Below are positions 1 through 64,000 of a stretch of DNA of 64,000 nucleotides, piece by piece. The notes below the pieces were generated by a model. It had not been told where the DNA came from and did no database searches. It saw only the letters and a program-made list of their open reading frames with translations. Location: assembly GCF_030813715.1 (NCBI RefSeq), contig NZ_JAUSUZ010000001.1:8538501-8602500 (forward strand). Direction: 5' to 3'. How positions within the stretch are numbered: the first letter of the stretch is position 1; every line of letters starts with the position of its first letter. This stretch comes from Catenuloplanes indicus (lineage in GTDB: Bacteria; Actinomycetota; Actinomycetes; Mycobacteriales; Micromonosporaceae). Made by a program: the position numbers and the translations under genes.

Positions 1-2
1 CC

Positions 3-419
3 GGCAAGTCGGTGACGGTCACGGCCACGCTCACCGGGAACGTCGAGCAGCCCGGCACGTACACCGCGGGCATCGGGATCAAGGAGAACACGCCGTACAC
101 CGTGGCGCCGGTGCCGGTCACGCTCACCGTCCAGCCGCCCAAGACCTGGGGCAAGCTGCTCGGCACCGTGACCGGGATCAACTGCCAGGGCGTCAGCGCA
201 CCGCTGGCCGGCGCCACCGTCCAGGTCGACTCGTGGGCGCAGTCGTTCACGTTCACCACGGACGCGACCGGTAAGTACGCGTACTGGCTGGACAACCGCA
301 ACAACCCGCTCACGCTGATCGTCGCGAAGGACGGCTGGAAGCCCCAGACGAAGACCGCGAAGATCAACACGAGTTCGCCGACCACGGTCGACTGGGCCCT
401 GCGCCCGACCACCTGCTGA
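3..419 (+). CDS. C-terminal fragment of secreted protein with carboxypeptidase-regulatory-like domain
   Basis: The reading frame is open from the left edge, so the gene starts outside the window and only its last 138 codons are seen. Residues about 1-45 look like the end of an Ig-like beta domain. After a PP linker comes a domain (GVSAPLAGATVQV, then TDATGKYAYWLD and ending DWALRP) with the pattern of the carboxypeptidase regulatory-like fold. In actinomycetes this combination often ends subtilisin-like secreted proteases, but no catalytic part is visible, so that is only a guess. A strong hairpin follows the stop codon. Confidence 0.75.
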   Translation, partial: GKSVTVTATLTGNVEQPGTYTAGIGIKENTPYTVAPVPVTLTVQPPKTWGKLLGTVTGINCQGVSAPLAGATVQVDSWAQSFTFTTDATGKYAYWLDNRNNPLTLIVAKDGWKPQTKTAKINTSSPTTVDWALRPTTC

Positions 420-435
420 CACTCGGTCCCCTCAC

Positions 436-471
436 GGGCCCGTCCCCTGCCGCGCGGCGGGGGGCGGGCCC
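436..471 (+). terminator. GC-rich hairpin terminator
   Basis: The arms at 436-452 and 455-471 pair over 17 positions with two G-T wobbles and a very short loop. It sits 17 nt after the stop codon of the upstream partial gene. It lacks a strong T tract, as is usual in high-GC actinomycetes. Confidence 0.65.
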
Positions 472-674
472 TTCCCTGTGGCGCTCGTCACGTCACGCTT
501 TCGGGCCGGCCTGGGACGCATAGACGCAGGTGGCTCGCGTCGACGTCCCCAAAAAGGTGACCTTTCGGCTTAAGAGAACGGAAAACCTCATAGCGGGCAG
601 GCGTGCTAACGTTCCGGCCACCAGCACTTGGGAACGCTCCCAGTCACCCCAAAGCACCTCATATAGGGATCGCC

Positions 675-1961
675 ATGACTTCTGTCATCGTGGCCGCCAC
701 GCCCTTCCACGGACACGTCACCCCGCTTCTCACCACCGCCACCGATCTGGCCGCCCGCGGCCACGACGTGCTGTTCCTGACCGGCGCGCGATACGCCGGC
801 CGGGTCCGCGCGGCCGGACTGCGGTTCGCCGCGCTCGACCCGGAGGCCGACTTCGACGACCGGGACATGGACGCCTCGTTCCCCGGCTTCGCGGACGTGC
901 CGCCCGGACCGGGACAGCACGCGTTCTTCTGGCAGCGCGTCTTCGCTGACGCGGCCGGGGCACAGCACCGGCAGCTGACCGCGCTGCTCACCGAGTTCCC
1001 CGCGGACGTACTGGTGCACGACACGATCTTTCTCGGCGCGCTGCCGTTCTCGCTCGCCGACCATCCCGGCCGGCCGGTCACCGTCTGCCTGGGCGTGCTG
1101 CCACCCATGCTGACCAGCGCGGACGCGCCGCCCTTCGGGCTCGGTGCGCCGTACACCGCGGACCGCGACCGGATCGGCGCGCTCAACACCGAGCTGCGCG
1201 AGGCGTACGCGGACATGCAGCGCGACATCGAGAAGACGTTTGCCGGCCTCGGTGTGCCGCTGCCCGGCTTCATCTTCGACTGCGCGGTCACCGCGCCCGA
1301 CCACTACCTCCAGCTCACCGTCCCGGCGTTCGAGTACCCGCGCGCGGACGCGCCCGCGTCGTTCCGGTGCGCCGGTGCGCTGCCGCCGTCGGCCGGTGGC
1401 GCCTACGATCCGCCGGACTGGTGGCCGCAGCTGGGTGCCGGACGGCCGGTGGTCGTGGTCACCCAGGGCACGCTCGCCAACGACGACCTGACCGAACTGA
1501 TCGTCCCGGCGATGCGCGGACTGGACGGACTGGACGCGCTGGTCGTGGCCGCCACCGCGCGCCCGGACGGCCCGGCCGAGGTGCACCGGCTGCTGCCGGA
1601 CCGGCCGGGCAACGCCCGGGTGGAGGGCTACATCCCGTTCGACCTGCTGCTGCCGTACGCGGACGTGCTGGTCACCAACGGTGGGTACGGCGGCGTGCAC
1701 ACCGCGCTGCACCACGGCGTACCGCTGGTGGTGGCCGGCGACACCGAGGACAAGGCCGAGGTCGCCGCGCGCGTCGCCTGGTCCGGCGTCGGCGTGGACC
1801 TGCGCACCGGCCGGCCCGCACCGGAGCGGGTGCGGGACGCGGTCCGCACCGTGCTGAGCGACGCGGCGTACCGGCAGCACGCGCGGGCCATGCGCGACGA
1901 GTTCGCCCGGCACGACCCGCTCCAGGCGCTCGCGGCGGTGGTCGGCGGGGCGGCCCGGTGA
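675..1961 (+). CDS. MGT-family (UGT/GT1-like) glycosyltransferase
   Basis: A 428-residue protein of the macrolide glycosyltransferase type (GT-B fold), expected to move an activated sugar onto a small-molecule acceptor in the cytoplasm. The N terminus (VIVAATPFHGHVTPLL) is the usual first beta strand and acceptor-side loop. The C-terminal half carries the nucleotide-sugar-binding pattern TNGGYGGVHTALHHGVPLV. Earlier in-frame starts at 603 give an implausible N-terminal extension, so the ATG at 675 was chosen. Its TGA overlaps the GTG of the decarboxylase by 4 nt, so it is the first gene of a coupled five-gene operon ending at 7537. Sugar and acceptor are unknown. Confidence 0.85.
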   Translation: MTSVIVAATPFHGHVTPLLTTATDLAARGHDVLFLTGARYAGRVRAAGLRFAALDPEADFDDRDMDASFPGFADVPPGPGQHAFFWQRVFADAAGAQHRQLTALLTEFPADVLVHDTIFLGALPFSLADHPGRPVTVCLGVLPPMLTSADAPPFGLGAPYTADRDRIGALNTELREAYADMQRDIEKTFAGLGVPLPGFIFDCAVTAPDHYLQLTVPAFEYPRADAPASFRCAGALPPSAGGAYDPPDWWPQLGAGRPVVVVTQGTLANDDLTELIVPAMRGLDGLDALVVAATARPDGPAEVHRLLPDRPGNARVEGYIPFDLLLPYADVLVTNGGYGGVHTALHHGVPLVVAGDTEDKAEVAARVAWSGVGVDLRTGRPAPERVRDAVRTVLSDAAYRQHARAMRDEFARHDPLQALAAVVGGAAR

Positions 1962-3091
1962 CCGACGCGCTGCTCGCCGAGCGGCTGCTCGCGCTGATCG
2001 CGGCGGAACAGACCAAGGTCGGCTTCCCCGGCTGGTCCGCGCCGCTGCCGGCCGTGCTCACCGCGTTCTTCGCCTACGAGCTGAACAACTACGGCGACCC
2101 GGGCACCGACCCGGTGTTCGCCTGGCATACCAAGGACCTGGAGCGCGAGCTGGTCGGCGAGCTGGCCGACGTGTTCGGCGCCGCACCGGACCAGCGCTGG
2201 GGCTACGTCACCGCAGGCGGCGGCGAGGGCGTGCTGGCCGGGCTGTGGGAGGCCCGCCGCCGCCACCCCGGCGCCCGTGTCTACCACTCCACGGCCGCGC
2301 ACGCGAGTGTGGCCCGCGCGGCCGACCTGCTGCGGATGGAGGCGGTCGCGGTACCGGCCGGCGCCCGCGGCGAGATGGACTACCCGGCGCTGGAACGGCT
2401 CGTGCGCGGCCGGCCCGCGATCGTGCTGGCCACCGTCGGCACCACGCTGACCGAGGCGGTCGACGACGTGCCGCGGATCCGGGCCGCGCTGCACCGGGCC
2501 GGCGCCACCGGCGGCTACGTGCACGCGGACGCGGCGCTGGCCGGGCTGCCGCTCGCGCTGGCCAGCGCGGGGCCGCCACCGTTCGGGCTGGCCGGCGCCG
2601 GAGCGGACAGCGTGTCGATCAGCGGGCACAAGTTCCTCGGCGTGCCGTTCCCGTGCGGCGTCTACCTGGCCCGCCGCGGACCCGGCGTCGCCGCGGACAC
2701 CGGCGACCTGATGTGCGGCGCGCCGGACGCGCTCAGCAGCTCGCGCAGCGGGCACGCCGCACTGATCCTCTGGTACCTGCTGCGCCGGCACGGCCGGGAC
2801 GGGCTGCGCGAGCTGGCCGACCGCGGCCGGTCCACGGCCGAGTACGCCGAGCGTGCGCTCACGGCCGCCGGCTGGCCGGCCTGGCGCGCGCATCCGCAGG
2901 CCCGGACCGTCGTGTTCGCCACGCCGCCGCACCCGGTACCGCTCGACTGGCCGATGCCGTCGGTCGGCGGCCTCAGCCACATCGTGTGCACACCGGGCGT
3001 CACCCGTGCCCGGATCGACCTCTTCGTCACAGCGGTCGCCGAGGCCGCGCACGCACAACCCAGGAGCGAACTGGTATGTCAACCGAACTGA
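1958..3091 (+). CDS. PLP-dependent histidine-decarboxylase-like enzyme
   Basis: A 377-residue group II pyridoxal-phosphate decarboxylase. The PLP lysine is in SISGHKFLG (K225), preceded by the PLP-stacking/aspartate motif YVHADAALAG and the strand GYVTAGGGEGV. Length and motif spacing match the roughly 378-residue bacterial PLP histidine decarboxylases (Morganella type), including the later SRSGH element. Histidine to histamine is therefore the best guess, but related serine or other amino-acid decarboxylases cannot be excluded. It starts with GTG inside the stop region of the upstream glycosyltransferase and overlaps the next gene by 16 nt. The operon context suggests it makes an amine building block that is then glycosylated and exported. 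Confidence 0.82.
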   Translation: MTDALLAERLLALIAAEQTKVGFPGWSAPLPAVLTAFFAYELNNYGDPGTDPVFAWHTKDLERELVGELADVFGAAPDQRWGYVTAGGGEGVLAGLWEARRRHPGARVYHSTAAHASVARAADLLRMEAVAVPAGARGEMDYPALERLVRGRPAIVLATVGTTLTEAVDDVPRIRAALHRAGATGGYVHADAALAGLPLALASAGPPPFGLAGAGADSVSISGHKFLGVPFPCGVYLARRGPGVAADTGDLMCGAPDALSSSRSGHAALILWYLLRRHGRDGLRELADRGRSTAEYAERALTAAGWPAWRAHPQARTVVFATPPHPVPLDWPMPSVGGLSHIVCTPGVTRARIDLFVTAVAEAAHAQPRSELVCQPN

Positions 3092-3981
3092 GCGCCAGCG
3101 TGATCATCCCGACCTACAACCGGGCCGCGCTGCTCGGGTACACGCTGGAGTCGCTGGCCCGGCAGGACCTGCCGGCCGGCCGGTTCGAGGTGATCGTGGC
3201 CGACGACGGCTCCACCGACGACACCCCGGCCGTGGTCGACGCGTACCGTGACCGGCTGGACCTGAGCCACCACGTCCAGCCGGACGAGGGCTACCGGGTG
3301 TCCGCCGCGCGCAACCTCGGGCTGTCGCACGCCCGCGGCGACGTCAGCGTGTTCCTCGACTCCGGCGTGCTGGCGCATCCGGGCCTGGTCCGCGCGCACG
3401 TCGAGCGGCACGGCCGGGGCGGGGGCGAGGTGGCCGTGATCGGGTACGTCTGGGGCTTCAACCTGGACAACGAGGACGCCGCCACGATCATCGGGCTGAT
3501 CGACCCGTCCGACGCGGCGGCCGCGATCGCCACGCTCGCCGCGGACGGGCGCTGGCCGGACATGCGCGAGGAGTTCTACCGGCGCCACCACGACGACATC
3601 GCGGGCCTGCCCGCGCCGTGGACCGTGTTCTGGAGCTGCAACGTCTCGGTCCGTACCGCGCTGGCCCGCGCGGCGGGCGGGTTCGACGAGCACTTCCGCA
3701 GCTGGGGCGGCGAGGACGTGGACTTCGGCATCCGGCTGCACCTGGCCGGTGCCCGGTTCGAGATCAGCCGCGAGGCCGCCGCGCTGCACCACCCGCACGA
3801 GAAGGTGTTCGCCGACAACCTGGCCACGCTGATCCCGAACTACCTGCACATCGTGGCGAAGTACCCGACGCCGCTGATCCGGCTGCTGCCCGCGGTGCCG
3901 ACCATCAGCCCGTTCAACCTCAACGACGTCGCCGCGTTCCTCGACCTGCCGCGCTGCGCCGACGTGCTGGCCGGGCGATGA
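3076..3981 (+). CDS. Family 2 glycosyltransferase with galactosyltransferase-type C-terminal domain
   Basis: A 301-residue GT-A protein. SVIIPTYNRAALL and VADDGSTDDT are the classic GT2 nucleotide-sugar-binding start, and FLDSG takes the place of the metal-binding DxD region. The C-terminal GGFDEHFRSWGGEDVDFGI is the conserved Glyco_transf_7C segment, where the ED pair normally holds the catalytic base. The start ATG overlaps the decarboxylase end by 16 nt, and the TGA overlaps the next ATG (ATGA). Being the second glycosyltransferase of the operon, it implies a product with two sugars or a modified glycan. Acceptor unknown. Confidence 0.83.
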   Translation: MSTELSASVIIPTYNRAALLGYTLESLARQDLPAGRFEVIVADDGSTDDTPAVVDAYRDRLDLSHHVQPDEGYRVSAARNLGLSHARGDVSVFLDSGVLAHPGLVRAHVERHGRGGGEVAVIGYVWGFNLDNEDAATIIGLIDPSDAAAAIATLAADGRWPDMREEFYRRHHDDIAGLPAPWTVFWSCNVSVRTALARAAGGFDEHFRSWGGEDVDFGIRLHLAGARFEISREAAALHHPHEKVFADNLATLIPNYLHIVAKYPTPLIRLLPAVPTISPFNLNDVAAFLDLPRCADVLAGR

Positions 3982-5780
3982 CCGCGGCGCTCCGGGTGAG
4001 CACCGCGGCGCTGCGGGTCGTGCCGCTCGCCGGTGCCGGGACGGTGGCCGGGCTGACCGCGACCGCGCTCGTCGCCGGCGTGCTCCCGGTGCTGTTCGCG
4101 GTGGCCGGCAGCCAGGTCCTCGGCGCCTCGGCCGGGCCGGTGCGAGGCCCGCGGCTGCTGGTCTGGTTCGTGGTCGCGACCGGCGCGCTGCTGCTCCGCG
4201 AGGTGCTGGCGCAGCTGCAGACGGCGCTGGCCGAGCTGGCCGCGCGCCGGATCGACGGCGCGGTGACCGCGCGGATGATGAATGCCGCGCTCGCCGGCCC
4301 CGGCCTCACGCCGCTGACCCGGCCGGCCACCGTGGACGCGCTCCGGATCGCCGCGCGCGAACTGGAGGAGGGTGTGCGCAGTCCCGGGCAGGCGGGCGCG
4401 GCCGCGGTCGTGCTGCTCGCCCGGGTGGTGGAGTGGGCCGGCTACTGCCTCTGCGTCGCGGTCGCGTTCGCCTGGTGGGCCGGCCCCGTGCTGGCCGGTG
4501 TGGTCCTGTTGTTCCGGCACGCCCAGCGGTACGGCCTGCGTCGCTACGCCGCGGCCCGGGACGCGCTGGCCGGCCCGGAACGGGAGATCGACTACCTGCG
4601 GCGGCTGTCCGTCGCGCCGGACGCCGGCAAGGAGATCCGGGTCTTCGGGCTCGGCGGCTGGCTGCACGAGCGGCTCGGCGCCGCCTACCACGCCTGGCTG
4701 ACCCCGCTCTGGGCGGCACGCCGGGCCGCCTACCTGGCACCGTTCTACCGGGTCACCGCGGTCGGCGTACCCGCCGTGGCCCTGGTCCTGGCCGCGCTCG
4801 GCGCGACCGGCGGGCACCTGCCCGCCACCGCGTTCTTCCTGACGGTGCTCGCCACGCTCGGCGCGGTCCGGCTCGGCGAGTTCTACCCGGAGGTGGACCT
4901 GCAGCTCACGGTCGGGATGCGCGCGTACGACGCGGTCGGCCGCTTCGTCCGGCAGGCCGGCGACCCCGCACCGGCCGGGTCCGGCCCGGCGCCCGGCGTG
5001 CGGGACGCGATCCGGTTCGACGGCGTGAGCTTCGCCTACCCCGGCCGGGACCGGCCGGTGCTGAACCGGCTCGACCTCACGCTGCCGGCCGGGCGGTGCA
5101 CCGCGATCGTCGGCGTGAACGGCGCGGGCAAGTCCACGCTGATCAAACTGCTGTCCCGGCTGCACGACCCGGACAGCGGCCGGATCCTGGTCGACGGCAT
5201 GGACCTGGCCGGCATCGACGTCGCGGCCTGGCGGCGCCGGATCGCGGTCACGTTCCAGGACTTCGCCCGGTACGAGACGTCCGCGGCGGACAACATCGGG
5301 CTCGGCGCCGCGGATTTCCTCGACGACCGGGCCGGGATCCGGGCCGCGGCCGAGGCGGCCGGGATCGCCGCCGACCTGGACCGGCTGCCCGCGGGGCTGG
5401 ACACGCCGCTCGCGCCGCACCTGACCGGCGGGACCGGCCTGTCCGGCGGCCAGTGGCAGCGGATCGCGCTGGCCCGGGCCGTGTTCGCGCTCCGGCACGG
5501 CGCCCGTGTGCTGGTCCTCGACGAGCCCACGGCCAGCCTGGACGTCCGCACCGAGGCCCGGTTCTTCGACGAGTTCGCCACGCTGACCCGGGGCGCGACC
5601 ACCGTGCTGGTGTCGCACCGGTTCGCCACCGTCCGGCACGCCGACCACATCGTGGTCCTGGCCGAGGGCCGGGTCGCCGAACGCGGCACCCACGACGAGC
5701 TGATCGCGCGCGGCGGCCACTACGCGCGGATGTACGGCCTGCAGGCCGCCCGCTTCGACGACCGGCAGGTACCCGCATGA
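3978..5780 (+). CDS. ABC exporter half-transporter (TMD-NBD), first of a pair
   Basis: A 600-residue fused exporter: hydrophobic membrane segments over roughly residues 10-320, then an ATPase domain with Walker A GVNGAGKST (about 379-387), Q-loop TFQDFARY, signature LSGGQWQR (about 487), Walker B LVLDEPTASLD (about 512) and switch His in SHRFATV. All catalytic elements are present. It starts by a 4-nt overlap with the GT2 gene and ends by a 4-nt overlap with a second, similar exporter. The two halves probably form a heterodimer that exports the operon product or a drug. Substrate unknown. Confidence 0.88.
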   Translation: MTAALRVSTAALRVVPLAGAGTVAGLTATALVAGVLPVLFAVAGSQVLGASAGPVRGPRLLVWFVVATGALLLREVLAQLQTALAELAARRIDGAVTARMMNAALAGPGLTPLTRPATVDALRIAARELEEGVRSPGQAGAAAVVLLARVVEWAGYCLCVAVAFAWWAGPVLAGVVLLFRHAQRYGLRRYAAARDALAGPEREIDYLRRLSVAPDAGKEIRVFGLGGWLHERLGAAYHAWLTPLWAARRAAYLAPFYRVTAVGVPAVALVLAALGATGGHLPATAFFLTVLATLGAVRLGEFYPEVDLQLTVGMRAYDAVGRFVRQAGDPAPAGSGPAPGVRDAIRFDGVSFAYPGRDRPVLNRLDLTLPAGRCTAIVGVNGAGKSTLIKLLSRLHDPDSGRILVDGMDLAGIDVAAWRRRIAVTFQDFARYETSAADNIGLGAADFLDDRAGIRAAAEAAGIAADLDRLPAGLDTPLAPHLTGGTGLSGGQWQRIALARAVFALRHGARVLVLDEPTASLDVRTEARFFDEFATLTRGATTVLVSHRFATVRHADHIVVLAEGRVAERGTHDELIARGGHYARMYGLQAARFDDRQVPA

Positions 5781-7537
5781 TCTCCACGGCCGTCCTGCTG
5801 CTGCGCAACGCGTGGCGTGCCGACCCGCGCCGCATCCTGACCGCGGCCGGTTTCGCGCTCGGCGGCGCGCTGGCCGGCCCGCTGATCGCGGCCGCGCTCG
5901 CCACGATGACCGGCGCGGTGCTCACCGGCCGCCCCGCGGTCGCGGCCGCGGCCGGTGCCGCCGTGGCCGTGCTGGCCGTGGCCGCGCTGACGTGCAGTCA
6001 CTTCGGCCACGTCTTCTGGTTCGAACTGTCCGAACTGGCCGAGCTCGACTTCGACCGGGACCTGGCCGCGCTCTCCAACGGCTCGGACGGCATCGCGCAC
6101 CACGAGCGCGCGGAGCTGGCCGACCGGTTCACGCTGTTGCAGCGGGAGAGCCGGCAGTTCCACACCGGGCTGGGCGCGGTGCTCGGCCTCGGCGGGCTGC
6201 TGCTGGCCGTGCCGGTCACCGCGGTGCTGCTCGCCCGGGTCAGCCCGCTGCTGCTGTTCCTGCCGCTGGCGGTGCTGCCGCCGCTGGCCGCGGCCCGGCT
6301 GGCCGAGCGGGTGCTGGACCGGTCCCGGACCGCGGCGGCCGAGCCGATCCGGGTGGCGCGGCACCTGTTCGGGCTGGTCACCTCCGTGCAGTACGCCGGT
6401 GAACTGCGCGTCGCCGGCGCGGGCGGGCACCTGCTGGACCGGCACGCGGCGCTGTGGCGCACCGCCACCGGCCGGCTCACCGCGGGCCAGGTGCGCGCCG
6501 CCGGCATCCGCGCGGCCGGTCAGGCACTGTTCGCGCTGGCGTACGGCGCGGCCGTGCTGGTCGCGGTCGACCGGGCCGCCGGCGCCGGGACCGTGGTGCT
6601 CGTGGTCGCGCTGGCCGTGCAGGTCAACGCGCAGGTCACCAGCGCGGTGGCGCTGGTGCGGGACCTGCAGCGGATCGACACCGCGTACCGGCACGCGGAC
6701 GAGGTGCGGGCCGCGGTCGCGGGCACCGGCGGTACCGGCGACGGCGAGGTGCCGGACCGGCTGCGGGCCGGCATCACCCTCGACGGCGTCTCGTTCCGGC
6801 GGCCGGGCGCGGACCGGCCGGTGCTCTCCGACGTGCACCTGACGCTGCCGGCCGGTGCCACGGTCGCGGTGATCGGCGAGAACGGGGCCGGCAAGTCGAC
6901 GCTGATCAAGCTGTTGTGCGGCCTGTACCGGCCGACCACCGGCCGGATCCTGATCGACGGCGTGGACCTGCGGGACATCCCGGCGGCCCGCTGGCGGGAG
7001 CGGCTGTCGGCCGGTTTCCAGGACCACGTCCGCTTCGAGTTCCCGGTCCGGGAGGCAGTGGGCGTGGGCGACCTGCCGCGGCTCGGCGACGAGCCGGCGG
7101 TACGCGACGCGCTGTCCCGGGCCGGGGCCGAGGCGCTGGTGGACGCGCTCCCGCGTGGCCTGGACTCGCCGCTGGGCACCGCCCACGCCGACGGCACCGG
7201 GCTGTCCGGCGGGCAGTGGCAGCGGCTGGCGCTCGGGCGGGCGTTCATGCGGCGTACCCCGCTGCTGCTGGTCCTGGACGAGCCCGCGTCCGCGCTTGAC
7301 CCGGACGCCGAGCACCGGCTGTTCGACCGGTACGCGGCACAGGCCTCGGCGGTCGCGGCGCGGGCCGGTGCGATCACCGTGTTCGTCTCGCACCGGTTCT
7401 CCACCGTGCGCACCGCCGACCTGATCGTGGTGCTGCGCGACGGCCGGGTCGCCGAGGCCGGTGATCACGACAGCCTGCTGGCCGCGGGCGGCGCGTACGC
7501 GGCGCTCTACGCCGTGCAGGCCGCCGCGTACCGCTGA
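5777..7537 (+). CDS. ABC exporter half-transporter (TMD-NBD), second of a pair
   Basis: A 586-residue partner of the preceding exporter, with the same plan: N-terminal membrane domain, Walker A GENGAGKST (about 367-375), FQDHVRF Q-loop, LSGGQWQR signature, Walker B LLVLDEPASALD and SHRFSTV switch. Both nucleotide-binding domains look active, so there is no sign of the degenerate-site asymmetry seen in some heterodimers. It is the last gene of the 675-7537 operon. Only 4 nt separate its stop from the stop of the convergent regulator gene. Confidence 0.88.
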   Translation: MISTAVLLLRNAWRADPRRILTAAGFALGGALAGPLIAAALATMTGAVLTGRPAVAAAAGAAVAVLAVAALTCSHFGHVFWFELSELAELDFDRDLAALSNGSDGIAHHERAELADRFTLLQRESRQFHTGLGAVLGLGGLLLAVPVTAVLLARVSPLLLFLPLAVLPPLAAARLAERVLDRSRTAAAEPIRVARHLFGLVTSVQYAGELRVAGAGGHLLDRHAALWRTATGRLTAGQVRAAGIRAAGQALFALAYGAAVLVAVDRAAGAGTVVLVVALAVQVNAQVTSAVALVRDLQRIDTAYRHADEVRAAVAGTGGTGDGEVPDRLRAGITLDGVSFRRPGADRPVLSDVHLTLPAGATVAVIGENGAGKSTLIKLLCGLYRPTTGRILIDGVDLRDIPAARWRERLSAGFQDHVRFEFPVREAVGVGDLPRLGDEPAVRDALSRAGAEALVDALPRGLDSPLGTAHADGTGLSGGQWQRLALGRAFMRRTPLLLVLDEPASALDPDAEHRLFDRYAAQASAVAARAGAITVFVSHRFSTVRTADLIVVLRDGRVAEAGDHDSLLAAGGAYAALYAVQAAAYR

Positions 7538-7541
7538 GGCC

Positions 7542-8060
7542 TCAGTGCGAGGCGTAGCGGAAGCCGACGCCGCGCACCGAGAGGATGCGGGCCGAGGTAC
7601 CCAGCCCGGCCAGCTTGCGACGGACGCGGCGGACCACGGAGTGCAGGTCGGAGCCGCGGCCGAGGTGCTCGTTGCCCCAGACCTCAAGGTGCAGCTGCTT
7701 GTACGTCCACACCTGGCCGGGCGAGCCGACCAGACAGTTCAGGAAGTCGTGCTCCAGCGGCGTGAGGCCGACCTCGCGGTCCTGCCAGCGCAGCACGCGC
7801 CGGTCCGAGTCGACGCGCAGCGCCGGTGGCTCACCGGCGGTGGGCCGGACCGGGGCGGCCGGCACCGGCGCGGCCGCGGCCAGCGTCGTGATCATGGTCG
7901 ACTCGGGCGAGCCGACGATGTCCAGGAACCGCCGGGCCTGGTCGACGCTGGAGACGATCAGGAAGGCCTCGGTGTCGCCGAGCAGCCGGGCCAGGCGGCG
8001 ACGGTCGTCCGGCGTGGCCGCGATTCCGATGGTCAATGATGTGACCGGGATCTCCGACAT
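7542..8060 (-). CDS. Winged-helix (OmpR/PhoB-type) transcriptional regulator
   Basis: A 172-residue protein. Residues about 85-172 are a Trans_reg_C winged helix: LTPLEHDFLNCLVGSPGQVW, then SVVRRVRRKLAG in the recognition-helix region and the wing ILSVRGVGFRY. The N-terminal about 60 residues resemble the start of a receiver domain but are too short and lack a clear phosphorylation Asp, so it may be an orphan, unphosphorylated regulator. ATG at 8060 was preferred over 8114 because GGAGGT lies 5 nt upstream. It converges with the glycosyltransferase/exporter operon and may regulate it. Confidence 0.8.
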   Translation of the reverse strand: MSEIPVTSLTIGIAATPDDRRRLARLLGDTEAFLIVSSVDQARRFLDIVGSPESTMITTLAAAAPVPAAPVRPTAGEPPALRVDSDRRVLRWQDREVGLTPLEHDFLNCLVGSPGQVWTYKQLHLEVWGNEHLGRGSDLHSVVRRVRRKLAGLGTSARILSVRGVGFRYASH

Positions 8061-8347
8061 GCCGCACCTCCGGAATTCCCCGGAAACCGGGAGCAACGCT
8101 GTGATGGCGATCAATTGGCATGGACCCTAATCCCGGATTGTCACGTGCCGGTTAAGAAACTCCTGGTCTGGCGCCTGTTGTTGTCGTGTGTCCGACACGC
8201 AGCGACGAATTGGAATGCTTCGATTTTCACATGCACAAAATAGCAGCCAATGCGTATTGGATCGCCGCAGAAGGGGTATGTGACCGGTCACCGCGGGGCC
8301 GCCACGGCCCGCGGCATGCCGTACCGGAACGTACGTGAGGAGCTGCC
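8061..8347. promoter_or_regulatory. Divergent intergenic region between regulator and hibernation factor
   Basis: This 287-bp gap between two divergent genes is clearly richer in A and T than its surroundings, especially about 8130-8260. It must hold promoters for both genes. A short inverted repeat (GTGTC/GACAC, about 8189-8200) is visible. I cannot assign -35/-10 boxes with confidence. Confidence 0.4.
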
Positions 8348-8758
8348 ATGACTACCGCCGCGAGCCCGGCCACCGTCGCCACCTGTCTGCGGGTCGGCGC
8401 CGGATTCTCCCAGGGGGACCGGAACTGGATCGCCGAGCAGTTCGCCACGCTGGACGCGCGCCTCGCCTCGTTCGACGTCGACGCCACCGAGCTGGAGGTG
8501 TCGGTCAAGGACCGCGAGGCGAAGGGCCAGAAGGTCACGCTGGAGTGCTGGATCGCCGGCCGCCCGAAGATCGTCACCACCTCGGCCGAGGAGGACCTGC
8601 ACGCCGCGCTGAACGACGTGCGTGACGACCTGCGCCGCAAGCTCAACGACCAGAAGTCCCGCCAGGAGCCGCGGAACAACCGCCACCTGCGCGAGGGACG
8701 GCCGGAGATCGAGGAGCCGGAGCTGATCCCGGCCGAGGGCCTGCCGGCCCGCGACTGA
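8348..8758 (+). CDS. Ribosome hibernation-promoting factor (HPF/RaiA, S30AE family)
   Basis: A 136-residue protein with the S30AE beta-alpha-beta layout: IAEQFATLDARLASFDVD, then ELEVSVKDREAKGQKVTLEC and the acidic/basic helix AAEEDLHAALNDVRDDL-like stretch (here TTSAEEDLHAALNDV) followed by RRKLNDQK. Members bind the small ribosomal subunit in stationary phase and block translation. It has only a short basic/acidic tail rather than the second domain of long HPF. It is monocistronic, with a hairpin terminator 20 nt downstream. Confidence 0.72.
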   Translation: MTTAASPATVATCLRVGAGFSQGDRNWIAEQFATLDARLASFDVDATELEVSVKDREAKGQKVTLECWIAGRPKIVTTSAEEDLHAALNDVRDDLRRKLNDQKSRQEPRNNRHLREGRPEIEEPELIPAEGLPARD

Positions 8759-8777
8759 CACCCCGCGGTACGGACCA

Positions 8778-8809
8778 GAGGGCTCCGGCGCACGCTCGCC
8801 GGGGCCCTC
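8778..8809 (+). terminator. Hairpin terminator after the hibernation factor gene
   Basis: Arms 8778-8790 and 8797-8809 pair at 13 positions (one G-T) around a 6-nt loop. Confidence 0.65.
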
Positions 8810-8888
8810 CGCCGGACGCCGCCCGCCGCATGGCACCGTCTCCCTCGAGACCTCCGACGGCCGGGGGCGACCGAGGAGTTCCGCGACG

Positions 8889-10217
8889 ATGACCACGACC
8901 ACACCGGGCGCGCACCGATCCGCGGACGACGAACCGTGGACGGCCACGCCGGTGCGCGTCACCGGCGGCCTGCTGCGCGGGCGCCGGGAGCGCGGCCTGA
9001 CCGTGCTGCGCGGCGTCCGGTACGCGACCGCGGCCCGCTTCGCCGCACCGGAGCCCGAGGCGCCGTGGGACGGCGAGCGGGACGCGCTCGCCGACGTGGG
9101 CGTGCCACCGCAGCCCGCGTCCCGGCCCACGTCCCCGCTCGGCGTGATCACGGTCGGCACGCTGACCGAGGACTGCCTGCGGCTCACCGTCGCCACCCCG
9201 GCCGCGGACGACCGCCGCCGCCCGGTGCTGGTTTTTCTGCACGGCGGCGGCTACCGCTCCGGCAGCGCCGCCTGGGGCCGGTACGACGTACGCCGGCTGG
9301 CCCGCGAGGGCGACACCGTGGTGGTCGGCGTCGGCAGCCGGACCGGCGCGCTCGGCTGGCTGCGCCTGCCCGGCCTCGCACCCGGCAACCTCGGGCTCGC
9401 CGACCAGGTGACCGCGCTGCGCTGGATCCGGGACAACATCGCGGGCCTGGGCGGCGACCCGGACCGCATCACGCTGGCCGGCCACTCGTCCGGCGCGCAC
9501 GCGGTCGTCTGCCTGATCGGCACGCCGGCCGCGCGCGGGCTGTTCCACCGCGCGATCGTGCAGAGCCCGCCGCTCGGCCTCGGGCTGGGCTCACCGGCCG
9601 CGTCCGCGCGCGCGTCCGCCGCGTTCCTGCGCCGGCTCGGTACCGACCCGCGCGCCGCGAGCGTCGCGGACATCGTGGCCGCGCAGGAACGCGCCGAACG
9701 TGACCTGGCCGTGCGCACGGTCGGCGGGCTGGTGCCGGCGTTCATGCCGGTCGCGGGCGCGGACCCGCTGCCCGCACCGGACGCCTGGCGTGCCGAGGCG
9801 CTGGCGAACGCCGAGAACCTCCAGATCATCGCGGGTACGGCGGAACGCGAGCTCGCCTACTTCTTCCGCAACACGCCGCTGGCCACCGTGCCGGGCCTGG
9901 AACGGACGTCGACCGCCCGCGTCTTCGCCCGCCCCACGCAGCGGTTCGCCGAGCTGATGGCCGCGGGCGGCGCTCGCGTGCACACGTACCGGATCGGCGC
10001 GCCCGGCCCCGCACTACCGCTGCGCGGCGCACACTGCGGCGAGCTGCCGTGGCTGCTCGGCACGGAGCCGGACTGGGCCGGCGCGCCGATCCTGAACGGC
10101 CGCTCCTGGCCCGAGATCGACGCGGACGGTGCCCCGATGCGCGCCGCCTGGCTGCGCTTCACCGCCACCGGCGACCCGGGCTGGCCCGCCGGCCCGGCCC
10201 ACCCGTACCGCTTCTGA
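8889..10217 (+). CDS. Type-B carboxylesterase/lipase
   Basis: A 442-residue alpha/beta hydrolase of the carboxylesterase family. The oxyanion loop is FLHGGGYRSGS (about 117-127) and the nucleophile is Ser200 in GHSSGAH, where most relatives have GESAG. GNLGLADQVTALRWIRDNI just before it is the family hallmark. A C-terminal His (GAHCGELPW) fits the triad. It hydrolyses carboxylic esters; the natural substrate is unknown. No signal peptide is seen, so it is probably cytoplasmic. It stands alone and converges with the STAND-regulator gene. Confidence 0.85.
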   Translation: MTTTTPGAHRSADDEPWTATPVRVTGGLLRGRRERGLTVLRGVRYATAARFAAPEPEAPWDGERDALADVGVPPQPASRPTSPLGVITVGTLTEDCLRLTVATPAADDRRRPVLVFLHGGGYRSGSAAWGRYDVRRLAREGDTVVVGVGSRTGALGWLRLPGLAPGNLGLADQVTALRWIRDNIAGLGGDPDRITLAGHSSGAHAVVCLIGTPAARGLFHRAIVQSPPLGLGLGSPAASARASAAFLRRLGTDPRAASVADIVAAQERAERDLAVRTVGGLVPAFMPVAGADPLPAPDAWRAEALANAENLQIIAGTAERELAYFFRNTPLATVPGLERTSTARVFARPTQRFAELMAAGGARVHTYRIGAPGPALPLRGAHCGELPWLLGTEPDWAGAPILNGRSWPEIDADGAPMRAAWLRFTATGDPGWPAGPAHPYRF

Positions 10218-10263
10218 TCCCGCGGCCGGGCTCAGGGTCCGGGCGGTCGCCGCCCGCCGCCGG

Positions 10264-12114
10264 TCAGGAGGCCTCGGCGGGTGCGGCGGTGGTGCGCCAG
10301 CGGGCCAGGTTCGCGCGTGCGGAGGCGGTGCCCGGGTGCTCGGGACCGAGCACCGCCTCGCAGTCCGCCAGCAGGGCCGCGAACGCGGCCGCCGCACCGG
10401 CGGAGTCCCCGGCCAGCCCGCGGGCGTACGCGAGGTTGCTCCGGCACGTCCACGTGTTCGCGTGGTGTGCGCCGAGCACCTGCGCCGACGCCGCGAGCAG
10501 CACCTCGTACGCCGCGATCGCGCCGTCCGCGTCACCGGACTCGCCCAGCCAGCGGGCCGCGTTCCCGCGCGCCAGCAGCGCCCGCGGGTGGTCCGCGCCG
10601 AGCAGCCGGCCGGTGTCCGCGGCCAGCCGGGCACCGGCCGCGGCCGCGCCCGCCGGGTCGCCGGACGTGCCCCGGCTGTGGCACGCGCGTGCCCGCACCG
10701 GGTGCAGCGCCACCGCGTCCCCGGCCGCGCCGAGCAGTGCGTCCACGCCGGCCCGCAGCCGTGCCGCGTAGCCGGGATCGCGCTCCTGGTCCGGCCACGC
10801 CTCCAGCGTCGCCTCCGCCGCGGCCGTGGCCGCGTCCGCCAGTTCGGCCGCGGACAGGTCGTCCAGCAGCAGCCGGCGGACCAGCGGATGCAGCGTCACC
10901 GTGGTCTCGTCCGCGACGACCAGGCCGAGCCGGTGCAGCGCGGCCAGCCCGGCGCGGACGTCGGCCGCGTCCAGCCCGCCGGCCGCGGCCGCGTGCGTGC
11001 CCAGCCAGTCCCGGGCCGTCGCGGTGAGCAGCACCGGCACCGGGATGCCGGCCGGGTCCAGCACCGCGGACAGCGCCAGCAGTGGCGTGGCCAGCCCGGC
11101 CGGTTCGGCGCGGTCCGCGGCCTCGACCGCGAGCGCCAGCGACGCCGCGACCGCCCGCTCCGGGTCGCGGTGCACGCCGGTGCCGCGCGCGGCCAGCCGG
11201 CGCCGGTACCACGAACAGGGCAGCGTCTCCTCGGCCATGACCGCACCGGCCAGCGCGACCGCGAGCGGCAGCCCGCCGAGGTCCGCCGCGACGCCGTCCG
11301 GGTCGTCGGCCAGGTCCGGGCGCCGGGCCAGCCGGGCGTGCAGGAAGTCGCGCGCCTCGGTGCGGGTGAACGCGGGCAGTGACACGTCCCGGCCCTGCAC
11401 GGCCGCGGCCGGCAGCCGGGTGGTGATCACGGTGCGCCCGCCCGGCGGGGGCAGCAGCCCTTCCAGGTCGGCCACGTCCGTGACGTCGTCCAGCACCACC
11501 AGCCAGCGGCGGCCCTCGCCGGCGAGCGCGTCCGGCAGCGGCCGGCCCAGTTCGGCGGCGGCCCGGCCGTACCCGCTGATGATCTGCTCCTGGGAACCGG
11601 CCGGGATCCAGAGCAGCAGGTCGATCTCGCGCCCCCGCCACAGCTCCTCGGCAAGGTGCACGGCCGCCTGAGTCTTGCCGGCGCCGCCCGGCCCGGTCAG
11701 CACCCAGCGGCCCGGCCGCGCCGCGATGCCGCGCACCGACGCGCGCGGCTGATGGCCGTCGGCCGGGCGGGGCACCGCGCCGATCCGGCACCGGTCCGCG
11801 TCACGGACGGCGCCGCGCTGCCGCGGGAACGCCCGTTCGTACAGCTCACGCCAGGCCGTCATGGTCAGCTCCTGCGCCGCTAGCGGCCGTTGCCGGCTGG
11901 CTGCGTAGCCGGCGCACCCGTCGATGAACGCCTCGACCGTGGCCCAGCGCATCCCGCCGGAGCCGCCGGTGACCGCGGCGAGCGCTGATCGGCTGACCCG
12001 GTGCCCCCGGCGATGCGCGTGATCCTTCAGGCTGTCGGCCTTCGGGAGTCCGGCACTGGTGTGCAGGCGGCGAAGCCGCTGCCGCAACATGTCCACCGGG
12101 CGCTCGTCGGGCAC
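10264..12114 (-). CDS. STAND NTPase (NB-ARC-like) with N-terminal HTH-like region and C-terminal TPRs
   Basis: A 616-residue protein. Residues 1-75 resemble the short helical DNA-binding region that precedes many actinomycete STAND proteins (LRQRLRRLHTSAGLPK, ending in MRWATVEAFIDGC). Walker A is GPGGAGKT (141-148) and Walker B is WLVVLDDV (204-211), followed by a TTR sensor-like motif. The C-terminal third holds TPR-like repeats (for example GADHPRALLARGNAARWLG and GPEHPGTASARANLARW). The GTG at 12114 has GAGGAGG 7 nt upstream and was chosen over the ATG at 12153. STAND proteins are signal-responsive ATPase switches; the ligand and target here are unknown. Confidence 0.8.
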   Translation of the reverse strand: MPDERPVDMLRQRLRRLHTSAGLPKADSLKDHAHRRGHRVSRSALAAVTGGSGGMRWATVEAFIDGCAGYAASRQRPLAAQELTMTAWRELYERAFPRQRGAVRDADRCRIGAVPRPADGHQPRASVRGIAARPGRWVLTGPGGAGKTQAAVHLAEELWRGREIDLLLWIPAGSQEQIISGYGRAAAELGRPLPDALAGEGRRWLVVLDDVTDVADLEGLLPPPGGRTVITTRLPAAAVQGRDVSLPAFTRTEARDFLHARLARRPDLADDPDGVAADLGGLPLAVALAGAVMAEETLPCSWYRRRLAARGTGVHRDPERAVAASLALAVEAADRAEPAGLATPLLALSAVLDPAGIPVPVLLTATARDWLGTHAAAAGGLDAADVRAGLAALHRLGLVVADETTVTLHPLVRRLLLDDLSAAELADAATAAAEATLEAWPDQERDPGYAARLRAGVDALLGAAGDAVALHPVRARACHSRGTSGDPAGAAAAGARLAADTGRLLGADHPRALLARGNAARWLGESGDADGAIAAYEVLLAASAQVLGAHHANTWTCRSNLAYARGLAGDSAGAAAAFAALLADCEAVLGPEHPGTASARANLARWRTTAAPAEAS

Positions 12115-12511
12115 CGCTCGTCCTCCTCGCCACGATCGGTTGCCGCACGTCACACAGTTCGCGCGGTCAGGCGAACACGGACGGTAGTCTCGGCTGGATT
12201 CCCGCGACGGACAGCGCGTCCGGGGGTCGCCCGATCAGGCGTCGGAGTGATCACTCAGGATCGTGGTCCGGTCGGCGGCGAGGCCGCGCGTGCACCGCGG
12301 CCCGCCGCCAGTCGGAGGTCGAACAGCCCCTTCCGGCGGAGTACGCCGCCCCGTGGCGCCCGCTCCGCCGTTTCGACCACTCAGGGCAGGTTAGTCAAAT
12401 TTGCGACGGGACCGGAACGGGTCGTTGATCCATCCCGGCTGTCCGGACGGCCCAGGCCGCTTTCCACCGTCCGGTTGACCCTGCCCCGAGGACACGGTTT
12501 CTACTGGCCCG
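12115..12511. other. 397-bp intergenic region, divergent promoters
   Basis: No credible gene lies here. A perfect 12-nt palindrome GAGTGATCACTC occupies 12245-12256, and the sequence TGATCACTCAGG there recurs inside the large hairpin at 19297-19377. A lower-GC patch (about 12388-12405) could be a promoter for the membrane protein downstream. Confidence 0.4.
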
Positions 12512-13147
12512 ATGTTGAAGGAATGGCGCCGGGACCGGGCGCTGCGGCGGGTCCGGCCCGGGAGCGGCCGCCCGCTGAAACGGTTCCGCTGGTGGCAGCC
12601 GCTGTCCCGGTCGCTGCTGTACCTGACGCTGCCGGATGCCGTCTACGCGGTCGACGTGCGGCACTGGCGGTCCGACGACGACGGCTACGCCAAGGTCTAC
12701 CTCTACCGGGACGGCCTGCAGCTCGCCGAGTCGCGGGTGCCCGCGATCCTCCCGGTCCCCGGCGGCGTGATCGAGGTGGACGTGTCCGGCTTCGGGCTCC
12801 GGCGCTGCCACTACGTCACCGACGCGGGTGCCGAGTTCCAGCTGGTCCCGGACCCGCGCTCGGCCGAGGGCCGCCGGGCGCGATTCGCGCGGCGGCACCC
12901 GGTGCTCAGCCGCGGCCTCGGCGCGATCTCGCTGGTCCTGCTGATCGTGTCGCTCGGCCTCACGCTGCCGCAGCTGGCCGAGCCGATCCTGCGCGTGCCG
13001 CCGCTGGAGGACCGGTTCGGGACGTACACCTCGCCGATCGACCTACCGGTGTGGCTCAACGTCGCGCTCGGCGTGGCGGTCGTGCTGGCCAGCACCGAAC
13101 GAGCGCTCCGTCTCCGGTACAGCTGGCTGGACGCGGCCGCGAACTGA
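12512..13147 (+). CDS. Predicted membrane protein of unknown function
   Basis: A 211-residue protein I do not recognise. It begins with a basic stretch (KEWRRDRALRRVRPG) and a soluble beta-rich region. Two hydrophobic segments follow: about 131-151 (RGLGAISLVLLIVSLGL) and about 178-195 (VWLNVALGVAVVLAS), with a short loop between. It starts about 400 bp from the divergent STAND gene and is followed by a secreted protein on the same strand. No conserved catalytic motif is visible. Confidence 0.6.
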   Translation: MLKEWRRDRALRRVRPGSGRPLKRFRWWQPLSRSLLYLTLPDAVYAVDVRHWRSDDDGYAKVYLYRDGLQLAESRVPAILPVPGGVIEVDVSGFGLRRCHYVTDAGAEFQLVPDPRSAEGRRARFARRHPVLSRGLGAISLVLLIVSLGLTLPQLAEPILRVPPLEDRFGTYTSPIDLPVWLNVALGVAVVLASTERALRLRYSWLDAAAN

Positions 13148-13249
13148 CGCCGTCCTCAGCTTCGCGCGAGGAAATCCTCAGGTCCACGCGGCAACGGCCG
13201 AAGCGGCGGTCCCCGGGTTCGTCGGAAGAACGTCATGAGGAGACCGTCC

Positions 13250-13738
13250 ATGCGCAGAGCCGCATCCGCCGCCATCGCCGCCGTGCTCGCCGGAGGGCTG
13301 CTGACCGTGCCGGCCTCCGCCGCCCAGGCACGCAAGGGCGGTGACCGTACGCCGCCCCGGCTGACCGTCACGTCGTACGCGATGGAGAACAGCACGCTCA
13401 CGGTGTCGGTCAGCGCGTCCGACTCCTCCGGCGTGCGGGGCGTGTCGCTGCTGGTCCGCGGCAAGGTCGTCGCGACCGACACCACCGCGCCGTACCAGCT
13501 GACCGCCGACCTGTCCGCCTACAGCGGCGGCGAGGTCCGGTGGAAGGTCCGCGCAGTCGACCGCCGCGGCAACGACCGCACCAGCGAGGACCGCAAGTCC
13601 CGGGTCAAGCCGCGCCCGGAGCGCCCGCGGCCGCGCCCGACCCCGTCGGTGTCTCCGTCGGTGTCTCCGTCCGTGTCTCCGTCCGTGTCGCCGGCCCCGA
13701 CCGAGACGGTCGAGCCGGCCCCGACCGAGACGGACTGA
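13250..13738 (+). CDS. Secreted Ig-like-domain protein with Ser/Pro tail
   Basis: A 162-residue protein with a clear Sec signal peptide (basic RRAAS start, hydrophobic AAIAAVLAGGLLTV, cleavage near ASAAQA). The middle is one beta-sandwich domain (TPPRLTVTSYAMENSTLTVS through VRWKVRAVDRRGN), as in Ig-like domains attached to secreted actinomycete proteins. The tail has four PSVS repeats and two APTET repeats, a flexible low-complexity linker without anchor. ATG 13250 was chosen because GAGGAGA lies 6 nt upstream; ATG 13235 is an alternative. Function unknown; perhaps an envelope-associated protein. Confidence 0.68.
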   Translation: MRRAASAAIAAVLAGGLLTVPASAAQARKGGDRTPPRLTVTSYAMENSTLTVSVSASDSSGVRGVSLLVRGKVVATDTTAPYQLTADLSAYSGGEVRWKVRAVDRRGNDRTSEDRKSRVKPRPERPRPRPTPSVSPSVSPSVSPSVSPAPTETVEPAPTETD

Positions 13739-13756
13739 CCCCGCCGCACCGGACGG

Positions 13757-13790
13757 CCGGCACCGCAGCCACGCGCGGCTGCGGTGCCGG
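13757..13790 (+). terminator. Perfect 14-bp stem terminator
   Basis: Arms 13757-13770 and 13777-13790 are perfect inverted repeats around a 6-nt loop, 18 nt after the secreted-protein stop codon. Confidence 0.75.
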
Positions 13791-13878
13791 TCCTGCCACG
13801 GGCGGCCGGGCCGGCCTCGCCTCGGACGGCCGGCTCGCCTTGCCTCAGGCGGATGGACCGGCTGCCGATAGAGCCGGG

Positions 13879-15153
13879 GTGAGCGCCATATCGGGCACCC
13901 CCTCCCTCCCGGTCGCCGGCACCGGCGCCGGCCCGGATCTCGCCGGCCTGCTGCGGGACGGCGGCCTGCACACCGTCTTCCAGCCGTTCATCGATCTGGA
14001 CTCCGGTGCCGTCACCGCCTACGAGTCGTTGCTGCGCGGCCCCGTGGCGACCCGGTGGGCCTCGCCGATGGCGCTGCTCGACGCCGCGCGGTCCACCGGC
14101 CGCCTCGCCGACCTGGAACACGCCTCGCTGCGCGCGTCGCTGGCCGGTGCGGCCGCGTCGTCGGACGGCCAGGCCGTGACGCTGTTCGTCAACCTCGAGC
14201 CGCGCACGCTCACCGACCACCTGGACGTCGTCCTGGACGCGCTCGCCGCCCGCGCCGAGCACGTCCAGGTGGTCGTCGAGATCACCGAGCGGGCGCTGGC
14301 CGCCGACCTCGCCGGTGTGCTGGCCGGCGCGGAACGGCTGCGCGCCGCCGGATGCGCCGTCGCGCTGGACGACGTCGGCGCGGAACCGGCGTCGCTCGCC
14401 TTCATCCCGCTGCTGCGCCCCGAGGTGGTCAAGCTGGACCTGCGCCTGCTGCGCACGGTCAAGGACCCGGCCACGGTGACCGTGGCCGGTGCGGTTCAGG
14501 CGTACGCGGAGCAGAGCGGTGCCGAGGTCGTCGCCGAGGGCATCGAGACGCCGGAGGACCTGACCCGCGCGCTGGTGCTCGGCGCCACGCTGGGTCAGGG
14601 ATGGCTGTGGGGCCGCGGCGACCGCGGCATGTCGCGGACCACGTTCGCGCCGGAGCGGTTCACCGCCCGCTCGATCGGGCCGGCGTTGCGGGCCACCCCG
14701 TACGAGCTGATCGGTTACCGGCGGCGGGTCCGGCGCGCGCCCAAGCATCTGCTCATCCCGCTGTCGAAGACGCTGGAGACGACGGCCCGGCAGGCCGCGG
14801 TGCCGCCGATCGTGCTGGCCGCGTTCGAGCACGCCCGGTTCTTCCGCCCGTCGACGATGCGTGACTTCACCGGGCTCGCGGCCACGCTGCCGTTCGTCGC
14901 CGCGTTCGGTGTGGACATGCCGGCCCGTCCGGCGCCCGGCGTGCGCGGTGTCGCGCTGTCGCCGGCGGACCCGCTGTCCAGCGAGTGGACCGTGGTGGTG
15001 CTGGGCGCGCACACCTGCGGCGCCCTGATGGCCCGCGACCTCGGTGACGACGGCCCGGACGGCGACCGCGAGTTCGAGTTCGTGGTCAGCTACGACCGCG
15101 CGCTGGTCACCGCGGCAGCGCACTCGCTGGCCGGGCGCCTCACCGCGGACTGA
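13879..15153 (+). CDS. EAL-DICT protein (cyclic-di-GMP phosphodiesterase family)
   Basis: A 424-residue protein. Residues about 20-245 form an EAL domain: YESLLRG in the signature position, NLEPR, the Glu of VVEITERA, LDDVGAEPAS in place of the usual DDFGTGYSS loop, VKLDLRLL and AEGIETPEDL, then LGQGWLWG. The metal and substrate residues (E, N, E, DD, K, E, Q) all appear to be present, so it may hydrolyse c-di-GMP, although the altered loop 6 could affect dimer control. Residues about 270-420 form a DICT sensory domain (TPYELIGYRRR onward). GTG 13879 was chosen because the ORF further upstream overlaps the terminator hairpin and reads as noise. Confidence 0.8.
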   Translation: MSAISGTPSLPVAGTGAGPDLAGLLRDGGLHTVFQPFIDLDSGAVTAYESLLRGPVATRWASPMALLDAARSTGRLADLEHASLRASLAGAAASSDGQAVTLFVNLEPRTLTDHLDVVLDALAARAEHVQVVVEITERALAADLAGVLAGAERLRAAGCAVALDDVGAEPASLAFIPLLRPEVVKLDLRLLRTVKDPATVTVAGAVQAYAEQSGAEVVAEGIETPEDLTRALVLGATLGQGWLWGRGDRGMSRTTFAPERFTARSIGPALRATPYELIGYRRRVRRAPKHLLIPLSKTLETTARQAAVPPIVLAAFEHARFFRPSTMRDFTGLAATLPFVAAFGVDMPARPAPGVRGVALSPADPLSSEWTVVVLGAHTCGALMARDLGDDGPDGDREFEFVVSYDRALVTAAAHSLAGRLTAD

Positions 15154-15222
15154 GTGCCGCGCGCTCCGGCGTACCCGGCAGAATGGTGGGCCGGAGTGCG
15201 GTAGGGATCGGCCGGAGGCGGC

Positions 15223-16422
15223 ATGAGCAGCTTGGAAGTGGTGCGGCAGCTGCTGCACCAGTCACATCGTGCCCGGCCGGAGGACCTGCCGGGGATGGTG
15301 ATGGCCGCCGCCGTCCAGCTGGACGCCACCGCCCTGATCATCTACCTGGTCGATCACCAGCAGCGGCACCTCACTCCGCTGCTGGGCCCCGGCACACCGG
15401 CCCGTGAGCCGCTGCTGGTCGACGGGACGCTGGCCGGCCGCGCGTACAGCTACACGGACACCATCACGGTGGACGGCGACGACCGGGTAAGGGCCTGGGT
15501 GCCGGTGCTGGACGGCGCCGAGCGCCTCGGCGTACTCGAGGTGGTCGCGGACGCGCCGCTGACCGCGCAGGCGGTCGAGGACTGCAAGGCGGTCGCCTCG
15601 CTGCTCGGCGAGATCGTCGAGACCCGGAGCCTTTACACCGACACCGTCGAGCGGGTACGCCGCCGCGAGCCGATGCGGCTGCCGGCCGAGATCCTGCGCG
15701 CCCAGCTGCCGCCGCTGACGTTCGCCACCGACCGGCTGGTGGTCAGCGGCATCCTGGAGCCCTGCTACGACGTGGCCGGGGACGCGTTCGACTACGCGGT
15801 CAACGGCGACATCGCGCACCTGGCGCTGTTCGACGCGGCCGGGCACGGCTCGTCCGGCGGGACCCGCGCGGTCATGCTGGCCACGATGGCGCTCGGCGCG
15901 TACCGCAACGCCCGCCGTTCCGGCCTGGACCTGATCGGCACCTACCATCACATCGACGGCGCGGTCCGCGCCTACGACCGGGCCGGGATGATCACTGCGG
16001 TGCTCGCCGAGCTGGATCAGCGGACCGGCGTGCTGAAGGTCATCTCCGCGGGTCATCCGAGCGGCATCGTGCTGCGCGGCGGCAAGGTCGTCAAGGTGCT
16101 GCCGACACCGACCGCGCTGCCGGTACCGCTCGGTGACCTGCGCGCCCCGGTCGTGGTCGAGGAGATGCTGGAGCCCGGCGACCAGCTGCTGCTCTACACG
16201 GACGGCATCACCGAGGCCAGGTCCCGCGACGGCGACCTGTTCGGCGTGGACCGGCTGATCGACTTCGCGGTCAAGGCGGTCGCGGACCGGCTGCCGCCGC
16301 CGGAGACCGCGCGCCGCCTGGTCCACGCGATCCTCGCCCACCAGGACGACACGCTCCAGGACGACGCCACCGTCCTGCTGGCCGAGTGGCGCGACACCCC
16401 GCCGACCGACCTGCAACCCTGA
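15223..16422 (+). CDS. GAF-like / SpoIIE-type PP2C serine phosphatase
   Basis: A 399-residue protein. The N-terminal about 130 residues form a GAF-like sensor. Residues about 150-390 are an RsbU/SpoIIE PP2C domain with metal-binding motifs DVAGDAFDYA, FDAAGHGSSGG, the SAGHPSG strand, LLLYTDGITEAR and DDATVLLAEW. Such phosphatases dephosphorylate anti-anti-sigma factors in stress or developmental partner switches. No sigma regulator lies alongside, so the target is elsewhere. It is preceded at 70 nt by the EAL-DICT gene on the same strand, so the two may be co-transcribed signalling genes. Confidence 0.85.
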   Translation: MSSLEVVRQLLHQSHRARPEDLPGMVMAAAVQLDATALIIYLVDHQQRHLTPLLGPGTPAREPLLVDGTLAGRAYSYTDTITVDGDDRVRAWVPVLDGAERLGVLEVVADAPLTAQAVEDCKAVASLLGEIVETRSLYTDTVERVRRREPMRLPAEILRAQLPPLTFATDRLVVSGILEPCYDVAGDAFDYAVNGDIAHLALFDAAGHGSSGGTRAVMLATMALGAYRNARRSGLDLIGTYHHIDGAVRAYDRAGMITAVLAELDQRTGVLKVISAGHPSGIVLRGGKVVKVLPTPTALPVPLGDLRAPVVVEEMLEPGDQLLLYTDGITEARSRDGDLFGVDRLIDFAVKAVADRLPPPETARRLVHAILAHQDDTLQDDATVLLAEWRDTPPTDLQP

Positions 16423-16432
16423 CCCGGCCGGC

Positions 16433-17446
16433 TCAGGCCGTACCGCGCCGCACCAGGTGGGTGGGGAGGACGACCGGCACCCGGTCCTGCCCGTCGATCA
16501 CCCCGAGCAGCATGCGGGTCATCTCGCCGCCCAGCGCCTGGATCGGCTGGTGCACCGTGGTCAGTGGCGGATCGGTGCGGGTCGCGATGCCCAGGTCGTC
16601 GAAGCCCACCACCGCCACCTCGGCCGGTACGGCCCGGCCGGCCGAGGCGAGCGCACGCAGCGCCCCGGCGGCCATGTTGTCGCTGGCCGCGAAGACGGCG
16701 TCGAGATCCGGGTGCCGCTCCAGCAGCGCGGTCATCGCCGCCGCGCCGCCGGCCTCGGTGAAGTCCCCCTCCGCGGTACCGTGCGGGGTGAGCCCGGCCA
16801 TGATCAGGGCTTCCCGGTAGCCGCGGTGCCGGGCCTCGGCCACCTCGGTGCCGCGCTCGCCGGTGATGGTGACGATCCGGGTGCGGCCGAGCCCGATCAG
16901 GTGCTCGGTGGCCAGCCGGGCCCCGCCGGCGTTGTCCGCGTCGACGTACCACCGGGGCCGGAAGTGCGCCGGCAGGCCGCCGTAGACGGCCGGTAGGCCG
17001 GCCTGCTGCACGATCCGGGTCAGCGGGTCGTCGCCGTGCAGCGCCATCAGCATGATGCCGTCGACGCCCCGGGTGCGCAGCAGGTACGTCAGCCGGGCCC
17101 GCCCGCGGCCCGCGCTGGCCAGGCACAGCAGCAGGTGCAGGTCGGTCTCCTCGAGCGCCGCGGACACGCCCACGATGACCTGGGCGAAGAACGGGTCGGC
17201 GAACAGCTGCGGATCGTCGTGCGAGACCGCGAGCGCGACGATCCCGGTTCGGCGGGTGGCCAGCGCGCGGGCGGTGCGGTCCGGAAGGTAGCCGAGCTCC
17301 TCGACGGCCCGCTCGACCGCGGCCCGGGTGGCGCGGCTGACGTGCGGCGCGTTGTTGATCGCCCGGGACGCCGCTGACCGGGACACACCGGCCCGCGCCG
17401 CCACCTCGTCGAGGGTGGGCTGCCGCCGGAGCGCCTCTGCCGCCAT
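16433..17446 (-). CDS. LacI-family transcriptional repressor, probable cellulase regulator
   Basis: A 337-residue LacI repressor. The N-terminal HTH is TLDEVAARAGVSRSAASRAI with hinge LGYLPDRTARALAT. The effector domain is periplasmic-binding-like (LFADPFFAQVIVGVSAALEE, AVFAASDNMAAGALRAL, VVGFDDLGIATRTDPPLTTV). It is divergent from the GH6 cellulase gene, and the intergenic region carries two palindromes with the LacI-type core GGAAGCGCTTCC. The simplest model is repression of the cellulase, and of itself, relieved by a cello-oligosaccharide, as for CebR-like regulators. The effector is inference. The nearest stop is 11 nt from the convergent phosphatase stop. Confidence 0.87.
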   Translation of the reverse strand: MAAEALRRQPTLDEVAARAGVSRSAASRAINNAPHVSRATRAAVERAVEELGYLPDRTARALATRRTGIVALAVSHDDPQLFADPFFAQVIVGVSAALEETDLHLLLCLASAGRGRARLTYLLRTRGVDGIMLMALHGDDPLTRIVQQAGLPAVYGGLPAHFRPRWYVDADNAGGARLATEHLIGLGRTRIVTITGERGTEVAEARHRGYREALIMAGLTPHGTAEGDFTEAGGAAAMTALLERHPDLDAVFAASDNMAAGALRALASAGRAVPAEVAVVGFDDLGIATRTDPPLTTVHQPIQALGGEMTRMLLGVIDGQDRVPVVLPTHLVRRGTA

Positions 17447-17523
17447 GTCGATGCCCGGCCCTTCCCACCCGCCGTGAGCGAACGCCGATCGATCATATCG
17501 ACCCGGACGGGCGCCCGGCGATC

Positions 17524-17539
17524 CCGGAAGCGCTTCCGG
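17524..17539. promoter_or_regulatory. LacI operator, distal copy
   Basis: A perfect 16-nt palindrome CCGGAAGCGCTTCCGG, 78 nt upstream of the lacI-type start and upstream of the cellulase promoter region. The core is identical to that of the site at 17612-17629. Confidence 0.75.
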
Positions 17540-17611
17540 CCCGGCGCCGCATCGGTTCGTACCATCGATGGGTTGCTCCTTGCCCCGGACGGTTTTAGAT
17601 TGATGAATATA

Positions 17612-17629
17612 ACTGGAAGCGCTTCCAGT
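17612..17629. promoter_or_regulatory. LacI operator, proximal copy
   Basis: A perfect 18-nt palindrome ACTGGAAGCGCTTCCAGT, 24 nt before the cellulase ATG and just after an AT-rich stretch (about 17590-17612) that may be its promoter. The centre-to-centre distance to the first site is about 89 nt, suited to repression by looping. Confidence 0.8.
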
Positions 17630-17653
17630 AAACCTGCCTCGGGAGAAGTGACA

Positions 17654-18622
17654 ATGACACGTCTGATCCGTCCTTGGACGCTGGCCGCCGCGCTGGCGCT
17701 CACCATCCCCGCGGTCCTGCTCGGCGCGCCCGCCGCGCACGCCGACCCGATCAGCCAGACCAGCGGCTTCTACGTCAACCCGAACTCCAGCCCGGCGTCC
17801 TGGGTGGCCGCCAACCCCGGCGACGGGCGTGCCGCGGCGATCCGCACCCAGATCGCGCAGCGGCCGATGGCCAGCTGGTTCGGCAACTGGAGCGGCGACA
17901 TCGCGGGCGCGGTCGGCGGCTACGTCGCGGCCGCGGACGCGGTCGACAAGCTGCCGCTGCTGGTCGCCTACAACATCCCTGGCCGGGACGCGTGCGGCGG
18001 CCACTCCGGCGGCGGCGCGGGCAGCGTCGCAGCGTACGACGCGTGGATCTCGTCCTTCGCGTCCGCGATCGGCAACCGCCCCGCCGTCGTGGTCGTCGAG
18101 CCCGACTCGCTCGGCGACTTCAGCTGCATGAACCAGTCGCAGATCAACGACCGGGTGGGCATGCTGTCCCGCGCCGTCGCGCAGTTCCGGTCCAAGGCGC
18201 CGAACACCTGGGCCTACCTGGACGCCGGCAACCCCGGCTGGGTCAACGCCCAGACCATGGCGCAGCGCCTGAACACCGCGGGCATCGGCAACGCGCGCGG
18301 CTTCGCGCTCAACGTGTCGAACTACTTCACCACCGGCGAGAACACCAACTACGGCGGCCAGGTCGCCGCGGCGTTGCGCAACTACGGCCACACCAAGCCG
18401 TTCGTGATCGACACCAGCCGCAACGGCAACGGCGCCAACGGTCAGTGGTGCAACCCGGCCGGCCGCCGGATCGGCACCCCGACCCAGCTCGGCGGCGGTG
18501 CCGAGATGCTGCTCTGGCTCAAGACGCCGGGCGAGTCCGACGGCAACTGCGGCGTCGGCGGCGGCTCCTCGGCCGGCCAGTTCCTGCCCGAGGTCGCCTA
18601 CAAGATGATCTACGGCTACTGA
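17654..18622 (+). CDS. Secreted GH6 endoglucanase (cellulase)
   Basis: A 322-residue glycoside hydrolase family 6 enzyme, secreted by a Sec signal (about 1-30, cleaved after AHA). It hydrolyses beta-1,4-glucan with inversion. The motifs AYNIPGRDACGGHS (conserved Asp112) and VVVEPDSLGDF (Asp151, the expected general acid) are present, as are AYLDAGNPGW and DTSRNGNG near the C terminus. There is no carbohydrate-binding module, so it is a bare catalytic domain. ATG 17654 has a GGGAGAAG ribosome site. Regulation by the adjacent LacI protein through the two palindromes is strongly suggested. It ends in a perfect hairpin. Confidence 0.92.
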   Translation: MTRLIRPWTLAAALALTIPAVLLGAPAAHADPISQTSGFYVNPNSSPASWVAANPGDGRAAAIRTQIAQRPMASWFGNWSGDIAGAVGGYVAAADAVDKLPLLVAYNIPGRDACGGHSGGGAGSVAAYDAWISSFASAIGNRPAVVVVEPDSLGDFSCMNQSQINDRVGMLSRAVAQFRSKAPNTWAYLDAGNPGWVNAQTMAQRLNTAGIGNARGFALNVSNYFTTGENTNYGGQVAAALRNYGHTKPFVIDTSRNGNGANGQWCNPAGRRIGTPTQLGGGAEMLLWLKTPGESDGNCGVGGGSSAGQFLPEVAYKMIYGY

Positions 18623-18624
18623 GA

Positions 18625-18650
18625 CCGGAAGCGGGTTTTCCCGCTTCCGG
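18625..18650 (+). terminator. Perfect 11-bp hairpin terminator of the cellulase gene
   Basis: Arms 18625-18635 and 18640-18650 around a TTTT loop. The stem contains GGAAGCGGG/CCCGCTTCC, echoing the operator core, probably by chance. Confidence 0.7.
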
Positions 18651-18688
18651 CGGCGCGGGTTCCGCACGCTCCCGCGGGCCCCGGTCCG

Positions 18689-18834
18689 ATGCCACTCAGC
18701 TTAAGTTGATTATGGGCTCTGACCTGGCTCTTCACGCCGGCCAGGGACTCGCGGCCCTCATCGGGTCCGTTTCAAGATCAAAATATGCTGAGTGGCATGG
18801 GGTGCCGGTCGTCGCTGGCGTTCCTCCCGCCGGT
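18689..18834. repeat. MITE-like element, copy 1 (left end truncated)
   Basis: Perfect 12-nt inverted ends ATGCCACTCAGC (18689-18700) and GCTGAGTGGCAT (18787-18798) flank about 86 nt; pairing continues imperfectly inward for about 14 nt. The right flank to 18834 matches the right outer arm of copy 2, but the matching left outer arm is absent, so this copy looks truncated next to the cellulase terminator. Shared internal words with copy 2 include CTCTGACCT, TTCAAGATCAAAA and GCTGAGTGGC. Confidence 0.65.
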
Positions 18835-19026
18835 CTGGCCGCAAGCCCGCCACCGCCATCGCTCTGCTCTGCTTACCTGACCGCCCGCCCTGCCCAAATA
18901 CCGACATTTCCCTTGCGCCCCCTTCGCCGCCAGGCAACCAGTCGAAATGCCTCACCACCAGCGCACGGTCCAAACTTCGAAGGCGCACGGCATGCCCCGG
19001 AGACCCGGCCCGCGCGGAGACCCGAC

Positions 19027-19089
19027 CCGGTCTGGAGGTGCGATCCGGTCTGGAGGTGCGATCCGGCCCGGAGGTGCGACCCGGTTTGG
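19027..19089. repeat. 18-nt tandem repeat, three full units and a partial
   Basis: CCGGTCTGGAGGTGCGAT occurs at 19027-19044 and 19045-19062, with a slightly diverged third unit at 19063-19080 and the start of a fourth. There are no spacers, so it is not CRISPR. It lies in the non-coding stretch. Confidence 0.8.
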
Positions 19090-19296
19090 CGCGGGCACGC
19101 CGGCACCGCACGGGCGCCGGGCGCCACGCGGACGCGCGAAGCGCGGCGTCGGGTCGCGCGGCACGCCCGACGCGGCGCTGCGCAGTGGCGACACGCCGTG
19201 GCTGCCCCGGAGCGCGTGCGAAGCCCGCGTCCGAAATATCGCCATGTCTGGCGCCGCCTTCCAGTGTCCGTGCCCACGGGAATCCCGCCCGTTCAC

Positions 19297-19377
19297 CTGA
19301 GTGATCAATCAGTGGAGCAAAAAGGAGGTCAACTTCGATATTTGATCTCCTTTTCGCACCACTGATTGATCACTCAG
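19297..19377. repeat. 81-nt near-perfect hairpin element
   Basis: A perfect 19-nt inverted repeat (CTGAGTGATCAATCAGTGG at 19297-19315, its complement at 19359-19377) continues inward with 10 of 12 and then about 4 of 5 further pairs, leaving a loop of roughly 9 nt. The core is much richer in A and T than the surroundings. Because it is nearly self-complementary, both strands encode similar short peptides (SDQSV...), which explains spurious ORFs here. It may be a mobile palindromic repeat, a small-RNA hairpin or a strong bidirectional terminator. Confidence 0.8.
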
Positions 19378-19646
19378 GGCCGGCGGCGCCGCCTCCGCCC
19401 CGGGCCGGCCGAGAGCCGCCGGGCACCTCGCCCCCGATATCACGATATTTCGGGCGCGGCGGTACGGCGGCGGCCGGCCCGGTGGTGCGGTACGAGATCC
19501 GTATGCCGCCGGCGACTCCTTCGATCCGTACAAATCGGCCACCCGGAGTGCGCGCATGCATCATCGGCATCGGTCCGGGACCTGTCGCACGCGAAGCACG
19601 CGATCGGCGGGGCGGTACGGGTGTGCACTCCCGGTATCGGAGCGGG

Positions 19647-19885
19647 ACCGGCTGGGAGGAGCGCCGGCGACGACCGGCGCCCAATACCGCTTAGCTCAAG
19701 TCGATCATGGACTCTGACCTGAGTTCTTCACGAAGCGCCCCACCGCGTCCGCCCCCTGCCCGCCGAACCGGACAGGACGGCATCTGCGCCGGGCAGGAAT
19801 CGCGGCCCCACCGGGCCCGCTTCAAGATCAAAACAAGCTGAGTGGCGTTGGGCCCCGGTCGTCGCCGGCGCTCCTCCCTGCCGGT
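19647..19885. repeat. MITE-like element, copy 2 (complete)
   Basis: A 239-bp element whose outer ends, 19647-19683 and 19849-19885, are inverted repeats matching at 35 of 37 positions. The pairing continues inward for about 30 nt at roughly two thirds identity. It is in the same orientation as copy 1, about 1 kb away, and has about 65 nt of extra centre. No transposase is encoded, so it would be a non-autonomous element or a structured intergenic repeat. Confidence 0.7.
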
Positions 19886-19930
19886 TTCGCGGCGCACGAG
19901 CACACCCCGTGCGCCCCCGCTCCTGCGCCG

Positions 19931-19956
19931 TTAGTAAATGACTGATCATTTATTAA
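19931..19956. promoter_or_regulatory. Palindromic operator upstream of TetR gene
   Basis: A 26-nt palindrome with arms TTAGTAAATGA and TCATTTATTAA (10 of 11 paired) around CTGA. It is AT-rich in a GC-rich context and lies 31 nt before the TetR start, as expected for autoregulation. Confidence 0.75.
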
Positions 19957-19987
19957 CTGATACAGTCGCCGGGAGAGGGGGGGCGAC

Positions 19988-20569
19988 ATGGCCCGGCCGC
20001 GCACCACCAGTGACACCGACATCCTCGCCGCCACCGGGCGCGCCATCGGCGCCCACGGTCCCGGCGGCCTCACCCTGGCGCACGTCGGCGCCGAGGCCGG
20101 TGTCTCCCCGGCCACGCTGTCCCAGCGATTCGGTTCCAAGCGCGGCCTGCTGCTGGCGTTCGCTGCGCACGAGGCCGCCCACGCCGCCGCGCCCTACCGC
20201 CGGGCTCTGGCCGCGCATGCTTCACCGCTGGCCGCGTTGCGCGCCGTCGCCGAGGAGTACGCCGCCGCCATGTCCACCCCCGAGGAGATGGCCAACCACC
20301 TCGGCATGCTCCAGCTCGACCTGTCCGACCCGGAGTTCCGTGCCCACGCGGCCGCACACGCGCACGCGGTGGACGCCGCGCTGCGCGACCTGCTCGCCGC
20401 CGCCGTCACCGCCGCCGAGCTGCCGCCCCGCACCGACGTGGCCCGCCTGTCCCGCGCCATCAAGATCACCATCGACGGCTCGCTGCTGCGGTGGGCCCTC
20501 ACCGGCGACGGCGATCCCGCCGCCCAGCTCCACGACGACCTCGACCACCTGCTCCGGAGAACCGCATGA
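19988..20569 (+). CDS. TetR-family transcriptional regulator
   Basis: A 193-residue TetR protein. The HTH is LTLAHVGAEAGVSPATLSQR followed by FGSKRGLLLAF; the rest is the helical ligand-binding domain with a TetR_C-like HLGMLQLDLSDPEFR segment. The start has a purine-rich GGGAGAGGGGG ribosome site. Its TGA overlaps the ATG of the reductase gene, so the two form an operon, and the palindrome just upstream is the likely operator. Ligand unknown. Confidence 0.85.
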   Translation: MARPRTTSDTDILAATGRAIGAHGPGGLTLAHVGAEAGVSPATLSQRFGSKRGLLLAFAAHEAAHAAAPYRRALAAHASPLAALRAVAEEYAAAMSTPEEMANHLGMLQLDLSDPEFRAHAAAHAHAVDAALRDLLAAAVTAAELPPRTDVARLSRAIKITIDGSLLRWALTGDGDPAAQLHDDLDHLLRRTA

Positions 20570-21096
20570 CCTTCACCGCCACCGTCTTCATCGGCACCAG
20601 CCTCGACGGCTACATCGCCCGTCCCGACGGCGACATCACCTGGCTCACCTCCCGCGGCGAGCGCGCCGGCGATCTGGGTTTCACCGCGTTCCTCGACTCG
20701 GTCGACGCCGTCGTGCTGGGCCGCAACACGTACCGGACGGCGGTCTCCTTCGGCCCGGAGAACTGGCCCTACGGCAACCGTCACGTCGGTGTCCTCAGCA
20801 CCACCCTGGCCGCCGACGCCGACCCGCGCGTCACGGTCTACCGCACCCTGCCCGACCTCATCGCCGACCTGGACAGCCGCGGCGTCCGCCACGTCTACCC
20901 CGACGGCGGCCGCCTCATCCAGAGCCTCCTGCGCGCCGGCCGCATCGACGCCTTCATCCTCAGCATCGCCCCCGTCCTGATCGGCGCCGGCCATCCCCTC
21001 TTCGGTCACCTCCCGCAGGACGTCCCCCTGCACCTGACATCCGCCACCGACGCCGGCGGCGGCTTCGCGCAACTGCACTACACCGTGCAGAGGTAG
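20566..21096 (+). CDS. DHFR-like / RibD C-terminal domain reductase
   Basis: A 176-residue protein of the RibD_C/dihydrofolate-reductase-like family: FIGTSLDGYIARPDGDITWL at the N terminus, DAVVLGRNTYRTA, then HVYPDGGRLIQSLLRAGRID and APVLIGAGHPLFG. These are NAD(P)H-dependent reductases, usually of unknown substrate. Translational coupling to the TetR gene suggests it is induced together with it, perhaps by a xenobiotic. Confidence 0.82.
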   Translation: MTFTATVFIGTSLDGYIARPDGDITWLTSRGERAGDLGFTAFLDSVDAVVLGRNTYRTAVSFGPENWPYGNRHVGVLSTTLAADADPRVTVYRTLPDLIADLDSRGVRHVYPDGGRLIQSLLRAGRIDAFILSIAPVLIGAGHPLFGHLPQDVPLHLTSATDAGGGFAQLHYTVQR

Positions 21097-21237
21097 CCGC
21101 TGTCCCGACGCCGGTCACGCCATTGCCACGAAGAGTGATCCCCACCGACGAAAGGTGCAGAAAGTAGTCACGCTTCAACTCTTTGTAGGAATGCGGCATC
21201 ATCGAACGCAGTGAGTCGATGGCCGAGAGGCGGAACC

Positions 21238-22103
21238 GTGGACATCCAGCACGCGAGCCCCATCATGCTGCGCCGCCGCCTCCGCACCGCATTGCGAACC
21301 CTGCGCGACGAGCGCCAGCTGTCACAGCGGGACGTCGCCGCGGCACTCGACTGGGCACCGTCAAAATTGCACCGACTGGAGTCCGGCGAGACCGGCATAA
21401 CCGTCGTCGACCTACGGTCACTGCTCGCGTACTACAACGTGACCGACCCCGCACAGATACAGAACCTCATTCAGATCGCCCGGTACGCACGCCGCCAGCT
21501 GTACGGCGGATACAGCGACATTCTGTCCGCTCCGCTGCTCACCTGGCTCCAATACGAGGGTGCCGCCTCAACCATCAGATCCTTCGAGCCGGTGCTGGTT
21601 CCCGGGCTGCTTCAGACCGAGGAATACACCACCGCGCTGATGCGGCTCCACCCCGTCCCGTCGGACACCGAGGAGGTCCTCGCCAGGCGGGTTTAAGCGC
21701 GACTGGACCGGCAGGCAACCCTGACCAGGGAAGACGCTCCGAAAGCCTCTTCATCCTCGACGAGGCGGTGCTCCAACGGCATGTCGGCGGCCGGAACGCA
21801 ATGGCGAGTCAGCTTCGTAAGCTGCTCTCCGTTGCGGACCTCGGCAATGTCGAGATCAGGGTGATCCCGTTCCGGAACGGAGAGCGTCTCGGACTCTGGG
21901 GGAGTCTGATGATTCTTGAGTTCGCGGCACCGGAAGACGAAGAGATCGCCTTCGTGGAATACCAGATGGGTGACTCGATCATCGATGGAGGTGCCCATCT
22001 GGTCGCGCCCTACCTGAAGAAGTTCTGGTCGCTGGAGACGATCAGTGCCTCGGTTGAGGAAAGCGTCGCCCTGGTCGAGGACTCACTCAGGAAGCTCTCG
22101 TGA
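21238..22103 (+). pseudogene. Broken XRE-DUF5753 (Scr1/WhiJ-like) regulator
   Basis: The 5' half, starting at GTG 21238, encodes an XRE HTH (LSQRDVAAALDWAPSKLHRLE) and the first part of DUF5753 (VLVPGLLQTEEYTTALMRL). It stops at an in-frame TAA (21694-21696). The same frame then continues sensibly (ARLDRQATLTREDAP) until about 21740, where homology moves to another frame (SLFILDEAVLQRHVGG through FVEYQMGDSIIDG) and runs to 22103. Thus there are two lesions: a nonsense codon and a one-base deletion. Both halves are otherwise well preserved, so the damage looks recent. Sequencing error is possible but would need two events. Confidence 0.85.
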
Positions 22104-22295
22104 CGAAGATTTCCACCTGCCCGCCGGCGTAGCGAAGCCAGTCCACGCGGCGGGCGAGACGGTGAGCCGAGGCCCGGCCGCATCCTTGGAGTCCCTGATC
22201 AGAACCGTGTGGTTCGTGGTGAATGCAACCTCCACGCAGTTGCTCGTCGAGCTTCGCGTGCTCTTACGCCACGGCGTGGACAGATGCGGGGACAC
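22083..22295 (-). CDS. DUF397 protein, antisense partner of the DUF5753 gene
   Basis: A 70-residue protein with the DUF397 hallmarks: TPWRKSTRSSTSNCVEVAF, a VLIRDSKD motif and a WTGFATPAG end. The GTG at 22295 has GGAG 6 nt upstream. DUF397 proteins normally lie just downstream of, and on the same strand as, an XRE-DUF5753 gene and act with it as a regulatory or antitoxin-like pair. Here the gene is on the opposite strand and its 3' end overlaps that of the pseudogene by 21 nt, so the pair is convergent. With the partner broken, this may be an orphan. Confidence 0.83.
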   Translation of the reverse strand: MSPHLSTPWRKSTRSSTSNCVEVAFTTNHTVLIRDSKDAAGPRLTVSPAAWTGFATPAGRWKSSSRELPE

Positions 22296-22338
22296 TGAGA
22301 TCTCCGAGCCGTCTGCACGGGCGGGCGAGCTTCGGACC

Positions 22339-22371
22339 GAAGGGGGTACCGGTTGCAGCCGGGCCCCCTTC
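22339..22371 (-). terminator. Hairpin terminator downstream of the TetR gene
   Basis: Arms GAAGGGGGTACCGG (22339-22352) and CCGGGCCCCCTTC (22359-22371) pair with one small mismatch or bulge. It lies 36-68 nt after the TetR stop on the minus strand. Confidence 0.55.
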
Positions 22372-22406
22372 ACCCCGGGGCCGGGCGGGGCGAACGGGCG
22401 CCGGAC

Positions 22407-23093
22407 TCACGCCGGTGACGGCAGGCCCAGGCCGGTCAGGACGATGTCCGCCAGGCGGCGGGCGCGGGCGGACCGGTACTCGGGGGTGCCGGTGTCCGGG
22501 TGGAGGCCGGCGCCGGCGCCCGCGGCGATGACCAGCAGCACGTCGGCCGCGGTAACGTCCGAGTGGAGCACGCCGGCCGTGCGGGCGCGGCCGACCAGCA
22601 TCGCGAGGTCCTGGCGGAACGCGGCGATCCGGCCGGCGTGGCCCGGCAGCGCCGCGGTCGCCGCCCGGATCGCGGCGGTGCGCACGGCGCCGTCCGATTG
22701 CGCCTGGAACGCGTGCTCCACGTACGCCCGCAGCGCCCGTGCCGGGTCCGGGTCTGCGATCGCCCGGCGCACCGAGGCGTCGCACGCCCGTGACTGCTCC
22801 GCGACCACCGCGTCCATCAGGTCCCGCCGCGCCGGGAAGTGCCGGTAGAGCGTCGCCGCGGACACGCCCGCGTCCCGCGCCACGTCGCGCACCAGCACCG
22901 CGTCGCCACCCGGCCCGAACAGCCGCCGCGCCGCCGTCAGGATCCGCCGCCGGTTGGCCACCGCATCCCGCCGCATCCGCACCGGCGCCGCGTCCCGCAC
23001 GGACGTGGCGTCCCGCCGTACCCGCGAAGGTCTGTGGTTGTCGTGGTTCCGAGACGGCTTCGGGGTGCCGTCTCTCAGTTCGCCGCGATCCAT
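22407..23093 (-). CDS. TetR-family regulator, divergent from oxidoreductase
   Basis: A 228-residue TetR protein with a basic, Arg-rich N-terminal extension before the HTH (ILTAARRLFGPGG, VLVRDVARDAGVSAATLYRH, FPARRDLMDAV). The C-terminal domain resembles the type seen in actinomycete regulators of oxidoreductases. The start at 23093 is supported by a GGAGG about 10 nt upstream, but an internal start nearer the HTH is possible. It is divergent, by 66 bp, from a quinone-oxidoreductase-like gene that it probably represses. Confidence 0.8.
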   Translation of the reverse strand: MDRGELRDGTPKPSRNHDNHRPSRVRRDATSVRDAAPVRMRRDAVANRRRILTAARRLFGPGGDAVLVRDVARDAGVSAATLYRHFPARRDLMDAVVAEQSRACDASVRRAIADPDPARALRAYVEHAFQAQSDGAVRTAAIRAATAALPGHAGRIAAFRQDLAMLVGRARTAGVLHSDVTAADVLLVIAAGAGAGLHPDTGTPEYRSARARRLADIVLTGLGLPSPA

Positions 23094-23120
23094 GGCCGCC
23101 GCACCTCCCCGCTTCCTACG

Positions 23121-23146
23121 GTTGCCGCGATCGTTCCGACGACAAC
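23121..23146. promoter_or_regulatory. Candidate TetR operator between divergent genes
   Basis: An imperfect dyad (GTTGCCG ... CGACAAC) is centred in the 66-bp divergent spacer. The arms match at 6 of 7 positions. The position suits control of both genes, but the match is modest. Confidence 0.35.
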
Positions 23147-23159
23147 GAAAGCACACACC

Positions 23160-24104
23160 ATGAAGGCACTGCTGTTCACCGCCCACGGCGGCCCCGAGGT
23201 CCTCACCGTCGGCGACATCCCGGCGCCGCACGCCGGCCCCGGCCAGGTCCGGATCGCGGTCCGCGCGGCCGGAGTCTCGCCGGCGGACGACGCGGTCCGC
23301 TCCGGTGCGTTCAAGAACATTCCGCTGCCGTACGTGGTGGGCCTCGACGCCGCCGGCACGGTCGACGAGATCGGCCCGGGCGTCGACGGCGTGCGGCTGG
23401 GCGACGAGGTCTACGGCATCCGCCCGGCCGGTGCCACCACCGCGGAGCACGCGGTCCTCGACCTGTGGGCCGCCAAGCCCGCCGCCTGGACCTGGCCGCA
23501 GGCCGGTGGCGCGGCCGCCGCCGTCGCCACCGCCACCCACGCGCTGACCGAGCTGCGCGTCCGCGCGAACACCACGCTGCTGCTCGACGGCGCGAGCGGG
23601 GGAGTGGGCGCGGTCGCGGTCCAGCTCGCCGTGGCCCGCGGCGCCCGCGTGATCGGCACCGCGAGCCCGGCGAACCATGCGTTCCTCCGTGACCTCGGCG
23701 CCGAGCCGGTCGCCTACGGCCCCGGCCTGGCCGGGCGCATCGGTACGCGGGTGGACGCCGCACTCGACGTCGGCGGCCACGGCGAGGTCCGCGCGCTGGT
23801 CGCGCTCACCGGCGGCCCGGCCACGGTGCGCACGCTGGTCGCCCGCAACGCCGTGCACGGCGTGGAACTGCTGCGCGTCGACCCGGCGGGCGTGCCCGCC
23901 GCCCTGGCCGCGGCAGGCCGGCTGGCCGAGGCCGGCCGTCTGGCGATCCCGGTCGCCGCCGAGTACGCGCTCACCGAGGGCCCGGCCGCGCACGCCCGGA
24001 TCGCGACCGGCCACGCGCGCGGCAAGGTGGTCATCACCGTGTGCGGCGCCGGGAAATCGCCCAAACGGCAGAAGCACTCAGAAAAAGCGCCCGAGTGCCG
24101 ATAG
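23160..24104 (+). CDS. MDR-superfamily NADP-dependent oxidoreductase (quinone-reductase type)
   Basis: A 314-residue zinc-independent medium-chain dehydrogenase/reductase. GVSPADDAVRSGAF and VVGLDAAGTVDEIGPGVDG belong to the GroES-like domain, and LLLDGASGGVGAVAVQLA is the nucleotide-binding Rossmann motif. The structural-zinc cysteines are absent, as in quinone oxidoreductases. It probably reduces quinones or enones with NADPH. The tail (KSPKRQKHSEKAPECR) is basic and may be a short extension caused by a lost stop. The divergent TetR gene is the likely regulator. Confidence 0.83.
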   Translation: MKALLFTAHGGPEVLTVGDIPAPHAGPGQVRIAVRAAGVSPADDAVRSGAFKNIPLPYVVGLDAAGTVDEIGPGVDGVRLGDEVYGIRPAGATTAEHAVLDLWAAKPAAWTWPQAGGAAAAVATATHALTELRVRANTTLLLDGASGGVGAVAVQLAVARGARVIGTASPANHAFLRDLGAEPVAYGPGLAGRIGTRVDAALDVGGHGEVRALVALTGGPATVRTLVARNAVHGVELLRVDPAGVPAALAAAGRLAEAGRLAIPVAAEYALTEGPAAHARIATGHARGKVVITVCGAGKSPKRQKHSEKAPECR

Positions 24105-24111
24105 TGCGGGC

Positions 24112-26283
24112 ATGTCGACCGGCCGGGGGTGGGCGGGCTGGCGGGGCGCCACAGTGCTCGCCGTCCTCGTCGCCGTGGCCGGGATCGTGCTCGCGCTGGC
24201 GGCCGGCGGGATCGTCGCGGCCGGGCAGCGGGACGCGGCCGAGGAGCAGCTGCGCGAGCGGACGAACACGATCGCGACCCGGCTCGCGGCCGAAGCCCGG
24301 CGCTACACGGACGCGGTGTCGCTGGTAGCGGCGTCGTTGAGCAACCGGTCCGTGGTGACCGCGCCGGTGTTCGGTACCGCGGTCGCGCCGGTCGAGCGCA
24401 TGCTGCTGCCCGGCGCGACCACGGTCGCGTTCCTGGCCCCGGTCGCCCGCGGCGACGTGGTGGAGGCGCAGCGGCGGTGGCGGGCGCGCGGCGCGATCGG
24501 GCTGAGCCTGCGCCCGGTCGACGTGGCCGCGCCGGAGCACGTGTTCTTCATCTTCGACGCGCCGCTGGACGGCGGTGACGATCAGATGGCCGGTGCGGAC
24601 GTGTCCACCGCGGACGAGGCGGTGGCGGCGCTGCGCGGCGCGCGGGACGGCCGGCGGCTGACCGTGTCCGACGCGTACTGGCTGCTGCGCGACGCGGACG
24701 TGCCGGTCGAGGCGCGGCAGTTGTCGTTCGTGGTGACCGCGCCGGTCTTCATCACGCCGGAGCCGGGCGCGCGCGAGTTCGCCGGCTGGGTGCTGATGGG
24801 CTTGCGCGGCCTGGACTTCCTCACCGGCGCGCTGGACACCGGCACGCCGGAGCTGGTCGACGTCACGCTGAGCGCGACCGTGCGCGGCGCCCGCGCGGAC
24901 GTGGCCACGCTGCGCGGCACCGCGTCCGGCACCCGCGACCTGACCGGCAGCATGCCGATCCGGGTCGGCAACCGCGCCTGGACGCTGCGGTTCGCGGTGC
25001 CGGCCGGTGCGCTGCAGTCCGCCCGGGCTGCGGTGCCGGTGGTGCTGTCCACGGCCGGCTCCGCGGTGGCGGTGTGCGTCGCCGCGCTGATCTGGGTGCT
25101 CGCCACCGGCCGGGCCCGGGCCCGCGCGCGGGTGGACGCCGCGACGCGGGAGTTGCGCGCGTCCGCGCGGGCCGTCGAGGCGGAGCGTGCGTACCTCGTA
25201 CAGGTGCTGGATCTGCTGGATCTGACCGTGGTGACGTGTGACGCGGCCGGCCGGGTGGTGCACATGAACCGGACCGGCCGGTCGCGGTTCAGCGGCCCGC
25301 ACGAGGCGCTGCACGTCCGGGACACGATCGAAGGGATGGGCCTGACCCGGCCCGACGGTACGCCGCTGACCGTGGAGGACGCGCCGCTGCTGCGGGCGCT
25401 GCGGGACGAACCGGTGCACGCGGAGGAGATGGTCCGGCAGATGCCGGACGGGTCGGTGCGCCGGCTGCTCACCCACGCGCGCGCCCTGCGCGACCCGGAC
25501 GGGGTGATCGTCGGCGCGGTCTCCTGCGCCTACGACGTGACGCCGCTCCGCGAGCGGGAGGCGGAGCTGGCCGCGTTCGCCGGGATCGTCGCGCACGATC
25601 TGAAGAATCCACTGGCCATGGTCATCGGGTACGTGGACCTGCTGCTCGACGACCTGTCCGTCAACGCGGAGCTGACCGAGGAGCACCTGCGCACGCTCGG
25701 CCGGGTGCTGTCGACCGGCCGCCGCATGCGCCGCCTGATCGACGACCTGCTCGGCATGGCGCACGCCCGGGACGGCGCGCTCCGCCCGGCGGACGTGGAC
25801 CTGCGCGCGCTGGCCGGTGAGGTGGTGGCGGAGCGCCTGGCCACGGCCGGTGACCCGGCGCCGCGGGTGTACGTCGGCCCGCTAGCGCCGGTGCACGGCG
25901 ACGCCGGGATGCTGCGCCAGGTCGTCGACAACCTGATCGGCAATGCGATCAAGTACACGCCGCCGGGCCGCGCCGCCCGGGTCGACGTGACCACGACCGT
26001 GCTGCCGGACGGCCGGGTACGCCTGGAGGTCGCGGATCGTGGCATCGGCATCCCGCCCGGTCACCACGCTCAGGTGTTCAACGACTTCCACCGCGCCCAC
26101 CCGGCCGACGGCTACGCCGGCACCGGCCTCGGCCTGTCCATCTGCCGCCGGATCGTGGAGCGCCACGGCGGCAGGATCCACGTGGAGGACAACCCGGGCG
26201 GCGGCGCCCGCTTCTGCGTGACGCTCCCGGCGGCCACCGGCCCGGTGCCCTCACCCCAGCTCCCGGTGGATGCGCCGGTCTAG
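24112..26283 (+). CDS. Membrane sensor histidine kinase, CHASE-like / PAS / HisKA
   Basis: A 723-residue kinase. A transmembrane segment (about 13-35) is followed by a large extracytoplasmic region (to about 300) of CHASE type, including VFFIFDAPLDGG. A second transmembrane segment (about 303-330) leads to a PAS domain (about 350-480, ending VGAVSCAYDVTPLRERE). HisKA has the phospho-His in IVAHDLKNPLA (His495). The ATPase domain has NLIGNAIKYTPPG, DRGIGIP and GTGLGLSICRRIVERHGG. No response regulator is adjacent, so it is an orphan kinase. It starts 7 nt after the oxidoreductase stop, so they may share a transcript. Confidence 0.87.
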   Translation: MSTGRGWAGWRGATVLAVLVAVAGIVLALAAGGIVAAGQRDAAEEQLRERTNTIATRLAAEARRYTDAVSLVAASLSNRSVVTAPVFGTAVAPVERMLLPGATTVAFLAPVARGDVVEAQRRWRARGAIGLSLRPVDVAAPEHVFFIFDAPLDGGDDQMAGADVSTADEAVAALRGARDGRRLTVSDAYWLLRDADVPVEARQLSFVVTAPVFITPEPGAREFAGWVLMGLRGLDFLTGALDTGTPELVDVTLSATVRGARADVATLRGTASGTRDLTGSMPIRVGNRAWTLRFAVPAGALQSARAAVPVVLSTAGSAVAVCVAALIWVLATGRARARARVDAATRELRASARAVEAERAYLVQVLDLLDLTVVTCDAAGRVVHMNRTGRSRFSGPHEALHVRDTIEGMGLTRPDGTPLTVEDAPLLRALRDEPVHAEEMVRQMPDGSVRRLLTHARALRDPDGVIVGAVSCAYDVTPLREREAELAAFAGIVAHDLKNPLAMVIGYVDLLLDDLSVNAELTEEHLRTLGRVLSTGRRMRRLIDDLLGMAHARDGALRPADVDLRALAGEVVAERLATAGDPAPRVYVGPLAPVHGDAGMLRQVVDNLIGNAIKYTPPGRAARVDVTTTVLPDGRVRLEVADRGIGIPPGHHAQVFNDFHRAHPADGYAGTGLGLSICRRIVERHGGRIHVEDNPGGGARFCVTLPAATGPVPSPQLPVDAPV

Positions 26284-26433
26284 TTCGTGTTTCGCGGCCG
26301 GCGAGATGCGGCGCCGGCGCTTCCGTGCGGACTGGACGCCGGTGTGCCGTACTGCCGAATCCGTCCACCGTGCCGCGCCGCGAATCCGCTTGATCGCCGC
26401 GCTTCCCGCCCGTACCGGTGGATGGTCGTCTCG

Positions 26434-27543
26434 TCAGGTGAGAACCCGCACCTCAGCGGCCGGCAGGCCCTTCTGCCACCAGTGGCCGTAGCGGGCGTAG
26501 ACCGCCGGGTCGCGGCCTGCCAGGAATGCGCGCAGGGACCGCGCCTCGCCGGTCAGGCCGTGCCAGGCCGCCTCGCCGAGCGGGTGGAACGCGGTGATCT
26601 CGACGCCGTCGCTCGTGGCCCGCCACACGCCGGCGACCTGGCCGTCGACCAGCACGGCCGGAAGGACGTCGCCGTTCCGGCGGAAGATCACCGGGCGGTA
26701 CGCCGGCGGCACCACGCGGCTGCGGTCGGCGTAGGCGAGCAGGATGCTGTCCCACATCGGCAGCAGGCGGGGTGGCGCGACCGTGTCCTCCTCCGGGAGG
26801 ACGCCGCCCGGCACGTCCAGCAACCGGCCGTCGAGCCGCACCAGCCGGTCGCCGAGCCCGGTCACGGCGTGCCGGATCGCTGACTGAGTCAACAGGCTGA
26901 ACTGCCCGATGTCCTGGAGCGTCGCGGGCCCGAACGCTTGCAGATAACGGATGACGAGGTCCTGCGCCGCCTCGTCCGGTGACCGCGAGCCCTGAGCGGC
27001 GACATAGGTGGCGGGCGGCGGGCCGTACGCCCACGGGCCGCCGGTGGGCACGTGCCGCAGCGGGGCGAACGTGCGCAGCGCCCACCACACCCACCGCCCG
27101 GGTACGCCGGACCGCTCCGCCAGCATCGTCTCGATGTCCGCGCCGGTGCGTGGTGTCGCGGCGAACTCGGTCAGCGCGGGCAGCAGCCCATCACCGTCCA
27201 CATCGGACAGCCCGGTGCTCCGGTATCGCTGGTCGTAGAGCCGGCCGTCGCGCAGCCGGTGCGCCATCGCACCGTGCAGGACCGGCCAGTCGTCCGCGTG
27301 CACCGCGTGCAGCGTCATCCGGACCAGCGTGGCCCGGACCACCGTGCCGTCCGCGAACGCGGCGTCCAGTGTGGCCGGGTCGAAGCCGGACAGCCGGTTC
27401 CACAGCGCCAGGTACGGCGACGCGGGTGACTGGGCCTGGAGCGCGACCACGCGGCGGGCGCCGTCCGGCGTGGACAGCGGCTCGCGTGCGAGCAGCAGCT
27501 GGCGGGCGAGTGTGGCGCGGTTGAGCCGGGTCGTCGAGGTCAT
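26434..27543 (-). CDS. Winged-helix AlkZ-like (HTH_42) DNA glycosylase-family protein
   Basis: A 369-residue protein of the winged-helix DNA-binding (HTH_42) family. VVALQAQSPASPYLALWNR near the N terminus carries the Gln-x-Gln (QAQ) motif that is catalytic in AlkZ-type interstrand-crosslink glycosylases. The C-terminal YADRSRVVPPAYRPVIFRRN and FLAGRDPAVYARYGHWWQ segments are typical. Members excise alkylated bases and may protect producers from their own DNA-damaging products, but many are of unknown role. ATG 27543 was chosen over upstream starts that lack homology. It is divergent from the NRPS operon. Confidence 0.78.
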   Translation of the reverse strand: MTSTTRLNRATLARQLLLAREPLSTPDGARRVVALQAQSPASPYLALWNRLSGFDPATLDAAFADGTVVRATLVRMTLHAVHADDWPVLHGAMAHRLRDGRLYDQRYRSTGLSDVDGDGLLPALTEFAATPRTGADIETMLAERSGVPGRWVWWALRTFAPLRHVPTGGPWAYGPPPATYVAAQGSRSPDEAAQDLVIRYLQAFGPATLQDIGQFSLLTQSAIRHAVTGLGDRLVRLDGRLLDVPGGVLPEEDTVAPPRLLPMWDSILLAYADRSRVVPPAYRPVIFRRNGDVLPAVLVDGQVAGVWRATSDGVEITAFHPLGEAAWHGLTGEARSLRAFLAGRDPAVYARYGHWWQKGLPAAEVRVLT

Positions 27544-27690
27544 CGGTGACAGTGTTCCGAAACGCGGGACCGGATGCGGGGAGAAATCGGTTTCGCCACG
27601 TGATCGATCGTTCATCGTGGCCGGTGGTGCCGGGGTGGATGCGTGGTGTGGCACACGCATGGTGATCAAGACCTTGCGGGACCGTACGAC

Positions 27691-27709
27691 CATGGTTAGC
27701 CTAGCCTAA
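27691..27709. promoter_or_regulatory. Candidate iron box (DmdR/IdeR type) upstream of the NRPS operon
   Basis: CATGGTTAGCCTAGCCTAA matches 13 of 19 positions of the DmdR/IdeR consensus TTAGGTTAGGCTCACCTAA, including the whole CCTAA end and the GGTTAG centre. It lies 181 nt before panD, between that gene and the divergent AlkZ-like gene. If functional, it would put the operon under iron repression, as for siderophore synthetases. The left half is weak, so treat as a candidate. Confidence 0.45.
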
Positions 27710-27889
27710 GTTCCGGAGGAATCGACGGATGTGATCCGCCGTCGGGGCATCTTCCTCCTCGTCTGCGAGGTGCTGGATCCACCAGTGGCAGCCGGTACGG
27801 GGCCTTACCGCCGCGTACGGGCCGATGACGTGTGCCCGCCGAACGCATCGACCGGCGTGCGCGCCGAATGCATCACGACAGGAGACGAA

Positions 27890-28309
27890 GTGCAGCGCAT
27901 CGTGCTCAACGGAAAGATTCACCGCGCCACCGTCACCCAGGCCGATCTGCATTATGTGGGATCGCTGACCATCGACGCCGACCTGATGAAGGCGGCCGAC
28001 ATCGTCGAGGGTGAGCGCGTCCAGGTCGTCGACATCACCAACGGCGCGCGCCTGGAGACCTACGCCATCACCGGCCCGGCCGGCAGCGGCGTGATCGGCG
28101 TCAACGGTGCCGCCGCGCATCTCGTCCACCCCGGTGACCTGGTCATCGTCATCACCTACGCGATGCTCACCGAGGCCGAGCTCGCCGGTCACACGCCCCG
28201 CGTCGTGCACGTCGGCGAGGGCAACCGGATCGTGGCGCTCGGCGCGTCACCGTCCGAGCCGGTGCCCGGCCGGCCCGAGCTGACCGACGGCGCCCTCGCC
28301 GCCCGGTAG
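27890..28309 (+). CDS. panD: Aspartate 1-decarboxylase proenzyme
   Basis: A 139-residue pyruvoyl-type decarboxylase that converts L-aspartate to beta-alanine. It starts [20 protein letters not shown] and has the invariant YVGS, with self-cleavage expected between Gly24 and Ser25 to give the pyruvoyl group. Later motifs [24 protein letters not shown] and VIVITYA are intact. The GTG at 27890 (AGGAGA, 4 nt spacing) puts Gly24-Ser25 in register. PanD usually serves pantothenate synthesis, but here it is the first gene of an NRPS operon, 28 nt before mbtH. Two A domains in that operon have beta-alanine-type pockets, so a dedicated monomer supply is the likely role. Confidence 0.93.
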
Positions 28310-28337
28310 ACATTTCCCGGACATTGGAGAAATCGCG

Positions 28338-28553
28338 ATGACGAATCCGTTCGACGACGAGAACGGCGTATTCCTGGTGCTCGTGAACGACGAGGGTCAG
28401 CATTCGCTCTGGCCCGAGTTCGCCGAGGTTCCGGCCGGTTGGCAGACCGTGTTCGGCCCGTCCGCCCGGGACGCCGCCCTGGCCTACGTGGAGCAGCACT
28501 GGACCGACATGCGCCCGCGCAGCCTGCGGGAGGCGATGGACCGCGCCGACTGA
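28338..28553 (+). CDS. MbtH-like NRPS accessory protein
   Basis: A 71-residue MbtH-family protein that binds and activates adenylation domains. It has the family pattern: [20 protein letters not shown], the [13 protein letters not shown] core with its conserved Trp residues, and [13 protein letters not shown] at the end. It lies between panD and NRPS1 (28-nt and 44-nt gaps) and so is co-transcribed with them. It is probably required by several of the eight A domains downstream. Confidence 0.95.
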
Positions 28554-28597
28554 CCGAACCGGCAAAACGGACGATCCCCGAGCAGAGAGCGGTTGCG

Positions 28598-39483
<10,886 letters not shown>

Positions 39484-39487
<4 letters not shown>

Positions 39488-42400
39488 CCGGCCTGGAGGA
39501 CGTCCTTCCGCTGTCCCCGCTGCAGCACGGACTGCTCGTCTGGGCGTCCTACGGTGACGCCGCCGCCGACGTCTACGCGGTGCAGCGCGCGTTCGACGTC
39601 GAGGGACCGGTCGACGCGGCGGCGCTGCGGCGCGCGGGTGAGACGCTGCTGCGCCGGCACCCGAACCTGCGGGCGGCGTTCCGCTTCCGGCGCAGCGGCG
39701 ACCCGGTCGCGCTGGTGCCGCGCACGGCCGAGCTGCCGTGGCGGTCCGCGGACCTGACCGCGCTGGACGCCGGCGCGCGCCGCGCCGAGCTGGACCGGAT
39801 CGCGGCGGACGAGCGCACCCGCCCGTTCGACCTGGGCCGGCCGCCGCTGCTCCGCCTGGCGCTGGTCCGCACGGACGAGACGCGCTACACGGTGCTGCTC
39901 ACGTTCCACCACATCCTGCTGGACGGCTGGTCCGTGCCGCGGCTGGTCACCGAGCTGTTCACGCTGTACGGCACGCGCGGCGACGAGGCCGGGCTGGGCG
40001 CTCCGGTCCCGTACCGCCGCTATCTGGCCTGGCTGTCCACTCAGGACGCGGAGGCGTCCGTCGCGGCCTGGCGCCGCTACCTGGACGGGCTCGACGGTCC
40101 CACGCTGGTCGCGTTCGGCGCGGACCTGCACGGCCGCAGCACGCCCACCGAGATCACCACGTTCTTGACCGAGGACGAGACGGAGGCGCTGCGCGCGCTG
40201 ACCCGCCGGCACGAGGTCACCGCGAACACGGTGCTGCAGACCGCCTGGGCGCTGGTGCTCGGCGAACTGACCGGCAAGTCGGACGTGGTGTTCGGGCTCA
40301 GCGGCTCCGGCCGCTCACCGGAGCTGCCCCGCGCCGACGAGATCATCGGTCTGCTGATCAACACGATCCCGGCCCGCGTCACGCCGCGCGCCGGTGAGAC
40401 GGTCGCGGAGCTGCTCACCCGCGTGCAGGCCGGCCAGGCCGGGCTGCTGGCACACCAGCACGTGCGGCTCGCGGAGCTGTCCGCGGGCGGCGGCGAGCTG
40501 TTCGACACGTACGCGGTCTTCGAGAACTACCCGCTCGACCAGGGCGTGCTGGACGCGCTCGGCAGCCGTGCCGGGCTGCGGATCCACGGCGTCGAGTCGG
40601 CCGAGGGCAGCCACTATCCGCTCGGCGTGATCGCCACGCCCGGCGGCCGGCTGCGCCTCGACGTCCGCTACCGCGCCGAGGCGATCCCGCGCGCGACCGC
40701 GGAACGCGCCACGCGACGGCTCACCGACACGCTTCGGACGATCATCGAGAACCCCGGCCGGCGGTACGCCCGGCTGCCGCTGCTCGCCCCGGGCGAGCGC
40801 GCCGATCTGCTGGACGCCCGCAACCGCACCGAGCCGGCTCCACCCGGGGCCACGTTCGCGGAGCTGGTCGCCGGCCACGACCCGGACGCGCCCGCGGTCG
40901 TGCACCAGGGCACCACGCTCACCTACCGCGAGCTGCACGCGCGCGCCGACGTGGCGGCCGGCCGGCTCGCCGCGCGCGGCATCGGCCCGGAGCGCAGCGT
41001 GGTGGTGGCGCTGCCCCGGTCCGCCGACCAGATCGTGGCGATGTTGGCCGTGCTGAAGGCCGGTGCGGTGTACGTCCCGGTCGACACGGACTATCCGGCC
41101 GAGCGTGTGGCGTACCTCCTCGACGACGCCGCGCCCGCGCTGGTCATCATCGCACCCGCGCACACCCGCCTGCTCCCGCCGTCCGCGCCGGTCGTGCTGC
41201 TCAGCGAGCTGGAGGCCGAGGGGCCGTCGCGGGAGCCGGACCGCGCGCGTCCGGACAACGCGGCCTACACGATCTACACCTCCGGCTCGACCGGCCGGCC
41301 GAAGGCGGTCGTGGTCACGCACGCCGGACTGCCCGCGCTGGTCCGCACGGTCGCGGACGCGTTCCGGCCCGGCCCCGGCGACCGGGTGCTGCAGTTCGCG
41401 TCGCAGAGCTTCGACACGTCCGTGTGGGAGCTGTGCATGGCGCTCGGCACCGGCGCGGCCGTGGTGGTCGCGCCACCGGAGCGGCGGCTCGGCCCGGAAC
41501 TGGCCCGGCTGCTCACCGAGGAGCGGATCACGCATCTGACGTTGCCGCCGTCCGCGCTGGCGGAGCTGCCCACGGACGCGGTCGCGCCCGGCACCGTGGT
41601 GATCGTCGCGGGCGAGGCCTGCCCGCCGGAGCTGGCCCGCCGCTGGATCGACGCCGGGCACGTGTTCTTCAACTCCTACGGCCCGACCGAGACCACGGTC
41701 GACGCCACGCTGTGGCGGGCCGGTGAGCCGTCCGGCACCGCGCTGCCGATCGGCCGGCCGGTCGCCGGTACCACGGTCTACGTGCTGGACGCGCTGCTGC
41801 GCCCGGTCCCGCCCGGCATCCCGGGCGAGCTGTACGCCGGCGGCACCGGCCTGGCGCGCGGTTACCGGGGCGTGCCCGGCCTGACCGCCACCCGGTTCGT
41901 CGCGAACCCGTTCGGCCCGGGGCGCCTCTACCGCACCGGTGACCTGGTCCGCTGGCGCGCGGACGGCGACCTGGAGTTCCTCGGCCGCGCCGACCACCAG
42001 ATCAAGATCCGTGGCTTCCGGGTCGAGCCGGGCGAGGTCGAGGCCACGCTCGCCGCGCACCCCACGGTCGCGTCCGCGCTGGTCCTGGCCGTCGACGACG
42101 AGGTGGTCGGCCGCCGCCTGATCGCCTACGTGACGCCGTCCGGCGCGGAGGAGAAACCGGACCAGGTCACGCTGCGCGCGTACGCCGGCCGGAGCCTGCC
42201 CGAGCACATGGTGCCGTCCGCGGTGGTGACGCTGGACGCCTTCCCGCTCACCCCGAACGGCAAGGTGGACCGGGCCGCGCTGCCCGGCGCCGCGCCCGCG
42301 GTCACCGGCACGGCCCGGCCGTCCGGCGGCGCCCGCCCGCGCGAGGAGCTGATGTGCGGCGTGTTCGCGTCCGTGCTCGGCGTGCCCGAGGTCGGCCCGG

Positions 42401-45400
42401 ACGACAGCTTCTTCGACCTCGGCGGCCACTCGCTGCTCTTCGCCCGCCTGGTCGCGCGCGTCGAGGCGGTGTTCGGCACCACGCTGTCGATGTCCGACGT
42501 GTTCGAGGCGCCCACGCCGCGCGACCTGGCCCGGCTGCTGGACGCGGGCCGCCGCCGTCCGCCGCTGACCGCCCGCGACCGCTCCGGTCCGCAGCCGCTG
42601 TCGTTCGCCCAGCGCCGCCTGTGGTTCCTGCACCGGCTCGACGGGCCCAGCGCCACCTACAACATCCCGGCCGTGCTGCGCATCCGCGGCGCGCTGGACG
42701 TGGACGCGCTGCGCGCCGCACTGTCCGACGTGGTCGCGCGGCACGAGAGCCTGCGCACGGTCTTCCGGGACGGCGACGGCGAGGGACTGCAGGAGGTGCT
42801 GGCCGACCCGTCGCTGCCGTTCACGGTCGGCGCGGCCACCGAGGCGGACCTGGACGCGCGGCTGACCGAGGCGGCCGGGCACCGGTTCGCGCTCGACGCG
42901 GAGATCCCGGTCCGCGCGCACCTGTTCGCGCTCGCGCCGCAGGACCACGTGCTGCTCGTGCTGCAGCACCACATCGCGGGCGACGAGTGGTCGGTCGGGC
43001 CGCTGTTCGCGGACCTGCGCCGCGCGTACGAGGCTCGCCGGCTCGGCCGCGCGCCCGCGTTCCCGCCGCTGCCGGTGCAGTACGCGGACTTCGCGGTCTG
43101 GCAGCGGGACCTGCTCGGCGCGGAGGACGACCCGGACAGCGTCGCGGCGAGCCAGGTCGCGTTCTGGCGCACCGCGCTGGACGGCACGCCGGAGGAGCTG
43201 GCGCTGCCGTTCGACCGGCCCCGGCCCGCGGTCGCCGGATACGCCGGTGACTACCTGATGTACGAGATCCCGGCCCCGGTCCACCGTGGACTGCTCGCGC
43301 TGGCCCGCGCGCACGACGTGACGCCGTTCATGGCCGTGCAGGCCGCGGTCGCGGCACTGCTCACCCGGCTCGGCGCGGGCGAGGACCTGCCGCTCGGCTC
43401 GCCGATCGCCGGCCGCACCCAGCAGGAGCTGGAGGACCTGGTCGGCTTCTTCGCGAACACGCTGGTGCTGCGCGTGGACACGTCCGGCGACCCGAGCTTC
43501 GCGGAGCTGCTCGGCCGGGTCCGCCGCACCGACCTGGCCGCGTTCGACCACGCTGACGTGCCGTTCGAACGCCTCGTCGAGGTGCTCCGCCCGGCCCGCT
43601 CGCTGTCCCGGAACCCGCTGTTCCAGGTGATGGTCACCCACCAGCACCGGCTGGACATGGACCTCGGCGTGGCCGGTCTGCAGACCACCGCGATCCCGTT
43701 CGGCCTGGACACCGCGAAGTTCGACCTGACGTTCAGCTTCTTCGGCGACGACGCGGACGGCCCGCTCGGTGCCGGCATCGAGTTCGCCACCGAGCTGTTC
43801 GACCGCGGCACGGTCGCCGGGCTCGCGGACCGGCTGACCCGCCTGCTCGCCGCCGTGGTCGCCGCGCCGGACGCGCCGATCGGTGCCGCGGACCTGCTCG
43901 CACCGGCCGAGCGCGCCGCGCTGACCGCCCCGCCGGAGCCGCCGGTCACCGTTGCGCTGGTGCCGGAGATGTTCGCTGCGGTCGCGTCCCGCCACCCGGA
44001 GCACCCGGCGCTGACCGACGGCGCGGCCGAGGTGAGCTATGCGGCGTTGCACCGGCGGGTCGTGGCGCTGGCCGGACGCCTGCCGGCCGGGCCGGAGGAC
44101 GTGGTCGCGCTCGCGCTCCCGCCCTCGATCGACCTGGTGGTGGCGCAGCTCGCGGTGCTGCACGCGGGTGCCGCCTACCTGCCGCTGGACACCGGATACC
44201 CGGCCGGCCGCATCGCGCTGATGCTCGCGGACGCGCGCCCCGCGCTGCTTATCACGTCCGCGGACATCAGGGAGACCGTCGCACCGGTACGGGACTGGAC
44301 CGGCCCGCTGCTGCTCACCGGCCCGGAATCCGCGGTCCCGGCACAGGATCCGGCGCGGACCGGCCGCGCCCGGCCGGACAACCCGGCGTACGTCATCTTC
44401 ACGTCCGGCTCGACCGGCCGGCCCAAGGGCGTCGTCGGCACCCACGGCGGCCTGGCCGCGCGACTCCACTGGGGACAGACCGCGCTGCCGCTCGGCCCCG
44501 GCGACACCGTGGTGGCGAAGAGCTCGCCCAGCTTCATCGACGGCACCACCGAACTGCTCGGCGCGCTGATCGCCGGCGCCACCGTGGTGCTCGCGGACGC
44601 GGGCACCCGGAGCGACACACACGCGCTCGCCGCGCTCATCGAGACCGCCGGCGCCACCCGGATGACCATGGTCCCGAGCCAGCTCCGCACGCTGCTGGCC
44701 GAGACCGGCCCGGACCGGCTCGCGTCCGTCACCCGCTGGGTCACCAGCGGCGAGACGCTCACCCCGGACCTGGCCGCCGCGCTGCCCGGGATCACCGATC
44801 TCTACGGCTGCTCCGAGGCCAGCGGCGACAGCCTGGCCCGCCCGCACCCGGAGCACCCGGCGTTCACCGACGTGGTCACCGGCACCGCGGTCTACGTGCT
44901 CGACGCCCGGCTCCGCCCGGTCCCGCCCGGCGCGACCGGCGAGCTGTACCTCAGCGGCGCCGGCCTGGCCCGCGGCTACCGGGACGCGCCCGGGCTGACC
45001 GCCACCCGGTTCGTCGCGTCGCCGTTCGCGGCCGGCCGGCGGCTCTACCGCACCGGCGATCTGGCCCGGCGCACGCCCGGCGGCGGCATCGCGCTCCGCG
45101 GACGCGCGGACGCCCAGGTGAAGATCCGCGGCGTACGGGTCGAGCCGCGCGAGGTCGAGGCCGCGCTCGCGGCGCTCGACGGGGTCGCGGAGGCGGCCGT
45201 GCTGGCCCGCACCTCGCCCGCCGGTGAGACGGAGCTGCGCGCGTACCTCGTGCCCGGGGCCGGTTTCGATCTGCCGGCGGTGCGGGCCGCGCTGCGCCGC
45301 ACGCTCCCGGCGCAGCTCGTACCGGCCGCGCTGATCCCGGTCGACCGGATGCCCCGGCTGCCCGGCGGGAAGACCGACCGGCGCGCGCTGGCCCGGCTCG

Positions 45401-48400
45401 ACGCGCCGGCCGGCGAGCCGGTGGACGCGGCGGACGGCACCGAGCGGGAACGCCTGCTCGCCCAGCTCTTCGCGGACGTGCTGAGCCTCCCGTCAGCCGG
45501 GGTGGACCAGGACTTCTTCGACCTCGGCGGCCACTCGCTGGCCGCCACCCGGCTGGTCTCCCGGATCCGCGCGGTGCTCGGCGCCGAGGTGCCGCTGCGC
45601 GCGGTGTTCGAGTCGCCGACCGCCCGCGAGCTGGCCGGCCGGCTGACCGATCGGCCGGCCCGCCCGCCGATCACCGCGCGGCCCCGGCCGGACCGCATCC
45701 CGCTGTCGTTCGCGCAGCGCCGCCTGTGGTTCCTGGACCGCCTGGAGGGCCCCGGCACGGTCTACACGATCCCGCTGCTGTCCCGGCTGCGCGGCGACCT
45801 CGACGTGGACGCGTTGCGCGCCGCGGTCGCGGACGTGGTGACCCGGCACGAGCCGCTGCGCACGCTGCTCGTCGAGCACGACGGCGAGCCGTGGCAGCAC
45901 ATCCTCGCCGAGGCGCCGGACGTGTTCACCGTGCACCCGGACGCGGACCTGCCGGCCGGGCACCGGTTCGCGCTCGACGCCGAGCCGCCGATCCGGGTCG
46001 ACCTGGCGCGCACCGGGCCGGCGGAGTGGCTGCTGCTGATCCTGCTGCACCACACCGCGGCCGACGCGCTCTCCACCGGCCCGCTCGTCGACGACCTGGA
46101 GACCGCGTACGCCGCGCGGCACGCCGGGCACGCGCCGTCGTGGACGCCGCTGGCCGTGCAGTACGCGGACGTCACGCTGTGGCAGCGGGAGCACCGGGGG
46201 AGCGCCGGCTACTGGCGGGACCGGCTGGCCGGTGCCCCGGCCGAGCTGACACTGCCCACCGACCGGCCGCGGCCCGCGCTGCCCGGCTACACCGGCGGCA
46301 CGGTCAGCGAGCCGCGGCCGGACGGGCTGGACGCGCTCGCCCGTACGCTCGGCGTCACCCCGTTCATGCTGTTCCAGGCCGCGGTCGCGGCGCTGCTGTC
46401 CCGGCTCGGCGCCGGTGACGACATCCCGCTCGGAGCGCCGGTCGGCGGCCGCACCGAACCCGCGCTGGAGCGCCTGGTCGGGTTCCTGGTCGACACCGTG
46501 GTGCTGCGCACGGACGTGTCCGGCGACCCGACGCTGGCCGAGCTGGCCGCGCGCGTGCGCGACGCCGACCTGGCCGACCTCGCGCACCAGGACGTGCCGT
46601 TCGAGCTGCTGGTCGAGCAGCTGAGGCCGGAACGCGCGCGGGCTCGGCACCCGCTCTTCCAGATCCTGGTCAACCAGCACCGCGCGGGCGAGCCCGGGGT
46701 GCGGCTGGCCGGGCTGGTGAGCGAGTCGGTGGCGCAGGCGCCGGACACGGCCAAGTTCGACCTCAGCTTCCTGCTGGAGGACGACGCGGTGTCGCTCAAC
46801 TACGCCGCGGACCTGTTCGACCACGGCAGCGCGCGGACCGTGCTGCGCCGTCTGACCCGGCTGCTGGCGGCGGCGACGCCGGGCACGCGGGTGTCCGAAC
46901 TGGACGTGCTGCTGCCCGCGGAGCGCGTGGCGCTGCGGGAGCGGAACGCGACCGCGCACGACGTGCCCGGCGGTACGGTCGTCGACCGGCTGATCGAGGC
47001 GGCGCGCGCCCACCCGTACGCGATCGCGCTGCTGCCGGACGGCGGCGTGCCGGTAACCTACGCGGAGCTGAGCCGGTCCGCGGCCGCGCTGGCCCGCGCG
47101 CTGCGCAACCGCGGCGTGGCGCCCGGCGACGTGGTCGGTGTGCGGATCCCGCGTGGCCCGGAGCTGGTGATCGCGCTCTGGGGCGTGCTGCGCGCCGGGG
47201 CCGCGTACCTGCCGATCGACCCGGACCACCCGGACGAGCGCGCCGAGCTGCTGCGCGCCGACGCCGGTGCCCGCCTGGTGCTCGGCGCGGACGACGTGCG
47301 CGCCTGGTCCGCGGGCCCGGCCGCCGACCTGCCGCCGCCGTCACCGGACCTGCCCGCCTACGTCATCTACACGTCCGGGTCGACCGGGCGCCCGAAGGGC
47401 GTCCGGGTGCCGCACCGCGCGCTGACCAACCGGCTGGAATGGATGCAGGCCGCGTTCCGGCTCGGCGACGGCGACGCGGTGCTGCAGAAGACACCGGCCA
47501 CGTTCGACGTGTCCGTGTGGGAGTTCTTCTGGCCCGCGCTCGCGGCCGCGCCGCTGGTCATCGCGCGGCCGGGCGGCCACCGCGACCCCGGCTACCTCGC
47601 GGCGCTGATCCGCCGCGCGCGTGTGACGGTCGCGCACTTCGTGCCGTCGATGCTGCGTGAGTTCGCCGCCACCCCGGCCGCCGGGTCCTGCGCGAGCCTG
47701 CGGCTGCTGGTCACCAGCGGTGAGGCGCTGGCCGCCGACCTGGCCACCGCCACCCGCGGCCTGCTCCCGCACGCCGAACTGCACAATCTCTACGGCCCGA
47801 CCGAGGCCACGGTGGACGTGACGGCGTGGCACGTGACCGGCGACGACGTGCCGATCGGGCGGCCGGTCTGGAACACCCGCGCGTACGTGCTGGACCGCCG
47901 GCTGCGGCCGGTGCCGGACGGCGTGCCCGGCGAGCTGTACCTGGCGGGCGTGCAGCTCGCGGACGGCTACCTGGGCCGGGCCGCGCTGACCGCGGAACGG
48001 TTCGTCGCGGACCCGTTCGCCCGCGGCGAGCGGCTGTACCGGACCGGTGACCTGGCCCGGTGGCGGCCGGACGGCGCGTTGGACTTCCTCGGCCGCACCG
48101 ACCACCAGGTGAAGGTGCGCGGTCTGCGGATCGAGCCGGGCGAGGTGGAGGCCGCGCTGGCCGCGCTGCCCGGCATCGCGGCCGCCGTGGTGGTCGCGCA
48201 CGGCGACCGGCTCGCCGCATACGTCACGCCCGCGGACGAGCGTCACCTCGCACCGGCCGCGCTGCGCGCCGCGCTCGCCGGGACGCTGCCGGAGTACCTG
48301 ATCCCGTCGACGTTCACGGTGCTGGCCGAGCTCCCGCTCACCACCAGCGGCAAGGTCGACCGGCGGGCACTGCCCGACCCGGCGTCCGCACCGGCCGGCG

Positions 48401-51400
48401 CCGAGGCACCGCGCGGGCTCGGCGAGGAGGTGCTGTCCGGCGTCTTCGCGGACCTGCTCGGCGTCGACCGGGTCGGCGCGGAGGACGACTTCTTCGCGCT
48501 CGGCGGCCACTCGCTGCTCGCGGTGCGCCTGGTCGCCCGGCTGCGCACGGTCTTCGGCGTCCAGCTGGCGCTGCACGACGTGTTCGACGCGCCGACCGTG
48601 CGCACGCTCGCGGAGCGGCTGCGGCGCGGCGGGGACCGGCCGGCGCTGCGGGCCGGTGCGCGCCCGGACCCGCTGCCGCTCTCCCCGGCGCAGCAACGGC
48701 TGTGGTTCATCGACCGGATGGACGGGCCGTCCGGCACGTACAACATCCCGTTCACGGCCCGGTTCCGCGGCGCGCTCGACCTGGAGGCGTTCACCGCGGC
48801 CGCGTCCGACGTGGTGGCCCGGCACGAGATCCTGCGCACGGTCTACCCCGCGCCGGGCGGCCGGGCCGCGCAGTCGATCCGGGCGCCGCACCCGGTCACG
48901 ATCATCACCGAGGGTACGGTCGCGGAGGCGATCCACCGGCCGTTCCGGCTGGACCGGGAGATCCCGATCCGGTTCCACGCGTTCGCGGCCGGGCCGGACG
49001 AGCACGTGGTCGCGGTCGTGGTGCACCACATCGCGGCCGACGAGTGGTCCGCCCGGCCGCTGTTCACCGACCTCGCCATCGCGTACGCGGCCCGGGTGTC
49101 CGGAACCGCGCCGGAATGGGACGCGCCGCTGCCGGTGCAGTACGCCGACTACGCGCTCTGGCAGCACGACCTGCTCGGCACCGGCGACGACAAGACGCCA
49201 CTGGCCGCGGAACAGCTCGCGTTCTGGAGCGCGGAACTCGCCGGCCTGCCCGAGGAACTCGCGCTCCCGGGCGCCCGCCCCCGCCCGCCGGTCGCCACCT
49301 ACCGCGGTGAACTCGGCCGCCGGCCACTGTCGACGGAGCTGGCGGCGGCGCTGCGGTCGGTGGCCGCGGCGCACGGCGTCACCGTGTTCATGGTGCTGCA
49401 GGCCGCGGTCGCGGTGCTGCTGCGCAAGCTGGGCGCCGGTACCGACCTGCCGCTCGGCACGCCGATCGCGGGCCGGGCCGACGCCGCGCTCGACGACCTG
49501 GTCGGCTGCTTCCTGAACACGCTCGTGCTGCGCACCGACGTCTCCGGCGACCCCACGTTCACCGAGCTGCTCGACCGGGTGCGGCGCACCGACCTGGCCG
49601 CGTTCGCCCATTCTGACCTGCCGTTCGAGCGCCTGGTCGAGCATCTCGCGCCGGCCCGCTCGCTGTCCCGGCACCCGCTCTTCCAGGTCGTCACCACCCA
49701 CCGGTACGCGGACCAGGACGGCTTCGGTCTCGCGGGCCTGGAGGTGGCGCCGGAACCGGCCGAGTTCACCGTCGCGAAGTTCGACCTGACGTTCGTCATC
49801 GAGGAGGACGCGGCCACCGGCGCCACCACGCTGGAACTGACCTGCGCCCGCGACCTCTTCGACGACGGCACCGCGGACCGGCTGCTGGACCGCCTCGACC
49901 GGGTCCTGCACGCCGTCCTCACCGACCCCGGCCAGCGGATCAGCACGGTACGGGTGCTGGACGACCGCGAACGCGAGCTGGTCCGGCACGGGTGGAACCG
50001 GACCGCGCGGGACGTACCGTTCACCGACCTGGCCGGGCTGTTCGAGGCGCAGGTGGCGGCCCGGCCGGACGCGGTCGCGCTGGCCGACGGCGACCGCGAG
50101 CTCACCTACCGGCAACTGGACGCGGCCGCGAACCGGCTCGCCCACGCGCTGCTCGGCCGCGGCGCCGGGCCGGAGCGGATCGTCGCGGTCGCGCTGCGCC
50201 GGTCCGCGGAGGTGGTGACCGCGATCCTGGCGGTGGCCAAGACCGGCGCGGCGTACCTGCCGATCGACCCGGACCACCCGGCGACCCGGGTACGGCACGT
50301 GCTCGACGACGCGCGGCCGGTGCTGGCGGTCGCGGCGCGCGCAGAAGACGTACCCGCGCCGGGCCCTGAGGTCGTCGACGTCGCCATGGCGTGGGCTGCC
50401 GGTCCCGCCACGCGGCCGGACCGGGCGGCGCCGGTGCCGTCGCGGCTGGCCTACGTCATCTACACGTCCGGGTCGACCGGGCGGCCGAAGGGCGTGGCGG
50501 TCCCGCACGCGGGGCTGCCGGACCTGGTCGCCACGATGGCCGGTGGGTCGCGCGGCGGCGCCGGGGCCCGGGTCGGGTCGTTCGCGTCGTTCTCGTTCGA
50601 CGTCACGGTGGCGGAACTGGCCATCTCGATCCTGAGCGGCGGCACCGTCGTGCTGCTGCCGGACCACGCCCGCGCCGGTGCCGCGCTGGCCCGGTTCGCC
50701 ACCGCGCAGCGGCTGACCCACCTGGTGATCCCGCCGTCCGTGCTGTCCTCGCTGCCCCGGCCCGGCACCGCTGAGCCGACGATCGGCCCGGACGTGACGC
50801 TGCTGGTCGGGACGGAGGCGCTGCGCCGCGACCTGATCCGGGACTGGGCCGGCGGGCGGCTGTTCCTGAACTGCTACGGCCCGACCGAGACGACCGTCAA
50901 CTCCACCCTGTGGACGGCCGAGCCGGACTGGCCGGGCGCGGTGCTGCCGATCGGGCGGCCGGACGTGAACCGCCGCGCCTATGTGCTCGGGCCGGACCTG
51001 GCGCCGGTGCCGCCGGGCGTGACCGGTGAGCTGTACCTGGCCGGCGGGCTCGCGCGCGGCTACCTCGGCCGGGCCGGGCTGACGGCGCAGCGATTCGTGG
51101 CCGACCCGTTCGGCGTGCCGGGCGGCCGGCTCTACCGCACCGGCGACCTCGCCCGGTGGACCGGCACCGGGCTGCTGGAGTACCTCGGCCGCGCGGACGA
51201 CCAGCTCAAGGTGCGGGGCCTGCGCATCGAGCCGGCTGAGATCGAGGCCGCGCTCCGTGACCTGCCCGGCGTGGCGGCCGCCGCGGTCGCGGCCCGCCCC
51301 GGTCCGGACGGCCGCGACCGTCTGGTCGGCTACCTGGTTCCGGACGGCGACGCCCCGGACCCGGCGCGGATCGCGCGGCTGGCGGGGGAGGTGCTGCCGG

Positions 51401-53232
51401 CCGGGATGGTGCCGTCCGCGTGGATGGTGCTGGACGCGCTGCCGCACACGGTCGCCGGGAAGCTCGACCGCGACCGGCTGCCGGCACCGGCCACGGTCGA
51501 GGCGGAGCGGGCGGACGCGGCCACCGATGTCGAGCAGACGCTGGTGGACCTGTTCGCGGAACTGCTCGGCCGGGACGATCTCGGTGCCACGGACGGCTTC
51601 TTCGCGCTCGGCGGCGACAGCATCCTGTCGATCCAGCTGGTCGCCCGGGCCCGCGACCACGGGCTGCTCCTCGCACCGCGGGACGTCTTCGAGAACCCGA
51701 CGCCGCGCGAGCTGGCGGCGGTCGCGACCGAGGCCGGAATCGCGGTGCACGATCCCGGCGCCGGCGCCGTGCCGCTGACCCCGATCATGCGCCGGTTCGT
51801 GGACGCGGACCCGGCCGTGGCGAAGTTCGGCCAGGCGTTGCGGTTGAGTCTGCCGGCCGGGCTGACCGAGCGGACGATCCGGGACGGGCTGCGCGCGGTC
51901 CTGGGCCACCACGACGCGCTGCGCGCCCGGCTGGAGCCGGGCCGTCTGGTCGTGCCGCCGGAGGTGCCGGAGCCGGCGCTGACCGTGGTGACCGGCGACG
52001 CGGAGCTGCCCCTGGCGACCGCACGGGCCGGCCTGGACCCGTGGCGCGGCGCGATGATGCACGCGCTCTGGCGCGACACCGGGCCGGGCCGGCGCTCCGA
52101 GCTGCTGATCCTGATCCACCACCTGGTGGTCGACGGCGTCTCCTGGCGCATCCTCGCGGCCGACCTCGAGTCGGCCTGCACCGCGCTCCATCACGGACGG
52201 ACACCGCGGCTCCGCCCGGTCGCCACGTCGCTGCGCACCTGGGCGCGGGCGCTGCCGGACGCGGCGCTCGCCCGCGAACCGGAGGCCCGCTACTGGCGTG
52301 ACGTGCTCGACGCCGTCACCCCGGCACCGCGCGGCCGCGCGGCGGCCTCCGCCGGGTCCACACCGGGGGCCGGGCCCGGCGCCCGCGGCGGTGCGGCCGG
52401 CACACCTGATCCCGCCGCTGCCGCGAATGCGGCCGAGCCCGGCACGCTCGACACCGTCGCGCAGCTGAGCCGGACGCTACCGGCCGCGGACACCGCGCCG
52501 CTGCTCGGGGACGTGCCGGACCGGCTGCGGGCGGGCGTCAACGACGTGCTGCTGGCCGCGCTCGGGCTGGCGTTGCGCGAGTGGACCGGTGACGAGACCG
52601 TGATCGACCTGGAGGGGCACGGGCGCGAGCAGCAGATCGTGCCCGGCGCCGATCTGACCAGGACGGTCGGCTGGTTCACCACGGTCTATCCGGTGCGGCT
52701 CGCGACCGGTGGTGCCGGACTGGCCGAGGCCGAGGCCGACCCGGGCCGGGCCGCGGCGGCGGTCAGGGCCACGGCCGCGTCGCTCGGCACGGTCCCGGAC
52801 CACGGCATCGGGTTCGGGCTGCTGCGCGAGCTGGCCCGGCACCCGGCGCTGACCGGGGCGCCGCGGCCGTGGATCGCGTTCAACTACCTGGGCCGGATCG
52901 GTGGCACGCCGGACCGCCACGGTGCCGGCTGGCGCATCGACGGCGGTCTCGGCGGCACGGTGGACGGGCACCGCGTCGCTGACCACACGCTCAGCATCGA
53001 CGTCACGGCCGTGCCCGGTGCGGACGGGACCGCACTGCGGGCCGTCTTCGCCTACGTCTCCACCGCGATCGAGGAGGACTCCGTGGACCGACTGGCCACG
53101 CTGTGGGAACGGGCGCTGCGTGCGGTCGCGGCCGCCGCGGTCACCACCCGGCTCACCCCGGCCGACGTGCCGCTCGCCGGGCTCGACCAGCGGCAGCTGG
53201 ACCGGATCGCGGCGAAGTGGGCCGCCCGATGA
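39484..53232 (+). CDS. NRPS2: C-A-T-C-A(beta-Ala)-T-C-A(Ser)-T-C-A-T-E
   Basis: A 4582-residue synthetase with four full modules. C1 (1-430, HHILLDGWS at 142) is of the D-Cl type, fitting the E domain ending NRPS1. The C2, C3 and C4 starts ([11 protein letters not shown] type) are L-Cl; C3 has HHTAADA, with the usual Gly replaced. Pockets: A1 D-T-W-T-I-A-S-V-D (unassigned); A2 I-D-T-T-V-S-L-G-D (beta-alanine type, first Asp missing; [13 protein letters not shown]); A3 D-V-W-H-V-S-L-V-D (serine); A4 D-V-A-V-L-G-C-V-N (unassigned). The last T is GGDS type before an intact E ([10 protein letters not shown]). ATG 39484 overlaps the NRPS1 stop by 4 nt and has GGAGG 5 nt upstream. Confidence 0.93.
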
Positions 53233-56200
53233 GCGCGATCACGGACGTCCTGCCGCTGTCCCCGTTGCAGGAGGGCTTGCTCTTCCTCAGCGGGTACGCG
53301 GATTCCGGCCCCGATCCGTACACGGTGCAGCTCGTTCTCGATCTTCGTGGCCCGCTCGGCGCCGGCCGGCTCCGGCAGGCCGCGAACGCGCTGCTCGACC
53401 GGCACCCGCACCTGCGCGCCGCGTTCTGGACCGAGGACGTGGACCGCCCGGTCGCGCTGGTACCGGACCGGGTCGACGTGCCGTGGACCGAGACGGACCT
53501 GTCCGGCCCGAGTCACCGGACCGGCATCCTCGAGCGCGCCGAGGCCATCGCGGCGGCGGAGCGAGCCCGCCGGCTGGACCTGACCAGGCCGCCGCTGTTC
53601 CGCTTCCACCTGCTGCGGCTCGGACCGGACCGGCACCGGCTGCTGGTGACCAGCCATCACCTGCTGCTCGACGGCTGGTCGACCGCGCCGCTGATCCGGG
53701 AGCTGCTCACGCTCTACCGCGCACCGGGCACGCTGCCGGAGCCGGCCCGATACCGCGACTACCTCGCGTGGCTGGCCGCCCGCGACCGGCCTGCCGCCGT
53801 CGGCGCGTGGCGCGCGGACCTGGCCGGTGCGGTCTCCTGCACCCCGTTCAGTGGTCCCGCGCGGCCGTCCCCGGTCGTGCACCGGGTCGCGGCCGACATC
53901 GACGGCGGCGGGCTCATCGCGCTGACCCGGGAGCTGGGCGTCACGCTCAATACGGTCCTGCAGTGCGCCTGGCTGACCGTGCTGGCCGCGGCCGGTGGCG
54001 GGCCGGACGTGGTCACCGGTCAGGCCGTGTCCGGCCGTCCGGCGGAGCTGCCCGGCGCCGACGGGATGATCGGGCTGTTCCTGAACACGGTCCCGGTGCG
54101 GGCCCGGCTGCGCCCGGCGGAGCCGTTCGCGGACCTGCTCCGGCGCCACCAGGCCGCGCAGGCCGCGCTGCGCGAGCACGCGTGGCTGGACCTGCCCGCG
54201 ATCCTGAACGCGGCCGGGCAGGGCGAGCTGTTCGACAGCCTGCTCGTGGTCCAGACGTTCCCGGGCGTGGAACGGACTGACGAGTCAGACGGCCGGCTGA
54301 CCGTGGAGTCGGTCGAGGGACATGACGGATCGCACTATCCGGTGATGCTCACGGCCGCGCCCGGCGCCGGCCGGCTCCGGCTGGAACTGAAGTACCGCGA
54401 CGGCACGCCCGGCGCCGCCGCGCTCCTCGACCGCCTGCTGCGCGTCCTGACCCAGATCATCGACGATCCGGCGGTACGCACCGGCGCGGTCACCACGCTC
54501 GACGACCACGACCGGTCGCCGGTCACGACCGCGCCGGCCGCAACCGTGCGGCGGGCGGGCGGGCTCCCGTCCGCGGATGCCCGTGCCGCGGTCGGCGCGG
54601 CGCTCCCGGAGGACCTGTCCGCGCTGCTGAGGCCCGCGGATCCGGCCGCCACCGCGCTCGTCTGCGACGGGGCCGGCATCAGCGCGGGTGACCTCAGGGA
54701 CCGCGCCGATCGGCTCGCGGCGGCGTTGCAGCACCGCGGGATCGGGCCGGAATCCGTCGTCGGGCTCGCCACCGGCTACCGCCCGGAGCTGGTGGCCGGG
54801 CTGCTCGCGGTGCTACGGACCGGCGCGGCCTACCTGCCGCTCGACCTCGATCATCCGCCGGCCCGGCTCCGCCACATGATCGACACGGCGCGTCCCGATC
54901 TGCTGCTGACGACCGGTGAGCTGCCGTACGACGTCCCGCAGCTCGACGTCACCGCGCCGCTGCCGGACGCGGCGCCGAAACCGGTCACCGTGGACCCGGA
55001 CCATGCCGCCTACGTGCTGTTCACCTCCGGGTCCACCGGCACGCCGAAGGCCGTGATCGGCACCCGCGGCGGTCTGGCCGCCCGGCTGAGGTGGATGCTG
55101 GCGGCCGAGCCAGCCACGCCCGGCGACGTCGTGCTGGCCAAGAGCTCGATCGGCTTCGTCGACGGCTCGACCGAACTGCTCGGCGCGCTGGCCGCGCACG
55201 TGCCGGTGGTGCTGGCCGGCCGGGACGACCGCCGCGACCCGCTCGCGCTCATCGACCTGATCGAGCGGCACCGGATCACCCGGCTCACGGCCGTACCGAC
55301 GCTGCTGCGGGCGCTGGCGGAGCACGGCCGCGGCCGGCTCGGCTCGGTCAACCTGTGGATCTCCAGCGGTGAACCGCTCACCCGCGCGCACACCGACGGC
55401 CTGACCGCGCGCGTGGTCAACCTGTACGGCTGTTCCGAGGCCAGCGGCGACAGCACCTACCTGGCCGACGCGCGCCGGGACCCGCACCTCGGCACGCCGA
55501 TCACCGGCACCGCGGCGTACGTGCTCGACGCCTGGCTGCGCCCGGTGCCGGTCGGGGGCGTCGGTGAGCTGTACCTGTCCGGCGCCGGCCTGGCCCGCGG
55601 CTACCTGCGTGCGCCCGCCGCGACCGCGGACCGGTTCGTGGCGCACCCGTTCGTGCCCGGCGCCCGCCTCTACCGCACCGGCGACCTGGTGCGGCGCCGC
55701 GCCGACGGCGGTCTCGACCACCTCGGCCGCACCGACGAGCAGGTCAAGGTGCGCGGCCACCGCATCGAACCGGCCGAGATCGAGTCCGTGCTCGCCACCG
55801 CGCCCGGTGTCAGCGCGGCCGCGGTCACCGTCCACGACGGCCGCCTGACGGCCTATCTCGCGCCGGGTTCCGGCCACACCGCGGGTTCCGGGGGCGGGGC
55901 CCGCCCCGCCGGAACCGGGGATGCCGGTGCGAGCGGCGCGCGGATCGACCTGACCGCGGTCCGTGCCCATGCGGCCGGGCGGCTCGCCGAGCACCAGCTG
56001 CCGTCGATCATGGTGGTGCTGGAGCGGCTGCCGATGACACCGACCGGGAAGGTCGCCCGGCGCGAGCTGCCGAAGCCGGATCCGGCCGCGCTGACCGGCA
56101 CCGGACGGCCACGCACGCCGGACGAGCGCGCACTGGCCCGGATCTTCGCGGACGTGCTCGGCCTGCCGGAGGTGGGCGTGCACGACGGCTTCACCGAGCT

Positions 56201-59200
56201 GGGCGGCGACAGCATCCTGTCGATCCGGCTGGTCAACCGCGCGCGCGAGGCCGGTCTGCCGCTGCGGCCCCGGGACGTCTTCGAGCACCGGACCGTGGCC
56301 GCGCTGGCCGCGATCGCCCGTCACCACGGCGAGGACGGCGTGGACGACGGCGAGGCGGCGCTGCGGGCGTTCCGGGACCGGCATGCGGCGCTGCGCGACG
56401 ATCCCCGGGTCGAGGACGTGCTGCCGCTGACGCCGTTGCAGGCCGGCATGTTCTTCCTCGCCGGGTACGACCGGGAGGCACCGGACGTCTACACGATGCG
56501 GCTGCGGCTGCGGCTGCGCGGGCCGGTCGACGAGGAGCGGCTGCGCGACGCGGCCCGCCGCGTGATCGCCCGGCATCCCGCGTTGCGCGCGAGTTTCGTC
56601 CACCACGACGGCGAACCGGTGCAGATCGTACGGACCGCGCCGGGCGGCTCGGAGCCGGAGTGGAACGGGCCGGACCGGCGCTTCGACCTCGGCGCACCCC
56701 CGCTGATCCGCTTCGCGCTGGACCGCGTCGCCGACGGCGAGCACCGGTTCACGGTCACGAACCATCACCTGATCCTGGACGGCTGGTCCGTACCGCTGCT
56801 GGTGCGGGAGATCTTTGCGACCTACGCCGGGCTGGAGCCGGACACGCCGGCCGGCGGCCACCGCGCCCACCTGCGCTGGCTCGCCACCCGCGACCGCGCG
56901 GCCGCCGCCCGCGCCTGGCGGGACGCGCTCGACGGCCTGCCCGGCCCCACGCTGCTGGCCGGCCCGGCCGCCGCTGCTCGCCCGGACGGCGGCGGCGCCG
57001 ACCTGTTGCCGCTGGCCCTGCCCGCGGGCCGGGCCGAGGCGCTGACCGCGCTGGCCCGCCGCACCGGCGTCACGCTGAACACGGTGCTGCAACTGGCCTG
57101 GGCCACCGTGCTGGCCCGCGCGACCGGGCGCGACGACGTGGTCTTCGGCGCCACCGTCTCCGGCCGCGACGCCGGTTTCCCGGACGCCGAGGCCACGCTC
57201 GGGCTGCTGATCAACACGGTGCCGGTCCGGGTCCGCCTGCCGCGCGCGGAGACGGTCGCCGGCGCGCTGCGGCGGGTCCAGGCCGAGGCCGCGGCGCTGC
57301 TGGAGCACCGGCACGCCGGGCTCGCGGACGTGCTGCGCTGGTCCGGCCGGCGGGAACTGTTCGACACGCTGCTGGTCTTCGAGAGCTTCCCGGTCGACGA
57401 GGACGCGCTGCACGCGGCCGAGCGCGCGGCCGGCCTCGACGTCGCGGCGCTGGCCGGTGAGTCGGTCACGCACTACCCGCTGACGCTGACCGTGCTGCCC
57501 GGCACCGGACTGGACCTGATCCTGGAGTACCGCCCGGATCTGTTCACCGCGGACGCCGCGGCCCGGCTCGGCGACCGCCTGCTGGCCGTGCTCGCCGCGA
57601 TCGTGGCCGCCCCGGACGCCCCGCTGGCCGCGCTGCCCTCGGCCGGCCCGGCCGAACGTGAGCTGGTCCTGACCGGCTGGAACGACACGTCCACGGCCGG
57701 CGCGGAGCAGCTGCTGCCGGACCTGTTCGCCGCGTGCGTGCGCAGCCGGCCGGACGCACCCGCGCTGGTGCTCGGCGGCACCACGTGGACGTTCGCCGAG
57801 ACCGGCGTGGCCGTCGACCGGATCGCCGGTGCGCTGCAACGACACGGCGTCGGGCCGGAGGACCGCGTCGCCGTGCTCGGCTCCCGCACGCCGGAGGCGA
57901 TGGCGGCGATGCTGGCCGTGCTCGCGTCCGGCGCGGCCTACCTGCCGATCGACCCGTCCTATCCGGCCGAGCGGATCCGGACGCTGCTGACCGGCGCGCG
58001 CCCGGCCGCGCTGCTGCACACGCCGGACGTACCCGCGCCGCCGTTCGACGGCCCGGTGCTGAGCACCGACGCGGCCGGCCCGTTCACCGCGCCGCGGATC
58101 AGCGGGCAGCACCCGGCGTACGTGGTCTACACCTCCGGGTCCACCGGCACGCCGAAGGGCGTGGTCATCCCGCACGCCGCGATCGCGAACCTCTACCGAA
58201 GCCACCGCCGGCACCTGCACGAGCCGACCGTCCGGCTGGCGGGGCGGGAGCGGCTGCGGGTCGCGCACGCCTGGCCGTTCGCGTTCGACGCGGCCTGGCA
58301 GCCGCAGCTGTGGCTGTTCAGCGGCCACGCGGTGCACCTGGCCGACGAGGAGCAGCGCACCGACCCGGCCGCGCTGGCGAAGCTGATCGACCGGTCCGGC
58401 ATCGACTTCGTCGAGGTCGCGCCCGCGATGCTGGCCGCGCTGGACGACCTCGGTATGTTCCAGCCGGACCGGCACACGCTGTCGATGATCGGCTTCGGTG
58501 GCGACGCGGTGGGGGAGCAGCAGTGGCGCCGCCTGGCGAACACGCCCGGCCTGGCCGCGGTCAACCTCTACGGCCCGACCGAGTGCACGGTGGACTCGCT
58601 GGCCGCGTTCGCCACGGACGCGGAACGGCCGGTGATCGGCCGGCCGGTGGACAACGCCCGCGCGTACGTGCTGGACGCGAACCTGAGCGTGCTGCCGCCC
58701 GGCGTGCCCGGCGAGCTGTACCTGGCCGGTGCCGGCCTGGCCCGCGGTTATCTGGACGCACCGGCCGCGACCGCGGCCCGGTTCGTGGCCAGCCCGTTCG
58801 AGCCCGGCGGCCGTCTCTACCGCACGGGCGACCTGGTGCGCTGGACCGAGAACGGCACGATCGACTACCTCGGCCGCACCGACGACCAGGTCAAGATCCG
58901 CGGGTACCGGGTCGAGCTGGGCGAGGTGCAGGCCGCGCTCGCCGCCCACCCGGACGTGGCCCAGGCCGAGGCCGCCGCGCCCACGCTCGGCAACGGCCGC
59001 CGGATCCTGGCCGGGTACGTGGTGCCGCGCGCCGGGCGGACGCTCGACCCGGCCGCGTTGAAAGGACACCTGGCCGCACGGCTGCCGGACTTCCTCGTAC
59101 CCGCGGCGTTCGTGGTTCTGGATCGTCTGCCGCTGACCGGGAACGGCAAGGTGGACCGGGCCCGCCTGCCGCGCCCCGACCTGGCGGCGCCCACGTACCG

Positions 59201-59429
59201 CCCACCGGCCACCGACGCGGAGCACAAGCTCTGCGCGGCGTTCGCGGAGGCGCTGGGCGTGGACCGGGTCGGCGTCGACGACGACTTCTTCGCGCTCGGC
59301 GGTGACAGCCTCGCCACGCTCCGCCTGGTCGCGCTGACCAAGGACGTCAGCCCCCGGGACGTCTTCACGCACCGCACGCCCGGCGCGCTCGCAGCCGCCG
59401 GGAACCCCCACCCCAAGGAGTACGCATGA
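53229..59429 (+). CDS. NRPS3: C-A(beta-Ala)-T-C-A(basic)-T, no thioesterase
   Basis: A 2066-residue synthetase. C1 (1-425, HHLLLDGWS) is D-Cl-like, matching the E at the end of NRPS2. A1 (about 458-950) has pocket V-D-T-T-I-S-L-G-D with [13 protein letters not shown] and [11 protein letters not shown], paralogous to the beta-alanine A domain of NRPS2. C2 (about 1060-1470, HHLILDGWS) is also D-Cl-like although no E precedes it; beta-alanine is achiral, so this need not matter. A2 pocket is D-A-Q-E-G-G-L-V-D (basic residue likely). The final T ([11 protein letters not shown]) is about five residues shorter than its neighbours between helices, and the protein ends there without TE, R or C domain. 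It overlaps NRPS2 and the oxidase by 4 nt each. Confidence 0.92.
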
Positions 59430-61399
59430 CCGAGATACCCGACCCGCACGTCACCCGGCGGCGGTTGCTCGCCGGCGGCGTCGCCACCGGTGTCGCGGGC
59501 GCCGCGCTGCTGACCAACGAGTCGGTGCGCGGCCTGCTCGCGGTGGACGGCACGCCCACGCTGCCGCGCACCGTGCCGGTCGCCGCGCAGCAGCGGCTGC
59601 CCGGCCGGGCCGTGGCGGCCAGAGCGGTCTCGGCCTATCCGGAGCCGCTCACGCCGTACCGGGATGCCCTGCCCGTGCCCCGGGTCCTTCGCCCGGAACG
59701 GGGCCGCGGCGGCCGGCCCGCCGAGCTGACCGTGCCGATGCGGCTGGCGAAGCACCGGTTCCACTCGCAGCTCGGGCCGAGCACGGTCTGGGGCTTCGAC
59801 GGTACGGTTCCCGGTCCCACCATCGAGGTGCGCGCGGACGAGCCGGTCGTGGTCCGGTGGGTCAACGCGCTCACCGGGAAGATCCCGCTGCGCGCCTGCG
59901 CGCCGATGATCGCCTGGGCCGACCCGCCGCTCTGGGACCGCCCCGGCACCGACGGCGCACCGCTGCTGACCGACGTGTCGAACCTTCCACCGTGGACGGT
60001 CGTGCACCTGCACGGCGCGGAGACCGGCATGGACAACGACGGCTGGCCCGAGGCCGGCATCCCGCCCGGTCAGGCGCAGGTCGCCGAGTACGCCAACGAC
60101 CAGCGCGGCACCGCGCTGTGGTACCACGACCACGCCATGCCGATCTCCCGATGGAACACCATCGCCGGGCTCAGCGGCCTCTACCTGATCCGCGACGCCA
60201 CCGAGGACCGGCTCGGGCTGCCGTCCGGGAAGTACGAGATCCCGCTGCTGCTCTGCGACCGTAACTTCGACACCGACGGCGCCGGGAAGCTCACGCCGTT
60301 CCAGCTGTACAAGACGGTCATGTACGCGACCGAGCCGGAACTGCTGGCGACCAGCTTCTCCGGGCCGTTCACCACGGTCAACGGCGTGATCTGGCCGCAC
60401 CTGGACGTCGAGCCGCGCTGGTACCGGTTCCGGGTGGCGAACGTGTCCAACGTCCGCCCGTACCACCTGCAGCTGACGCTGGAGGACGGCACCGCGGTGC
60501 CGGAGACGGCGATCAAACTCATCGGTACGGACGGCGGCCTGCTCGCCGCGCCGGTCGACGCCGGGACGGTGAGCGTGCTCGCGGCCGAGCGCGCCGACAT
60601 CCTGATCGACTTCTCCGCGTTCAAGGGCAAGAAGCTGATCCTGAAGAACGCGGACTACGACCCGGGGCCGTGGCCGCAGGTCATGCAGTTCCGGGTCGGC
60701 AGCGGCCGGGGCGCCGGCTGGAAGCCACCGGCCACGCTCGACGCGAAGCTGCCGAAGCCCGGCACCGCCGCGGCCCAGCGCATGATCATGTTCCCGCCGC
60801 TCGGCACCGGCCAGATCGAGCAGTGGGAGATGGTGGAGACCGAGGCGCCGGCCGGCCCGTTCCCGGTCGACGGCATCGTGCAGGTCAAGGGCCCGGACGG
60901 CGGCGTGCGGACGTACCGGCGGGTGGCCCGCGGCTTCCACGACCCGGCCCGGTTCATGGTGCGGACCGGCGACTGGGAGGACTGGACCTGGATCAACCTG
61001 GACGTCGGCGGCTGGCCGCACCCGCAGCACGTGCACGCCACCCACTTCACGGTCAAGCACCGCCATTCCTACGACGTGGCGGAGAAGTGGGAGTTCATCC
61101 TGGACGACGCCGGCCGCACGGTCGGCGGGGGCACGGTGGCCCCGATCGAGTACCGCGAGACTCTCCCGGCCGCCGCGTCCGACGCCGGCTGGAAGGACGT
61201 GGTCTCGGTCAACAACGGCGAGGCGGTCACGGTAACCGCCCACTTCGCGCACAGTGGCCGCTTCCTGCACCACTGCCACATGCGCGACCACGAGGACATG
61301 GGCATGATGCGCCCGTTCGTCGTGATGCCGGCCGAGGTCCTGAAGATCGAGCACCAGGCCGGCCACCCGATGGAGAACCCGGGCCACTCCGGCCACTGA
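59426..61399 (+). CDS. Tat-exported multicopper oxidase
   Basis: A 657-residue oxidase of the phenoxazinone-synthase/bilirubin-oxidase-like group. An N-terminal twin-arginine signal (VTRRRLLAGG then a hydrophobic stretch) predicts Tat export, folded with copper. All four copper motifs are present: HLHG (His194/196), WYHDHAM (His234/236), HPQHVH (His532/535/537) and HHCHMRDHEDMGM (from His615), the last with the type-1 Met ligand. The ATG overlaps the NRPS3 stop (ATGA) and has AAGGAG, so it is co-translated with the synthetases. Likely roles are oxidation of a phenolic or aminophenolic part of the product, or ferroxidase activity if the product is a siderophore; neither is shown. Confidence 0.9.
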   Translation: MTEIPDPHVTRRRLLAGGVATGVAGAALLTNESVRGLLAVDGTPTLPRTVPVAAQQRLPGRAVAARAVSAYPEPLTPYRDALPVPRVLRPERGRGGRPAELTVPMRLAKHRFHSQLGPSTVWGFDGTVPGPTIEVRADEPVVVRWVNALTGKIPLRACAPMIAWADPPLWDRPGTDGAPLLTDVSNLPPWTVVHLHGAETGMDNDGWPEAGIPPGQAQVAEYANDQRGTALWYHDHAMPISRWNTIAGLSGLYLIRDATEDRLGLPSGKYEIPLLLCDRNFDTDGAGKLTPFQLYKTVMYATEPELLATSFSGPFTTVNGVIWPHLDVEPRWYRFRVANVSNVRPYHLQLTLEDGTAVPETAIKLIGTDGGLLAAPVDAGTVSVLAAERADILIDFSAFKGKKLILKNADYDPGPWPQVMQFRVGSGRGAGWKPPATLDAKLPKPGTAAAQRMIMFPPLGTGQIEQWEMVETEAPAGPFPVDGIVQVKGPDGGVRTYRRVARGFHDPARFMVRTGDWEDWTWINLDVGGWPHPQHVHATHFTVKHRHSYDVAEKWEFILDDAGRTVGGGTVAPIEYRETLPAAASDAGWKDVVSVNNGEAVTVTAHFAHSGRFLHHCHMRDHEDMGMMRPFVVMPAEVLKIEHQAGHPMENPGHSGH

Positions 61400-61402
61400 G
61401 GT

Positions 61403-61434
61403 GCGGCGGGCCCGGATCGCTCCAGGCCCGCCGC
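61403..61434. terminator. Bidirectional hairpin terminator
   Basis: A perfect 10-bp stem (61403-61412 with 61425-61434) around a 12-nt loop, in the 49-nt gap between the convergent oxidase and peptidase stops. It marks the end of the NRPS operon. Confidence 0.75.
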
Positions 61435-61448
61435 CAACGGATCACGGA

Positions 61449-62435
61449 TCAGCCGATTCCGGCGATCAGCAGTTGCCAGAGGGCGGGGTCGACCACGCCG
61501 GTGGCCGTCCGGTCGTGGGCGGACTGGAACGACGTCACCGCGGCCTGGGTCGCCGGGCCGAACGCGCCGTCCACGGTCAGTGCCGCGCCGGACCGGTTCA
61601 GCGCGACCTGCGCGGCCCGCACCGCGCTGCCCTGGTCGCCGGTCTGCACCTGGCGCAGCAGCCTGGACCAGGTGACCATGCCGACGATCCCGTCCGCGGT
61701 CGCGCCGTTGGCGGACTGGAACGACCGGACCGCGGTCTCGGTCGCCGCCCCGAACGCGCCGTCCACGGTCAGCGTCTGGCCGGACGCGTTCAGCAGGTGC
61801 TGCAGCACCTGCACGTTCACGCCGGTCGCGCCGCGCTCCAGCCGGGGCCAGGAGGCGGGCTGGTCGGCCGCCGTCCACCAGGTCGTCTGCTTGAGCGCGC
61901 CGGCCCGGCTGAAGCTGAAGTGCACGTGATCGGTGTGCGGGTTGCTGCCGGTGTACGTCCGCCAGCCCTCGCTCGCCCGGTACGCGGACCAGATGCGGCC
62001 GTCGAAGATGATGTACATGATCCCCAGCCGCCGCGCGTTCGCGTGCTGGTTGCCGTGCGCGTCGGTGGCGAGCAGCCAGGCCAGCAGCTCGTCCGCGCGG
62101 GCGTGGTCCGCGCTGTTGTTCGCGTTGATCGTCCAGTCCCAGGCCCGGCCCTCCTTATGCTCGGTGACCTCGGCGGCGCTGCACGCGCGGACGATGCCCG
62201 AGTCGCCGGTGGCCGGGTAGGTCCGCAGCGCCAGCTCGCGGAAGCCGAGCGTGCCCGGCTTGGCCACCGGGTCGCAGGTGGTCTGCGGGTCGTAGGCCGC
62301 GTGAGCGTCGATCGCGGCGCCGAACACCGGCGTGGTGGGCGGCACCGCGGCGGCCGGGACCGCCGCGACCAGCACGGCCAGCGTGGCCGCGGCGGCCGTG
62401 ACCGCGCCGCGGCGAAGGACGGGGACGAGTCGCAT
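61449..62435 (-). CDS. Secreted ARB_07466-like peptidase domain with two peptidoglycan-binding repeats
   Basis: A 328-residue secreted protein. The signal peptide (RRGAVTAAAATLAVLVAAV, cleaved near AAA) is followed by a domain (about 35-180) with GRAWDWTINANN and PHTDHVHFSF, the pattern of ARB_07466-type extracellular domains thought to be metal-dependent peptidases. Two PG_binding_1 repeats follow (LERGATGVNVQVLQHLLNAS and VQTGDQGSAVRAAQVALNRS, each with VDGAFG). It probably acts on the cell wall. ATG 62435 has GGAGGAGA upstream. It is convergent to the NRPS operon and unrelated to it by layout. Confidence 0.85.
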   Translation of the reverse strand: MRLVPVLRRGAVTAAAATLAVLVAAVPAAAVPPTTPVFGAAIDAHAAYDPQTTCDPVAKPGTLGFRELALRTYPATGDSGIVRACSAAEVTEHKEGRAWDWTINANNSADHARADELLAWLLATDAHGNQHANARRLGIMYIIFDGRIWSAYRASEGWRTYTGSNPHTDHVHFSFSRAGALKQTTWWTAADQPASWPRLERGATGVNVQVLQHLLNASGQTLTVDGAFGAATETAVRSFQSANGATADGIVGMVTWSRLLRQVQTGDQGSAVRAAQVALNRSGAALTVDGAFGPATQAAVTSFQSAHDRTATGVVDPALWQLLIAGIG

Positions 62436-62736
62436 CGGATCTCCTCCGGCTCAGGTCGGCGAGCGTGGCACGACGGAGTCCGGGCAGCGCGCACGGGACA
62501 TTCACGCATGACCTCCCCCGTCATGCGGCAGACCATACACCCGCCTACGCCATGTAGATTTGTGCGATTCGATGGCAATAGTGCAGATAATTCGGCGCTA
62601 TTGCCCGCTTTTGGGTAGCCGGGAATTCGGTGCGCGCGGAACTGCGCATGACGATTTGGTGTCGTCCGTCGCGCATTCCCGGACGGCCGGTTCTACTCAT
62701 CACCGCACGACGTGTGACGAGACGGGGGAGAGCGGG
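62436..62736. promoter_or_regulatory. Divergent intergenic region with an AT-rich hairpin
   Basis: About 300 bp between the secreted peptidase and the transposase-like gene. An 11-bp stem (GGCAATAGTGC at 62574-62584 with GCGCTATTGCC at 62595-62605, one G-T) encloses a 10-nt AT-rich loop. It could be an operator or a remnant element end; no matching repeat was seen on the other side of the transposase gene. Confidence 0.45.
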
Positions 62737-63717
62737 ATGGGAGTGTCGGAGAAGTCCGCGGAGGACCCGCTGGCCGGCATGTTCGCCGAGCTGGCCGGGC
62801 ATCTGGACGAGCGACAGCGCCGGCTGGTGATGGGCGCGCAGGCGCGGCGGCTGGGCCGGGGCGGCATCGCCGTGGTGGCCCGCGCGGCCGGGGTCAACCG
62901 CAAGACCGTGGCCCGGGGCGTGGACGAGCTGGACGGCCGGGCCGAGCCGCCGGGCCGGGTCCGCGCCCCCGGCGCCGGGCGGCGTACCGCGGTCGAGGCC
63001 GACGACGGTCTGGAACGCGCGCTGTGGGACCTGATGGAGCCGCGGGACGCCGCGCGGTCGCCGTTGCGGTGGACGACCCGGTCGGTGCGCTGGCTGGCGG
63101 ACGCGCTCCGGGCCGCCGGGCATCCGGTCTCGACCTGGACGGTGCGCCGGTTGCTCGAGGCCGGCGGATTCCGCCGTCCGGCCGCGCCGAGCCGCGGCGG
63201 CCACGGCGGCTGGCCGGACGGGGAGCGCGAGCGCCGCTTCCGCCGCCTGGACGACCAGGCCGCGGCCTTCGTCGACGCCGGTGAGCCGGTGGTCAGCCTG
63301 GTCGCGTGGCGCGGCGGCATCCCGGAGGCCACCGGTGCGGACGGTGCGACGGTGGGCCTCGCCGACCGGCGGCACCGGGTGCCGGTCGGCGGCGACCGGG
63401 AGACGGCCGGGTTCGCCGTGTCGAGCCTGCGCCGCTGGTGGGCGATGGCCGGTGCGGGCGAGCATCCCGGTGCGCGGCGCATGCTGGTCGTGGCGGACAG
63501 CGTGCACGCCACCGAGCACCGCCACCCGTGGCTGCGCACCGGGCTGGCCGGGTTCGGCGGGGAGGCGGGGCTGGCCGTGGTGGCCGGCGATCTGCCGCCC
63601 GGCATCAGCCGGTGGAACCAGCTCGCACACCGGATGTCCGACCAGGTGGTGCTCCGGCCGCGGGGCGGGCCGACGGCCGGCTACCTGGTGGCGATCGGCG
63701 TCGTCGGCCCGGAATGA
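62737..63717 (+). CDS. ISAzo13-like transposase homologue, catalytic residues apparently lost
   Basis: A 326-residue intact ORF with the ISAzo13 transposase layout: LGRGGIAVVARAAGVNRKTV HTH, SPLRWTTRSVRWLADALRAA, HPVSTWTVRRLLEAGGF, then the RNase-H-like core (FAVSSLRRWW, RMLVVADSVHA, LPPGISRWNQLAHRM). From knowledge of the family, active members have VISVDTKKKE and WNKIEHR; here these read VVSLVAWRGG and WNQLAHR. The first Asp and the final Glu of the DDE triad therefore seem lost, while the middle Asp (VAD) remains. The protein is shorter than usual but unbroken, and no terminal inverted repeats are obvious. This suggests either an inactive relic or a domesticated DNA-binding protein. Confidence 0.75.
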   Translation: MGVSEKSAEDPLAGMFAELAGHLDERQRRLVMGAQARRLGRGGIAVVARAAGVNRKTVARGVDELDGRAEPPGRVRAPGAGRRTAVEADDGLERALWDLMEPRDAARSPLRWTTRSVRWLADALRAAGHPVSTWTVRRLLEAGGFRRPAAPSRGGHGGWPDGERERRFRRLDDQAAAFVDAGEPVVSLVAWRGGIPEATGADGATVGLADRRHRVPVGGDRETAGFAVSSLRRWWAMAGAGEHPGARRMLVVADSVHATEHRHPWLRTGLAGFGGEAGLAVVAGDLPPGISRWNQLAHRMSDQVVLRPRGGPTAGYLVAIGVVGPE

Positions 63718-63915
63718 GCGCCGGTTGACCAAGTAATTTTCTCGCACGAACATAAGTGCGGCCGGCGGTGTTGGCAACGACGGCGTGCCGATCATTCACG
63801 GTACGGATATTTCCGTCGTATGCGCCGATCGACATTGACGCTCGTCCGCTCCCTCGACACTGTGGTGGCTCGCGGCCCGCACCGCGGGCCACCGGAGCCA
63901 CGGGGAGTAGTCCGG

Positions 63916-64000
63916 ATGACGAGACAGAAGGTGTTCCGCCTGTTCATGGCGCTGTTCATGATGGTCTCCGCGACCGCCACGGTGAACGTGATGCTGGCGG
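63916..64000 (+). CDS. Start of a secreted or membrane protein (truncated by window end)
   Basis: Only 28 codons are visible: MTRQKVFRLFMALFMMVSAT and then a few hydrophobic residues. The short basic start and hydrophobic core suggest a signal peptide or first membrane helix. The ATG has GGGAG 8 nt upstream. The product cannot be named. Confidence 0.6.
   Translation, partial: MTRQKVFRLFMALFMMVSATATVNVMLA

Follow-up and report, generated by a model that had tools for sequence, protein, structure and literature searches.

A panD-headed NRPS operon of Catenuloplanes indicus, predicted to supply and use beta-alanine for a siderophore

Does the panD gene that heads a long nonribosomal peptide synthetase (NRPS) operon in Catenuloplanes indicus serve the peptide, the cell's pantothenate, or both? 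The window analysed here is a 64-kb stretch (positions 8,538,501-8,602,500) of the 9.25-Mb genome, which is rated 100% complete; coordinates below count from the first base of the window. From the gene content, the adenylation (A) domain codes, the homologous clusters, the linkage counts and the PanD phylogeny, all of which were read directly, we consider it highly probable that the product of the operon is a nonribosomal siderophore containing two beta-alanines and that the operon supplies its own beta-alanine. The coupling of an aspartate decarboxylase with a beta-alanine-using NRPS is already known from the excerpted literature on madurastatin, the kribbellichelins and kirromycin/aurodox. 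Two results go further: PanDs linked to an NRPS form a lineage, and a PanD of that lineage is the sole one found in these Catenuloplanes. A literature search turned up no paper on the window's cluster, among the matches listed, and no characterised product that shares its order of modules; a preliminary description of the locus knew of no family for the full order.

The operon and its adenylation domains

The genes form a single plus-strand operon of panD (from 27890), mbtH, NRPS1, NRPS2, NRPS3 and a multicopper oxidase gene (ending at 61399), with overlaps of a few bases between the NRPS frames and with the oxidase frame. This order, with panD at the head, had been proposed in the preliminary description and is borne out, down to the exact start at 27890. 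The panD frame (27890..28309) opens with a GTG preceded by GGAG and has its stop at 28309. Its product, a pyruvoyl aspartate 1-decarboxylase, scores 151 bits against TIGR00223 (cut-off 106) and 162 bits against PF02261 (cut-off 25), and keeps the Gly-Ser self-processing site, in the form YVGS, GS being present at the site in all 112 PanDs compared. The 71-residue MbtH-like protein (28338..28553) reaches 99.5 bits against PF03621 (cut-off 27) and finds no match in NCBIfam; the same gene is present in G004, another Catenuloplanes. The oxidase (59426..61399) has, by eye, a twin-arginine-like signal, and its nearest NCBIfam model is PhsA, at 596 bits under a cut-off of 950. In each of the six clusters read, an oxidase homologue comes after the NRPS genes.

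By motif reading, NRPS1 (28598..39487) has the order C-A1-T-C-A2-T-E-C-T-E, NRPS2 (39472..53232) C-A3-T-C-A4-T-C-A5-T-C-A6-T-E, and NRPS3 (53229..59429) C-A7-T-C-A8-T, all on the plus strand, with no thioesterase motif found in any of the three. The third module of NRPS1 lacks an A domain, because across the six clusters read its C-domain histidines and T-domain serine are separated by 322-511 residues, too few for one; modules with an A domain span about 830-970 residues over that distance.

The A-domain codes were read by alignment to A3, with the final K assumed and with the pocket positions in a numbering that we take to be GrsA's. They are DA(L or D)DVGAVDK for A1, DVWHFSLVDK for A2, DTWTIASVDK for A3, IDTTVSLGDK for A4, DVWHVSLVDK for A5, DVAVLGCVNK for A6, VDTTISLGDK for A7 and DA(W or Q)EGGLVDK for A8. 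In A1 and A8, residue 239 is set by the placing of a one-residue gap (the gapped alignment gave L and W, respectively). The A2 code is identical to the serine code of enterobactin and turnerbactin in the available text of PMC3795760, and the A5 code is serine-like. The gapped A8 code, DAWEGGLVDK, is identical to the hydroxyornithine code of scabichelin as given in an excerpt of PMC7692728, and A8 is read as having an N5-hydroxyornithine code. Two codes, DTWTIASVDK and VDTTISLGD(K), were found by the literature search in no paper.

Position 235 binds the alpha-amine in ordinary A domains. A4 and A7 have Ile or Val at 235, and their Asp 236 could hold a beta-amine. The preliminary description had singled out the pockets IDTTVSLGD and VDTTISLGD, together with an 11-residue stretch common to both domains, and all three are confirmed on the plus strand, the pockets reading from 44533 (within the A4 specificity core at 44515..44832) and from 55155 (within the A7 core at 55137..55454). 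Both domains show the marks of the madurastatin-type beta-alanine A domain: a hydrophobic residue and then Asp at 235/236, the pocket xDTTxSLGD, and YGCSEA(A/S)GDS. A4 and A7 are only 52-56% identical, and therefore their common pocket does not stem from a recent copy. Sixty listed matches of A7 to solved structures, made by sequence, comprise general A domains and some beta-aminoacyl-ACP synthetases, with no title among the 60 naming a beta-alanine NRPS domain.

Probable beta-alanine domains and an NRPS-linked PanD lineage

A genome scan with the 106-residue A-domain core, keeping the best 80 of 90 confirmed stretches, gave 78 loci with this A-domain type, all actinobacterial by their record titles. 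The code IDTTISLGD occurs in 48 of the 54 loci readable by pattern search, the other 24 of the 78 being unreadable. One locus (L081) belongs to Actinomadura sp. WMMA1423, a madurastatin producer, and it provides, by analogy, the strongest single support for the beta-alanine reading, namely the presence of this A-domain type at the madurastatin beta-alanine position. In the strain's 4013-residue NRPS, a domain of this type is the second A domain, followed by a third and then by an A-less module. Madurastatin assembly, in the excerpts of PMC10779116 and PMC10951976, runs through glycine, beta-alanine and hydroxyornithine, with the last module A-less on reanalysis, and the cluster includes an aspartate 1-decarboxylase.

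The genomic company of the domain points the same way. A PanD profile built from 38 seeds, the window's own sequence among them, finds panD within 10 kb in 43 of the 78 loci, some of which are shortened by contig ends. When 42 of the loci were checked genome-wide (a set that takes in C. japonicus itself), 36 of the 42 genomes had a panD no more than 60 kb from a domain of this type, against a chance expectation of roughly 2.7% per genome; WMMA1423, at 57 kb, is the farthest of the 36. Among the six unlinked genomes, five have the A domain and panD on separate contigs, which are short in G281 and G296 and longer in G308, G312 and G314 (three unlinked contigs are 158-505 kb long), and in the sixth, G298, the panD match on the A-domain contig is only partial. 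The window and five other clusters read have panD in the same cluster as the beta-alanine NRPS.

Pairwise dN/dS for panD among four Catenuloplanes clusters is 0.00-0.35, and 0.08-0.11 in the three pairs that involve G002, the most distant cluster; A7 gives 0.11-0.19 over six Catenuloplanes pairs, and A4 gives 0.12-0.34 over the three pairs that match in length. Pockets nearly identical to those of A4 and A7 are found in Actinosynnema and Actinophytocola. On these dN/dS values and the recurrence of the pockets in both of those genera, the pattern of panD, A4 and A7 is more than chance. The proposal of the preliminary description, that a panD and two beta-alanine-type A domains are joined in one operon, is supported by the madurastatin position and by the linkage in 36 of 42 genomes, and it is a well-supported prediction that one operon both supplies and uses beta-alanine. 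PanD would decarboxylate L-aspartate to beta-alanine, which A4 and A7 would activate. The combination of YGCSEA(A/S)GDS with xDTTxSLGD offers a strong genomic rule as an indicator of beta-alanine, mostly with panD close by.

What appears to be an NRPS-linked lineage, separate from that of the housekeeping enzymes, emerges from an unrooted tree of 112 PanDs over 112 columns, the number left when duplicates were removed from the 122 found. A 100/96 branch sets apart 51 cluster-linked PanDs, the four Catenuloplanes PanDs and one from Mycolicibacterium neoaurum, placed there though unlinked by the linkage test; the remaining 56 lie across that branch. The cluster label changes 3 times on the tree, against 37 in shuffles. 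The split is a branch of an unrooted tree with several long branches and an unsettled bootstrap. The Catenuloplanes PanDs group with the Actinosynnema and Actinophytocola cluster PanDs (93/80), and their closest identity outside the genus, 84.5%, is to the cluster copies of Kutzneria and Kibdelosporangium. The window PanD sits with NRPS-linked PanDs and apart from the other PanDs of its own family.

The predicted siderophore and its relatives

The colinear product would be aryl-X1-(D)Ser-(D)X-X-betaAla-Ser-(D)X-betaAla-hydroxyOrn. It is most likely a siderophore of the catecholate-hydroxamate kind, a reading suggested by the downstream uptake genes, the scabichelin-type code of A8 and a 2,3-dihydroxybenzoate (2,3-DHB) operon elsewhere in the genome. 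We infer all of its substrates, the aryl cap, the loading of the A-less third module, release free of a thioesterase and the role of the oxidase. The uptake genes lie about 12 kb past the oxidase, outside the window, and encode a siderophore-interacting protein (SIP), a FecCD permease, a binding protein (Peripla_BP_2) and two ABC transporters with membrane domains. By sequence, SIP and FecCD also follow the cluster in G002-G004. In G002 and G004 the binding protein does so too, whereas the sequence read in G003 stopped short of that point. Ferric complexes would be handled by the SIP and the FecCD-type importer.

No ligand-making genes were seen in the window or in the 37.5 kb read downstream. 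A four-gene 2,3-DHB operon lies 1.44 Mb from the NRPS cluster, and such an operon is present, unlinked, in all four Catenuloplanes with the NRPS. Its ligase is over the TIGR02275 cut-off in three of them and one bit under it in G003; a second ligase match, weaker than the first, occurs in both G000 and G002, and G001 has no 2,3-DHB ligase match at E 1e-60. The unlinked operon would probably supply 2,3-DHB as the aryl cap. For the hydroxamate, a Lys/Orn N-monooxygenase at 3.10 Mb (PF13434, 359 bits; six further matches reach 22-35 bits), with a carrier protein and a GNAT acetyltransferase as neighbours, would probably N-hydroxylate the ornithine. NCBIfam names no ornithine model for it, and it is not specific to the NRPS, because all seven genomes asked have a homologue, including the NRPS-less sister genome G001 (58% identity). 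With the 2,3-DHB operon and the N-hydroxylase both more than a megabase away, their use here is a matter of prediction.

Homologous clusters with panD, NRPSs and oxidase occur in Actinosynnema sp. ALI-1.44 (G275) and Actinophytocola xinjiangensis (G276), which brings to three the actinobacterial genera linked with the predicted siderophore of nine modules and two beta-alanines. Both have panD, the oxidase, the uptake genes and three NRPSs. As far as the domain order could be read, it matches that of the window (in G276 the motif missed some A domains and the order was read in part), and the codes that were read are of like kind; in G275 this is true of all eight, with small differences. Unlike the Catenuloplanes clusters, theirs adjoin the four 2,3-DHB genes, with AMP ligases over the TIGR02275 cut-off in both, and, unlike the window genome, both hold further panDs.

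Among characterised systems, the kribbellichelin cluster krb, as excerpted from PMC9962454, likewise has two beta-alanines, an in-cluster aspartate 1-decarboxylase (Krb30), A domains predicted for beta-alanine, serine, beta-alanine and ornithine, and an ornithine monooxygenase outside the cluster. However, krb has four modules, picolinate-type caps and a thioesterase, whereas the window has nine modules and a multicopper oxidase, the cap is probably 2,3-DHB, and no thioesterase was seen. The madurastatin clusters mad, rene and mds, in the available text of PMC10779116 and PMC10951976, share with the window a LYGCSEAAGDS-type A domain at the beta-alanine position (tested in WMMA1423), an aspartate 1-decarboxylase, hydroxyornithine, an A-less module and the lack of a thioesterase domain, but their product is a pentapeptide with one beta-alanine and a salicylate-oxazoline cap. 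By its nine modules, and by cap genes that would differ, the window cluster is neither madurastatin nor kribbellichelin proper. Kirromycin and aurodox (KirD-KirB, AurD-AurB; PMC9361827, in part) also join an aspartate decarboxylase to a beta-alanine NRPS module, though in an NRPS-PKS antibiotic. Their beta-alanine code in that source, DTLQLGVIWK, differs from that of A4 and A7. CahI of cahuitamycin, considered as a further aspartate decarboxylase, was dropped, the excerpted paper giving it as a putative salicylate synthase.

The sole PanD found in Catenuloplanes

The preliminary description had suggested looking for a second, housekeeping panD elsewhere in the genome; none was found genome-wide. 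The window genome has one panD and one panC, 3.34 Mb apart, and four of the five Catenuloplanes genomes have exactly one panD, heading the NRPS operon. The fifth, G001, has panC but neither a panD nor any match to the A-domain type. Elsewhere at least two panDs pass the cut-off in 38 of the 42 genomes, the exceptions being C. japonicus, G281, G298 and G312. In four other genera of the family checked (G005, G012, G013, G035) panD adjoins panC, and in G019 the order, with names given by eye, is panC-panD-lipoproteins-nadB-like-coaX-like. All five Catenuloplanes genomes have a lipoprotein gene directly after panC and no panD there; judged by this gene order, Catenuloplanes has lost the panD copy beside panC. 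The window panD fails the marks of a housekeeping gene, being neither beside panC nor grouped with housekeeping PanDs.

The sole panD may therefore serve pantothenate instead of, or besides, the peptide. That one PanD does both, the siderophore-type enzyme having taken over beta-alanine for coenzyme A once the housekeeping copy was lost, is a reading that we regard as possible and hold tentatively. It would account for the lack of any other panD in four of the five genomes and for the absence of panD from the panC locus in all five, but the fifth genome has no panD of any kind. Of 61 genomes of the family and order, 16 have no panD match, from which it follows that life without PanD is not rare there. 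Other possible sources of beta-alanine also weigh against the dual role. A hydantoinase/dihydropyrimidinase-family gene is present in all five Catenuloplanes, which makes a route from pyrimidine breakdown possible, and the four with panD also have PLP decarboxylase-family genes, a further candidate source (PF00282 matches number three in G000 and one or two in G002-G004, while G001, which lacks panD, has none). A fuller version, somewhat more doubtful, is that a PanD of the siderophore pathway, acquired with the NRPS cluster and possibly iron-regulated, replaced the housekeeping PanD, that coenzyme A would then depend on a secondary-metabolism operon, and that the cluster-less species would need another source of beta-alanine. 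Catenuloplanes is a natural test of whether an enzyme of secondary metabolism can take over a vitamin pathway.

Supply of beta-alanine to the siderophore is the preferred reading. A rival is that A4 and A7 take a closely related compound in place of beta-alanine, for example beta-aminoisobutyrate or 2,3-diaminopropionate. The kasichelins, thought to obtain beta-alanine by another route, hold beta-aminoisobutyrate or beta-alanine at one position (PMC12305651, as excerpted), but the adjacent panD would yield beta-alanine, the homologous madurastatin NRPS domain is assigned to beta-alanine, and no aldehyde-dehydrogenase (CdeT/KasF-like) match was found in the 20 window ORFs scanned; we judge an analogue very improbable.

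The preliminary description had allowed that a genome with only this panD, and with panB/panC nearby, would imply ordinary pantothenate synthesis. The first part stands and, for panC, the second does not, and we think it very improbable that panD is simply the cell's pantothenate enzyme, placed by chance before an NRPS operon whose A4 and A7 use something else: it is the sole copy in a genome rated complete that has panC, but panC is megabases off, panD is missing from the panC locus in all five genomes of the genus, the protein groups with NRPS-linked PanDs and not with its own family's others, and a sister genome has panC yet no panD. A relocated housekeeping panD was likewise rejected, the tree putting the window PanD with those linked to an NRPS.

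NRPS1 third module and flanking genes

The third module of NRPS1 (35700-39487, forward strand) has a C-T-E arrangement without an A domain; its substrate must be loaded by an A domain next to it or else in trans. This A-less module is present in all six clusters read, in each of which the last NRPS gene is also followed by a gene for a PhsA-like multicopper oxidase (59426-61399 in the window, forward strand, with a Tat-like signal). This oxidase may take part in maturing the siderophore or in handling iron or copper. An ISAZ013-type transposase (62560-63717) separates the operon from the uptake genes farther downstream.

Unlinked candidate ligand genes

A four-gene 2,3-dihydroxybenzoate operon (7099-11326 of L245, a stretch elsewhere in the genome) lies 1.44 Mb from the NRPS operon, which it probably serves; the 20 kb read there contains no NRPS beside it. 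Nor was an NRPS seen in the 20 kb read around a carrier protein, Lys/Orn N-monooxygenase and GNAT acetyltransferase group at 3.10 Mb (L239, 9191-11515).

Beta-alanine sources and other PanDs

A search of G001, the Catenuloplanes genome without a beta-alanine-type A domain match, found panC and neither a panD nor a Pyridoxal_deC match; its beta-alanine perhaps comes from pyrimidine breakdown. The window holds a Pyridoxal_deC-family match (2279-2869, forward strand; 52 bits vs a cut-off of 27) ~25 kb upstream of panD, and cluster-bearing Catenuloplanes G004 has a comparable one ~30 kb upstream. Additional PanDs (L036, L037, L189 and L193) sit on long branches outside the NRPS-linked group; possibly they belong to other biosynthetic clusters, and each of their genomes holds another panD too.
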